A stretch of 64,000 bases of DNA from Diploscapter coronatus (taxonomy: Eukaryota; Nematoda; Chromadorea; Rhabditida; Rhabditidae): NCBI GenBank assembly GCA_964036155.1, contig OZ038423.1, forward strand, positions 36,781,249 to 36,845,248. Reading direction: 5' to 3'. The translations under genes and the position numbers were made by a program. The notes below the pieces were generated by a model. That model was not told the DNA's origin. It made no database searches and saw only the letters and a program-made list of their open reading frames with translations. Position 1 is the stretch's first letter, and every line of letters starts with the position of its first letter. Shown piece after piece: positions 1 through 64,000 of the stretch.

Positions 1-107
1 CTTCCCCTTTTCATCTTTTCCCACACTATCTCGCCTTTGGTAACAAAGTATTAAATCTTCAATAGCTTCGATAAGTTCACTCGCAAGCCAAAAATGTTTT
101 CTTGCAG

Positions 108-3100
108 GAAGAATTCAATCTGGAAAAGTCTGAAGTCCAACTTTCAATCGATCCCCTGCTGCTCGTCGTCCAACATCTCTACAAAGCCATAGTCGAGGCG
201 GAAGAAGAAAAATGGACGAACTCGAAGATCATCGACAAAATTCAAGCAGTCATTGGGATCGTCGAAAGCTGCCCTTTCAAGGAGGCACGATTTTAAAATT
301 AGTTGAAAAATGCATTTTTATGCAGTTCTAATGAAAATAGCGAGGTGATAAGAAATGCAACTCGACAAATCTTCCGAAAAATCCTAAAGAAAATGAAAAT
401 GAAAACTTTCAGGCGCTCAAAACCCTCGATTCAGTGCTGAAGAAGGCGTCTCGTTTCGGGAAAATGGCTTCGAATTTCGACGAAGTCTGCACTCTTTCTG
501 CTATTCTCTGTGCTCTGCTCGATCGACTGCTGAATATCGCTTCGAATTGGATCAGGTTGGCAAATTTTCAATTCCTTTTGAAAGAAACTATTATGAAAGA
601 TGATTTTTCATATTCGAGTCAAACAAATTTGAAAATCTATCGCTTTCAGACAGTTCGGCTTCACCTACCATGCGATTCTTTCATTGGCCATGCAGCTGTT
701 CGAGAAGGGTTATCTGAATCCGATCCCAAAAATGGAGAAGGGAGATTCAGAAGGAAGGGCAAAAGACGATGACTCAACTGCAGGTCGGATCTTTGGTTAT
801 TTTGAAGAAAAACTTGGAAGACCCTGAAAATTGATCAAAACAACTTATTGTTCAGGAGGCGGAATGGGTGAAGGCGAGGCTTCTGGCAATGCAAAAGATG
901 TGACAGAAGAAATGGAAGAGACTGGCCAAATCGAGGGTCTGCAAGATGATGAAGAGCCTGAGCCACAAGGGTTGGAAGGCAAGAATGAGAAGCCCATCGA
1001 GATGGAGGAGGTAAGAAAGAGTTATTTTATTCGGAGCTTTTTTCAGTTGCACTCCTAAAATTTAATCTGTAGTTGATTTTTTAAAACCTTGAAAGCCCTA
1101 TTTTTCTTTGAAAAATTGTAAATTTGCAGGACTTTTCCGAAAATTTGCAAGACATCGACAAAAATGAAGCTGCTGAAGAAGAGGATCAAAACGAGAGCGA
1201 AGATGAGGAAGACCAAATCGACCCGGAAGATGAAATGGGCGACGTGGACGAGGCAGATGACAAACAGGTCGATCCGAAATTATGGGATGAGAACGAAGAG
1301 AAGCAGGACAGCAAGGACAAGAACATCGATGATGAACAACAAGGTTGGGATTTTTTCCTTTGAAAATAAAGTATAAAGGAAAATTAGAGAAAATCCGTGT
1401 TTTTCTCGTCAAAATATTGAACGTTTTCGAAAAAAAATTTTCGATTTAAAAAAAAGGCAACTTTTCAGCAGCTGACAACAAGACGAATGAGCTGACGGCG
1501 AAAGAGGATGAAACTGCACCCCTCGATGAAAATCAACAGGAACAGAATGAAGAGGAGCAGGTAAAGACTATGATTTTCTTTGAAACTTTAAAAATGTCTT
1601 GCTCATTTGAAGGAAGAAGCAATGGAGAATGTGGATGAAAGGGACAGGGAGGAAGAGCAGCAAAATGAAGACTCCACTGAACAGACTGCCGACCTCGAAC
1701 AGGACAGTTCCCAGCAACAGTGAGATTTTATTCTATTTTATCTGGAAATTTCGGTTCCTAAAATAGGCTAGAGGGCCAGGGTGGTAAGCTTAACTTTTCG
1801 ACATTTTACAGTTGCATCTAGACTTCTACCTTTCCGGCTTATTTAATACCCGAAATTTTTACGAAGTTCATCCTCCCAAAAACTTTGTATTCTAAGAAAA
1901 TATTCTTCAAGCTGTCTTTTCCAGAGATTCCCAAGAAATGGACGAAGATGATCAGCAAGGAGAAGATCAGAATCAGGACGAGTCAATTCAGGAAGAGGAA
2001 GATCTGACTGACACTGAAGAGGAGAAGCAGGGAGATGCAGATAATGAGATCCAGGTAAGAATTCTTCTCCTAGAACAAAATGAGATTTCCAAAATTCAGG
2101 AAAGTCAAAACGACGTCGAAATGGACGACGATTCTGAGGCTCAGGAGAATCGAGATGACGTCGAGGCGGAAACGATGGATGAAGAAGGCCATGGCGGTGA
2201 GAAGAAGGACATCGATCAGGAGAAGAATGAAGATGCGGGTGGAGCGATGGAAGATGAAAGGGACGCAGAGGAAGACAGACCAGAGCCGGAAGGACAGGGA
2301 CAAAGGTATGACATTATGAGCATCTTGTGAAGTGATTTTTTTCAAATATTTTTCAAGAGTTTGTAGTTTGAAGCAGAATAATGCTAATGAAAAGAACGGT
2401 TTACTCTCAAAATGGATTGGTTTACGCAATTTCGATTTTTATTTTGAAAAATTAGAATTTTTTATCATTTCGGAGCAAGTTTGGAATTTTTAAACGAGAA
2501 TTTTGGACAGTCCTGCTCTTTTTGAAACAAGATCATATTTTCGGACTTTTTAGCTATTGAAATTTCAGCAAAAACGATCAACGGGGCGAGAAGGGTTCCG
2601 GTCAAGAAGCGAAAGAGAAGGAAAACGATGAAAAAGAGGAGAACATTGAGGAAGATATCAGAGAGGCGCAGAAGGAGAGCGACAGGCAGCTGCTGGCTGA
2701 CAATGTGCAGGAAGAAGATATGGAGGTTTGGATTTTATCATTTATGAATGGACGAACAGTGTAGCATAATTCTAATTCGGCATTTTTTTATCAAAATTGT
2801 GTTGATGTTTTAAGAAATTTGAAAAATGTTCTTATAAGTTTGATTTGCAGGCAGAAGAAGCCGAGGGCGAAGAGAATGAACAAGGAAAACTTCGCGAGAA
2901 GGCGGCTGCTGCACAAAGACAGGTAGGTTTGATCAATTTCGGAACGATATATAAAGTGATCATAAGTTAGAAAATGAGTCAATTTGGTAAGAAATGAGAT
3001 TTTGATGTTTTAAAAGTAATTGTCTGAATTTCTGAAAAAAAAACGATTCTCTTTACAGATGCAAGGCGCCAGTTCGATGGAAGAAGCGAAGCAGACTAAG

Positions 3101-5400
3101 GACCTCGAGAAGAAAGAAAGAGATCAGCTCAAAAGGCACAATTGGAAGGGAATCGAGCACACTGAGCAGGTTGGATTTTTGAAGAAATCTAACTTTTCTT
3201 TCAGAGTTTCTAGTTTTGATAGTAATATTTTGGGAATTCTGAAATATTATCATCGCTCTTTCAACCAAACATTATTCTCGATAAGATCGTGATTGAAAAT
3301 AATTGTTTGATGCTCGATTTTTTCATTTTCTAATTTTTGATTCGGAAATTCTCAGAAATAATAAAGAATGTTGGATTTCAGCTAAATTTCTAATTTCCAG
3401 GAATCCATCGAGCATTCTGAAGACGCTCTCGAAAAATCTGAGGCGAAGATCCATTTGGCCGCAGAGGACCTGTTCAGTTTGGGCGAGGAATTGACGAAGG
3501 AACTCGTGCTCGGAGGCGATCAGTCAACTTCCGAAGAAAACCCCCACCTGAAAAGGTTTTTCCCCCTTTTTCCTTCGAAAAATATAATTTTCTGAAAATT
3601 CAGAACAAGTTCTGCCTTGGATGCCGAGAAAGTGTGGCCTCAGATCGTTCGAAGCGTGGCGATTTTGGCCGGCGAATTGGCGGAGAAGCTTCGACTTGTG
3701 CTAGAGCCTCAGAGGGCCAATCGCATGCAGTAAGTTGTTGAAATTCTGAGCATTTGGAGAAAATGACATTTTAATGTAAAAAATTGAATGAAAATTCTCG
3801 AAAAATGCAATTTAAAATCCTACAAAGGAAATATATTTCAGAGGCGACTACCGCACCGGCAAGTGTCTGAACATGCGTCGTCTGGTGACGTACATCGCGA
3901 GTGAATATCGGAAGGACCGCATTTGGATGCGGAGAACGAAAAAGGCGCAGAAGGAGTATCAGGTTCTCGTGGCTGTCGACGACTCGGCCAGCATGCAGGA
4001 GAATGCAATTTCTCAGGTTGGACGTTGTTTTTTTTTATCTTTCGATAGCAATTTGAATATCGGAGAAGATAAAGAGGCTGCTTTTCTTTAAGATCGAAAT
4101 TTAAATTCAATTTGCATCAGTTGAACTTTTCTAAGAATAGGCGTGTGAACCTTTGAAAATTTGAAAGGAAGGGTGCAAAATAGCAATTTTAAAATTCTGT
4201 GTAATAATTGAAGACATTCCCAGGTGACCTGCGAAGCAGTGTGTGTTCTGGAAGAGGCACTCCGTCGCTGCGACGCAGGTGCAGTGGCCGTCTGCTCGTT
4301 CGGCAGCCAGGTCGAAATGCTCATTCCGTTTGGCAGCGAAACGAGGCCAGGGCCGGAACTCATCAGAAAGGCAAGTGTTTTAACGAATTAGGAAATTGAA
4401 AATCAAAGGTAGTTATGAAAAAAACATGAGAAAATATGATCTTGTGTCTACGGTTTGGAAAATTAAAAACGGAGATATTGTGTTGTGTGCTTCTCATTCA
4501 AGTGAACAAACCAGCACGCAAGTAAAATTTTTAACAATCGAAAAAGTAGATTTTTATCGAAAGTTTGTCTGCGTTCACGATATTATCCGAAAAAGAAAAA
4601 TTTCTCAAAGACGAATTTCCAGTTGACGTTCGACCAGAAGCAGACGAATCTGTCAGGACTGCTGACCTGGGCGCACGCCAGTCTGCAGGAGGTGAAGACG
4701 CCCAGCAGCGAGCAGATGCTCGTCATTATTTCCGATGGCAGGGGCGTTTTTGCTGACAGAATTCAGACGGTAAGATATTTTGGTATATTTTGGAAAGTTA
4801 CTCACTTTTTTCTCAATCGTCATCGGGAATACACGAGAATTTTCTGACTAAATATCCACATTACTGAAGTTGAAGTTGAAGTATCACATTCAAAATTTTC
4901 GAAGTGGGAGAATTAACGTTGTCCCTCTCTGACCCAGCACTACTTCACCATTAATTTCGATGAATTTTCGCATTTTTAGCTTCGATCTTCACTTGCCCGT
5001 CTGCAGGGGGTGACTGTGCTGTTCGTCATTATGGACACGGGAGATCGATCGATTACCGATGTCACGAAGGTCGATATTGCGCCGGATGGAGTTACGGTGG
5101 GCATTTTATCAGTTTAAAAATCATCACTGGTATTTCAAAATTGAATTTTGATGTCTGAAAACCTGAAGAAAATCGAAAGTGATTTCTTCCCAATAGAACC
5201 TTTGTTTGAAGTTCATGATTCTGGATTTTGAGAATTCCTATAAAATAAAGCGATATTATAATTTTCAGATGATAATGCGTTCGTACATGGACGTTTTCCC
5301 ATTCCCGTTCTACGCGCTCGTCAAGAACATCCAACAGCTGCCCTCTGTCTTGGCTGAGTCCCTCAGGCAGTGGCTCGAATTGACCACCGCTAATTCGTGA
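108..5400 (+). CDS. MDN1: Midasin (MDN1/Rea1) C-terminal part, 5'-truncated by the window
   Basis: Midasin is the giant AAA+ ATPase that strips assembly factors from pre-60S ribosomes in the nucleolus and nucleoplasm. Only the last 898 codons are here. Exons: 108-284, 413-555, 650-783, 856-1010, 1130-1343, 1469-1560, 1613-1719, 1925-2054, 2100-2305, 2569-2725, 2851-2922, 3059-3169, 3401-3555, 3604-3729, 3842-4016, 4224-4370, 4623-4769, 4980-5096, 5269-5400. The phase is intact throughout. Exons 856-3169 encode the family's Asp/Glu-rich domain, opened by GGGMGEGEASGNAKDV. Exon 3842-4016 holds QGDYRTGK, RKDRIWMRR and the MIDAS motif VDDSAS (DxSxS), which binds the MIDO/UBL domains of Rsa4 and Ytm1 in known homologues. 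The end (MDVFPFPFYALVKNIQQLP, LRQWLEL) matches the family C terminus. Introns after 284 and 4370 begin with GC; the first (gcacga) is poor and least certain. Bases 1-107 are intron. Confidence 0.95.
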
Positions 5401-5952
5401 ATTCTAGATTTTCTAGATCTTTTAGATTTTTTCAAATTTTGTTTTTGATTCTATTGTTGACTTTTGTTGTCTCACCAAATTCTATGGTTTGGGATTTTTT
5501 TATTTTTATTGTTTTTTCTCGAAATTCTACGTTTTGTTGTTGATTTTGACCTGTTAGACTTGAAATTCTTGTTTGAGAGCGGGTCTTTCTTGTTGAGTTG
5601 ATTTGGAAAATATGATTTATAAATGTTAAAACTGATCTGACTTTTATCTTGGAATTCGTCGAAATCGAATGAAATACCTCGAAATGTTGCTATTTTTTAT
5701 TTTTCCATGAAAAACAACAGGGAAAATGGAGATGGAGTAGAGAAAGAGAAATCGTGCACCATTGCGAATTTCTCGGGCCAATCAAACACCCCGCCAAACT
5801 CTTTTATTTGATTTTCGATCCATTTTCCCTGCTCAGCTTTTGAATTTCGCTTTTTAAATTGTTGAAATTACACTAATTTTGGATTTTCAGTTGTCCAAAC
5901 GCGAAATCTACAGTTTGTGCATGGAGAGAGCGGCCTAAGCCAGTCGATTCAC
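5401..5952 (+). promoter_or_regulatory. MDN1-CSRNP intergenic region and CSRNP leader with lone splice acceptor and uORF
   Basis: There is no gene between the MDN1 stop (5400) and the CSRNP start (5953). An acceptor-like GATTTTCAG ends at 5890 with no matching upstream exon, so the mature 5' end of CSRNP is probably made there, either by spliced-leader trans-splicing or from an unseen leader exon. The 62-nt leader contains an earlier ATG opening a short reading frame (MERAA then stop), a possible translational damper. No clear TATA box was seen. The spacing of about 490 nt is wide for a nematode operon but does not exclude one. Confidence 0.45.
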
Positions 5953-8900
5953 ATGGCAAAGGTACAGGAAAAGGGAGGGATTTTGGGCCGGAATTTCTGC
6001 AATTTTCCTGATCCAGAGTAATTTGAAAATTTGCAGCGCCCCTTCGACGTAATCTGCAAAGCTGGCGAAACGATGGAACAGGTTCCGGAACGACAGGCCG
6101 ACGGCCGTAGTCAGCAGCTGCAGGACGAGGTGGGAAAGATAAAGAGAAAATTGATGCAAAACTGGGCAGAAACATCGATTCCTGAACGGAAACTTCTAGA
6201 ACAGCGACAAGGCAAAACCCAGAATTCGGGTGTCGATATTCTGAAAATTCAAATACCAAATAGTCCGTCTCGGTTCTGGAAGAATGCAAATTTTGTCCTG
6301 TTCTAGAAAATTCGAAGAATTGATTTCCCTGCTTATTTATGTTCTAGTTCTAGAAGAAAGATCCAAATTCAATTCCACCGGTTTGTTTCAAAATGATTTT
6401 AAAAATGGACGCAATTTGCAGACCCCCGTGATGAAGTCGTGCGGTCTGAAGCGGATGAAGGCCATTTCCAATCTGCAGGTGCCGATGCAGGCGACAAAGG
6501 ACAGGCAGCAGCAGCCACTCGACGCGTCGTCCTGTCCCCCCCTCCCCATCTGGAAACGGACGCTTCTCAACGACAATTCGCCCTGCACTGTGAAGACGGC
6601 AAGTTTGAAATGGCGTGATGACGCGCGATCTATAGTTAGGGATAGGGGAGAGTGAAAATGGGGAGAAATAGTGTGGGATATCGCATGTGCTCACGTCATC
6701 CCGCCATTCCTCAGTTTCTGCAAGGACTCCACGTTTGGCTTCATGTATATGTCACATGTCACTACTGATCGATCGCTCAAGTTTTCATCAATCCATCAAG
6801 AGAATGAAACTGCCAGACTTGGACACTTACAAAAATTCCGTCGCTTCTTCGATATTTCGTGAATTTGTGCAATTTCAGTCTTCCTCTGCAGTCGAGGACC
6901 CCTACGCACTGCCTGTCACCAATTCACCCGCCTCCACCCTCTACAAAGAACAGCTCTTCAAAAAGAGGAAACTCAAGGAAAAGGTTGGAATGAAGAAAAA
7001 TAAAAATCGAAAGTCAAGTATTTTCAGTCCTCCTCGAAGCTGCTCGGGCCTGAATCACTTGGAATCCGGCAGTCGTCTGCAGAAATCAGACCGAGAGAAA
7101 AGCAAGAGCCACATCTTCCGATTCAACCTCAATCTCAAACAACCGTCATTCAAGGACCACCACAAATTGAAGCAAAGGTTTGAAATGGAGATAAATGAAA
7201 AGAAATTATGCACTTCAAATCCTGAAGAGTGAATGAATTCAACGATTCCGAATTAAAATTCTTGATTTTCAGACTCCACCCTCCTCCGTCCTTCCTTCAA
7301 CTTCTCCTGTCAAACTGCCACTTTGGACGAGCCCTCGACGTCGATCCGCATCTGAATCCGCCGACAATCGACTTCAAGCGACCTCGACATCCACTCCCGT
7401 CTCGGTCCTGACCAAGCCCATTCCCCTCTGGACGAGCCCCAGAAGAAGGTCTGCCTCCGACCTGCACGATTCCGATCAGAAGACTGTAACGACAACGGGA
7501 ATATCAGGTAACTAGGAGATATCGTTACATCGTTAGATAAATTAGAATTAACGAAGATAGAAAATATCCACTACCATTAGATTTTTCAATTTATGCAAAT
7601 AGTGATCTTTATAAGTTACCGAAACTTCAGGACTGACTGCTTCGCTGAGGACGAGTCCAAGAAGGAATTCTGCGTCGGAACTGCGCAACGATGCCAACTC
7701 AAGCAATGCCCCGAGTTCGCCAAAGAAGTCTGCAAACAGAGACAGGCCTACTCCAACCAGGACGCCGGCCAACTTTCTCACTCCGCAACGACGTCTAAAC
7801 GCTTCCATCAAAAGTGTAGCTGATTTGCGGCTGACTAAGACGTTGGTGAGTTTGGAAAAAATAGAAATAGAAGGAGTTGAAAATCGAAACCGTCTTTCTT
7901 GCCATTTTTATTGCTTGGAATTCTTGATAAAAAGCAAAAGAGCGGAAAATAGTGAATAAGAATGCTAAAAATGTGAAATGTCTGAATTCGGAGAATTCTT
8001 GATTGAAAAAATTAAGAAAGAAATGAAGCTCTTCAGGCCGAACTCGGCAGCACAACCCCAGTGACTCCACTCAACCGACTGCGGCCGTCTCACCGACAAT
8101 TCAGCTCTGTGGACGTGCGCTCTGCCGCGAGGCGGCCTGTCGTCATCGCTTCCCAACCCAGCACGATTTGCGAGACACCGCCCAATACAAGGGGAGCTTC
8201 TCTGCACGTTCAACCCAAATCCGCCCTCAAATGGTCAGATTTTCTAGAAATCAGAATCTTTTCTTCAAAAAATCGCAAAATTTCTCTTTGAAACCTTGAA
8301 AGTTGTTACTGTTAGAAAGGAAGATAGTTTTCAAAAAAAAAATACAAGTTTACACGATTAAAAAATGAAATTTCAGCACCTCAACCCCCCGAATTCCGGC
8401 CGCTTCGACGTCGAGTTCAGCTCCGTCCACCTGTAATCACGGCGTCAAATTCGACAAACTCAACGTGCTGTATTTCGATCGCATCCAGGGCAATACCACT
8501 GTGCCCATTCAAGGCGAAATTACAATTGGTGAGAAAATGGGAAAGTTTCTTTTTTTAAATGCTAAGTGGGGATGAAACACATTGGAATTCCAGCAATGGA
8601 CGTTCGACACTTCACGGAGAAGTCGTTTTCGCTGGAGGAAGGCAGGAAACGAGTGGATTTGCGATTAGAAGAGGAACTCACTGAAGAGGTTATAAACATT
8701 GATTCAGAATAGATCTTTTTTTAAAATAAGAAGTCTGAATTTCGGCGAGAAACACGATGTTTAAAAAAAAAATCCTGTAAAAAATACAAAATTCTCGGAG
8801 AATGTCGAAATTTGAGGATCTGCGAGACGACACAGCTCGAACGATTGTGCGACTGGACAGCAAGCAGAGGGCCAAGTTGTTGAAGAGGAGTGGGGTGAAG

Positions 8901-10658
8901 ATCGAGAGGCCAGCAGAGAACGAGTTGGAGCAGTTGCGGGAGAGCAGGATGAAGTGTGGCTGCAAGTGCGCGGACGGGTTCTGCTTTCCCGAGACTTGCG
9001 AGTGTTTCCAAAATGGAGTGCAGTGTCAGGTATGCCGAAAGAGAAGCAAATCATTCGAAGCATCTGATAAAATTTCAAGATTTTTGAGCACTTGATTTCT
9101 GTTCTGATTCTGGAGTATTGAATTGAAATTGAAGAGAAAAATCTCGAATTTCAATTTTTCTTCGCAATTTGAAGTGATGGATAATTTTGATGGAGGAAAA
9201 ATGAGAAAATGAATTTTCTTGCAGGTAGACGGCGTGAACGAGATGACGGGCGAGCAGTACCCCTGCTTCTGCACGCCCGAGGGTTGCGACAATAGCCACG
9301 GCAGACTCGAGTACGACCCAGTCAGTGTCCATCTCCACAACATCACCAAAATCAAAATGTGGAAGGACATGCACAAATCGGTAAACGAATGAGAAAACCA
9401 AAGAAATTGAAAATTGTACTCATTCGGCTCTCGCGCTGTCTGTCCGCTTCTCAAGCAGTCCTTATAAATTGAAATACTGCAATAATTTTGGACCTGCAAG
9501 TGACTTTTAATTTCAATTTGAACTCTTAACTCTTTTGAGTTTGTTATCTTTTCCTTCCGTTTTCTTTTCATCTAAAATTCCGAACATGATTTCCTGATCG
9601 AAATTTAGCAATTTTTCCTTTAAAAATCTTTTCTTCCAAAAATCGAAGAATTCCCAGGAAACATTCGACTCGCCGTCGTACAAGAAGTTCGACTCGAGCA
9701 GCGACGAGGAGGAAGTGCTGCCTGGCCGCCAACCCTGCAGCAGCTCGACTGCAATCACCTGCTCTGTACCCATCTCTCCCAGACTCCCTTTGTCTGCTAT
9801 CAAATCCAGACTCCATGCAAGTCATGCAGACGCATACCAAGGTGGAAATAAGAATCATTATAAAACTAGCAAGTTTTTAAAAAAATTATAGGGTTCATTC
9901 TAGGCTGCAGCATCAGGGATGTTGGAAATGCAAGAAGTTTACCACTTCACTGCACTTCCAACATTACTATTCTTCAGCATTCAATGGAAATTTTCAAAAT
10001 TCCCGAAAATTACAAGAAAAATGTCAAATTTAAAAGGATTCTAAAGAAAAGATGTGAAAAATCTACCATTCTTCAGATGTCTTCGATGGCCAGCTAACGT
10101 TTTCCTCGGACTGCGTCTCTGACAGAAGCGACTCGACCACTCCGCAGCCGCACGACCATGAACAAGCACATGCAGATGCAGAGATGGCCACGATCAGTCA
10201 GCAAATAAAAAGTGCAGAAGAGGCAGCATATGCAGAGCAGCAGGCATTCCCTCTGCAGAAGAAAGTGTCGAGGTAGGAACGATGAAGGATGAAAAAGAAA
10301 ATTGTAAGAAAAGGCATGAAACTTCTTGAAAAAAATTCTGATAGAGTATCACAACTTTAGAAAGTATTTAAAGGTTTTGAAGCAAGTTTCTGAAACATGA
10401 AATTTTTAGAAAATAACGAAAGACGAACTGTGGAAGATGCAAGTGTTGGAAGTAGATAGATGAAAAAAATGACGATTTTAGAAATGATGACAAATTTTCA
10501 GGCTCTTCTCGTTCACGTTACCGATGCCAGAACCAATCTCTCCCGACCACGACAGGACGCCCACTCCGAACGGAACGAAGAGGGAGGAAACTGCAGCTGC
10601 AGGAGAAGAGGAGCAACGATCGCCGAGAAAATTTCCCAAAGTTGGATCGCTGCTTTGA
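5953..10658 (+). CDS. CSRNP: Cysteine/serine-rich nuclear protein (CSRNP/AXUD1 family), 777 aa
   Basis: CSRNP proteins are nuclear, DNA-binding, Cys- and Ser-rich transcription regulators (vertebrate CSRNP1-3, Drosophila Axud1). Fifteen exons: 5953-5961, 6037-6129, 6422-6598, 6879-6983, 7028-7177, 7273-7507, 7631-7845, 8037-8233, 8377-8528, 8594-8688, 8817-9029, 9225-9380, 9658-9841, 10077-10272, 10502-10658 (2334 nt, in phase). The family core starts near residue 412 with GVKFDKLNVLYFDRIQG. It continues into the Cys cluster CGCKCADGFCFPETCECF, then PCFCTPEGCDN and GRLEYDP (residues about 528-585). Residues 1-390 are a family-variable Ser/Pro-rich arm with three copies of L(W/R)TSPRRxSAS at about 194, 232 and 262, basic phosphosite-like motifs. 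The start codon follows a putative leader acceptor. The intron at 6599 is GC-AG (gcaagt). The acceptor of exon 8817 (TTTGAG) is weak but forced by phase. The family is certain; the edges of a few exons are less so. Confidence 0.92.
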
Positions 10659-10707
10659 AAATTAAAAATTTGAGTCCAAATAACGTCGAAACGGAGCTTT
10701 TAGTTCA

Positions 10708-10713
10708 AATAAA
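10708..10713 (+). terminator. Candidate polyadenylation signal of CSRNP
   Basis: A canonical AATAAA lies 50 nt after the CSRNP stop codon (10656-10658), a normal distance for a short 3' UTR. The next gene downstream is on the opposite strand and ends at 11159, so the two genes converge. Confidence 0.5.
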
Positions 10714-11158
10714 TTCAAAAATAACCCGAAAAATTCCCTATCTCGATTTTCCGATGATCAAAATGATTCAATTATCTAATTGTCCAATTATTTATTGATT
10801 TATTCAAACGTTCATCCAAATACCTCTTGTGTATAGACAAATCACGCGATTCAAAATTGCAAAAATACGGTCATTTTTCTTAAAATGTAAAAACGCCATA
10901 AAAATAAAAATTTTGGGAATTAGAAAAGTCGGTATGAACATGTGAAGCAGTTGAATGTTGCCTGGGAAAATAACGATTTTGCACTATCACTAAATTTTTG
11001 TTTTTTTTGTAATGAGAATTTTTGCAACACTCGAGAAGTTTCACTGGAAGAAATTGGAATTGTACATCGGAAAGAAATAGGTTAGTTTGAAATTTAGAGA
11101 TACTACTCTTCAAAGAAATGGGATAAGTTACAAAAGAGGAATTAAAAAATAAAACAGT
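10714..11158. other. Convergent intergenic stretch, no gene seen
   Basis: AT-rich spacer between the 3' ends of CSRNP (+) and pseudokinase gene A (-). From about 10931 it is homologous to 20826 onward, so the left edge of the tandem duplication lies here. No open frame of recognisable content was found. Confidence 0.6.
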
Positions 11159-11163
11159 TTATT
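11158..11163 (-). terminator. AATAAA overlapping the stop codon of gene A
   Basis: On the minus strand the last codons read TTG AAA TAA ACT, so an AATAAA hexamer overlaps the TAA stop and is followed by a T-rich stretch. If used, the 3' UTR would be only about 15-25 nt. Copy B has a different terminal sequence (TTTGAACAAGCTATCTAA) and lacks this overlap. Confidence 0.35.
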
Positions 11164-14100
11164 TCAAGGTGAAGTGATTGTCGAAAGTAGTGAAAACATC
11201 CAGAGACGAAGGTCGATTCATTGCGTCAAACTCCCAGCATTGTCGGATCTAAACTTGTATGTTTATTACTGGTTGCATGCATATTTGAAAACGAATACGA
11301 ATTACAGAATGACAGAATGGCAAGTCTCTTTCTTCTGAATGTGCTTTAATTAACCTTGTCATTTTGTCAACGCAACACTTCCAGAAAATGGCAAAGCAAT
11401 AAATAAACGACAAAATCAAGACTTCTCAAAGCTCGGCCCGCAGAAAAAGTGCATCTTTTCGGGAGAAGAAAAGAAGACCTACTCTTACTCTCAATATCGT
11501 ACGCTATTATTTCTGCGGATCAAGTTTTGAGAAGTCTGGACAAAATGAAAAAAAACTGAGAATGCCTTTCTTATTCATCTAAATTTGTAGTCCTCCAATA
11601 ATCAGTTTGATTTTCTAATACAATATAGAAATAAGCGCACAAATTGACTTACCGTATTATAAGCGATGTCATCAGACGTGGCAGGTCTCTCCAATCGATT
11701 TCCAGCTTCTAGCCAGCGATACAGCTCGTCGCCGGTCTTGATTTCTGAAACCAGTTGTGTTTATACGAATGAACTTCAGAAAAATCTTCAAAACCAATAA
11801 ATCACGGCATTGCAGCGTGTAAACTTTTCAATACCATGGGAAAAATCATTGTGATTTTTTCAAAGTTTTCATATTGCAATGATGTTGTAATAAATCGCCA
11901 TTCTAAAAAGGTCAACTACTTGGATAGAGTCTGTCTCCCTTGGTGAGAATTTCATAAATGACCACTCCATAGCTCCAGATATCGGATTTGGCAGAGAATC
12001 GTCGTTCTCGAATCACTTCTGGCGCAGCGTATTCAGTTTGAACGGGTGTCATCACATCGCCGTAGATTTCAGACTCTCCGTATGCCAACCTCTTCGCTTT
12101 ACGGAAACCGCCGATCTGGACATTTAAAAGATAAAAATTGAAAGCAGAAAAACATCTGCAAAACAAAGATAAAAGTCATAAAAGTGAACCTTGACAAGCG
12201 GACAGAACGGCGGCCGATCCATGACAAAGATGTGCTTGGCCTGCAGATTGCCGTGAATTATTCCTTCCTCTTCCAAATAGACCAGTCCATTCGCGATCTG
12301 TCCAGCCATATCGACGACATCCTGCCAGCTGCCCGCGTTTGTTTGCAAGTGCTTGATCAGATTCCTGTTCATCGAGTCGTAAACTAGTCGATAGGGCGGA
12401 GTCAGAATGGTCCAGGCTCGCAAATAGACGATATTCTGGTGCGATATATGGTTGAGAATGTTGAGTTCTCTAAAAGAAGTGATACCGAAAATGAGTTTTG
12501 TGTGGTCATCGTTGAGTAAATTATGTCAAAATTTATCTAAGCTCTTCATCTATAATTAATAAAGGGTTAGGTCGGGTAATTTAGTTGAAGTAATCTTCTT
12601 TATAAGCAGATCATTTAGGAAAAAAAACTTTAGTCTATCATTTCTTAACTCTAACCCTATGAATAGAGTATTGGCTATGAAATCTTGAATTTTAAAAAAC
12701 TGAAACCGTACTCTCTGATAGAAGATTCTGAAATAGGATCATCTTCGAAGCACTGCTTCACAACCACGTCCATATTCTTTCTGCCGGTCAAAACTCCACT
12801 GTAAATATCGTAGTGTCGACTTTTGTGGAAATGCGTCAGATTCGGCAGAAAGTCGGGTCGAATCTCTCGAGACATGGCGATTTCGTAAATGCCCAGATCC
12901 AATTCTTGTGCTTTGTGATAGGGTTTTTGCAATTTTAGCTCCGACACTTCGCTATCGTCTTGACTATAGTTGCGCTCTGAAAAAGTTTCTTCAAAGTCGA
13001 TAGAAAAATTACAATTTTGGCAAAAGATAAAAAAATATTTTTAAAAAATCACGAATGTGAAAGATCTATTTTGAAAAAAATATTTCGTTATAGTATTTGA
13101 TTTTTCTTTCTGATTCTTCAAATTGGCGTTATTTCTGAGTTAGTCTCTTGAGAGGTTCAAACAGTTTTACCTATTTAGTCACATGGTTTCTTTTAGAACT
13201 ATTTAGGCATTTCAGGTTTTCAAAATACAATTACCGTAGTAAAAGTCGATGAGCAGCGACAGCGCGGGGAAGTTTCGATTCTCTGCATGGAATACGAATT
13301 CTCCGTGTTCGTTCTCGGTGATTTTGTAGCTGTGAATGGCGCCGCCTTGTCGGACCATCAGCACATAGCTGTCCCCGTTGCAAAGTCGCACTGCGAAAGA
13401 ACCATCTCCATTGCCCTCGCTCATCAATTCATTCTCGATCATTATTCGAGAACGATCTCCTGCGTACCAACTGAATTTCAAATATCACTTGAAGAATATG
13501 ATTGACCTCTTACTGTTGTTGATCAGTTGTTCTCGTTAAAAAGGTAGCAGGAACTAGACCTTCGGAACTCGTCCACAGGGATTTGACCTTGTAATGGCTG
13601 TTACTGAAATGAGCATTTTATATTATCTCAGCTCATAGATTTGAAATTGATGGAAATTCGTATTCATTTTCTTGTCTGGATATGTGTCCGAGAGTTTATT
13701 CCAATTTAGAATTTTTTAGAAGTAATTATGATTTTTTTTAAACCTTATTCAATCTCATCCCTAATCAGATTTTCAAACTTACTTTCCTCCGTTTATCACC
13801 AGCGGTTCCCCCTGTCGAACAGAAATCTCCCCTTCTTGTTGCGCTTCATAATTTGCACGGACGATGACTTCCTGAGTGACCGAGTGTCGGAAGGTGTGCA
13901 CCTCGTGCTGGTGATGCTGGTGCTCTTCTTCATCGACTTCTCGAGGCTCTTCGGGAATTTCTCCGATAGGATACAGCAACTCTGTAGCCATTTCTTCTCG
14001 GTTGTCTGAAGAAAGAAAAACATCGAGAAAGATGATTTTTTCACGAACTTCTAAAATTAACGACTAAATCCTGCAGCGTATTGAATTTCTTGTAATCTCC

Positions 14101-17100
14101 ATCGATATGAAATCCCCCATTCAGCCCTTTGGCATGTTTGATACCATAGTGCTTTATTCCTAGAAATTAACGTTGATTGATCAGACAAACAATGAAATCG
14201 GACCGTGCTCGGCCTTGAGACTCAAGGCGAACATAGACTTGTCAGAAGGGCGGATCAGATACGTTCCGACTGGGGTAGAGTGCATCAATTCTTCGGCTTC
14301 CTGAAAGAAAATTAGTTTATCTCTTCGAAATTCCGGATTGAACTGCTTGGATGTTGAGAAAGCCGATTTTGAGTTTGTCTTGGATATTATTCGAATAATT
14401 TTCTGTTTCGACTGTAGTGGCTATTTGGATTATTCACGATTTCACAACATCGCAACCCATTTTATAGTTAGTTTTGTGTTTGGAGTTTTTGCAACAACTT
14501 TGAAAAAATCTGATAAAAGGGTTGCGAGGGGTCCAGGTTGTCGCTGTAGTTTCATACTGAATAATCAAAACATTACCTGTCGACCACAATGTCGGTAGAA
14601 GTTCTCATGAAGGAAAGTCGGCGTGAGACATTCGACCGGCACGTGACCCTTGACGCCTCCTGTTTTCGACAAACATGTCCACATAACCTCGCCTCTGAAT
14701 CATTTGGAAGGTTGATCTTTATGAGGATCTCGGAGTTTACGGTTTTTCATGAATAACTCGAACTTCGTCCAGGAAATGCACTGTCAACTCATCGTCGTTT
14801 CGTGAATTGTGCTCATAAATTACGGCGTAGAGCAGGTGCTCAGATCCTGAAATTTAAAATAAGAAATGACAAATTTTGAAATGCAAATGACAGACTTATT
14901 GTCGATCCAAATCCATCGTAGAGTTTATCAGAAAGCATCGTTTTACGATCACAGTCAGTTTAAGGAATTGTTGGAAATCGACTTTTAGGGCTTATTCGAT
15001 TGGAAATTTAGTGATAGATCCTTATCAAAGTGCCAAATTTTATTCACCTCTCATGCTTTTCCCTTCATTTTTAGCGATTAGAAAAGCGTTTGCATTGTTG
15101 ATGAATTTTAGAGTCCGCGTATGCGATAATTTTTCTGCTAGGAAAATGTTAACCGTCATTTCGCGAGAGGCGGAATTTAAGCTGCTATTATTCACGGAGA
15201 TTTTACAAGGGATAAGAAAATTCGTGTTACGTTTCCTATCAGTGCGGACAGGAATTAGATGTTTTACTAGCTTTTCCCCTCCTTTTGTTGCCAGTTTTGT
15301 TGAAAGATAAGAGCGGTGGAATGTGAAATTTCAAAACAGGCATTTTTATTGAAGAGAAAATCCAGAATTAGTATAAATGTGATCAAGAATTTTCTTCTCA
15401 CAAATTTAATTATAGAGCACATTTATGTTAGCTTCTGGTTAACTAATTTTTGTTCATACCTGAGCCAGCATAAGGATCGTAGAATTCGAGAGAATCTCGC
15501 CATTCAACCTCGTACTCTTCCGATTCTTCATATTCTTCTTCGTCTTCGAATTCTGTGGGCTGCACGTCAATGATAATTTCTTGTACCTCTTCTTTCACTA
15601 TAGTCAACGGCTCGTACGGCAGGTCTGAGGTTTAAACAAATTTGAAAACGCTAAAATAGACGTTTCGAAAATCATTCAGTACATCAGAGATTTTGGCAGA
15701 GCAGAAAAATCTCCGCTGCACTGTAGACCGGTCATCGCATTACACTGCCAATACCTCCGCAGTTCGTTCACTATTCCTTTGGAGAGTTCATTCCCGTTTT
15801 TATTATTTTGATTATGATCATTTCTCATTAAAAACGAATGGATATTCAAGTGAGTCGATTTGGACTGTCTTTCCTTCGAAAAGTACATAAATTACCTGGG
15901 TTGTAAAACTCGAAATGGACGACGATTTCGGGCTCAACATGTCTGACACTCGGTTGACTTTCCTCAGACGAATAACTTTCTTCGCTCTCCGAATACCTTT
16001 CCTCGTAAGCCTGATAGCCGGGCACATATTCTTGGAACGACTGATATTCTAACTCCTCGTATTGCAGTGTTTCCTCGGGTACCATATCGTAGTGAGTTTG
16101 ATTCTGCTCTGTTTCTGTTTGCACCTCTACTGGAGTATGTCTTTCTGCATAGCCCTCAAAGCCAGGTACACATTCGTGGAATGAATATCCTACAAATTCT
16201 TCATAGAATAGCTCTTCTTCGGGTACCACATCATAGTGAGTTTGATTCTGTTCTGTTTCTGTTTGAACCTCTACTGGAGTATGTCTTTCTGCATAGCCCT
16301 CAAAGCCAGGTACACATTCGTGGAATGAATATCCTACAAATTCTTCATAGTGCAACTCTTCGGGTTCGTGAATTTCTTCATCGTCAATAGTAGCAAAATC
16401 GTCTTCATGGATGACTTCTTCATAGGCAACAACGTCGTATTGTTGTTTGGCTGTCGATGTCGTCTGGCGTTCATGATGATGAGTTTCAACGTCTACAGAT
16501 CGTTCATTCAGCGACGTCGGTCTTTCTATTCGAGTGATTTCTGTTTCGTCGATTGAATTCTAAAAATCCGGAATTGAAAAAGAAACAACTTCATGGAGCA
16601 CATGAACTTTCTGACAACATGAAAAATCAATTTCTAATCCAAACCTATCTTCCTTTTTCAATTCCTACTCACATTTGATTTTTCACTTCATGCCTTCAAA
16701 CAATAGTGTCTTTAAGAAAAACAAAAAAACATACTCCTCCTCGGTGAGTGGGTTGTGGTCGAGGCTGTTCATGGATGACATGCTGCTAAAATTATAATTT
16801 ATTGAACAAGATAGCAAACATGACAAGACTTCGCTTCTCGATTCATGCGCGTTGTGTTGTTTCTTCGGAGAATCGATTATTTTGATGCAACAGCAGTACC
16901 ATTCCTCGATATCAGTCTGAAATTTAATAAAATAAAAGTTTTGAAGAACAGATATGGATCGTTGACGCATGCAATAAATAAAATGTCCCATTTCATTGGA
17001 GTATCACTTTGAAGTATGAAAGGAAGAAAAACTAGGCAATGTAATCATCATTATTCTTTACATGAATTTTTTGAAGTTCAATTTTTAAAAACTTGAGCCA

Positions 17101-17227
17101 GAATTTAAAATTCAGTTCTTGTCTCTTATTCCTAGCTCAATCAAATAACCTGCGGTTTATTATCGTTTTGATTCGCTTCCGGCTGCATATTTGTGATTTT
17201 GATTTGACAACAGCAAGCGTTGCCCAT
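11159..17227 (-). CDS. Gene A: SH4-SH3-SH2-SH3-SH2-pseudokinase (Src-family-like), 982 aa
   Basis: Exons in transcript order: 17227-17150, 16916-16830, 16785-16735, 16559-15896, 15624-15460, 14846-14741, 14694-14577, 14300-14204, 14159-14049, 14005-13783, 13603-13514, 13470-13235, 12976-12712, 12469-12190, 12115-11920, 11744-11653, 11248-11159 (2949 nt, in phase). The start MGNACCC fits N-myristoylation plus Cys palmitoylation; an in-frame TAG lies just upstream. A second Cys cluster (WYCCC) is in exon 2. Residues 73-348 are an acidic Tyr/Glu-rich linker. Domains: SH3 about 349-412 (LLYAVIYEHN, GHVPVECL); SH2 414-500 (GTYLIRPSD, IKHYGIKH); SH3 535-590 (GEISVRQGEP, SEGLVPATFL); SH2 597-675 (GSFAVRLCNG); kinase-like 700-982. 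VVVK lysine and alphaC EEL are present, but HRD is HGN (about 836), DFG is GFR (about 860), and no glycine loop remains. APE (AAPEVI) and SDIWSYGVVIYEI are kept. It ends right after the alphaI region, without a Src-type C-tail tyrosine. I infer a membrane-bound phosphotyrosine scaffold. Confidence 0.88.
16078..16365 (-). repeat. 144-bp (48-residue) in-frame tandem repeat in gene A linker exon
   Basis: Two adjacent, nearly identical 144-bp units inside exon 15896-16559 encode 48-residue repeats. Each contains YEEFVGYSFHECVPGFEGYA and a TEQNQTHYD motif; a diverged third partial copy (YQSFQEYVPGYQAYEERY) follows. Each repeat carries several Tyr in acidic context, candidate phosphorylation/SH2 sites. 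Copy B has only one diverged unit (GEFQSHSFSERVPGYQAY), so the repeat is copy-specific. Confidence 0.9.
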
Positions 17228-17309
17228 GCGCTACTGGATAGACTAGAAATCGATTCTGAGAATAAGGAAGACGACCGCTTGACGGGTGCAGTTGGTTCTG
17301 ATAAGATCG
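17228..17309 (-). promoter_or_regulatory. Leader exon of gene A with splice acceptor
   Basis: TTCTTTCAG ends at 17310 on the minus strand and is followed by 82 nt of leader before ATGGGC. The same arrangement stands upstream of gene B (30126 onward). An upstream in-frame TAG two codons before the ATG fixes the start. The leader also has another open frame conserved between copies (RSYQNQLHPSS), but it is simply the leader read in a different frame and stops shortly after. Confidence 0.5.
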
Positions 17310-18672
17310 CTGAAAGAACGCAATAAAGGGATTAATTATTGCAGGTGGCAGACAGGAAAGAATTGAATTGCGGGGACATTCAATAAATTGTTATAGGTTG
17401 AAAATTGAAATAATTTTTTCTAACATAATCCCCTGACCAGAGATAGGGAATAAGATGAAGTTGCTGAATTCTACTTTTAGAGCTTTCATGAAAAATTCAT
17501 CAACTTTGAGTCTGGAAAATTCGTACAGTTCATGTAATTTTTAGGATTACAGTTTTGATGAAGAACAACTAGCGAACTTTTCAAATTCATGGCTAGAAAT
17601 TGCATGTTTTTTTCAAAATGCCAAATAACTAATTATAAAGAAAAGATAGTCTAGAATCACGAAAGAATTCTTGCGCTCTTCACCCGCTTTGTTGAGTCAT
17701 TGAGCGCAAAGCAAAGCACTCTTAGATGGCAAGCAAAATGCTCTGCCCAAACTGATAACTCGATGATAAGTCTCTGACAATGGAAAATTGAGAGTAAGAA
17801 GAAAAAGAAGAATGTAATGAAGGGAGGACATTAACACACGATTTACTATGCCCAGAGAGGGATCATTGACATGAGAAAAACATTTATTTTCAGTCATTAC
17901 TAATTAAAAATAGGGATCCACACCTGTATTTGTTACAGATATATATATGGTATTTGAGTCAGGCTCAAATATATACAGAAAGAAACCAGAGCATCATAAG
18001 GAATTAGATACTAGATAGATTTAAAAGGACGACCGTTTTTGTTGGGCTCATAGAAAAAGACACCGGGTAGCTCGGTTGCGCCAAGAATTAGAAAAACGTC
18101 ATCGGTTTTCCTAATTCCTAGAACATTGAATGCAAAGGCTTCGAAATTTAACAAAGTTATCTATCTGAAACTCCTTCGGCTTGAATTTCAAAACTCGTTT
18201 CAGAAATTTGCTCACTCTTTATTTCTCTTTTTAATTATGAATTGGCTATCTGAAAACCGCATGGCATATGTTAAAAGTCTTTAAAGTTTTATTTTTGTTT
18301 GGAAACCGCGTGGCATGAGGAAAACACAAGACATGCAGTAATCTAGGCCATGACTCAGGCTAAAATCACATTATTTGGCAGCCTGGATAATTCGTAACCT
18401 GGAAGTTCGTAGTCTTCCAGATACTAGCTTCAGACTCATAACACACAGTACAGTAATTCAGGCAACAGATTCGGGATTGTAATTTTTCACAACCTTTTCA
18501 TTTCAACTCGTCTTTCAGGTTCTATCATTCGCTTCGAGTATTCTGGGCAAGCTTAAGCATATTTATTTCGTTCATTCATCAAATTCGGCCAATTCGAGTC
18601 ATAAAATCTCGGAAATCAATTAAAAGAGCCCGTAAATAGTCGAAAATTAGCACATCCTATATCCATTATTAT
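17310..18672. other. 5' flank of gene A, no coding sequence
   Basis: The part up to 17890 is shared with the 5' flank of gene B. Beyond it lie a short palindrome (TTTGAGTCAGGCTCAAA near 17955), the tag GGGCTCATAGAAAAAGACAC (18045-18064, also at 23531), and a small hairpin formed by AAGAATTAGAAAAACG and its imperfect complement. No gene is recognised. Confidence 0.5.
17824..17890 (-). promoter_or_regulatory. Conserved upstream block of gene A, putative first leader exon
   Basis: A stretch containing ATGTCAATGATCCCTCTC and then a donor-like GGGCATA|GTAAAT is strongly conserved with 30730-30790 (donor GTAAGT) while the surroundings drift. I read it as an untranslated first exon spliced to the leader acceptor, or a promoter-proximal element. 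It would bring an upstream ATG (MSMIPLWA). Confidence 0.35.
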
Positions 18673-20620
18673 TTTTCTTCAATTTCATGTATGGTTACAT
18701 TAGGATCTAAAGGATCTTTGATAATCTGTCGAATCAATAGAAAACTCGATAGTAGTTCAAGGAATCTGACAGAAATAGAGGTTTTCGAGATGTCTGATTC
18801 CAGAAGTACGTTATAGCCCCCAAAATCGCCTGTAAAAATGGACTACTCCATCATATCCAACTATTCTAGAGGCCTATAGGCCATTACATCCATCTCTGGA
18901 GTCACTGGGCTCACTCATGTCCCCAAAAATTATGAAACGTTCGTTATAAGACATACTCGAGCGGCCGTATTAATCCAGAATATATACGAAACAGGTCGTT
19001 TATAGTCTGCATTTCATCTGTGGTATCAATACTCCAAATATTAGTCTTCGATCACCGCATTCGGATATGCCTAGTTGCGTTATGGGGCACGACTGGAATT
19101 AGTCATTTCGAAAAATAACAAATTGCCTACTTTCAAATCATGTAAGCATATTTTCGCGGAAATTTCTCTACGAATTAACGTAGAATTATATTAATTTCCA
19201 TAAATAATCGTTGAAAATCCGAAAAAAATAGTTCCAGAAATAAGAAAAATTCGCGGCCTGCAGCGAGTACGAATTTATCGGCCTGACTCGCGTCCAATTT
19301 CGACCTAATTCCCTGTGATAGACTGAACTATTCGAGAAATCATCTGAAATTTTTTTAGAATGTATAGTTGGCATTCTAATGCGTCTTCAATCATCGAAAT
19401 TGGTAAAGATTCTAGTTGGTTAAAAAGTCGTAAAGTTTAGTAAGTTCAGTGCTGTACGTTTTGAAGTCTGCGTTGAATACCAACAAGTGGCATGCGAAAA
19501 AATCGATAAATAATCCAAGTTTAAGGTGTCTTTGAATAGTTCTGGTAGTTTTCGAACGGAATTTCAGCTCAGGGGCTTCAGAATTCGCCACGTCAGTTCC
19601 CTTATATAAGGACTTTGTACGTTTTCGATTTCTTCCTGAGTCTCAGAAGTGGCGCTCCAGACTAATTTCATATTCAATCGATGCCCATTGACGCCCTTCA
19701 ACTAGTTAGGCATATGAAATAACCTGAAATCGTGTAAAATAAAAACTTTTAGCAGAAGTCGGACAATTTTAAGAGAAAAATCGCGTCCCTGACATTCCCA
19801 CCTGCCCCGAGCGTTTCTCCTGACGAGTTCCTGTGCGTGTTCGGTCTCAAAATTCCATAAATTACTTCTACTTTGACATTTGAACGAGATAATAGGGTGT
19901 AATTAACTTTCTAATGTTTTAGTTGCGTTTTTCTGATCGACAGTAAATTTCTCTCCTTTTTGCTCGCTTCAATGCGTTCCATGTGAACGTCATCCACTTC
20001 TGCTTTTTGAGGGGACGGCACAAGGTAGCGTGTCTAAATAGGCATGAAGTTTAGAGAATAGATACCGTAGATGAAATACAGACCATATTCTAATGTCTGG
20101 GTACATTATTTCGAACAGTGCACTTTCCGAATATAGAGAATTTTTAAATCTTTCGCCACTTTTGAGATATTAGGTCACAAAATGACCCCATGGCTGACCG
20201 TCACATATCTAGATCATACCTCGATCCATAATATTAAAAGAAATAGATAGATACCATAGATGCAATAGAAGCTAAACTCGACTCGATTAAGTCATGTTCT
20301 GGGTGATTGCTGGCTTTTGTAACGGAGCTATTGTGAAGTATGGAAGATTTTGGAGTAATAAATGAGCCCAGTGACTCCAGAGATGGATGTATTGACCTAT
20401 AGACTTCTAGAATAGTAAGATATGATGGAATAGTCCATTTTGACAGGCGATTTGGGGGTCTATGACATACTTCTGGAATCACACCTCTCAAAAACCTCTA
20501 TTTCTGTCAGATCTCATGAACTTCTATAGTAATTCTAGGGGGTTCTGTTGAGGACAAGTGAAAATTTAGTACCTAGGGAAATCATACATGAAATTGAAGG
20601 AAATTAAGTGTAGGAGATAA
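18673..20620. mobile_element. Foldback/TIR element with arms of about 370 bp
   Basis: The left arm (about 18673-19040) and the reverse complement of the right arm (about 20235-20620) align over their length. Shared blocks include CAATTTCATGTATG, TCTGACAGAAATAGAGGTTT, CATCCATCTCTGGAGTCACT and TCACTGGGCTCA. The 1.2 kb interior has no open frame resembling a transposase. The element sits exactly between the two duplicated gene units. It is probably a non-autonomous DNA transposon; target-site duplications were not resolved because both ends are diffuse. Confidence 0.7.
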
Positions 20621-21039
20621 TTAGGCTAATTAGAATATCGGTTTGAGAGTTTTTGTTATTTTTTCAAAAGAAATAGTCGATAATTATTTGCATTGAGTAT
20701 TATAACGCGATCCAGTCAATTGGATAAAGGCAGCGCTAAAAACTTGTGAAAATATCAACGATCAGTTAGTATTATGACTTTTATAAGCAATTACATACTT
20801 TTGGTGCGCAATGACCGTCCCCCGGTATGAGCATGTGAAGCAGTTGAATGCTGTTTGAAAAATCAAGACTTTGCACTTGCATAAAAGTCGCTGTTTTTGT
20901 GTAATGAAAATTTTTGCAACGTTCAAGGAGCTTCATTGGAAGAAATTGAAACTACATCGGAAAGAAATAGGTTAGTTGAAAATTTAGAGATACTACTCTT
21001 CAAAGAAATAGGATAAGTCTAGAAAAAAGGAATTAAAAG

Positions 21040-24000
21040 TTAGATAGCTTGTTCAAAGGCGAAATAATTGTCGAAAATATTGCAAATATCCTGAGACGAA
21101 GGTCGATTCATTGCGTCAAACTCCCAGCATTGTCGGATCTAAACTTGTATGTTTATTACTGGTTGCATGCATATTTGAAAACGAAAACGAATACGAATTA
21201 CAGAATGACAGAATGGCAAGTCTCTTTCTTCCGAATGTGCTTTAATTAGCCTTGTCATTTTGTCAACGCAACACTTCCAGAAAATGGCAAAGCAATAAAT
21301 AAACGACAAAATCAAGACTTCTCAAAGCTCGGCCCGCAGAAAAAGTGCATCTTTTCAGGAGAAGAAAAGAAGACATACTCTTTCACTCTCCCAATATGAT
21401 ATGTTATTCTTTCTGCGGATCAAGTTTTGAGAAGTCTGGACAAAATGAAAAAAAAACTGAGAACGCCTTTCTTATTCATCTAAATTTGTAGTCCTCCAAT
21501 AATCAGTTTGATTTTCTAATACAATATAGAAATAAGCGCACAAATTAACTTACCGTATTATAAGCGATGTCATCAGACGTGGCAGGTCTCTCCAATCGAT
21601 TTCCAGCTTCTAGCCAGCGATACAGCTCGTCGCCGGTCTTGATTTCTGAAACCAGTTGTGTTTATACGAATGAACTTCAGAAAAATCTTCAAAACCAATA
21701 AATCACGGCATTGCAGCGTGTAAACTTTTCAATACCATGGGAAAAATCATTGTTATTTTTCAATTTGTCATATTGCAATGATGTTGTAATAAATCGCCAT
21801 TCTAAAAAGGTCAATTACTTGGATAGAGTCTGTCTCCCTTGGTGAGAATTTCATAAATGACCACTCCATAGCTCCAGATATCGGATTTGGCAGAGAATCG
21901 TCGTTCTCGAATCACTTCTGGCGCAGCGTATTCAGTTTGAACGGGTGTCATCACATCGCCGTAGATTTCAGACTCGCCGTATGCCAACCTCTTCGCTTTA
22001 CGGAAACCGCCGATCTGGACATTTAAAAGATAAAAATTGAAAGCAGAAAAAACATCTGCAAAATAAAGATAAAAGTCATAAAAGTGAACCTTGACAAGCG
22101 GACAGAACGGTGGCCGATCCATGACAAAGATGTGCTTGGCCTGCAGATTGCCGTGAATTATTCCTTCCTCTTCCAAATAGACCAGTCCATTCGCGATCTG
22201 TCCAGCCATATCGACGACATCCTGCCAGCTGCCCGCGTTTGTTTGCAAGTGCTTGATCAGATTTCTGTTCATCGAGTCGTAAACTAGTCGATAGGGCGGA
22301 GTCAGAATGGTCCAGGCTCGCAAATAGACGATATTCGGGTGCGATATATGGTTGAGAATGTTGAGTTCTCTAAAAAAGAAAAGTGATACCGAAAATGAGT
22401 TGTGTGGTCATCGTTGAGTAAACTAGTTGAAAATCTATCTAAGCTCTTCATCTATAATTAATAAAGGGTTAGGTCGGGTAATTTAGTTGAAGTAATCTTC
22501 TTTATAAGCAGATCATTTAGGAGAACAAACTTCTAGTCTATCATTTCTTAACTCTAACTCTATAGGGTGCGGAAAAATTATTGTCGCACTTATTCGTATG
22601 CTAATTACTGGCGAACTATAAGCTCAGATAATTTTCTAAATTAATTCTAGCATTATGTGACTTAATTCCACTAAAAATTTCTTCCGAAAATATTTTATAA
22701 ACTGAGAGAAAATTTTTTGAAAAATTCATTCAATTTTTCGAAAATTCGATTTTGGAACTTTTTCTATTATAATTATTTTTTATAAAATATCGTCAAAATG
22801 TAGCATGAAAACGACTGGAATAAGATTGTATGAACCTGCGTTGTATAAATATGCAAAAATAAAATCGGAACGATCCTATGTGTCCCGTGCCCAGGTAGAA
22901 CTTTAAAATAGTTGCGTGCTGCTACTTAATGGCGCCTGGGGCAAGGAACTTATATGGTTCCAGTAAAATTAAATTTTTTCATAAAGCACACCTCAGTTGG
23001 ATTAATATGGAGGGCGTGCGTTGTCCACCAAAGTGCAGCGTTGTCCATCAAAGAGTATAAAACTGAGGCTTTGTCCACCAAAGGTTTTGATGGACAACGC
23101 TACGGACTCGATTAATATGTGGCGTTATTTTTCAATCTAGCACCAACTGCTGAATTTTGGAATCGCGATGAATCTTACGCTGTCATAGAATTACATAGAA
23201 TTAGCCCAAAATTTGATTTCTCATATTGACATGTTTCGAAAGAAATTTTTTAATCTAAAATTCAAAAACTTTTGAAAAATAGTATATTATGCTTAGTGAA
23301 TCAGGCTATCTTAGGGATGAAAAAATCTTAAATTTTGCTTACTATGTGCCCATATTTGATTTTTTTTCGCTTCAGTTATACAGTGTGCCTTATGGATCTT
23401 TAACAATCATATATCGTGGCCCCCAAAAATTCATACTTCACAATTATACAAATTTTCTTAGAAATTTATGATCACTAGCATCTAAAGGTTCTATAACAAA
23501 ATATTTGGAGCCATAGGTAGTAAATTTTATGGGCTCATAGAAAAAGACACCGGGACACCGGGACACCGGGACACCGGTTAGAAAAAGACACCGGGTTTTC
23601 TAAGAAATAGTATGAGAAAGCAAGAGAAGAAAAGAAAAAAGCCGGTGTCTTTTTCTAACCGGTGTCCCGGTGTCTTTTTCTACGAGCCAATTTTATGCAT
23701 CTGGCAGGGCTTCTAGAAAAAGACACCGGCTTTTTTCTATTCCTATCTTGCCTCCCCATACTATTTCTTAGAAAATCTGGTGTCTTTTTCTAGGAGCCTC
23801 TGGCAGCAGATAATAAGTGCGACAATAATTTTTCCGCGCCTTGTATGAATAGAGTCTTGGCTATGAAAGTTTGAATTTTAAGAGATAATATAAAACCTAC
23901 TCTCTGATAGAAGATTCTGAAATGGGATCATTTTCAAAATACTGCTTCACAACCACGTCCATATTCTTTCTGCCGGTCAAAACTCCACTGTAAATATCGT

Positions 24001-27000
24001 AGTGTCGACTTTTGTAGAAATGCGTCAGATTCTGCAGAAAATCGGGTCGAATCTCTCGAGACATGGCGATTTCGAAAATGCCCAGATCCAATTCTTTTGC
24101 TTTGTAATAGGGTCTTCGCAATTTTAGCTTCGACACTTTGCTATCGTCTTGACTATAGTTGCGCTCTGAAAAAGTTTCTTCAAAATCGATAGGAAAATTA
24201 CAATTTTGGCAAAAGACAAAAAAATATTTTTAAAAATCATGAATGTGAAAGATTTATTTTGAAAAAAATATTTCGTTATAGTATTTGATTTTTCTTTCTG
24301 ATTCTTCAAATTGGCGTTATTTCTGAGTTAGTCTCTTGAGAGGTTCGAACAGTTTTACCTATTTAGTCACATGGTTTCTTTTAGAACTATTTAGGCATTT
24401 CAGGTTTTCAAAATACAATTACCGTAGTAAAAGTCGATGAGCAGCGACAGCGCGGGGAAGTTTCGATTCTCTGTATGGAATACGAATTCTCCATGCTCGT
24501 TCTCGGTGATTTTGTAGCTGTGAATGGCGCCGCCTTGTCGGACCATCAGCACATAGCTGTCCCCGTTGCAAAGTCGCACTGCGAAAGAACCATCTCCATT
24601 GCCCTCGCTCATCAATTCATTCTCGATCATTATTCGAGAACGATCTCCTGCGTACCAACTGAATTTCAAATATCACTTGAAGAATATGATTGACCTCTTA
24701 CTGTTGTTGATCAGTTGTTCTCGTTAAAAAGGTAGCAGGAACTAGACCTTCGGAACTCGTCCACAGGGATTTGACCTTGTAATGGCTGTTACTGAAATGA
24801 GCATTTTATATTATCTCAGCTCATAGATTTGAAATTGATGGAAATTCGTATTCATTTTCTTGTCTGGATATGTGTCCGAGAGTTTATTCCAATTTAGAAT
24901 TTTTTAGAAGTAATTATGATTTTTTTTAAACCTTATTCAATCTCATCCCTAATCAGATTTTCAAACTTACTTTCCTCCGTTTATCACCAGCGGTTCCCCC
25001 TGTCGAACAGAAATCTCCCCTTCTTGTTGCGCTTCATAATTTGCACGGACGATGACTTCCTGAGTGACCGAGTGTCGGAAGGTGTGCACCTCGTGCTGGT
25101 GATGCTGGTGCTCTTCTTCATCGACTTCTCGAGGCTCTTCGGGAATTTCTCCGATAGGATACAGCAACTCTGTAGCCATTTCTTCTCGGTTGTCTGAAGA
25201 AAGAAAAACATCGAGAAAGATGATTTTTTCACGAACTTCTAAAATTAACGACTAAATCCTGCAGCGTATTGAATTTCTTGTAATCTCCATCGATATGAAA
25301 TCCCCCATTCAGCCCTTTGGCATGTTTGATACCATAGTGCTTTATTCCTAGAAATTAACGTTGATTGATCAGACAAACAATGAAATCGGACCGTGCTCGG
25401 CCTTGAGACTCAAGGCGAACATAGACTTGTCAGAAGGGCGGATCAGATACGTTCCGACTGGGGTAGAGTGCATCAATTCTTCGGCTTCCTGAAAGAAAAT
25501 TAGTTTATCTCTTCGAAATTCCGGATTGAACTGCTTGGATGTTGAGAAAGCCGATTTTGAGTTTGTCTTGGATATTATTCGAATAATTTTCTGTTTCGAC
25601 TGTAGTGGCTATTTGGATTATTCACGATTTCACAACATCGCAACCCATTTTATAGTTAGTTTTGTGTTTGGAGTTTTTGCAACAACTTTGAAAAAATCTG
25701 ATAAAAGGGTTGCGAGGGGTCCAGGTTGTCGCTGTAGTTTCATACTGAATAATCAAAACATTACCTGTCGACCACAATGTCGGTAGAAGTTCTCATGAAG
25801 GAAAGTCGGCGTGAGACATTCGACCGGCACGTGACCCTTGACGCCTCCTGTTTTCGACAAACATGTCCACATAACCTCGCCTCTGAATCATTTGGAAGGT
25901 TGATCTTTATGAGGATCTCGGAGTTTACGGTTTTTCATGAATAACTCGAACTTCGTCCAGGAAATGCACTGTCAACTCATCGTCGTTTCGTGAATTGTGC
26001 TCATAAATTACGGCGTAGAGCAGGTGCTCAGATCCTGAAATTTAAAATAAGAAATGACAAATGACAGACTTATTGTCGATCCAAAATCCCTCATAACGTT
26101 TATCAGAAGCCACCGTTTCATGGTCAGTCATTTTAAGACGTACTATTTATAAGACTCGAGCAACGTTCAAAGGGGCTTGGCATTTGTGCAAAAGTCCTTC
26201 TATCGTGATATAGCCCATATGAGTTGATAGGGCCCTGGCTCCCATTCACAAAAATGGGATCATTTTGCCCCACCCTCTAAAGTGGGCGGAGCTATGCTAA
26301 TTTGAAAATCGCGACTTATATGAACAAATGCTCGCTAGATGGCACAAAGAAAACTTTTATTTTATATCGAATTCGAAAAATCTTTTCGGAATATAGCAGT
26401 TGAAGGGCAATACTTCATCTTTGCTTCCTAGAGTATCGTGCTACCACTTTACTATAATACCATATGGGTCCATGGTATACCATCCATATGGTTCTCGAAT
26501 GGTATGCTATAAAATGGGTATCAATTAAATCGAAATTAACTGGAGAGTAATATTGAAGTCAATTTCTATTAATTACAATAAGTGGTTTCGAAGTACCATC
26601 TTTTTTAATGAAGAAAACCATGTGCTGAAAATAACGAAAATTTGGTAACTTCAAATGACCATAAAAGGCGTTAGACTAATCTCTTTTCAAACGGCTTTCA
26701 GCATATTACTCAGTTCGCTAAGGGCTTTCGTTTGGCATATAACATGATGGATCTTATTTACTAAATGGTAACTTGACCATATGGGTCACTACCATTTGGT
26801 ACAATACCATGTTTGGTATCGTTTAGCTCCAAATTTTATATAAATAAATAATAGATGCTTCTAACTTCAATTTGAGCTCAAATTTGATCGCACTTTATAC
26901 GAAAATCTTCACATACCATTTTTCTGAAAATTTACTTCGATTTTTGCTTTTTGAGGTACCATTCGCATACCATTATAGCTAGACCCGAAGTGTCTTCACA

Positions 27001-30000
27001 AAAGTTGTTCAGTTTGATGAGCTCTATCAATTGGTATACATATTGTGGGGTTTAACCCTCAAAATTGCAGTTTCGATATTTGGGTCAGCAACTTTGGTTC
27101 AACAGTAAAATGAGTGTGATCATACCTAACCTATCGATTTTATGACTGATATTAGTGTAATTTTACCTGGAGAACTCAAATATGCAATAAAATCTTGTTG
27201 GCAAATAACAAATCTTCGAGTTATGGTCGATTTTATGGAAAAAATGCATGTTTTTGAAACCGTCATTTTTGACACTTTTGACTTTGGGACACCCTCCCAC
27301 ACCCAGCAAGTGGTTGACATCACCAAATTATATATCAAAAGATGGAAAATTGTATGGGCTACTTAATGCTCTTTAAATTTTTCGAAAATCTTTTATAGCA
27401 AAAAAGTTTTCTTTGTACCCCCTGAGGGGTGTCAAATCGTGAAAATGCTCAACTTTGACCCCCACCTAGCTCCGCCCACTTTTGGGGGTAGGGCCTGATT
27501 TCTCCATTTTTGTGATTGGGGTCCATGGGTGTATCCACCATATAAGTTTGGTCCGAATCCGAGACACTTTTGCAATTGTCCGGACCCCCCTTGACAGTTG
27601 TTCCCTTTATTTATGGAATTTCCCTTAAGAAATTGAATTTTATGGCTTATTCGATTAAAAATTTAATGATAGGTCCTTATCAAAATGCCAAATTTTATTA
27701 GCTTCTTGTGCTTTTCCCTTCATTTTTAGGCGATTAGAAAAACGTTTTGCAATGTCGATGAATTTTAGTCCGCGTATGCGATAATTTTTCTGCTAGGAAA
27801 ATGTTAACTGCCATTTCGCGAGAGGTGAAATTCAAGCTATTATTATACACAGAGACTTTACAACAGATAAAGAAAATTCGTGTTACATTTCCTATCAGTG
27901 CGGACAGGAATTAGATGTTTTACTAGCTTTTCCCCTCCTTTTGTTGGCAGTTTTGTTAAAAGATAAGAGCGGTGGATGTGAAATTTCAAAACAGGCATTT
28001 TTATTGAAGAGAAAATCCAGAATTAGTATAAATGTGATCAAGAATTTTCTTCTCAAAAATTTAATTATAGAGCACATTTATGTTAGCTTCTGTTTAACTA
28101 ATTTTTGTTCATACCTGAGCCAGCATAAGGATCGTAGAATTCGAGAGAATCTCGCCGTTCAACCTCGTACTCTTCCGATTCTTCCGATTCTTCTTCGTCT
28201 TCGAACTGCGTGGGCTGCACGTCAATGATAATTTCTTGCACCTCTTCTTTCACTATAGTCAACGGCTCATACGGCATCTCTGAGGTTTAAACAAATTTGA
28301 AAACGCTAAAATAGACGTTTCGAAAATCATTCAGTACATCAGATTTTGGCAGAGCAGAAAAATCTCCGCTGCACTGTAGACCGGTCATCGCATTACACTG
28401 CCAATACCTCCGCAGTTCGTTCACTATTCCTTTGGAGAGTTCATTCCCGTTTTTATTATTTTGATTATGATCATTTCTCATTAAAAACGAATGGATATTC
28501 AAGTGAGTCGATTTGGACTGTCTTTCCTTCGAAAAGTACATAAATTACCTGGCTTGTAAAACTCGAAATGGACGACGATTTCGGGCTCAACATGTCTGAC
28601 ACTCGGTTGACTTTCCTCAGACGAATAACTTTCTTCGCTCTCCGAATACCTTTCCTCGTAAGCCTGATAGCCGGGCACACGTTCGCTGAAGGAATGACTT
28701 TGAAATTCTCCATAGTGCAACTCTTCGGGTTCGTGAATTTTTTCATCGTCAATCGTAGCAGAATCGTTTTTATGAATGAAATGCTGCTAAAATTATAATT
28801 TATTGAACAAAATAACATGACCGGACTTCGCCTTCAGATTCATGCGCGTTGTGGTGTTTCTTCGAATGATTGATTATGTTTCTGTCATCGCTAAATACTT
28901 GATTGACCAAAGCCTGAAATTGAATCAAATAAGGTCCTGAAGAACAGATGTGGATTGTTGATGTATACAATAAATAAAATATCGCATTTCATTTCATGTC
29001 TTCAAACAGTAGTCTTTAAGAGAAAGTAAGAAAAAAACATACTCTTTCTCGATGAGTAGATTGCGATTGAGATTGTCCCTGGGCGTCATGCTGTTAAAAT
29101 TAGAATTTATTGAACAAAATAACAAATATGACCGGACTTCGCCTTCAGATTCATGCTCATTTGGTTGTTTCTTCGAATGATTGATTATGTTTCTGTCATC
29201 GCTAAATACTTGATTGACCAAAGCCTGAAATTGAATCAAATAAGGTCCTGAAGAATAGATGTGGATTGTTGGTGTATACAATAAATAAAATATCGCATTT
29301 CATTTCATGTCTTCAAACAGTAACGTCTTTAGAAAAAAAAAACATACTTTTCCTTGGTGAGTAGATTGCGATTGAGATTGTCCCTGGGCGTCATGCTGTT
29401 AAAATTAGAATTTATTGAACAAAATAACAAATATGATCAGACTTCGCCTTTAGATTCATGCTCATTTTGTTGTTCTTTCAGAGGATTGATTGTGCTGATG
29501 CAACAGGAATACCATTTATTGGCCAAATCCTGAAATTGAACCAAATAAAAGGTCTTGAAGAATAGATGTGGATTGTTGATGCATACAATAAATAAAATAT
29601 CACATTTCATTTCATGTCTTCAAATAGTAATGTCTTTAGAAAAAAAAAACATACTTTTCCTTGGTGAGTAGATTGCGATTGAGATTGTCCCTGGGCGTCA
29701 TGCTGTTAAAATTAGAATTTATTGAACAAAATAACAAATATGATCAGACTTCGCCTTTAGATTCATGCTCATTTTGTTGTTCTTTCAGAGGATTGATTGT
29801 GCTGATGCAACAGGAATACCATTTATTGGCCGAATTCTGAAATTGAATCAAATAAAAGGCCCTAAAGAATAGATGTGAATTGTTGATGCGTACAATAAAT
29901 AAAATGTCTGATTTCATTGGAGTATCATTTTGAAACATGAAAGAAAAAAAACTATGCAGTGTAATCATCATTATTCTTGATATAAATTTTTTTGAAGTTT

Positions 30001-30125
30001 AATTTTTAATTCTGGTTCATCTCTTATTCATAACTCAATCAAATAACCTGCAGGTTCTTATCGTTTTGACCCGTTTTCAAATACGCATTTATAATGGCAT
30101 GACAACAGCAGCAAACGTTGCCCAT
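21040..30125 (-). CDS. Gene B: paralogue of gene A with expanded N-terminal exon repeats, 961 aa
   Basis: Exons in transcript order: 30125-30048, 29836-29750, 29702-29655, 29529-29443, 29395-29348, 29224-29138, 29090-29043, 28913-28827, 28786-28549, 28279-28115, 26034-25929, 25882-25765, 25488-25392, 25347-25237, 25193-24971, 24791-24702, 24658-24423, 24165-23901, 22369-22090, 22014-21819, 21645-21554, 21138-21040 (2886 nt, in phase). The start is MGNVCCCC (acylation motif). Residues 27-190 are alternating 29- and 16-residue exons, then the acidic linker. SH3 is about 325-388, SH2 389-476, SH3 511-566, SH2 573-651, pseudokinase 676-961. The kinase lesions match gene A: HGN for HRD, GFR for DFG, glycine loop missing, VVVK and EEL kept. 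The C terminus differs (NYFAFEQAI versus NHFTLK). Two transposon-like insertions lie wholly in introns. No frameshift or stop was seen, so the gene looks intact. Confidence 0.87.
22563..23843. mobile_element. 1281-bp Tc1/mariner-type non-autonomous insertion with TA duplication
   Basis: It sits in the intron between the N-lobe and alphaC exons of gene B. Both ends carry GCGGAAAAATTATTGTCGC continuing to CACTTATT as inverted repeats (26 nt perfect, a few more imperfect). It is flanked by TA on both sides (22561-22562, 23844-23845). Gene A has the empty site with one TA (12658-12659), so insertion followed the duplication. There is no transposase frame. The interior carries further hairpins, including GTTGTCCATCAAAG against its complement around 23041-23100. 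Confidence 0.85.
23528..23800. repeat. Nested palindromes built from AGAAAAAGACACCGG
   Basis: Inside the TA-flanked insertion, TAGAAAAAGACACCGGG and tandem GACACCGG units face CCGGTGTCTTTTTCTA copies, making two successive hairpins (about 23531-23698 and 23708-23797). Their loops share the core CTTGC(C/T)TN..CATACTATTTC. The outer tag GGGCTCATAGAAAAAGACAC recurs once at 18045, outside this element. Confidence 0.8.
26137..27624. mobile_element. 1488-bp TTAA-flanked element with long degenerate terminal inverted repeats
   Basis: It lies in the intron upstream of the first SH3 exons of gene B and is absent from gene A, which has a single TTAAG at the matching place. TTAA stands at both borders (26133-26136, 27625-27628), the hallmark of piggyBac-type insertion. 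Terminal 150 bp are imperfect inverted repeats; landmarks are AAAGTGGGCGGAGCTA on the left and TAGCTCCGCCCACTTTT on the right. The interior is rich in ACCATATGG-like palindromic words. Overlapping frames at 27126-27366 do not resemble a transposase. Confidence 0.7.
28827..29836 (-). repeat. Tandem array of a two-exon cassette in gene B (four b exons, three c exons)
   Basis: Units of 305-311 bp repeat head to tail. Each holds an 87-nt exon (b; 29 residues ending NEHES(E/K)GE or NAHESEGE), a 47-nt intron in most copies, and a 48-nt exon (c; HDAQGQSQSQSTH plus three residues). All junctions are phase 0, so any number of cassettes keeps the frame. The two 5'-most b exons contain WYSCC; the other two have lost the cysteines. 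Gene A has a single b-c pair (16830-16916, 16735-16785). The 29750, 29443 and 29138 copies need splicing because GTCTGA or GTCCGG follows each b exon. Confidence 0.85.
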
Positions 30126-31919
30126 GCGCTACTGGATAGACTAGAAATCGATTCTGAAAATAAGGAAGACGATTGCTTGATGGGTGCAGTTGGTTCTGAT
30201 AAGATCGCTGAAAGACCGCAATAAAAGGATTAATTATTGCAGGTAGCAAACAGGAAGGAATTGAATTGTGGGAAACATTTAATAAATTGTTGCAGATTGA
30301 AAATTTAAATAATTTTTTCTAACATAATTCCTGACCAGGGATAGAGAATAAGATGAAGTTGCTGAATTCCAATTTTAGAGCTTTCATGAAAAATTCATCA
30401 ACTTTGAGTTTGGAAAATTCACAGTTCATGTAATTTTTAGGATTACAGTTTTGATGAAGAACAATTAGCGAACTTTTCAAATTCATGGCTAGAAATTGCA
30501 TGTTTTTTTCAAAATGCCAAATAACTAATTATAAAGAAAAGATAGACTAGAATCACGAAAGAATTCTTGCGTTCTTCACTCGTCTTGATGTTAATTAATT
30601 GAACGCAGAACAAAGCAGAGCACTTTTGGATGGCAGGCGAAATGTTCTGCCCGAAAGATAACTCGGTGATAAGTCTCTGACAATGGAAAATTGAGAGTAA
30701 GAAGAAAAAGAAGAATGTAATGAAGGGAAGGACATTAAAACAGAAACGACTTACTATGCCCAGAGAGGGATCATTGACATGAGAAAAATATTTTCAGCCA
30801 CCACCAATGACCCATTCCAGGCCTTAGTTCTACAGTTGTAGCAAAAATACAGGCCGATGAAAGTGGCATTTGCATTTTTTAAATTCATCATTATTTACAA
30901 TTTAAAATATTCAGTTACTGATAGTCTTTGGAATGATAAGATATTTCGATTATCTGACAATAAACAAGAATGGGTTGAAGCGAGAGAAATTGAAAATATC
31001 GAAATTCTGTCGCAGTTGCATCACTAAATGGGAAACTATTATTGGAGGATGAAAGAAGTAAATTCTTAAAGCAATTCTTAGTATCTATAAAATATTTAGT
31101 TCTGTATCCTTGAAGTCGTGTCTGTGTTTCGATCCTTCTGCTCCCATTGGCAGTCGAACTTCTCGAAACGCTAATATTAATTATGGAAGATTTGCTATTC
31201 TCTAGTTGTTGCCATTGAAAAACTATTCAATCGGAAGGTGAGAAGACGCGCATTGTAAAAGTCATAAAATAACTTACAATAATATTTAGGCTTGAAAGAA
31301 GCTATAGTGAAACTTGTAAATATATTGAGGGATATGATCCTGAATTTGACAAATGGACTGTTGTCAAGAAAATTGAATAATGAAGATTTTAATTGAAAAT
31401 AATTGCTACTTATTGATTTCAATGATTTGATCATAAATGAAAATCGTTAAAAGAACATTCAGAATATCAGCAAAACAACTTTCTGATTTTCTACTAGATA
31501 TTCGCTAATTAAATCTTGATGCTCAATAAACTTCTAATTATTGCTATCTCAAACCTCAACGAAGTTATTAATAACTATTCCTTTATTTCATTGCTTTTAC
31601 CAATAAAATTCAAACAGACTAAAATGACTATTCTGCCAATGTTAACATTTTACGATAAAATTAACGGTGGAGTAATTACAAACACTAAAATCTTGCAATT
31701 TCTTCATAGTAAAATTGCTCATCATCGAGAATTTTGTGTTATCAAAAATGCATATTGGCTTGTCTTGCGATAAGAGAATCACGGCAAATGCTATTAATTT
31801 TTAGCAAGGCCGGAATCCAAATGCGTTTTATCATGATAATAAAACGAAAAATGAATGATAAAATGTATGAATTTGGGTCCCAGCCAAGATTTAAAATATG
31901 ATTTTTCCAATTTAGCTGA
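30126..31919. other. Leader and 5' flank of gene B, otherwise gene-free
   Basis: The leader acceptor and the conserved block around 30730-30790 (donor-like GGGCATA|GTAAGT) match those of gene A. From about 30800 the sequence is unique and AT-rich, without a convincing gene. Confidence 0.5.
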
Positions 31920-32209
31920 ATGGTTTCCATCGGAATCGACCTGGGAACGACTTATTCCTGTGTTGCAATCATAGAAAATGGCGAACCAACGGTCATTCAT
32001 AGCGATGATGGTTTGTTGAAGTTATTTCAGTTGAAGAACGAAGTAATTATTCTCTAGGCAAATACATCATCCCTTCGGTGGTTGCATTTTGCGATGATGA
32101 AATTCTGGTAGGGAATCCTGCATTGGACTGCAATACCACAGAGAAAAGCTTCCGTATTTCTCCCGAATTCGCTCCGCATCCGCGTTCCTCTTGCATTCGT
32201 CCCGAGTAG
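31920..32209 (+). pseudogene. Truncated Hsp70 5' fragment
   Basis: A two-exon frame (31920-32010 and 32058-32209, 47-nt intron) begins [20 protein letters not shown] and continues with IIPSVVAFCDDEILVGNPA. This matches the first 55-60 residues of Hsp70, including the phosphate-binding IDLGTTYS loop. Homology ends abruptly inside an inverted repeat (32138-32268), followed by a stop at 32207-32209. About 580 residues of a normal 640-residue Hsp70 are missing. An acceptor-like CCAATTTAG lies directly before the ATG and the intron still looks spliceable, so truncation is probably recent. It could still make a peptide of about 80 aa, but not a chaperone. Confidence 0.85.
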
Positions 32210-32268
32210 GATCCGCAGCGGAACCGACTCGGGGCGAACGTGGGAGGAATACGTGAACTTTTCTCTGT
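32138..32268. repeat. Imperfect inverted repeat at the Hsp70 breakpoint
   Basis: ACAGAGAAAAGCTTCCGTAT (from 32138) faces the reverse complement of ATACGTGAACTTTTCTCTGT (ending 32268), and the arms go on through TTCTCCC and TTCGCTCCG-like blocks. GC content is higher than in the surroundings. It may be an inserted foldback element or the by-product of the rearrangement that cut the Hsp70 copy. Confidence 0.65.
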
Positions 32269-33516
32269 GCAGCTATTGTTGACACTCCGCACTCAGTTTG
32301 ATTACACGTTCCCAGGAGTGAATTTTTACCCCGACATGTTATACATTTTGAAGCCCTTATATAGGGGCAATTGTATTGTTTTAGTTTTTTTTAAAATTAT
32401 ATTTTTGAAAGAAAATCTTTAATTTTGGGTCAAAAATTGTCAAAAGATCGATTTTATGCTAATTTCGGCAATTCTTTGAAGCCAAAAATTAACATGTTGC
32501 TTCGAACTTTCTTCACTTTTAGAGTTTCCACTCCTTTCTCACTTTTCGTGGGCTTTCAATGCAAAAAATCGATATTAAATAATAAAGTTGACATCTTTAT
32601 CTGTCAAAGTTTCCAAATACAAAATTTGATAATGAAAGCAACAATGTAATGATGGATGAAAAATTCTAAAAGATTACCCCGTTCGAGTGAAAATGCAACA
32701 GAAAACATAGACAAAATTCTCGAATTGCATGTACAATTTCCAGGAATAGGAAAATCGGAGAATTAGAATATTTACAGGAAAATTTACTGATTTGAGATAA
32801 TTGCAAGGCAAGAAAAGCTAGAATTTTCTTTCGAGAAATTATGAAAAATTTACAATAACCGGTTATGGTAGACAAATTAAAGAAAAGATAATGCAAATTT
32901 GAGCCTAATTGAAGAAATGATAGGCTAAAAATGATCGCTGAATTTGGGTTTAATGAGGATTTTTGTGGGGAAAAGCTAAGGCAAATGTCGATTGAAAATC
33001 CCAGATTTGGAGACGAGAGAAAGAACAGAGAGTTGATATTTTAAGACTTGCAAATTGATTAATTCCTGAAAACATGGACAATTGCCAATTTTCTAACATT
33101 TTCCCTGGCACATTCGAAAATGGAGCACGTTTCAAGAAACACTCAATTTTCAAGCCCTTTCGATAACTAGAACAAGAATGATAAGGCAAAGTTTTCGGGG
33201 AAGCTCGGTAAATGAAAGAAGAGGAGAATTCGAAAATGTCGAAACATTGCAACTTGAAGATAAAGTATGCCTGAAATGAGCATTTTGATAATTCGTTACT
33301 TCGTTACACGTAGTTAAGAGTATGGCAAGATAGGAAGAGATTCTTTTCCATACTATTTCGTAGGTAACGAAGTAATTAATTAATCAGGTAGCCCAAAAAT
33401 GAGAGAGCGCTTTTTTACTCTCTTAACACTAAATATTATCTCGAGTAAAGTTGCAACATTTCTGAGTTTCCGTAGAAAGGCATACCTGACAAGAATAAAG
33501 GGATTGCTGAATTGCT
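32269..33516. other. 3' flank of DIP2, no gene; one perfect hairpin
   Basis: AT-rich sequence without a supported gene. TTACTTCGTTAC (33296-33307) and GTAACGAAGTAA (33364-33375) form a perfect 12-bp stem. Its loop contains GGCAAGATAGGAAGA and CCATACTATTTC, words shared with hairpins elsewhere in the window. No AATAAA was found close to the DIP2 stop. Confidence 0.6.
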
Positions 33517-36500
33517 TCAAGTGTTGTATGCGACGTAGATGGGGTCGAGTTGGTTGTGGAGAAACTGCTCTCGCAGCAGATTGCGCTGCTTCTCGCCCCG
33601 ACTGTTCAGCGGGATCGTTCGCGGGTCGACGATCACAACTACACCCACGATCAACTGCTGACACTCAACTACCTGTAAATTGTGGCTTCTTCATTTTCAG
33701 AAAGTTTACGATTTCTTGAACAGACTTGCAACGAAACTACTGCAACTGCAGTTACTGCAGTGCAGCTATAGTTACAATTTTCAGAAAAAAAGCTTGCAGA
33801 AGTCGGTTCTTGTATTTCATGTCTTTTTCATTTTTCATTTGAACAAAAATTGTTACCGAAGAAGTGATTGCAGGAATCAGGTCGAGTGCCTCTGCTTCAG
33901 GGCCTTGACATTCAGCCACGACAACGAGAAGGTTGTTCCACGTGAAAACGGCTCTGAAACAATCATTCGTTTTAAAGGTGAAGTTTGATTTTACCATTTT
34001 CTTGTAAATTTTGCATTTTTAGTTTAGTCAAAATTTATCCTCATCATTTTTAGAAAATTTATGAAGAAAAGCGACACTCACGCTTCTCCAATATGTCTGT
34101 GAGCCTTCGAAACAGTTGCTTCGAGATCGACCGGATGGAATCGCATTCCTCTCAATTGCAGAGACTCGTCCAGTGCGCCGACCACGAACACTGCATCGTG
34201 CAGATCGCCATGTTCGGTTATCGATTGAGTTTGGCGGAGGAAACCCAAATAGCCGGTGCGAGCCCATCTGCAAAAACAAGAAATCAATAAATTCCTTTTT
34301 TAATTCTCTGGCAGCCTTGCAAGAAAACAACTGCAACCGCAGTGCAGTGAGGGGAATTTCAGATAAGTTGCAAGTCTATTATTTAGAAGGTTTCTTTTCC
34401 TCGAAAATAATTCTGAAAACTAACCGAGTCTTGACATCTCCCGTAGTCAACCTCGCATTGAAGTGATCTGTCTGCATTCCGTTCTCCTCTCCGAATACGG
34501 TAAATGAGCCGGACGCGTTTTGTGACGAGCAGACCCAGATTTCTCCCAAATGAGAATCTGCACACTGGCCGCGTGTTTCCGGGTTGGCAATCGCTATTTT
34601 GACTCCTGGCATGATCTGCAAAAAGAATAATGAATGTCTGTTTGAATTTTTAGAAAAATTAAGAAACAATGTTTCGACTTGTTTCAAAAGTGGAATTTTC
34701 TATTTCTATTCAAGATTCACTTCTACCTTTCCACTTTCCAGCAGAGCAATTGAGTGTGGCGCGCCCTTTCCAACCAAAGTCACTCTGTCGTTTCTCAGCG
34801 CTCGTGCATCCACGTAGACTGTCGATGACTCGGGAGCTGCTGCGCCCTGGAAATTCGTTTATTTTGAACAGACATGGAAGAATCATCAAAAATTCATAAG
34901 AGAATTTTAATTTTTCGAAAATTGCATGAAAAAGGGATAGATATGTCATACGAGTTGAATCAAAAATGATATAGTCAAAATGATAAACCTGCATGCAAAT
35001 GGCCGGATTAGCAGCACATCCGAATGAGGTTGACACAGCTCTGCCAGCCAAACCGAGCGGAGCGAAGAGACGGCAGAATGCTTGCAGCAGGTTGATGCGG
35101 GGACGCTCTTCTGCCACGATTACGCAGGTGCGGATTCTGGAACAGAACAAAATAGAATTTATAGAACATCCTTTCGACTTCATTCTCTATTTCGAATTTT
35201 CATTCTATCACTTGAAAAAAGAAACAACTCACGTTGACAAATTGACGCCTCGCTCCTTCATTGCTGCTACTTGTGCTGCTAATTCCCGAACATTGTTCTC
35301 CACGACTGCGTAGGTTGTGAAGGCATCTCGAACTGAAATATTTTGTATTTTTCTAGCAAAAAAATCCTGAATTTGCCTACTTTTGCTAGCAGACAGTGTC
35401 TGGAGGAATAGTTGAGGATTTGCCTCAATTTCTGTCGGGGGAATAAGAGTCGTGTGGTGAGAGGAGAAAACGGAAGACAGACACCACAGGGCCAGGCCGA
35501 GACCGGAATAGGGGTCTGCACAGACGAGGACATGACGAGAGGGGTAGAGTTCGCAGGACAACTAAAATGACGATGCTTGTATTTTTAACAGCAAAAATAG
35601 TCCCTTTTCTTCAAAATCCATTTTTTCCGTTAAAAACCCCTGAAAATCGCCTTACCTTCAAACCCTTGCAGAGAGAAATCGCAGCTTCCATCGAGATGAC
35701 GACGCCCGACAACTGGCCACAGGAATTCATTGAAAAGTCCTGAAACATTTGAATTATTTTCCAAATTAAAAAAAATCCAACCATGTAGCAGACATCACTC
35801 CTCGAGATTTCCCTCAACTCACTGAGACTGTTGATCTTCCGCTTCCAGGAGGAGGGCGCGTCCTCTACATCGAGGATCATTGGCCAGGCCTTCGAATCCA
35901 CGCAATGCACCGCTTCTTTGCTCTACAAAACAAAGAATTCATTTTTTCTAATTGTGTGAATGTTTTTCGAATTCATACAGATTTGAAAAGTGATTTTTTA
36001 ATTTATTCAGTTTGAAGATGAAGATGACTGAGTTTGCGAATTCAAAATCAATGAACTCTGGAATTTGCCAAGAATTGTCTTACCTTGAGCAATTTAGTGA
36101 TAGGCGCCGACGACAGAATGGCAACAGCCTTGCTGATGTCGACGGTCGAGCGCAGATTTGGCAGAGTGGATTGGAGAGTGGCTGCGGTGGGCGGTCGGAC
36201 GCAGACAGGCACCATTCCTGCAAGCAGACAGCCGAAGAATGCAGCGATCAGGTCGATCGAGGGCTGGAAGACGAGCACGATGTGATCACCCGTGTTCAAA
36301 CGCGACTTGTCTGTCAGAAGAGCGGCTACCTTCTCGGAGCGTCTAAAAACCAAATTTTCCCTTTTAAATTTGCCGATTCTCGTAAAATTGAATGCTAGGA
36401 TTTCTCGCGGAAATAGCTGTTAATTGAAGAAAGAAGTTTCACGAACTTCAACAAACTCGCAAAAGTCGCTGTGTCGTGTTCGGCATTCTTTGCAGTGACG

Positions 36501-39500
36501 AGAGTGAAGATGCGATGATCTGCATGCGTCTGGGCTCGAGAGCGCAGGATGTCTGCCAGGGGGAGAGACTGCAAAAAGGAAGATCATTAATTCTTTCTCG
36601 TTTGAAAAAAAAACATCAATTACAACAAAATATCGATTGTTGTCTCTTTTGAAGGAATGAATCAAAATGTGAGACCTTTTCCAGAATCAATTTTTACTAA
36701 TTATGACAACTTGCCATTTCATCATCTAATGCAGCGCCCTGAGCTCCTGCAATTCGTACTCCCTGCACAATGTTGCCAACGAAAATTGCCGCAGGACCAA
36801 CGTCCGATTGTCGCTCTCTGAATTTGCAACTTTCTTGAAGAACTCGAGAAAATTGAAAACCTCGGCTTCGGCAGATTGAGAATGCAGCTGTGGGGGCACA
36901 TTTGAATTGTCGAGGGATGCAGTTCGCCTGCTTCGAAACGTTGTTTCGTCTCAGAAACGTGAATCCCGCCGAGAGGAGCCTGCAAAAACATCCTTCTAAG
37001 AAATTAAAAACTCGGAAATTTGGCAAGAAAAGAATGTAATTGGAAGCAAATCTGCATATGTCATTTGTTTCAAAAATGAGAATTTTACCAACCTTTGGCA
37101 GTTGATTCGGAGGAACGAGTGCAATACAGTAGATGCCGACAGAATGTATGGCTTCGATCGCCTGCAGAACTCGATTCATCCAATTGAAACTGTCCTGAAA
37201 TTAATTTATTTCATAACCTTGCTGTTTCATCATTAACAGGCTGTCGAATTGGTAGAATCAGATTTCAGTTCATCCTACTACTTCTTTGCGCATGCACTTT
37301 CAATATTCATTGCATTTTTTGCCTTTCAAGATTGTGAGGGCAGAGAAATTCCAAACGTGGAGTTCGAATGTGCATGGAAAAAGATAAATAAGAAATTTCG
37401 TCTTTTAATTTTTTCTTTTTTGTTCTTGATGAACCCACCTCTTCCGAGCATCCGGCCTTTTGTTCAGCCACGATGACAATTCTCTCGTCCCTAAGCACAT
37501 TGACGGAGAAGACACAGATTCTGCCTCTGTAGACGAATCGCATCGGCTCCACGGCAAGGACCGTCGCGATGATGTCGTCTGCAGAGTGCTGTCTGCCCGA
37601 CACTCGAAGCAGGGAGGATTTCTTTCCCACGACGAAGACTAGACCGTCCTGAAAACATCGCTCACTTTAGACAAATCAAAGCATTAGGAAAGACAGAATG
37701 TCTGTATTGGTGAGAAGAAAATGAAGCAGACAATGTTTTCCGTTTCAAAAATAAACTTTCTTTTAGTTTTGAATTGCGCAGGTCTGTTCACAATAAAAGG
37801 AGTATATAAATTAGGTGGTCTTTTCTTCATCTCAAAACATGTAATTTTTAGGGGATTTTAAATGGCGATGAAATTTACCGGAGCCATGAATCCGATCAAC
37901 CCACTCCTGACATAGCTGAGCACCCCGATGGGTTTGTCGTTCTCGTTGAGCGGCTCGACTTTGAACGTGGCTTGCGTCTGTCCCTCCAGAGCCCAATACG
38001 ACTGTCCTGTCGAGTTGGCGCAAAGACAGATCTCCCCGATCTCGTCGGCTTTGCAGAGTCTAGCTGGGCCTTCCAGCTGGACGACCACTACCACGCCACC
38101 CGAAATCACTTGACCCGCATCCTGGAACATTTTTCAATTCTCGTTTTCTCATCAAAGTTTGAAATGAAAATGATCTGCTGAATTCGTGAAGATAGAAAAT
38201 GGGAAAATTTCAGTAATAAAAAAGAAAATTCATGAATTATGTCAATTTGCGATGTGTCTTCGTTCAGAATTCGAACCTGTAAAGTAAGGCTGTTGAGGGA
38301 GTCTTCTTGATCGACGCGCACGACGGAATGACTCAATGCAGTCATCGACAGCACTCCTCTACCACTGCTACCGTTTCCAAGGGCTGTTGGTCTGAAAGCA
38401 ATCAATTTTGTGCTCAATCAGAGAATTTCCAAAAGTGAAAAGCAAGAAATCCGACTGTCCCTTTTAATGCGGAGATTTTGTTCATTTTTTCCAGAATAGT
38501 TTTTCATACGAGGCTATGATGCACTTACCTTCTGACAGAAATAGTGCCAGTCTCACTGCTTCCGGCACAAGGGCACATTGCATCGGGCCGCAGACCGTGC
38601 GCAGAGAAAGTTCGAACAAAATGATCGCAAGATGACAGAGACCAGGGGTTCGCTCCATCTGCCACGATCAGAGAGCGGAGGGAGGAGAGGTTGATCTGGA
38701 AAATGTTCATTTAAAAAAAAAAAATTGAAAATGATCTTCATCACCAGAGGAATGTGTAATGTAAAAATTTGCGAGTAAAGTGATGCTTCATGTTGTCAAA
38801 AATTATATCTTTTCTATTGTTGTCAGTAAAATTGCCTACCTCAGAAGTATCGCGACTCGCTAGCACACCCCAATGCAGGTCTCTGCTTTTGACGACAGCC
38901 ACAGATGCGTGCATTTTGGTGGCCATCACCATCCAGCTTGCAGGGTTCATCTTCGTCAGCGAATAGGGCACGAACACAACGCGCATTCCCACGTACGTCG
39001 CGGCCAGAACTGCGTGCCACAGGCCGAATTCGCGTTTGAAATCGACCACGCAGACGAGGGTTTCATCTGGAATTTTGAAATTAGGATTTTGTAAACTTTA
39101 AAATTATTTTTTAGCGTTAAATTCAACATTTTTTATTAACATTACTCCTCTTGAAGTAAGAAATTTTTTACAAATAAATACATGATGTGTGGGCATTAAA
39201 AATTTAAGCTTAGACTGATATATTTCTTCCTTCTTTATCATCAATATTTCGTTTTAATGAAACTGCATGGAAGTTGTGTGAATTTTCAAAACGCATAAAA
39301 ATCCACTTACTCTGCTTGTACTCCAGAGCATTAACCAATGCCTTGCAATGCGCCACTACCGTCTGTCTGCTGACACAGACACCCTTGACAGCGCCGTCCC
39401 TGTCAGTCGAATATTCGATGTAGGCCACTGTGTCGTCCGCAGCTCGAGCTGCGGCTGTCCAGTCTCGGGAGGGTTTCGGCTGAAATTTGCTCATTTTTGA

Positions 39501-42500
39501 AACTCCTAAAAAACAATGAAGAATGAGGCGATGGTATTTGATGCGAAGTTAAAAGTGCTTTTCCTTTTATTTGTCGCCGAATCCTTTAGAACCTACCAAA
39601 TGCTCAGTGATGAGCCAGTAGAGTCGAGGCCAGCCCTTGAAATCGACCATCTCAGCGGACTGTCCGTTCAGAGAACTCGACCCACTAGGAGTTGCTGCGC
39701 CTCCATAGGTCCAGGATCTGCAGGTATAAATTCATTGAATGTGTGAGACGAAACAAAATATTTGGTAGATAATTCGTTTAAAAATGGTCCATTTTATGTG
39801 TGAGAAACTTTGGGGTGCAAAACTCGTCTTTCAATTCTCACTTCTTCGCATTCCTCTTAAGTGCTTCTTTAAAGGACATTAAGGTCGGCAATAGTGCGTC
39901 GAAATTTGCACATTTTCAAAATCATCAATGTTGTGAATTGGAGATTTCACTTGAAAATTCTTACTTCTTAGGTAGTCCCTTGTAGCAAGTCTCCGAGGTG
40001 AGTGCGACTTTGACTCCATTGTTGCCCAGGAGAAAGCCGAGTTGCGCGATGCCCGCGTCTCGTTTCGTCAGAGGCACTTCGACAGGCACTGGGATGACTC
40101 CCGCAATCAGACAGCCGTGGAATGCAGCGAGGAATTGCAGGGGCTCTGCATTCGGGTAGACCAGCGCTACGCGGTCACCGGGCTTGCAAATTGGCATCTG
40201 CAGGGATTTTTATTTGATTTTTTAGAAAAGTTTTTTGAATTTTGACAAGCTGACTTGTTTTTTATTTTCCGAAATTTTTTGGAATTTGATACAATTTCTA
40301 ACCTTGGAATTCTCCTTGCCCACAGTGATGGTCTTGTTGAGCAGGGTGTAGGCGATTTTGTTGGCCCTTCTGAGCAGCTTCCCGTAAGTGATTTGCACGC
40401 CCGGTTTGCCCGTCTGATCGAGGACGATGCCTGCCGTCGATTTGGCTGCTGTCGTGCCGAATCGATGCAGAGCGCTGAAACGAATTTTTAAATGGAGGGA
40501 AAATGTGTCGTTACATGTTAAATTTTTCGAGATTATGTTCTAACAAGTGAATTATAAAAATTCAAATGATAAATTTCGATTTAAAGTTGTGAAGATCTAA
40601 TGATCATGTGTATGTGTATTTAGATGAACTTGTTTCTCAAATCCAAACAACAATTTTACGTAACTTCTTCAATTGATAATCGGGAAAAAATTGAAACCTG
40701 TCCAAACTCCTTGGCTGCGTCTGCGCGGAACTGCTGCTTCCATTGGCTTCCCTGGGATTTTCCCCTCTGACGGGCGTCATCATGGCTCCCTCGGGCCTCG
40801 GCGCAGTGGGGTCTCTCTGCTTGGCAAGTGTTTCCAGCTCAATATCGTCGTCATTGTAGAACTCGTGAAGGGGCCGACTTTTGGGTCTCTGAAAGTTCTT
40901 TTTCTTTCGAAATGTTAAAATTAGATCTTTTCCCTTTATATGCTTTTTCTTACAAAATCACCAAAATTTGACCATTTTACTACGTTTTCAAAAATTTCAA
41001 ATCATATTTTCCCTGTATTTTGGAACGCGATACTTTTTATCAATATCCAGGCAAAATCTGTCTCTATTCTTTCAGCTGACAGACATCTTTCTGACTTTTT
41101 CTCCTCGCATCCCCTCCCTGCCGCCCTGTGCCTAAGCGTAAAGCATTGGGTTACAACTTTCAGCTCTTACCTTTTCTCTTTAGCAGCAAAAATCAGGTCA
41201 TCAAAAATTAGTCACCTGTAAACTTGTCAAACCTTCAACTTTTGCAAAATCAGCCACTTTCTAAATAAAAAATGCGATTTTTACAATGGGGTTGGTGTTA
41301 TTTTGAAAAGAATAATGAAAAACGGTCCCGGCTCGTTCAAAATATATATTCGTAATAGACGAATCTGAAGAAATGTCGGAATTTGCTTGTCCCCTGTCAA
41401 TCAAGGATGGGGATCGTCGCGAAAGAATGCAACGAATTTTTGTGTATTGCCATCATCCGTTCATCAGGTGAGCTGTTATTATGATATTTCATGGCGCGGG
41501 CTCAAGTTCATCTCAAATTCGCCTGACAAAATGTCAAAGTAATGCTCCCTGCTTGACACAAAGCACATGATTTTCATGCAACTTTCAAAATAAGGCATTC
41601 TTCAAAGTCTTAATTGGGTACTTCAGAATCTACGCATAAAAATAAATCTTCAGTTATTTCAAACCTTGCTCTCGCTTTTTCCACATAGAATGAGAATTAT
41701 GACTTTTTTAGCTTCTGAACTGACAAGTGTTCAAAAATCGTAATAAAATGTCTTGTCTGCAGATTTCTCTTCGTAGTCGTACTAAATTCTTCGCTTTTTC
41801 TCAAACTCGAAACATTTGCGGCCCTGTGCGCTCTGCTTCTGCCTTCTGCAGCTGCTTCCCTGCTTTCCGCTAGACTTGCCGCGGAAGCACAAAAACATTC
41901 AAGGCATCGAATCTCGCGAGATTCCGAAATCCCATTTGTGCAAAATCACAGATGTTTCTAATTCTCGAATCCAGCCGAAATCCCCCTCAAACAATACTGC
42001 TCTAGTTCATTAATTCTTCAGAAACGGGGCAAAGTACACGGATGAGAGCGTTTGGAGAAAATGAATTTTGAAAAGCCGAAATCGATTTGACCGCTCAAAA
42101 TTATCGGAACCAAAGTTGAGAAGAGAGCCAGCAAAGTTATTGAATCGAAATCAGGCTACTCTTGATAGTGAAACTCAAGGAAAGATATAAAGAAGAACTA
42201 CTGCTCATCTAATATTTTCAGACTTAGTGAAGAAAGTTACCTGATTATCCGGTGATTGTCCTGGTTTAGACAGAATTCCGACTGCAGCGAAAGCCGAGTA
42301 CTTGGCGCCTCTGCCGCCCCATCCCATGCGCCTCTCGCCCAGACCTTCCAACTCGAACTTCTTCACGACGACTTCTCCGGTCGAATTCGAATTTCCACTG
42401 CCTCTTCTGCTTTCTCCTCGCAAACTGGTGTTCATGGGTTCAGGCGTTGCCTTTCTGCTTCTGTTTCGATCTCTATCAGATGGCCTTCTGGAGAACACTG

Positions 42501-45500
42501 GAGTGACAGATCTTCTCTCTGCCTGTCTTTGATAGAAACTTCCATCCACCGTCAATTGGTCCCTGTTGTTAAATGTAACCCACTGCAGAGAGGTTGCACA
42601 GGAGACCACATCGTCTGGAGGGGTACAGTAATCTGCAGAAGTATAAATTGACGGTGTCATAGTTGAAGACGGTGCTAATGAAGGCGACACGTCTTCATGT
42701 GAGTCTGACGAACTAGCGGAGTATTCGAACGAGTGGAAATTCAGATTGTTTCTAAGCAAACAGGGCATGCTCCTGTCCATGCGCATTGAGTTTGATAGGT
42801 CGGAATTCGCTGAGAATTGGCTGAATCCGTTCGAATACGAGGGGGAAGGCAGAGGAATGTCGTCTGCATCTGCCGATAGCTGTCGGGGAGAGGTATTTTG
42901 AGCGGCTAGAGCGAGTCGTCGCTGCTCTGCCCTGATGCGTTTCTCCTTCATGGACGCAGCCTTTCTGTGCAGATAGTCACGATGATTATCGCTGGATTTT
43001 CTCATCTGCAGCCCCGTGCCGTTCGAACCGGGACAATTCCTTTTGGAAAGGGCTAGAGAGGGAAAGCAAATGCGACCGACTGCATAGTGATTAGAGGGAG
43101 ACGTCCCAGACGACATACTTGCAGAGTCCATTTTTTCAACTTATTCCTGGAATGAGTGAATGAGTACAAATCAGTGATTTTATGAAACTGAAAAATCGAA
43201 ATTTTTTGAAAAACGAAGTATCAGAATCAAAAGATATCAGGTCAGAATGAAGATCAAGGTAAAAATTCGGACAAATATGAGAATAACTATTTTCTAAGAA
43301 TAGTTATGGTTGAAAAGCAAAGTTTAGAATCGAAGGATTAACTCCTTGTTTGGAGTGGGTTTATGGAAAAGCAACACACAAGAATAATCGTAGAGAAAAG
43401 GAAGATGATTTGCAAAAGGAAGTAGAAGTAATGTAAATGCAAAAAGCAACAGACAGAAGACAGAATGCAGAAAGACTGCATTTTCATGTTCACTTGGCAG
43501 AGGTAGATTACAGAGGCAGAGACGTCCAATTATGAGAGGCAGTCAGATAGAAAAACAGACTGAGACAAGATTACTGCTAGATTTGGGGACTAGTGGAAAT
43601 CAGAATAAACAAATGGATAGTAAGTAGATAAGTAGTAGGAGTGAAATCATAACCATGATGTAATAATGAATTCACGGAAATGTTTGCCTAAATCAACGAT
43701 AGCAATTGCCAGGAAGATAGATGAGAAGAATGCCACTAATAGGATCATTACGAAATTTAGACTTTTAAATAAAAAGGTTTAAAAGCCGAGACTTCAACTT
43801 GACTCAGATATTTTGAAATTAACGATTTTCTGACGAACTAGCAGCAAAAACGTTTCTCAATTTTAAGTCCTCTCTTCCTCTGATCACTGATAAATCCTAG
43901 CTAAAATCGACTTTTAGTCTGAATGAACTGATTCAATAAGAGAATGTTTTCAAGGAAACTTTACAACCAGAAAAAGCGGATCCGCGTTTCGGATTTCTCA
44001 CAACACATACACATGGACAAAGAACGATTCAGAGTCGGCATGAATATAAACTTTCTAAAGAGAGGCGTTTTTTTCGAATGAACTAAAGTCAGTTGGGAGT
44101 TTGAAGGATTGAATATATGTTAATACGCTTTGTGAAGTGAGATTGTAAGGAATAAAGAGTGATGGGGATAAAGGGAGGAAAAAAGCGAATGTCCGTTCGA
44201 AAAGCGATTTGAGAGAGTTGAAGGAGACCGAAGGAAAATGGAGAAGATTTGTAAAAAATCGAGAGGCAAAAGAGTGCAATTTCAATTGAACTTTGACTTG
44301 GGGAAAAGAAGCAGAGAAATGGAGGGAAATCACAAGAAATGGCTGCCAAAACGATGCAATTCGCGTGAAGAGCAGGAATGCGGAAGAACAAATGCTCTCA
44401 GCCCTCAGGATGATGATCAAAACCGTCTGGAGCTGATTTGACGGAGAGTTAGCTAAGCAACTCGGAGCGGCCTCTTAATCGCGCGATAGAACAGGCTCAA
44501 ACTAGTTGGCAGAACTTTTTATCTTTTGAATTTGAAAATGATAAATATCAAAGTTTTCTATAAAAATTGGAGCGCACTTTCAACAACACACTGAAAGTTT
44601 GTTTTTAAATGATTCGAGAATTTCTGAGCTAACCTAATCATTCGATAACATTTGGATATCAGAGATTAGCTGGCAATAAAATTCAGAGCTTCTGATTTCT
44701 CAAGTCCAATAAAAAGTCGAATACTAAAGAAAATTGAAATAAATTTAAAAAACTGAATTGAGAATGCTAACAAGACAAGAATGCCGGAGCAGAACGGCAG
44801 TGCAGCCCTTCAGAACAGGACACTGGAAATTGAAAGGAATGGAAGCAATAAGAAAAAGAAAGAGCCAGGCAGCTCTGTTCTCTTTCTCTTATTATTATTC
44901 TCTGTCTGCATTTCTATCGTCTATCGAATAGAGCGCTAACAGCACAATATCTTTGTGCAGCGTAGCATTCTGCATCTTTCGGCTCGAGGAGAGATAAATA
45001 AACTTGGCTGCCTGCTTCTCTGAAACTCTTCATTCAATTGACTATTATCTATCACAGAACTATGCTTCCGGCTACTTCAAGTGGAAATTCATTCACTGAA
45101 GATTGAATAAGTGATTGGATGATTTCTGATCGAAAATTCAGGAAGGAGTAGAATCAAGTGAGAAAGTATAAAAATTTTCAGGATCAAGCCAAAATCGGAA
45201 TTTTTATTTCCATTTTTCAGTAAGAGGGTATGATCTTCTTGTAACGTTTTCCAATTTCTACGAAACATCGAAATGAAAGATAAAAAGTCGATTTTACAAT
45301 AAAGCTAGCTAGAAATAGTCATGATTGCGCGCAAGTTATCAATCTAAAATTGTGCCTTCTATTGGAGGAAAGTGTAGATACCGGACCGTCCGGTCAGAAT
45401 CAGAAATGTTTGCTTTGCCTCAATAAAGGAAGGGTGGGTGGGTGCGGCCCTCTTTTGCCTAATAGCCACTAGGCCACTAGCCAAGCAGTCATTGACATGG

Positions 45501-48500
45501 GGGAGGCTGCTTGTAAAGCTGTTCTATGTTTATGCAGACAGAGCTGCAGGAAAGCAGAAAATAGATAAGATTGATTGGTACTTGTCAAATATCAGATCAG
45601 TAAAACTTCATTTATATAAAAAAAAAAAAAAAAAATCATCGAGTTCTAGTTATTTCAGTTGATTTTCACTTTCAATCTTTCAACTTTGAATAATACGAGG
45701 CATATTTTATGCAGAGAAGTGATGTCAAATCATCAAAACTACTGAAAATCAAGCATATTGATATCTGCCCGCAAGAACTTATTTATCTCAAGCGTTTTCC
45801 TCTTTTTTCTTTCAATATGCAACAAAGAATCTGACATTTTTATGCAGTGCAATTGAACATCTTTTTCTACCGGAAGATAAGATATTTTCGAAGAAAATTA
45901 TATCATATTTATCGGATGTAGTACTTCAGGCAAAATGAATATAGATCAGAGATATGACGATAGTCGAAGGAGCTGGATGAAGCTTAGAAGAAAAAAGAAG
46001 AGGAGTAGGGAAGGAAGGAGGAGAAAATATGGGCCATGTGTCCGAGCAGTGATATGCAGAACGGCAGAATGTGCAGGGAGGGAGGGAGGGGATAGGTAGG
46101 AGAGGCCAGGAAAAACGCAGCAGCTGATCACATACACTAATCATGAACACAAAGGGAAAGGGTTATTGTCTTGGTTTGAGTCTACAAACAAAGACAAACT
46201 AGAAAATGAAAATCATAAAAGATGAAACAATATTCTTTCTGCCCATGAAAATATTGCTTGAGCAATTCTTGCAGAACTAAGTTTCTGATGGGAAATGACG
46301 ATTTTTTGCTTTAGCTTGAAATTACAAACAAAGACAAGCGAGAAAATCAAAACAAATCTTGGATAATCAATGACCATTTCGTAAAGAAATCTGGTCGATA
46401 TGTGTCATTCTAGAGCCGTCAAATCGAGCAATGCTGCTCGTGAAAATAAAGCATCCATTCTCCATCCCCTGCGCCCAGTCCATTCGATCACTTCAACGCC
46501 GCTTCTTCCCATTAAACTCCCTACATTTTTCATCTTTTCCCGAGGATTCAGGTGAAAAATAACTTATCAGTTATTTGTCAAAAAGTTCAAGCTCGATTCT
46601 CAAGGCCATTGAGCAAATTTTAGCTGATTAGCAAAAAACTTATCAAGTAAAGACCAAACCACCAATCATTTTCACCCATTATTTACAGAAATTCGGGGAT
46701 TAACCTATTTTTGTATAGGGCACACGAATTTAACCTTTATCTCATAGAAAATCAGGTTATTCCACCCATGTAGCATTTCAGATTTTCCCTTCTAATCTAA
46801 TGCACATATCGCGGGTAGTTTTGCAAAGAGTATCGCATTCCAAATTATCGGACTGTAAAAATGGCATAAAATGATATGAATTAGCGTACCTGCAAAGCAT
46901 TGACGACGTTCTGGATTTTTGCGGAAACCTTTGCAGGTTTGAGCGGGAGGATGGCATTTTGGTAGTCCTGTCCGGTGTCGAGTCTCTCTTGCGACGAGAA
47001 TTGAGTGTTCACGTAGACTGCGTCATCAAGCACAGTGGTTTCCTGAAAATGAGTTGATTTTTCATTTCCTTTGTCTTTGATTCTGAACACTTTCTGACGA
47101 AAAGAAAAGATGAATAAGAATGTTGACAGTACAGGCAAGTTTTTTTTTTTTTCAATGCGAGACTTTTCAACGAATATTGCGCTGTATTAACTTTGAAATG
47201 AACTTCTAAAAAATATTCGAAAATCCTATTTTTTATTTCGAACCATAATATTCTTTCTTTAATTCATCATCCCTCCTCCCCCCTTTGTTTGTTGACTTTT
47301 GTCCCGCCTAGGCGCCATCGCGCAGTGCGCGGTGTGGCTTATCTTCTTCCCGGCTATTCTCTTTCCTCCCTTCTTATCAAGGCCACTCCAGGCTTGATAC
47401 TCATTTCCCCTCCTATCGTCGAATTCGGCCTCTTGTGATCCACACCCATTTATACTTGACACCCACTTCTTTCTCTTTCCCCCTACCCTCGTCTCATACT
47501 TTCCAAAAAAAGTGGGTGTAGATCACAAGAGATCATCATCTAATTGTAAATTGTCCCACCTCGATCGCAGCAGGGGAGATTCTGATTTCCTCGTCCTCAG
47601 TCACGATGATCCTGCTGTTCCTGTAGTCGATTCTGCTCGTGCGCTTCTTCGCGATCGCATCTTTGTCCGTCTGTGGAGAGGCTGTCTCTGCCTTTGCAGC
47701 TAATGCTTCCTTTTCTCGCAATTTCACCGTTTCCATGTCGCGGCGACTCTGAAAAGTTATTCTTCAAACATGAAAAACATTCTTCTCTTCACTCAATTCC
47801 GTTGCCTATCATTCATTCTTTCTATTTTCTTGAGCTATCTTCATTCATAATGAGTTTTTCGTTATCTACCACCAAGGCTCTGCAATTGCCGCATGTTCTA
47901 TAGAGAGTGGGCGACAGTCCATTTTTGTTTTCCTTCTTTTTAACGGAGAAACGGGTATAGGAGAAAAATCCTCCTGTTGACAAGAGCTTTCCGAGATTAT
48001 AAAATCTTCCTTTAATAAATTAAAAAGTTTAAAAAAAAAAAAACATTCTCCCACCTGCATATTCCTTTCATGCTTCTCGTGGACTCGTTGCAACATGGCT
48101 TCTACTGCAGGGCCACTGCTTGCGGACACACTCGAACTGCCATTCGTCACGATGCCAGAGGAAGAGGAATGGGCTGCTGAAATTCGTTCGCTAATTAATA
48201 ATCAATTATGAAATGTCAGCATCTTCTCTGTATACGAAATGAACACAACAATTAGGTGGATGAGCTGCTTATCTTTCTTCCCAAATGCAGCCTGCACAAT
48301 TTTACGACTCCTAATGAGTTAGTCACTCACTGTCTCTTTGCATAGCAATGGTCAGAAAGTGATTGCCAAATTTGATTACGCGCTTTTTTCTCGTTCACGT
48401 TGACTAAAAACACAAGAATTTCACAAGTAAATGATATTTTAGCCTTTCCCTGTCTAATACTGTTATCATTATTTTTGGCAGCTCATATAGAATCCATATG

Positions 48501-50000
48501 ACAGAAAATATTCACTCAACTAAATTTTCTGCTAATTACCTGTAGGAGTTCCCCCATTCGTATAATTTCGTCTCGGCTTTCCATTTCTATTCACCGATCC
48601 AAACAAACTGTCTTCATCTCCAGAGGACGAATCTGAAACTGTCATTTCAAGAATAAATGTGTCGGAACGTCGAAAATTTTTAAATCAACTTTCAAGTCGG
48701 ATGATTAGAGGTGAAATTGTAAAATTGCCAAACACATGAACATTTTCACCACCCTTTCCCGCCAGTGACAAAGTAGGCTGTTTGTGGCGGCAGGAAATTG
48801 ATTGAACCAGGTGGGGAAACCGGTTGCTTTACTGCTTAAATGCCACGCGAATAAAGGAAATATCCGATAATTGTGCTGCTGTTCGTGTGTGAAAAGGGAG
48901 GGAATTCGTTAGGCTCATCGACAAAATAACAAATTATCGGATTGTCGGGGTTTCATTGGAAATCATTGAAAACGAATGAGTAATCCAACTAGTCTGTCTA
49001 TTTTCATACTCCTTTTCATTTGTCATAGTCACCTTTTTTGTAAATGTCGCCATTTCTTGTGTCTATTTCTTCACTCGAATTGGTGGCATTTACCAAAAAT
49101 GGCAGAAAAGGAGAAGGAGTAATAATTCAAAATAATCGGTAAAAGTCTACTTTTCGGAAAATTCCACATCTCAATAGAATATACTTTGTTCTTTTGAATG
49201 AACTACAAGACATTCGAAGCGACACTATTTCAACTCTCCCGAAAAGTAGATCCTAGCCAAATAATCTTTTTCCCACCTGAATACTTGGGGTTTCTCGTCA
49301 CACTGGTGTTGTTTCTTCTCCTCGGCTGCACGAGACTCGGCTTCTCCTTTTTGCCAGCAGAATATTCGGCGAGTGCTTGCTGCACGGCTTCTTGGCGAAT
49401 TTCTGAAATTTGAAAATTCTCCTTTTTAACGAGTCTTTGAACTTACCCGAATGAAATCTGGGTTCCTCCCTAGTCAGACGTCGTTGCTGCCTGCGATGCG
49501 CTCGTGTGTTCGGACTCGCAGGACTCTCGGCTGCACTCGTCATTTTCTTGTTCGCTATTCCTCCTGGAAATTTAATATTTGAATTTTTAAATTCTCAATT
49601 CAGAACGAGAATTCTTTAAAGTACAGAAATATTGACACGAGACATGAAATTCGAGAATAAGAGCAAGGATTTTCGTCTCGTTGTCATTTGCAAGTTTACG
49701 ATTTACAAAAAAAAAGAGGGAAAACGTACCATTTTTTGACTGGAATGGAGCGAGCAGTTGCTGGGTCTTCTTTTCGTAGCCTTTTTGAGTGATGTCTCCT
49801 GAGATTCGTTGATTTTTGAAAAATAAATAAATACTGATTAAAATACTCATCTTTTTCAATGCATTGTACATGAAAGGCTCGTAATTTTCAGAAATTCTGA
49901 GAAAAATCGATTTACCTTCACTCAACTCGAGCTGCAACTCATCGAGTCGAATCCGTATGTCGTCGGGCAGTGAGTCGATGTCGACGCCTTCGAAAATCAT
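33517..50000 (-). CDS. DIP2: DIP2 (disco-interacting protein 2), 1636 aa, 33 exons
   Basis: DIP2 proteins carry a DMAP1-binding domain and two adenylate-forming (fatty-acyl-AMP ligase-like) domains, and act in neuron morphology and diacylglycerol control. Exons in transcript order: 50000-49916, 49798-49730, 49563-49447, 49402-49277, 48632-48540, 48176-48055, 47748-47560, 47042-46890, 40888-40698, 40474-40303, 40197-39965, 39717-39597, 39479-39311, 39066-38840, 38695-38529, 38391-38277, 38121-37879, 37648-37439, 37194-37093, 36979-36861, 36817-36715, 36568-36447, 36342-36084, 35922-35782, 35739-35656, 35561-35381, 35332-35233, 35136-34989, 34846-34727, 34615-34425, 34267-34082, 33953-33857, 33672-33517 (4911 nt, in phase). 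Landmarks: LDELQLELSEGDITQKGYEK (DMAP1-binding), GDRVALVYPNAEPLQFLAAF (first ligase domain, from about 382), APLGGIHVSETKQ, GDHIVLVF (second domain, from about 1043), CVIVAEERPR, ARTGYLGFLRQT, and the end IPLNSRGEKQR...LDPIYVAYNT. The intron after the 36715 exon is GC-AG. Confidence 0.96.
40889..42240 (-). other. DIP2 intron, no gene seen
   Basis: Intron sequence between the shared exon (ends 40888) and the alternative first exon. T-rich and AT-rich, with no supported coding or RNA feature. Confidence 0.6.
42241..43131 (-). CDS. DIP2: Alternative first coding exon of DIP2 (297 codons)
   Basis: An uninterrupted frame starts MDSASMSSGTSPSNHYAVGR and ends ILSKPGQSPDNQ at a good donor (GTAACT), phase 0. 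This fits the phase-0 acceptor at 40888 shared with exon RPKSRPLHEF. An in-frame TAA lies 9 nt before the ATG and CATTCCAG ends about 17 nt before it, so it is a true start exon behind its own leader acceptor. The product would have 1615 residues and replace the DMAP1-binding region with a Ser-rich arm containing a basic helix (KEKRIRAEQRRLALAAQ). I infer a second promoter in the 6-kb intron, giving a ligase-domain isoform with different partners. No homologue of this arm is known to me. Confidence 0.8.
43132..46889 (-). promoter_or_regulatory. DIP2 intron, likely holding the promoter of the short isoform
   Basis: Intron between the alternative exon and 46890. The leader acceptor CATTCCAG ends near 43148. 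A run of 17-18 A lies at about 45619-45636, a G-rich GGAGGGAGGGAGGGG at 46077-46091, and a hairpin ACCGGACCGTCCGGT at about 45381. No gene was found on either strand. Promoter assignment is by position only. Confidence 0.4.
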
Positions 50001-53000
50001 CGTTGACCGTCTTCTGTCGCCGTTGTCACTCGATCGTTGTCTCGTTTGTTATCTTCTCTTTGAGTTTGAATTCGATCAGAGCATCACATCAATTCGGACG
50101 AGTCTGAACAACAATAAATAAATCACGCGAAAATTACGAATTTCAAAATCCAAAAGAAAATCGAAAAATCTTACTAATCTGGTCAAAATCAAATGAAAAG
50201 AATGCACTTTTGAATGCTTAGAAAAGGAAAATTGAAAATTGAGACGGCACATGTTCAATGCAGAGGTAAGTGCCACTCAAAAATGGACTTTTCAAATTGT
50301 AAAAAAAAATTCTACAAAAATCAATCGCTTGTAAATTGGATTGTAAAAGCTAGAAAAGGTAAAATCAGCACAATTGAAAAAGGTAAAATGTCCACTTGGG
50401 AGGGTAAGTGTTAGCGATTGGATGAACTGACTCTGTCTATCTGCTTCTTTTTTGTCTCTTCAGCTGGTCTTTCTCTCTCGTCTCGTCTTTCTCTCTAGCG
50501 GTCGATAACATACACACAGACACACGCTGCTGCAGCATGGCTTGGCGGTGGTTAGGAAGGAAGGAAGGGAAAATAGGAAAATAGCAAGGAAAGAGGTCTG
50601 ACCACTCCTGGAGAGGTAGCAGAAAACAGCGGAAGAAATTGAGAAATTAAAATTAAAGAGGAAAAGAGGCCGCGCGCCGATTCCTCGGGCACTCATCAAT
50701 AGAAGAGAAGATACCTGCCATGAAAAAAGGCAAAATGAAGAAGGGAGAATGAGTCAGACGGTTTACAATTTCTGCGGAAAAACGAGAGTTTCAAAATGAT
50801 GCGATAATAATTGGAGAGATTAAAGAGGAATAGTACGTGAAAATTGCATTTCGTATTTTAAATTCACCAAAAATAGGACTGCATTATGATAGATAGAAAA
50901 CACAAACGCAAAGAAATGTGGTCAAGAATAATTTAGATAAAGGTTCACAATTATGTAGAGTACATTTTAATAGTGTAGATCGAGAAATAAGGAAGTTGTA
51001 AAGAGGTTTTATAAACAGTTCCATGAGTGTCTGTGGACCTATTCTAGGTCTTTTCCACTAGAATGAACCAGGAAAATCAGATAAGCGACCTTGTAAAATT
51101 CAATCTGACTCTCACAATTGAAAATCACTTTTCCAATCTTAATTTTTGAAAAGAATGGATAAATCTTTCCAAAAAGGGTAAAAATCATTTCTGCACTAGA
51201 CTGTATCCGAGAAGACCACTAAAAATGCACTATTGGATCGCCCTCTTGTCGCTGTTTTGTTGGGTTTCCAATTTTGAATGGGTTGCCTCTCGAAGCATAC
51301 GTGAATCGGTGTGCTGATTCTGCTGTTAGAAGAACAGAGCACCGGTCTTTGCACAGCTGTTCTTAGATAGAAGAACTACAGGAAAGAACAAAGAAGAGGA
51401 TAGGAGAAAAAGAAAAATAGAGGATGAAGCTGAAATGATAGGGTGATTGGGGATTGGCGCAATTGATGCATTTTAAAATTGTGGAAGAATGAAATTCAAG
51501 GTGTAAAGGTATAAATGAACAGCATCCATCTCCTTTCAGTCAAAAATCAGTGAAAAATAGAAAAAGCGAATTTTGCAAGAAGTCCGAATTTAAAAATAGT
51601 GTAAGGGGTGAAGTTCCAGGTGTGTGTGTGTAATTCATGAGTAGTCAAAGGTAGAAGAAGGCAGTCGAAATGCAAAGAGAATGAGTCCGAGAGTGGCCAG
51701 TCCCCAGGGCCTATTCTTTACAATTGGCAAGCCTACTACTGCTGCTTCGAGAATAGAATAGAATAGAGATGACACGGCAAAAAATGGAAATAATGCCTAT
51801 TGACCACAAATGCAGAGTGAATGCAGAAGCTGTCATATTTTGAGACACTAAAAGAACTGAAATGGAAAGAGGAAAGACGCCTCGAAACATGGCAGGCGAG
51901 AGGCGATTTTTCAACCAATCTAAAATTCATTCGAAGAATTTCCCGCTGCTGGCCTTGCCAATGCATTGCGACTGCAGCAGAAATTGCGAAATCCAATTTG
52001 AGGCACAAATCGCCTTTGTAACAAAGCAGAACGAGAGCTGAATTCGATAGAGAGTAACGGGGGAAGTAAAAATGCCTAGGGGAAATGGGGCAGAGTGACA
52101 GGGACGAGTGAATGGAAACGAGTGAGGTTGAAAAGTGAAAATTAGAAGTACATGAAGTAGAAGTTTAGGGAAAAGTATGGAGTGAAGTCAGCCTCAAAGC
52201 TAAAAGAATAGAATGCAGATTTTCCCGAGCTAACTTCACTCCAGGCGTGATAAACTCCTAAAGTGTAATAGAAATCGAAATGAAATTGAGATGAAAGTTG
52301 AAAGTTTTGAGAGGGGAATATTTGTGATTTGACAAGATGTGACATATCGGCGAGCTGGGGAGGATAAAGATAAAGATATCCGGAATAAACATAGCTGTTT
52401 GGATGGAAGGGGGCAATGCAATAGAGATGAAGAGTGGAGGGGGCCTCCAAATGACCGCTGTCCGCGTGTCTGCCCTCTCTCTCATCCATTCACTATTTCC
52501 CCTCGCAGGATGTTCTGCACTGGCAATAATCGGTTTACTCACATCTCTCCCCTCTCGTCGTATTCTCTTCCAATTCGATCGATAGAGCAGCAGCAGGGAT
52601 TAGCGATTAGGCAAATTGCACGGGATATGCAGACGGATAAAGGAGAAAGGGTTTGTACAATTCGGATTTAGATAGGCCGGTGAAAGGTCAACTTTGAAGT
52701 ATACTAATGTTTAAGAAGAATGATAAGATTCAGGATCCGTTTCAGATGAATAGTAAAATCCGAGAAGTTTTAGACAAGGTAGAAAGTTCGCAACTTTTTT
52801 GGAAGAGGAGAATGAAATTCGAGAACTTCATGGAAAGTAAATTTGTAACGCTTTCCAATTTTTCGGGGAGTAAAGCACAAGGAACTTATGAAAACCAGAA
52901 AGTAAAGCTCATCATTTTAGACTAGAAAAGGTGAAAGACCCTAACTTTATGGAGGACCATGATAGAGCTCACCGATACTTAGAAAATTTGTAGAATTTTA

Positions 53001-55517
53001 TAGAAGGTCAGCAAGTCTATCCTCAAATTGCAAACCCAACCCGAATCTCCTAAAGTCCACCTACAAATCTTCTGCTTATGCAAATTGATGGAGAATCTCC
53101 CGTTGCATCTCTGCTTGCTGCTTCAACCTCGCTCTGCCCCCTGCCCACTTTTCACTTATCTGCTTGTGTCCAAATTTCCCTTCCTCCTTCCATTCCATTT
53201 TCGGCCTTTCGCATTGCATTTGATTCATTCCCATGGCCCCTTTTCCCTTTCCTCTCTTCCCCTTTCGAATCACAAATGTCGCTAGGCTACTATCCATCAA
53301 AAACTACAATTTTATCATCTTGTTCTCATTTCAACTCGTAAAAATGGCGAGTTGCAAATTAGAAAATATACTAAATTGCTTAGAGCAGAATAGGATTAAA
53401 TCCCGTGTATTTCCTTTCTTCCGATCCTACTACTTCATCGTCTTGTCATCTTGCAATTTTCAGTTTGAATTGAAAGTTCAAAAGTCTTAAAGATGTCAGA
53501 AAGCAGTCAGCAAAAATTAATGATAAAGTAACCATACAGAACACCTAAACATTCATCTATCATTCACAAAAAAACGAGGAACTATATTTTCGTGTCTTTT
53601 GCTAACTGTAATAATGAATACAGCTGGAGGGGAATAACAAAGGCAAAGAAACAGCGATGGCTAAAAATTACGAACGGAACGGGCAAAGCAAAAAGCAGGT
53701 GTGAATGAAAAAGTTGTAGAGTAACGAGCAGAGCGAGGAGAAAGAGGAACGGCAACAGGGAAATCAGACAGGGGAAAGTTGGGTGTAAGGACGAGGGAGG
53801 CTCGTTACTTATCCAGATAAATTGCCTGTTCTAGCAGAGAGTGAAGACTAATAGGAAAGCAATATGATCAGTCGGGAGAGAAATAGAGCTACTCGACAAC
53901 TCTGCACACGTGCTGACTAACATACTAACTGCCTAGTAGTCGAGAGACATTTCCAATTAATTAAAAGTCTGATTCTGCCGGCGGAACAAATTTGCAGACA
54001 GTTTGAAACTTACAAAGCGTCATGAAAATCGGCAATGCATAAATTTCAACGTAAAAAATTCGGATAAGAGCTTTATGTATTTCTGATAACATCAAAAATT
54101 GCAACATCTCATTGAACCTGGGAATCACACGAAATTTTCTCTGCATAGACTTCTTTATGCAATTCCTCACGCTGCTTGTAATTTCCCAAACTTTCGTAAA
54201 TCATCAACCTCGCGAATCCCTCGACTGCTTTCAAGTCGTGTGGTCCTTGCCCTCGACCCGCCAGAATTCAACTACCGTCATCGAGCATCAAGGAACTCAC
54301 TACTCTTCTCGTCCTGGAATTGATTCTGAAATGGTTACAATAAGCGGAAAGTTAAAATACGAGAAGCCTCAACAAAGGATAGATACGGCACATTGCGCAC
54401 GACAATGCTTTCACAACAAATCAAACAAACTCGTCCAGTAAAATATGAATCTTCTTTTCTTCATCAAGTTATCAAAACATCAAAAACGAAGAAGAAAATG
54501 CAACTCACCAAGATTTCGAATAGATAAAATTAAAAATAATAATTGAATAAAATTACGCGATAATTATGTCTGATTAAGTTTAACTATTAAATAGGGAAAT
54601 TATTAGGAAGTTCACGAAAATGCTGTGAGACTATTTACAAGTGGCTCTAAATAACGAATTCTCGAGAAGAAAAAGGACAATATTGCTGACAGGAAGGAAG
54701 AATTTCGGATTTCGGAAGATTGGATTTCGAAATTTTGTATCGAAAAAGTAGAAGATTGGTCCCCCCAAAAACACGACAACTAATCGAGTTACAACAAGAA
54801 TCGGGTCCATTGTAAAGATTCACTGAATTCACTTTTACGTGATTGTAAAAATCATCTGCTTTCAAAAGGAGGATAACAGGAAAAAAACGAACGACTTTTA
54901 CAACAAGTGCGAATGATTTCAGGAAAACGTTGCAATGGGTCTTATCATTGAAAATTTAGGCACAAACTTTTACAATAGAATAAAATGTAGAACATAAGAA
55001 GACATCATCAAAAATCGGGATGAAATTCCTATAACCGGTGATACAGTTCAAAAACTTCAAGATAGCATTTCACAAAAATGCTTCACTTCAATAAACAAAC
55101 AAATTCTGTGAAATGCGTAAAAATTTGATAAAGTTAGAAATCGTTGTATAAAAGACTTCGAAAGTTGAGAGGGAATTGGAAACAGAAGGAAAAATAAAAA
55201 TTTGAAAAGTAAGGAAAAACGGAAGTGTTTGACTAGAATGGGCAGAAATTCAGTCGAATTCAAGTGTTGATTTGAAAGGAAGAGAATAAGAAGTCAACGG
55301 AAATGATCCCCCAGAATAGACATGAAAATCCCCGTTGCGCAAGTATGGTTCAGGATTTTGGAAATTTCGGAGAATACACAATTTTTGAAGATAAAGAGAA
55401 TGTATTTTCCAAATTTGTCTCGATTTTAACGACTCAGCAATTATCTACTAGAAGGAGTGAAAGTGTCGAGGAATGTCATAATTAAAATGATCAATTTTCT
55501 AAGCAATTTTGAATGAT
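50001..55517. promoter_or_regulatory. DIP2 5' leader/upstream region, gene-free 5.5 kb
   Basis: On the minus strand TTGTTCAG ends at 50104 and opens a 103-nt leader with a minimal ATGTGA upstream frame before the DIP2 ATG. Beyond it, up to the LIM gene stop at 55518, I see no supported gene. It holds CT/AG-rich blocks (50460-50520, 53070-53260) and AT-rich spacer. This is the natural place for the main DIP2 promoter and the 3' end of the LIM gene. Confidence 0.45.
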
Positions 55518-58500
55518 TCAACAATTGGCAGCCATTAGCCTGGCTTTGGCGCACTCGGGGCAGATCACTTCGGTGCCGTCCGTGATGAAGCCCTTGCCGA
55601 TCAGCGATGTCGAGCATTGCGCGCAGATGAAGCCTAGAAAATTCTTTTTTTTTCTAAAGATTATTTTTCTTTCGAAATTTTATCATTCAAACCTATCCTA
55701 ACGTTGGTTTTTTGTCAAAATTCAAATCAAAACTCACAATCATTGTGCCAATTTCGATCCTCGAACGAGATGAATTTCGCACCGCCGATTCCTGCAAATT
55801 TTTTGTTTCCTTTTTCAATTCGGCATTTCTGCTGCAAACAATCGAACCTGTGATGGGTTTGGTGCAGGCGCTGCATCGTTTGGCGAACATTTCCCCGTAG
55901 CAATTGGCGCAGTAGGGCTTCTCATCCTTGCTCGTGAATCGTTGCCCTGCCAGGGATGTGTTGCAGTGCGTACACACCTGGAAATACATAAAATTCAGAT
56001 GAATCAAGAGACGACTCATGACTTACAAAGCATTCCCTGTGATACGGCTCGTTCTTGTATGTAACACCGCCTGTTGTCACAACCTGTAAAAGAAAACTCA
56101 TAAACATCATGGCACAAGGTATAGACTAAATAGGATAGAGATAGGTAGGGTATGCTATCTTTCCTCATACTATTTTATCGTGCCTTATGTAAGGATGTCT
56201 TGTGATTTACAAGTCGCCACTGCAAAATTCACTTTACTTATCATGAAGCTCATAAAATGTTATTTTCCCAAATATTGCATAATCTAATACACCCTTCTTT
56301 ATTACTTTATCATTTTTCTGGACAAGGAACTCGCTAGTCTCAAGGATTATCTAATTATGCCACATGTGCAGTTGCAAAATTCATTGAATTTTCGAAGCTT
56401 TGATGGCTCTTTGAATTGTTACCTTCTTGCACTTGCTGCATCTGGTGGCGAATTTCTCCTCGTAGCACTGTGCGCAGTAGACCTCTTCATTCTTGGGGAT
56501 GAACGACTTCGTGCCGATCGGGTTTTTGCACGTCGCGCAGCAGAAACACTTGTCGTGCCACTGCTTGCCCTTGTATTCCATCTTCTTCATTCCTGAAAAA
56601 CAATCCAAATTTTATCAAAGACAATTAAAAAAAATCACAATCACGCCCTTACAAGCTCTATGTAAATATAGGGAATATGGAGAGAAGAAAACGTTCTTTT
56701 CTGCGCACAACTAAATCTAAACGCAGAAGATTCCCAAAAGATAAGGCTTGTAAGGCAGTGCAAAGGAAGTGATCATTATTTGTGCCTAGTCCTATGCATA
56801 TTCACATCGTCTCTTTATCTAGATGAGGACCTTTCCTTGAATTTTTTTTTATGTTTCCTTCCCATTTTATCTCATATTTTGTATTGTGATGATGTCTGCG
56901 CTTCTGCAGCAGCAAGAATATCCGTGTATTTAAAGTTTCGAAGGAAGGGCGCAGAAAAAGGCAAGGAAAGTGAAGAAACTAAGCAGAAAACTCTTGGGAA
57001 TACAATCCCTCGTTTTGATGTAGCGAGTCAAAGGGTGGGGATGTCATTTTGATTTTCGTAAAACATCCAAACATTTTGACAGAAAAGATACACGTGTTGC
57101 TTCAAAATGATGTTCGACCTTTAGTTTGAAACAAGAATGTTCGCTACTGCACTTTAGAAAATTCATTTCGCTTCATCTTATATTGAGAATAGAATTAAGA
57201 AAACTATGTATGAGGTAGTTCTGTAAGAAATTCAACTTTCAAAAACTCCTATCAGAAGTGTATGGTCTTTAACTTCACATTTTTTTCCTGATCAGATTTT
57301 CATAAGTATTTGATTTCTAATAGACAAAATCTTATAACTAACCAGCTCTGAAGATCTCCCCACACCCATCACACCGTGTGGCGAATGCCTGATCGTAGCA
57401 GTTCGAGCAGAAAATGCGGTCATTTTTGCTGCCAAAGGGCTGATCGACTAGGGAGATTTTGCACATGTTGCAGATGAAGCACGACTCGTGCCAGTGCTTG
57501 TCCTTGTACGAAAGATCCTGCAAATTATAATCAAATCTTTAAATAATCCAAAAGCAATAATATTTCTTATCGAAAACTTAGAATCCACAATCCCTCAAAT
57601 TCACACGCAATGCGGAATAGTCTAAGAAAGAGCCATTCCTCATCATTATCTGTATGGATTATGGGCTTGAAAATTTGCGATTTTCAACAAAAATCTTCTT
57701 TTTTATTTTAGGTAAAATTGTTTTTTGCATGAAATACAATATCAAATTCTCTGCATGTCATGCAAATGAAATTCTCATTCCAAAATATTCACAACAACAC
57801 TGCTACTAGAAAGTTTCTAGTTTTCTCTCATTTTATGTGATTTCAGAATTTCTCACCTTGCTATCGATTCCTATCGGTTTTGCACATTCATCACACTGAT
57901 TCGCAAACACATCCTCGTAACATTTGATGCAGTAGGGCTGATCTTCTCGCATTATATATCTGATAATATTAATCATTAAAAGTTGCAAGATCATGATATT
58001 TGAAATGATCAACCAAGAATCATCATAGAATTTCATGATTGATTACATAATCTTAAAATTCTCTGATCTACTCAGTTGGATTCACTCACACGAAAATCGT
58101 GAATAAATCTTCCAAATAAAAAAGTCTCATGTCGTTTTTAAGGACAAAAATTGTCCTTACCTCTGCCCGGTGAGAGATTTATCGCAATTCCAGCAGCAGA
58201 AGTGGGCGGAGTGCCAGTCCTTGTTCATGGCTTTTGTGTATTCGCCCGAGAAAATCAACTAAAACAGACCAAAATAATTATTTCCAAAACAAGAAAACTT
58301 GTGAATAAAGTCATATTGAGGTTTGTCGAAATAAAGAAAGTTTAAGGGAAGGGAGAAAGAGAAAGAGAGAAAAGAAAGGGAAGGACATGAGAGACAAATG
58401 GCCCATGAGGGAAAATGATAGAAGTTGGGAGGGGTGAGAGAAGTTCGCAACTTGGAAGAGAGGACGAAGGAAGAAAGGAGAATTCAAGGGGAATGGGAAT

Positions 58501-61500
58501 GGAATACGGGACGACATACAACAGATCAGAAATGGGCATTTTTGGGAAATTCATCCATCACTCATTTTGAAAGTTCGTGCAGTTCTTGCTCAGATAGTGT
58601 CAATGAACAAGAAAAACTGCATAAACTTGTTCACAAATTCAAGACGTCGAACCACATCGCTTTCCCAGAAATTGACCATCATATCAGAGATGAGAAGTGA
58701 ACAATGAACAATGTAGCTTTTTGAAAGTCAATAGAAAAAGTGTTCAGGTAAAATCGATTTAATGAGGCGAAAACCGTATGGAATTTCTCAAGCATCTAAC
58801 AAGTGGTCATATTGAATCGAGTTGAAGATCTCGATGAGAATGAAATGAAGATCAAGACCATCGATGAAATGAGGAATTGATGTTGCAAAACTGCGCGCAC
58901 AACGATAAAGCCGAAAATTGGGGAGGGGGTGGTGAATTAGAATGGAGATGGAGAAAAAGAGCGAGATTTCTCCGACTGCAAAAAGTGTTTCCGGGAGGGA
59001 GGGGAAACAGAAAATAGAGATACGCCTGAAGCACGCAACTCGCCGATACGAATCAGCGCGGCACATCAGACAACAACCAAACAGGGCCTCTTGTATAATT
59101 ATCCAGCATTTGTAAGCCTCACCAGACTTTTTTTGTTCATTCCCCTGCCTCACTAACTCTAAAGTCTGATGAGTTTCACAAATTGTGCTGATAATTTGCT
59201 GAGAAATTTTATCGAAAGCCACCAAACAGGGCAAATGTCATTGAGAAAACAAACGAAGAAATTGACAAGAAAAGAAATTCATTCATGAAAGACTGAATGA
59301 AGAGAATAAATGAGCAAAATAAAGAGGGGCAGAGAAGAGAAACGGAGAAAGAAAGAGAAAGAATAAGTGTGTAATGCAGAGGATGAAGCTGCCTGATTGA
59401 GCAGAAGCAGAAGTGCAAAAAAGAAAAAGACTAAAGATATAGCAATGAACCATTGATTCAATCGATGCAAAACAGAATGAAATAATGACGCGGTATGAAA
59501 AAGGCGGCTTCTATTAAAAACAGAAAATTCGTCGAATTTCGCAATGCATTCTCCATTGATAAATATTGGAAAAGTCGTTTCGTCTTTCGTACCTATGAAA
59601 GTAAGGAAAAACTAGCATTTATCAACGAAAGATATTATGGAGAGGGGAAGATTTGCGAGTTTTTGATAACATGATCATTCTAAACTTGGCAAGTGTACAC
59701 CAGTTTAAAAAAATTATTAGAAGCAGAAAAGAGCGGCGCTTAAAAATACAAGGTGCCGAAAAAGTCGTTCAGATCTCCCGGAAAAAAAACTCCGCTCTGC
59801 GTACTTTTCCCGCCGTTCATCGGTGCTATTTTTAATCGCTCGCAGCAGTCAGTCGTTGCGATGAAAATTGGGGGGATTTGTCAGATTTCGAGCTCTTTGG
59901 CAGAAACACAGAAGCAGTGAGGGAAATGGGGCTTTTTTTGGAAGGGGGATGGATAAAGAAGGAATGGAATGGAAGGGGAGAGGCTCGGAAAGGGAGAAAG
60001 AGGGGCTCAAAAAGCTGCCTGTTTCTGTTTCCCCACACACATACACACGCACACATAGTCATCGGCCTCGGACCTCTTTTCATTCCCAATGGACATAGCT
60101 CTGCCCTGTTGCCCACAGGAAGCGAAGCCTTGTGGAGGTCTTGAAGGCTTTCGAGGCCGAAGACGCAAATCCACGCCCCACTCGCCTACTGACTTTGAAA
60201 GCCCCCTCACCCAAAGAGTGTCGAAATAAAAATACATCCGGTCGAGAAAATTGACTGCCCATGCTTTTGATTAATGGGTTGAGAGTTCATCAATTCTTCT
60301 CAAAATTTTGTTAACAGCAAGTTTTTGCGCCGCTCGTAAATTTGACGAGTGTTCAAGAGTGACAGAGGAAATGTCCGTGGGGTGAAAAAGAGCAGGTAAG
60401 AAAAGAGAAGCAGTAAAAATGCACAGACCAGAGGAAGCGAAGGGCGCATCAGTGCATATTACAGCCTGTTCGGGTGAAGTTTGAAGGGAAGAAAGACATT
60501 GGGGCAAGGCGCAATGCAATGCGATGAAATTGCAAACTTTGTTGACTACGAGAAAGAAGCTGCCTTTTCCGTGGCTGTAGAGAGCATGAATTGCCGAGGG
60601 GCAAACAACCACACAAAAGCCCGCTGCTGCAATTTGTCGTCGATTCCAGACAGAACAGAGCAGTTCAATGTCAATTCAATCAGAGATACTGCAAAAATTC
60701 TCCCCATTTTTAAAGATAGAACAAGAAAATCGGCTGAAATAATCCCCCATGCAAAGTGTAGCTACCAAAATCTTTAATCGAATTTGAATTCAGCTGATCT
60801 ACAATTCTAGTACAGAAAAATGAATTATGGTGAAGTTAGAGCAGCACAATTCCTTGTAATTCCCAGGCCAACCATTGCGTGCTCATAAATAGAAACTGCG
60901 TCGTATATTTAGCCCCACAAAAGCAATGATAGATACATTTTAGTCAGCAACAAGACGTTTGGATAAGAAAAATTGGATGGGATTGAGAATTTTGGTATCG
61001 TGTGAAAGCCATCTTCACCTTGCTGTACCTGAGAAAATAAGAACGTCTATCCACGCAATAATAAAATTACCTCATTTGGAGTTGCATCAGCACTTTCTTT
61101 AAAGAAGAGTAGCTCGCTTTCTTTCTAATGTATTCCTCAGAAAAATGACCGAATTTTGCAAAATATCGAAAATTCTAATTTTTAGGATGATAGGATGAGT
61201 CTCTGATATTCTGGCCTCAAGCGCAAATGAACGAGATAAAATTTGTAAGACGAAAAAATAGAAAAAAAGGCTGTGAATTGATGCTGTTTCTACTGCACGG
61301 GCGGCGGCAGGCATTGGAAGGCAAAAAACGAGGAAGCGAGAAAAAATTGAGAAATTGGGCAGAATTGGCGGCAGAATCGAGCATGAAAACGAGAGAATTT
61401 GCTCGGGAAGAGAAGATGAGATCAAGACGACGCGACGCACAATCAGGCAAAAGGCAGAAAGGGCAGGCAGATCGCTGAGCCACATAACCACATCCAGATG

Positions 61501-63486
61501 CATGGACTAATGGACTAACGAAGCAGAAAAGGATGAAGCTCCGAAAATGGCAAAAAGAACAGGATCAGTCAAATGTGATTTGTTTTAGCTAATTTTTCTG
61601 CCCAAATATAAACAAAGACATCTACCATCTTCTTCCTGGAAAACTCCGAATAAACTAAGCTAAAATCGACCAACTGTCGCGTGCGCATGAAATTCGGGCT
61701 TTTGTAGGACACAAAATTGATGAATTGCTGAATTTCAGCTTGAAAGGGGGCGATTTCTTCGGAGAAACAAAAAACAATGCAAAACAATGGACAGTTCGAT
61801 CGATGCCTTGCGGTTTCAATTCAAAGGCGATGGCGAAGGTAGAGGGCATCTTTGAGAAATGAAAGAAGATGAAATGTTGTCACAAATGGAAATGTGGCGA
61901 TGATGAAACGGCGGACATTTGAAAAGCAACAACACACAGCCAGATAGGACGGGCAAAAACGAGGAGGGCTTTTTTGCCAGTTCGATTTTGAGATGGACGA
62001 TGACACATATAGATTGAACGAACAGATAGGGGGCGAGTTGATCGTGGAACGATGTGAGAGGCAAATTTTGAGAAATGCACGATCCAAGGAAATGGTTAGG
62101 AGGAAAATTTCTCCAAAAGTTCAGCTTTATCCATACTATTTTGACTAGAGAGCGTTTGAACTTTATAAATCTTCCGAAAAGATCATGAAGGATGGAGTAG
62201 AAGAAAGGGCGGATAAGAATGGGATAACGAAGGAACGTACATTTGAGAAGATGGGATTGCTTTGAGATGTTCTATGGTCACTATAAACTAACCTCATCAC
62301 AGGCCGAGCATCTCGGTTTGTGCAGCTCCGCGTAGTGTCGCTCGCAATACACCTGCCCTTCCTTCACGCAGTACGTCAGATCCACGAGTAACTGAAATAG
62401 AAACGCTAAAAATCTGTTGGAGTTGTTGAATACTGTCATCTCAAGTTTCAACAATGTAATAACTCTTTGTGCATTATTTTAGTGTCGTTTATTCTATTGG
62501 CGTTGTGGAGCGAGAAAAGATATGACTTTAATAACGAAGAACTTCCAACCTGATCACAGACATTGCACGCGAAGCAGGGTGGATGCCATCCTGTGGACTC
62601 TCCGAGTTTCGGTGCAATCACTGCCATTTCGTTCCTCTCCAGAATGCCTCTGCATTTGTGGCACTCCTGAAAATCGCTGGATTTATTCGGATTCTTCATA
62701 TGAGCAATTTGGGAAAACAGTTGCACCATAGCATCGTTGTAGGCAAAACAAGATAGATTTCTTCTTCCATACTATTCTATTTCGTATGCAACAATGTAAC
62801 AACTATTACAACTAATTTGCCGGGTTGCCCTTCATCATAATTCGCTCTTTTTCATTTCGTCTTTTATGTCGTTCTCTTGAAATCTCTCGATCTTACACAA
62901 ATTAATTGATTTTCGCAACTTCTAAAAAGAACTCACAATGCTATTCGGAATGTTGGGGTTGACGTAGCCGATGTCGAGAGCAATTTCATTCCTGGCATTG
63001 ACGAACTCCTCGTAGACCTTCCTCTCTGGAGCTCCTCCTAGGTGTCTGCAGTAGGCGGGAGACAAGTCTTGTCTGGGCAGCTGCATCACGAGCTGCTTCT
63101 CACGGTACTTCTCCCCTGCTGAATTCGTCCGGGGTACAACATGATTCGGCAGTTGCGCCATGTATTCCTCCACCTGCAACGTTTATCAATCATATTTTTA
63201 TCAAGAAAAAAACAATTCTAAATTTGAAGATCTCCATTTTAAATGTTTTTGAAAGCTTATCAAGCAGTGATGAAGCAGAGCAATGATTCAATAATAAATA
63301 TTCGATTTGATATTTAACGATGATGCATTCAGATAAGAAAGTGGAAATTTCGCAATAAAAATAACATTTCTCTCCAGAATCAGTGGAATTTACCTTCTTT
63401 CGATTCAATCCTGGTGGCACCCAACTGTATCCATGACTGACGCTGCCCGGGGCATCCTTCAGATTAGCTGCAGTGCTGATTGGCAT
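55518..63486 (-). CDS. lmpt: PET plus six LIM domain protein (Limpet / LIM-9 type), 482 aa
   Basis: Exons in transcript order: 63486-63394, 63173-62937, 62666-62550, 62391-62293, 58258-58161, 57959-57857, 57517-57343, 56592-56423, 56083-56027, 55977-55848, 55791-55738, 55633-55518 (1449 nt, in phase). The N terminus carries a PET domain ([38 protein letters not shown]). Six LIM zinc-finger domains follow, each with CxxC...HxxC...CxxC...CxxC spacing: CHKCRG, CSACDE, CDECAK, CDGCGE, CSKCKK, CSACTK. PET plus six LIM is the invertebrate Limpet/LIM-9 arrangement, related to vertebrate FHL and testin, found at muscle dense bodies/M-lines and in nuclei. The ATG sits 5 nt behind AATTTCAG, the very short leader expected after trans-splicing. 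A 4-kb intron separates PET-LIM1 from LIM2-6 and could house another promoter. Confidence 0.95.
56103..56185. repeat. Small hairpin with CATACTATTT core in LIM gene intron
   Basis: GGCAC (56111) and GTGCC (about 56180) with imperfect flanks enclose CTATCTTTCCTCATACTATTTTA (56155-56177). The core matches loops at 23742 and in part 33348 and 62767. Confidence 0.4.
58259..62292 (-). other. 4.0-kb intron of the LIM gene, no gene seen
   Basis: The plus strand is strongly purine-rich in long stretches (58333-58500, 58918-59015, 59280-59420, 59920-60010), so the transcript is pyrimidine-rich there. The long open frames on the minus strand are low-complexity by-products of this bias. A CA-rich patch lies at 60034-60056. 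No coding homology or RNA structure was recognised; an internal promoter is possible but unproven. Confidence 0.5.
62735..62790. repeat. Small hairpin with CCATACTATTCTATTTCG core
   Basis: CGTTGTAGGCAAAACAAGATAG (about 62734-62755) is an imperfect inverted partner of CTATTCTATTTCGTATGCAACA. It belongs to the CATACTATT hairpin family and lies in the intron between the PET and LIM1 exons. Confidence 0.35.
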
Positions 63487-64000
63487 TGAGGCTGAAATTG
63501 TTTAATTTTCAAATTGCATGACTAATTTTTTCTTGCACAATCACTGATAACATTCTCCTTCCCCTCTAGACAATTTGCTGTTTGTATTTGCCTTCTTCTA
63601 TTCTTCAATTCCGAATTCCACTTTGCGCGCGATTTGTTTTAGTCTATTTCGCGCGTGTCCGTTTCTGCTTCTTCCACATTTTATGTGTCAGTTCAATTAA
63701 TTTCAGACACGCTTCAGTAAATTCACTGTTGTTTTCATCGTTTTGAATGTAGTTGTTAAAACTCGGAGAAGAGTTGAATTTTACTGGATGTGGAAATATT
63801 TCGTATACATATAGTTAAAGTAGAATGAGACGGTGTGCAGCAGGCTGGAAACGACATGACTTCTCGCTTTGACTGCTGCCTTTCTGAGCATGCGAAATTA
63901 GCAGTGTGTGAGTTTCTCTCACTTCCCCACAGCTAGTCAAAGGCGGCCAAAAATTCCGCTGCCAAAAAGGAAATGCGGCTACAATTTCCGTGAAAGGACC
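63487..64000 (-). promoter_or_regulatory. 5' flank of the LIM gene
   Basis: The acceptor AATTTCAG (ends 63492 on the minus strand) defines a 5-nt leader. Further upstream there is a palindromic pair GCGCGCG/CGCGCG near 63625-63655 and no coding sequence. The real promoter may lie outside the window. Confidence 0.4.

Follow-up and report, generated by a model that had tools for sequence, protein, structure and literature searches.

A pair of kinase-dead Src relatives with a doubled SH3-SH2 cassette in the nematode Diploscapter coronatus: candidate membrane-anchored phosphotyrosine scaffolds

The Src family of tyrosine kinases (Src, Fyn, Hck, and Lck) is arranged in the order SH4-SH3-SH2-kinase. 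Syk and ZAP-70 have the order SH2-SH2-kinase, in which double phosphotyrosine binding is possible; they have no SH3 domains, and their kinase is active. The PEAK family is not known to carry the SH3-SH2-kinase module. The PEAK family pseudokinases have been described as using a dead kinase fold as a scaffold (PMC10279700, PMC9221080), and SH3, SH2, and kinase, in this order, have been described as a unit that coevolves and has been conserved since ancient times (PMC8662651).

Here we describe two tandem genes in a 64,000-nucleotide stretch of D. coronatus DNA (hereafter the window; contig OZ038423.1, positions 36,781,249 to 36,845,248). Both lie on the minus strand. In the spliced models, gene 1 (17227-11159) has 17 exons and encodes 982 amino acids, and gene 2 (30125-21040) has 22 exons and encodes 960; both frames are open, every intron is GT-AG, and the limits and exon counts are those of the initial annotation, which had been spliced by hand. 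Both proteins run from an MGN-CCC start through an acidic linker and SH3-SH2-SH3-SH2 to a tyrosine-kinase fold without the catalytic Asp. The same layout had been read in both genes from the sequence alone, and a Pfam domain search agrees with it.

The N-terminal part of gene 1 is encoded by five exons. Exon 1 (17150-17227) encodes an SH4-like MGNACCC start, which we take to be a myristoylation/palmitoylation-type motif, and exons 2 and 3 (16916-16830 and 16785-16735), the former with a CCC run, contain no known domain; the first three exons are supported by their splice signals and by conservation in a matching copy of gene 1 on the genome's other large contig (c1a), where all three recur. 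The start MGN[AV]CCC is common to genes 1 and 2 and c1a, and both window genes match the N-terminal myristoylation motif; the modification itself is predicted. The acidic, Tyr-rich linker follows in exon 4 (15896-16559), which includes a 144-bp (48-aa) in-frame repeat in 1.9 copies, and ends in exon 5 (15460-15624). The N-terminal 347 residues include 24 Tyr and 88 Asp/Glu, and Y-[DE]-[DE] occurs six times in this part against 1.9 expected from shuffling (p 0.01), an excess partly due to the internal repeat. Gene 2 has no such excess (1 against 0.6 expected, p 0.46).

The two cassettes of gene 1 are encoded by exons 6 to 12. The first SH3 and the beginning of the first SH2 are found in exons 6 and 7 (14846-14741 and 14694-14577), more of this SH2 in exons 8 and 9 (14300-14204 and 14159-14049), and its end in exon 10 (13783-14005), together with a linker and the first part of the second SH3. 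The remainder of that SH3 is in exon 11 (13514-13603), and the whole second SH2 is in the single exon 12 (13235-13470). The SH2-kinase linker and the pseudokinase occupy exons 13 to 17 (12976-12712, 12469-12190, 12115-11920, 11744-11653, and 11248-11159). Pfam-A recognises SH3_2 at residues 357-407 (4.5e-5), SH3_9 in two stretches (best 543-589, 3.9e-8), SH2 in two stretches (3.9e-22 in the whole protein; 5.8e-12 and 1.3e-10 when cut out alone), and PK_Tyr_Ser-Thr at 732-969 (1.3e-43). The SH3 models score above the Pfam curated cut-offs in the whole protein and below them when the domains are cut out alone (20.8 bits where 21.8 are required; 24.2 and 20.3 where 30 and 22.9 are required). Each cassette taken singly matches Src-family SH3-SH2 tandems over nearly its whole length (Fyn 9e-14, Hck 4e-12), and in these alignments the FLVR position of each SH2 is occupied by an arginine, with another present in its helix A. 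An AlphaFold2 model of the second SH2 alone, from two window sequences of 78 aa, had a mean pLDDT of 55 and was set aside.

Gene 2 has the same Pfam-A families. Its exon 1 (30048-30125) encodes the start MGNVCCCC, and a tandem repeat of 307 bp (3.7 copies, array 28781-29918) has multiplied one pair of exons into exons 2 to 8 (28827-29836); these multiplied exons contain no known domain and are supported by their splice signals. A shortened acidic linker is encoded by exons 9 and 10 (28115-28783), SH3-SH2-SH3-SH2 by exons 11 to 17 (26034-25929, 25882-25765, 25488-25392, 25347-25237, 25193-24971, 24791-24702, and 24658-24423), and the SH2-kinase linker and pseudokinase by exons 18 to 22 (24165-23901, 22369-22090, 22014-21819, 21645-21554, and 21138-21040).

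A doubled cassette could be produced on paper if an SH3-SH2 gene and an adjoining SH3-SH2-kinase gene had been merged in the gene model. Loci with the first cassette only do occur in this genome (C1:38173879-38174685 and C2:35830659-35831475), but their exon-by-exon match to gene 1 is 62-78%, and therefore they look like partial copies. Exon 10 (14005-13783) is open across the junction: because the first SH2 finishes, the linker follows, and the second SH3 begins all within this single exon, the reading as two separate genes is rejected, which supports the initial annotation in placing both halves in one gene. The length and splice sites of exon 10 are identical in gene 1, c1a, and a further copy, c1b, and in its linker only one of the four codons changed between gene 1 and c1a is a replacement. 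Moreover, every one of the 17 exons is retained in c1a, splice sites included; exon 4 has 30 nt more than in gene 1, and the other 16 are equal in length. The core of the two genes differs by a dN of 0.028 and a dS of 0.143 (dN/dS 0.20), so the gene 1 model is not a product of chance. What is probably the same order also occurs in a diverged gene described below, and we regard a merged model as highly improbable.

It is also conceivable that these genes are decaying pseudogenes, retained only through recent duplication. Exons 1-5 of c1b were not found by tblastn at 1e-3 in the 10 kb before that copy, dN/dS is 0.67 between c1a and c1b and 0.40 between genes 1 and 2, and two repeat insertions lie in the introns of gene 2. 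With a dS of 0.023, the tandem pair of genes 1 and 2 is a late copy event, and decay may be under way in c1b and gene 2. As a general account, however, decay is improbable, since no stop or frameshift interrupts gene 1, gene 2, c1a, or exons 6-17 of c1b once spliced, and dN/dS between the contigs is 0.20. From these two observations, each contig likely has one or more copies under constraint; for gene 1 and c1a, pseudogene status was rejected.

How old is the doubled cassette? A deeply diverged paralogue, L024, is located at another place on both contigs. It has two SH2s, an SH3-like stretch ahead of each (Pfam recognises no family in the second, a putative SH3), and a dead kinase, and it shares intron positions and phases with gene 1. 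L024 and its partner on the other contig retain 15 of 15 exons with their splice sites and have a dN/dS of 0.16 over 930 codons. The MGxxxC start is absent from the L024 gene model, and, by eye, no helix-A arginine is evident in the first of its SH2s. With that reading of its second SH3, the order SH3-SH2-SH3-SH2-pseudokinase is present in two diverged lineages of one genome. Because a second, diverged gene pair probably has this order, the arrangement looks family-like and not like a single odd gene; because L024 combines two SH2s, SH3-like stretches, a dead kinase, and common introns with gene 1, the double cassette appears old. Most likely, as far as these gene structures indicate, it arose before the split of gene 1 and L024 and characterises a small family in this nematode.

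The initial annotation had attributed the doubled cassette to an internal duplication that produced a new class of membrane-tethered signalling scaffold. The layout was supported, and more strongly with the L024 pair; a simple internal duplication, as worded, was not. In a test of only 8 rows and 159 columns, with the grouping picked after the tree was seen, sister cassettes within gene 1, as expected from a recent internal duplication, were rejected (p-AU 0.008), and the four cassettes as one clade were not (p-AU 0.166), so that an old internal duplication is possible. In the cassette tree, the second cassettes of the two paralogues cluster with L022, a Src-like gene (92/94, not starred), and cassette 1 is placed among other Src-module genes without a resolved position. 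The possible origins are thus an old internal duplication or a fusion with a second Src-type gene. In the kinase tree, two very long branches make the placement of the pseudokinase unreadable.

When the kinase fold of gene 1 was aligned with four motif-intact kinases from the same genome, HRD was found to be HGN, DFG to be GGF, and the glycine loop to be lost; these changes justify the name "pseudokinase" that the genes had been given. The SH3s and the kinase of gene 1 are degenerate. A few kinases without canonical residues remain active, and the fold does retain the Lys (VVVK) and the helix-C Glu. Activity through unusual chemistry nevertheless deserves very little weight, since the glycine loop is gone and the HRD Asp, the catalytic-loop Asn, and the DFG Asp are missing in gene 1, gene 2, c1a, and c1b alike.

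We consider it rather probable, judging from sequence, that these proteins are kinase-dead Src relatives working as membrane-anchored phosphotyrosine scaffolds. The MGN-CCC start would be myristoylated and palmitoylated, anchoring the protein at the membrane, and an active Src-type kinase would phosphorylate the acidic, Tyr-rich linker. The two SH2s, with their intact arginines, could bind phosphotyrosine partners, two together; structural or protein-binding roles, with no phosphotransfer, would fall to the kinase fold, now dead, and to the degenerate SH3s, and the SH3 latch and tail latch of Src, whose losses are visible in the sequence, would no longer operate. The same layout also suits a decoy, which would compete with active Src-type kinases for phosphotyrosine and membrane sites and damp signalling and would not be a platform: the kinase is dead while both SH2s of gene 1 retain their phosphotyrosine arginines, and HRD and DFG are intact in three genes of the same genome that carry the Src module (L020, L021, and L022). 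We think the decoy unlikely, though it deserves more weight than the other rivals, because one SH2 would suffice for it, and two constrained cassettes and a long Tyr-rich acidic linker would be unneeded. Returning to the scaffold, its widest form, about which we are evenly divided, is a nematode family old enough to hold two deeply diverged lineages, in which the Src SH3-SH2 cassette was doubled and catalysis was lost, giving a membrane-anchored two-SH2 phosphotyrosine scaffold with its own Tyr-rich docking linker; in this parthenogenetic worm the family would have gained copies separately on each of the two haplotypes.

We know of no C. elegans gene of SH3-SH2-SH3-SH2-kinase order. In the open-licence PMC literature, and for the broader searches among the best 7 to 20 matches, no described family of SH3-SH2-SH3-SH2 order was found, and the two papers matched for a repeated SH3-SH2 unit concern, by title, Csk and Abl2; judged against that literature, the layout suggests a signalling scaffold at the membrane with an order not yet described. 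Src regulation rests on a geometry that is broken when the cassette is doubled and the kinase is dead. The presence of motif-intact Src genes and such scaffolds in one nematode offers a test of the role of SH3-SH2 freed from catalysis, and the related copies on two haplotypes are a natural series with which to date such changes.

Among the known systems, the Src family shares with the window genes a lipidation-type start and SH3-SH2 beside a tyrosine-kinase fold, and residues 192-633 of the 635-aa core (second SH3, second SH2, and kinase) align with HCK in one continuous alignment. The intron record is similar. The Src-type set, defined as an n-Src loop intron (phase 2), one before the SH2 Trp (phase 2), one in mid-SH2 (phase 1), and one after SH2 (phase 1), is complete in L021 and L022 (the latter read by hand), and its last three members are present in L020; by eye, three of the four occur in each cassette of gene 1, and four and two in cassettes 1 and 2 of L024. 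In contrast to the Src family, which has one of each, the window genes have two SH3 and two SH2 domains; they also have a long acidic linker and lack the catalytic residues and the C-terminal regulatory tyrosine tail, gene 1 ending in TFDNHFTLK and gene 2 in FDNYFAFEQAI after the kinase fold, and the SH3 binding face has probably changed. Abl has SH3-SH2-kinase in common with them and scores about the same as Hck over the second SH3, second SH2, and kinase, but the Abl-like gene of the same genome (L023) has neither the before-Trp and mid-SH2 introns nor a doubled cassette. The top entry in the list from the core search is an EGFR construct that carries the kinase twice and is matched through two kinase-only stretches. 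Like the window genes, Syk and ZAP-70 have two SH2s ahead of a tyrosine-kinase fold; the window genes differ in having an SH3 before each SH2 and a dead kinase, and the SH2 match is weaker to Syk (2.6e-6) than to Fyn (9e-14). In the role proposed here, that of a dead-kinase scaffold, they would resemble the PEAK family.

Re-splicing of the two genes from the sequence alone gave a protein of 982 aa from 17 exons for gene 1 (17227-11159, minus strand) and one of 960 aa from 22 exons for gene 2 (30125-21040, minus strand), with GT-AG introns throughout and a frame open up to the stop; the exon counts and gene limits of the initial annotation were thereby reproduced exactly. The doubled SH3-SH2 on a kinase fold, which it had described in both genes, agrees with a Pfam search of the spliced proteins: gene 1 and gene 2 alike match SH3, SH2 (two stretches), SH3, and the tyrosine-kinase domain. 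Each SH3 excised singly scores under the Pfam cut-offs, and it is the tandem context that carries the SH3 matches past them. The objection that two separate genes have been read as one is ruled out by exon 10 of gene 1 (14005-13783), which follows a phase-1 intron, opens within the last part of the first SH2, and continues unbroken via the linker into the second SH3. In other words, the two SH3-SH2 units (cassettes) belong to one gene, because this exon joins them; its length and splice sites are identical in c1a and c1b, the copies of gene 1 on the other large contig, C1.

Several repeats lie within these genes. Exon multiplication has occurred in gene 2 via a 307-bp tandem repeat (3.7 copies, window 28781-29918), whose unit is an exon pair with introns and which the model of gene 1 lacks. 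Within the acidic linker of gene 1, a unit of 144 bp (48 aa) is repeated in frame at window 16071-16350 (1.9 copies, 96% matches), and the tyrosines of this segment are therefore doubled. An interspersed repeat in intron 10 of gene 2 (window 26140-27600) has at least 125 genome-wide matches (40 of 1131 candidates scored); not counting the window's own, at least 29 copies, 26 of these 29 on C1, extend over almost the whole of query 1-1233 at 79-85%. A second one, in intron 18 (window 22570-23850), has at least 111 matches on both contigs (40 of 881 candidates scored), in pieces of ~30-460 bp, and includes an octamer array, GACACCGG, at window 23546-23577. Elsewhere in the window, an open frame at 49590-50048 (minus strand) matches the DMAP1-binding domain (1.3e-9), and probably represents the beginning of a DIP2-like gene.

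The gene as read is under selection. In c1a (C1 ~39.32 Mb, minus strand), exons and splice sites are kept in 17 of 17 cases and length in 16, exon 4 being 30 nt longer; the last exon reads on beyond the stop position of gene 1, and no stop codon was placed for this copy. Over the core (residues 295-953), dN is 0.028 and dS 0.143 (NG86, Biopython). Single domains offer only small counts; by these, the lowest dN/dS values are those of the inter-cassette linker (~0.08), second SH2 (~0.09), and kinase (~0.16). The first SH2 and both SH3s come out higher (0.24, 0.27, 0.40), and the short linker between SH2 and kinase has 0.69. A DNA search of the genome with one kinase exon led to four places. A protein search with the core gave at least 74 matches (69 of 188 candidates scored), and those scored comprise the same four places, two loci with cassette 1 only, the diverged pair L024/L026, and weaker kinase matches. 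The cassette-1-only loci, L017 (C1:38173879-38174685, directly behind c1b) and L032 (C2:35830659-35831475), have exons 62-78% identical to gene 1 and may be expressed adaptors or fragments; no full copy was found beside L032 on C2. Exons 6-17 of c1b are kept (12/12), and exons 1-5 were not found in the 10 kb before it.

The genome (169.7 Mb) is made up of two large contigs, 87.7 Mb and 82.0 Mb, and a third of ~13 kb (by difference), with the window at C2:36781249-36845248. Two published accounts describe Diploscapter as a nematode that reproduces by parthenogenesis and has a single chromosome pair, and the 170 Mb D. coronatus assembly as a diploid genome with 5.7% heterozygosity, inversions, and translocations (PMC5483258, PMC9071541). 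We infer that C1 and C2, with their paired loci, are the two haplotypes. At the corresponding position on C1, over the 30 kb compared, there is one copy, versus two in the window. Because dS within contigs (0.023 for gene 1-gene 2, 0.054 for c1a-c1b) is below that between contigs (0.14-0.165), duplication, or conversion, has continued separately on each contig.

A search with SH2 exons reached a second lineage, 25-28 Mb away from the window genes and c1a: L024 (C1:11797001-11806000) and its partner L026 (C2:11285001-11295000). The L024 model (930 aa, 15 exons) reads SH3-like, SH2, long linker, SH3-like, SH2, and a pseudokinase with HRN and DFS; its one GC-AG intron, in the kinase region between 4750 and 4699, is kept in L026. 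Exons and splice sites are kept in all 15 cases between the two (dN/dS 0.021/0.134 across 930 codons). Identity to gene 1 is ~27% over 101 kinase residues and 30% over 79 residues of the second SH2. Pfam matched the excised first SH3 (3.6e-4, under its cut-off), first SH2 (6e-5), and second SH2 (1.8e-8); the excised second SH3 had no Pfam match even at E 10, and is called SH3-like from its position, exon limits, and resemblance by eye.

Judged by alignment, both cassettes of gene 1 are Src-type: taken by itself, cassette 1 aligns with the SH3-SH2 tandem of Fyn over 3-144 of 152 residues (9e-14), and cassette 2, likewise by itself, with Hck and Lck over ~4-142 of 147 (4e-12). In a tree of eight cassettes, including those of gene 1, L024, three Src-module genes with intact HRD and DFG (L020, L021, L022), and Abl, no branch earns the tool's star. 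Cassette 2 of gene 1 pairs with that of L024 (94/93), L022 being next (92/94), and the first cassettes fall among L020, L021, and Abl without firm placement. The internal duplication proposed initially is ruled out as a recent event, since gene 1's own cassettes as sisters give a p-AU of 0.008; an old one is compatible, all four cassettes as one clade giving 0.166. Grouping just the two first cassettes in a clade gives 0.29, and adding L021 to them 0.154. From these topologies, the second cassette may have arisen by old internal duplication or by fusion with a second Src-type gene, and both stand.

Intron positions were compared by eye, those of L022 being read by hand. L021 and L022 share four introns: two of phase 2, one in the n-Src loop and one ahead of the first residue of SH2, usually Trp (before-Trp), and two of phase 1, one in the loop midway through SH2 (mid-SH2) and one following SH2 (after-SH2). 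The three other than n-Src are also present in L020. In the Abl-like L023, those before Trp and in mid-SH2 are absent. The full set occurs in cassette 1 of L024, and cassette 1 of gene 1 has the n-Src, mid-SH2, and after-SH2 introns; cassette 2 has the before-Trp and after-SH2 introns in L024, and in gene 1 these plus the n-Src intron. The mid-SH2 intron is thus missing from cassette 2 only, in both genes alike. A phase-1 intron also precedes both cassettes of L024, making each a symmetric 1-1 module, and cassette 1 only in gene 1. Most simply read, the two cassettes would both derive from genes of Src type, and their double order would predate the split of the two lineages.

The protein starts MGN-CCC, and would be lipid-anchored. 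Its acidic N-terminal part contains 24 Tyr in 347 residues in gene 1, 21 in 357 in c1a, and 13 in 322 in gene 2; Y-[DE]-[DE] exceeds the shuffled expectation in gene 1 (6 vs 1.9) and c1a (5 vs 1.7), with no excess in gene 2 (1 vs 0.6). Motif-intact Src-type genes might phosphorylate this linker, and the two SH2s could dock phosphotyrosine bivalently: in the Fyn/Hck/Lck alignments, each SH2 of gene 1 carries two arginines, one at the FLVR position and one in helix A. The binding Trp of SH3 is likely replaced in both, by Met in the first and His in the second, counted back from the conserved Pro; different aligners place the first SH3's single Trp differently. The kinase fold, presumably acting without phosphotransfer, keeps VVVK and the helix-C Glu and lacks the glycine loop and catalytic-loop Asn, with HGN replacing HRD and GGF replacing DFG, equally in gene 2, c1a, and c1b. 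The main rival to such a docking scaffold is a decoy role for the protein.

No described family with the order SH3-SH2-SH3-SH2-pseudokinase came up in literature searches of open papers; the component parts are already known. Because other nematodes may well have an orthologue that nobody has studied, we regard the protein as a variant of the Src module rather than the new class of signalling scaffold first suggested. Src kinases have a single SH3 and SH2 with HRD and DFG, whereas gene 1 and gene 2 have two of each, with HGN and GGF.
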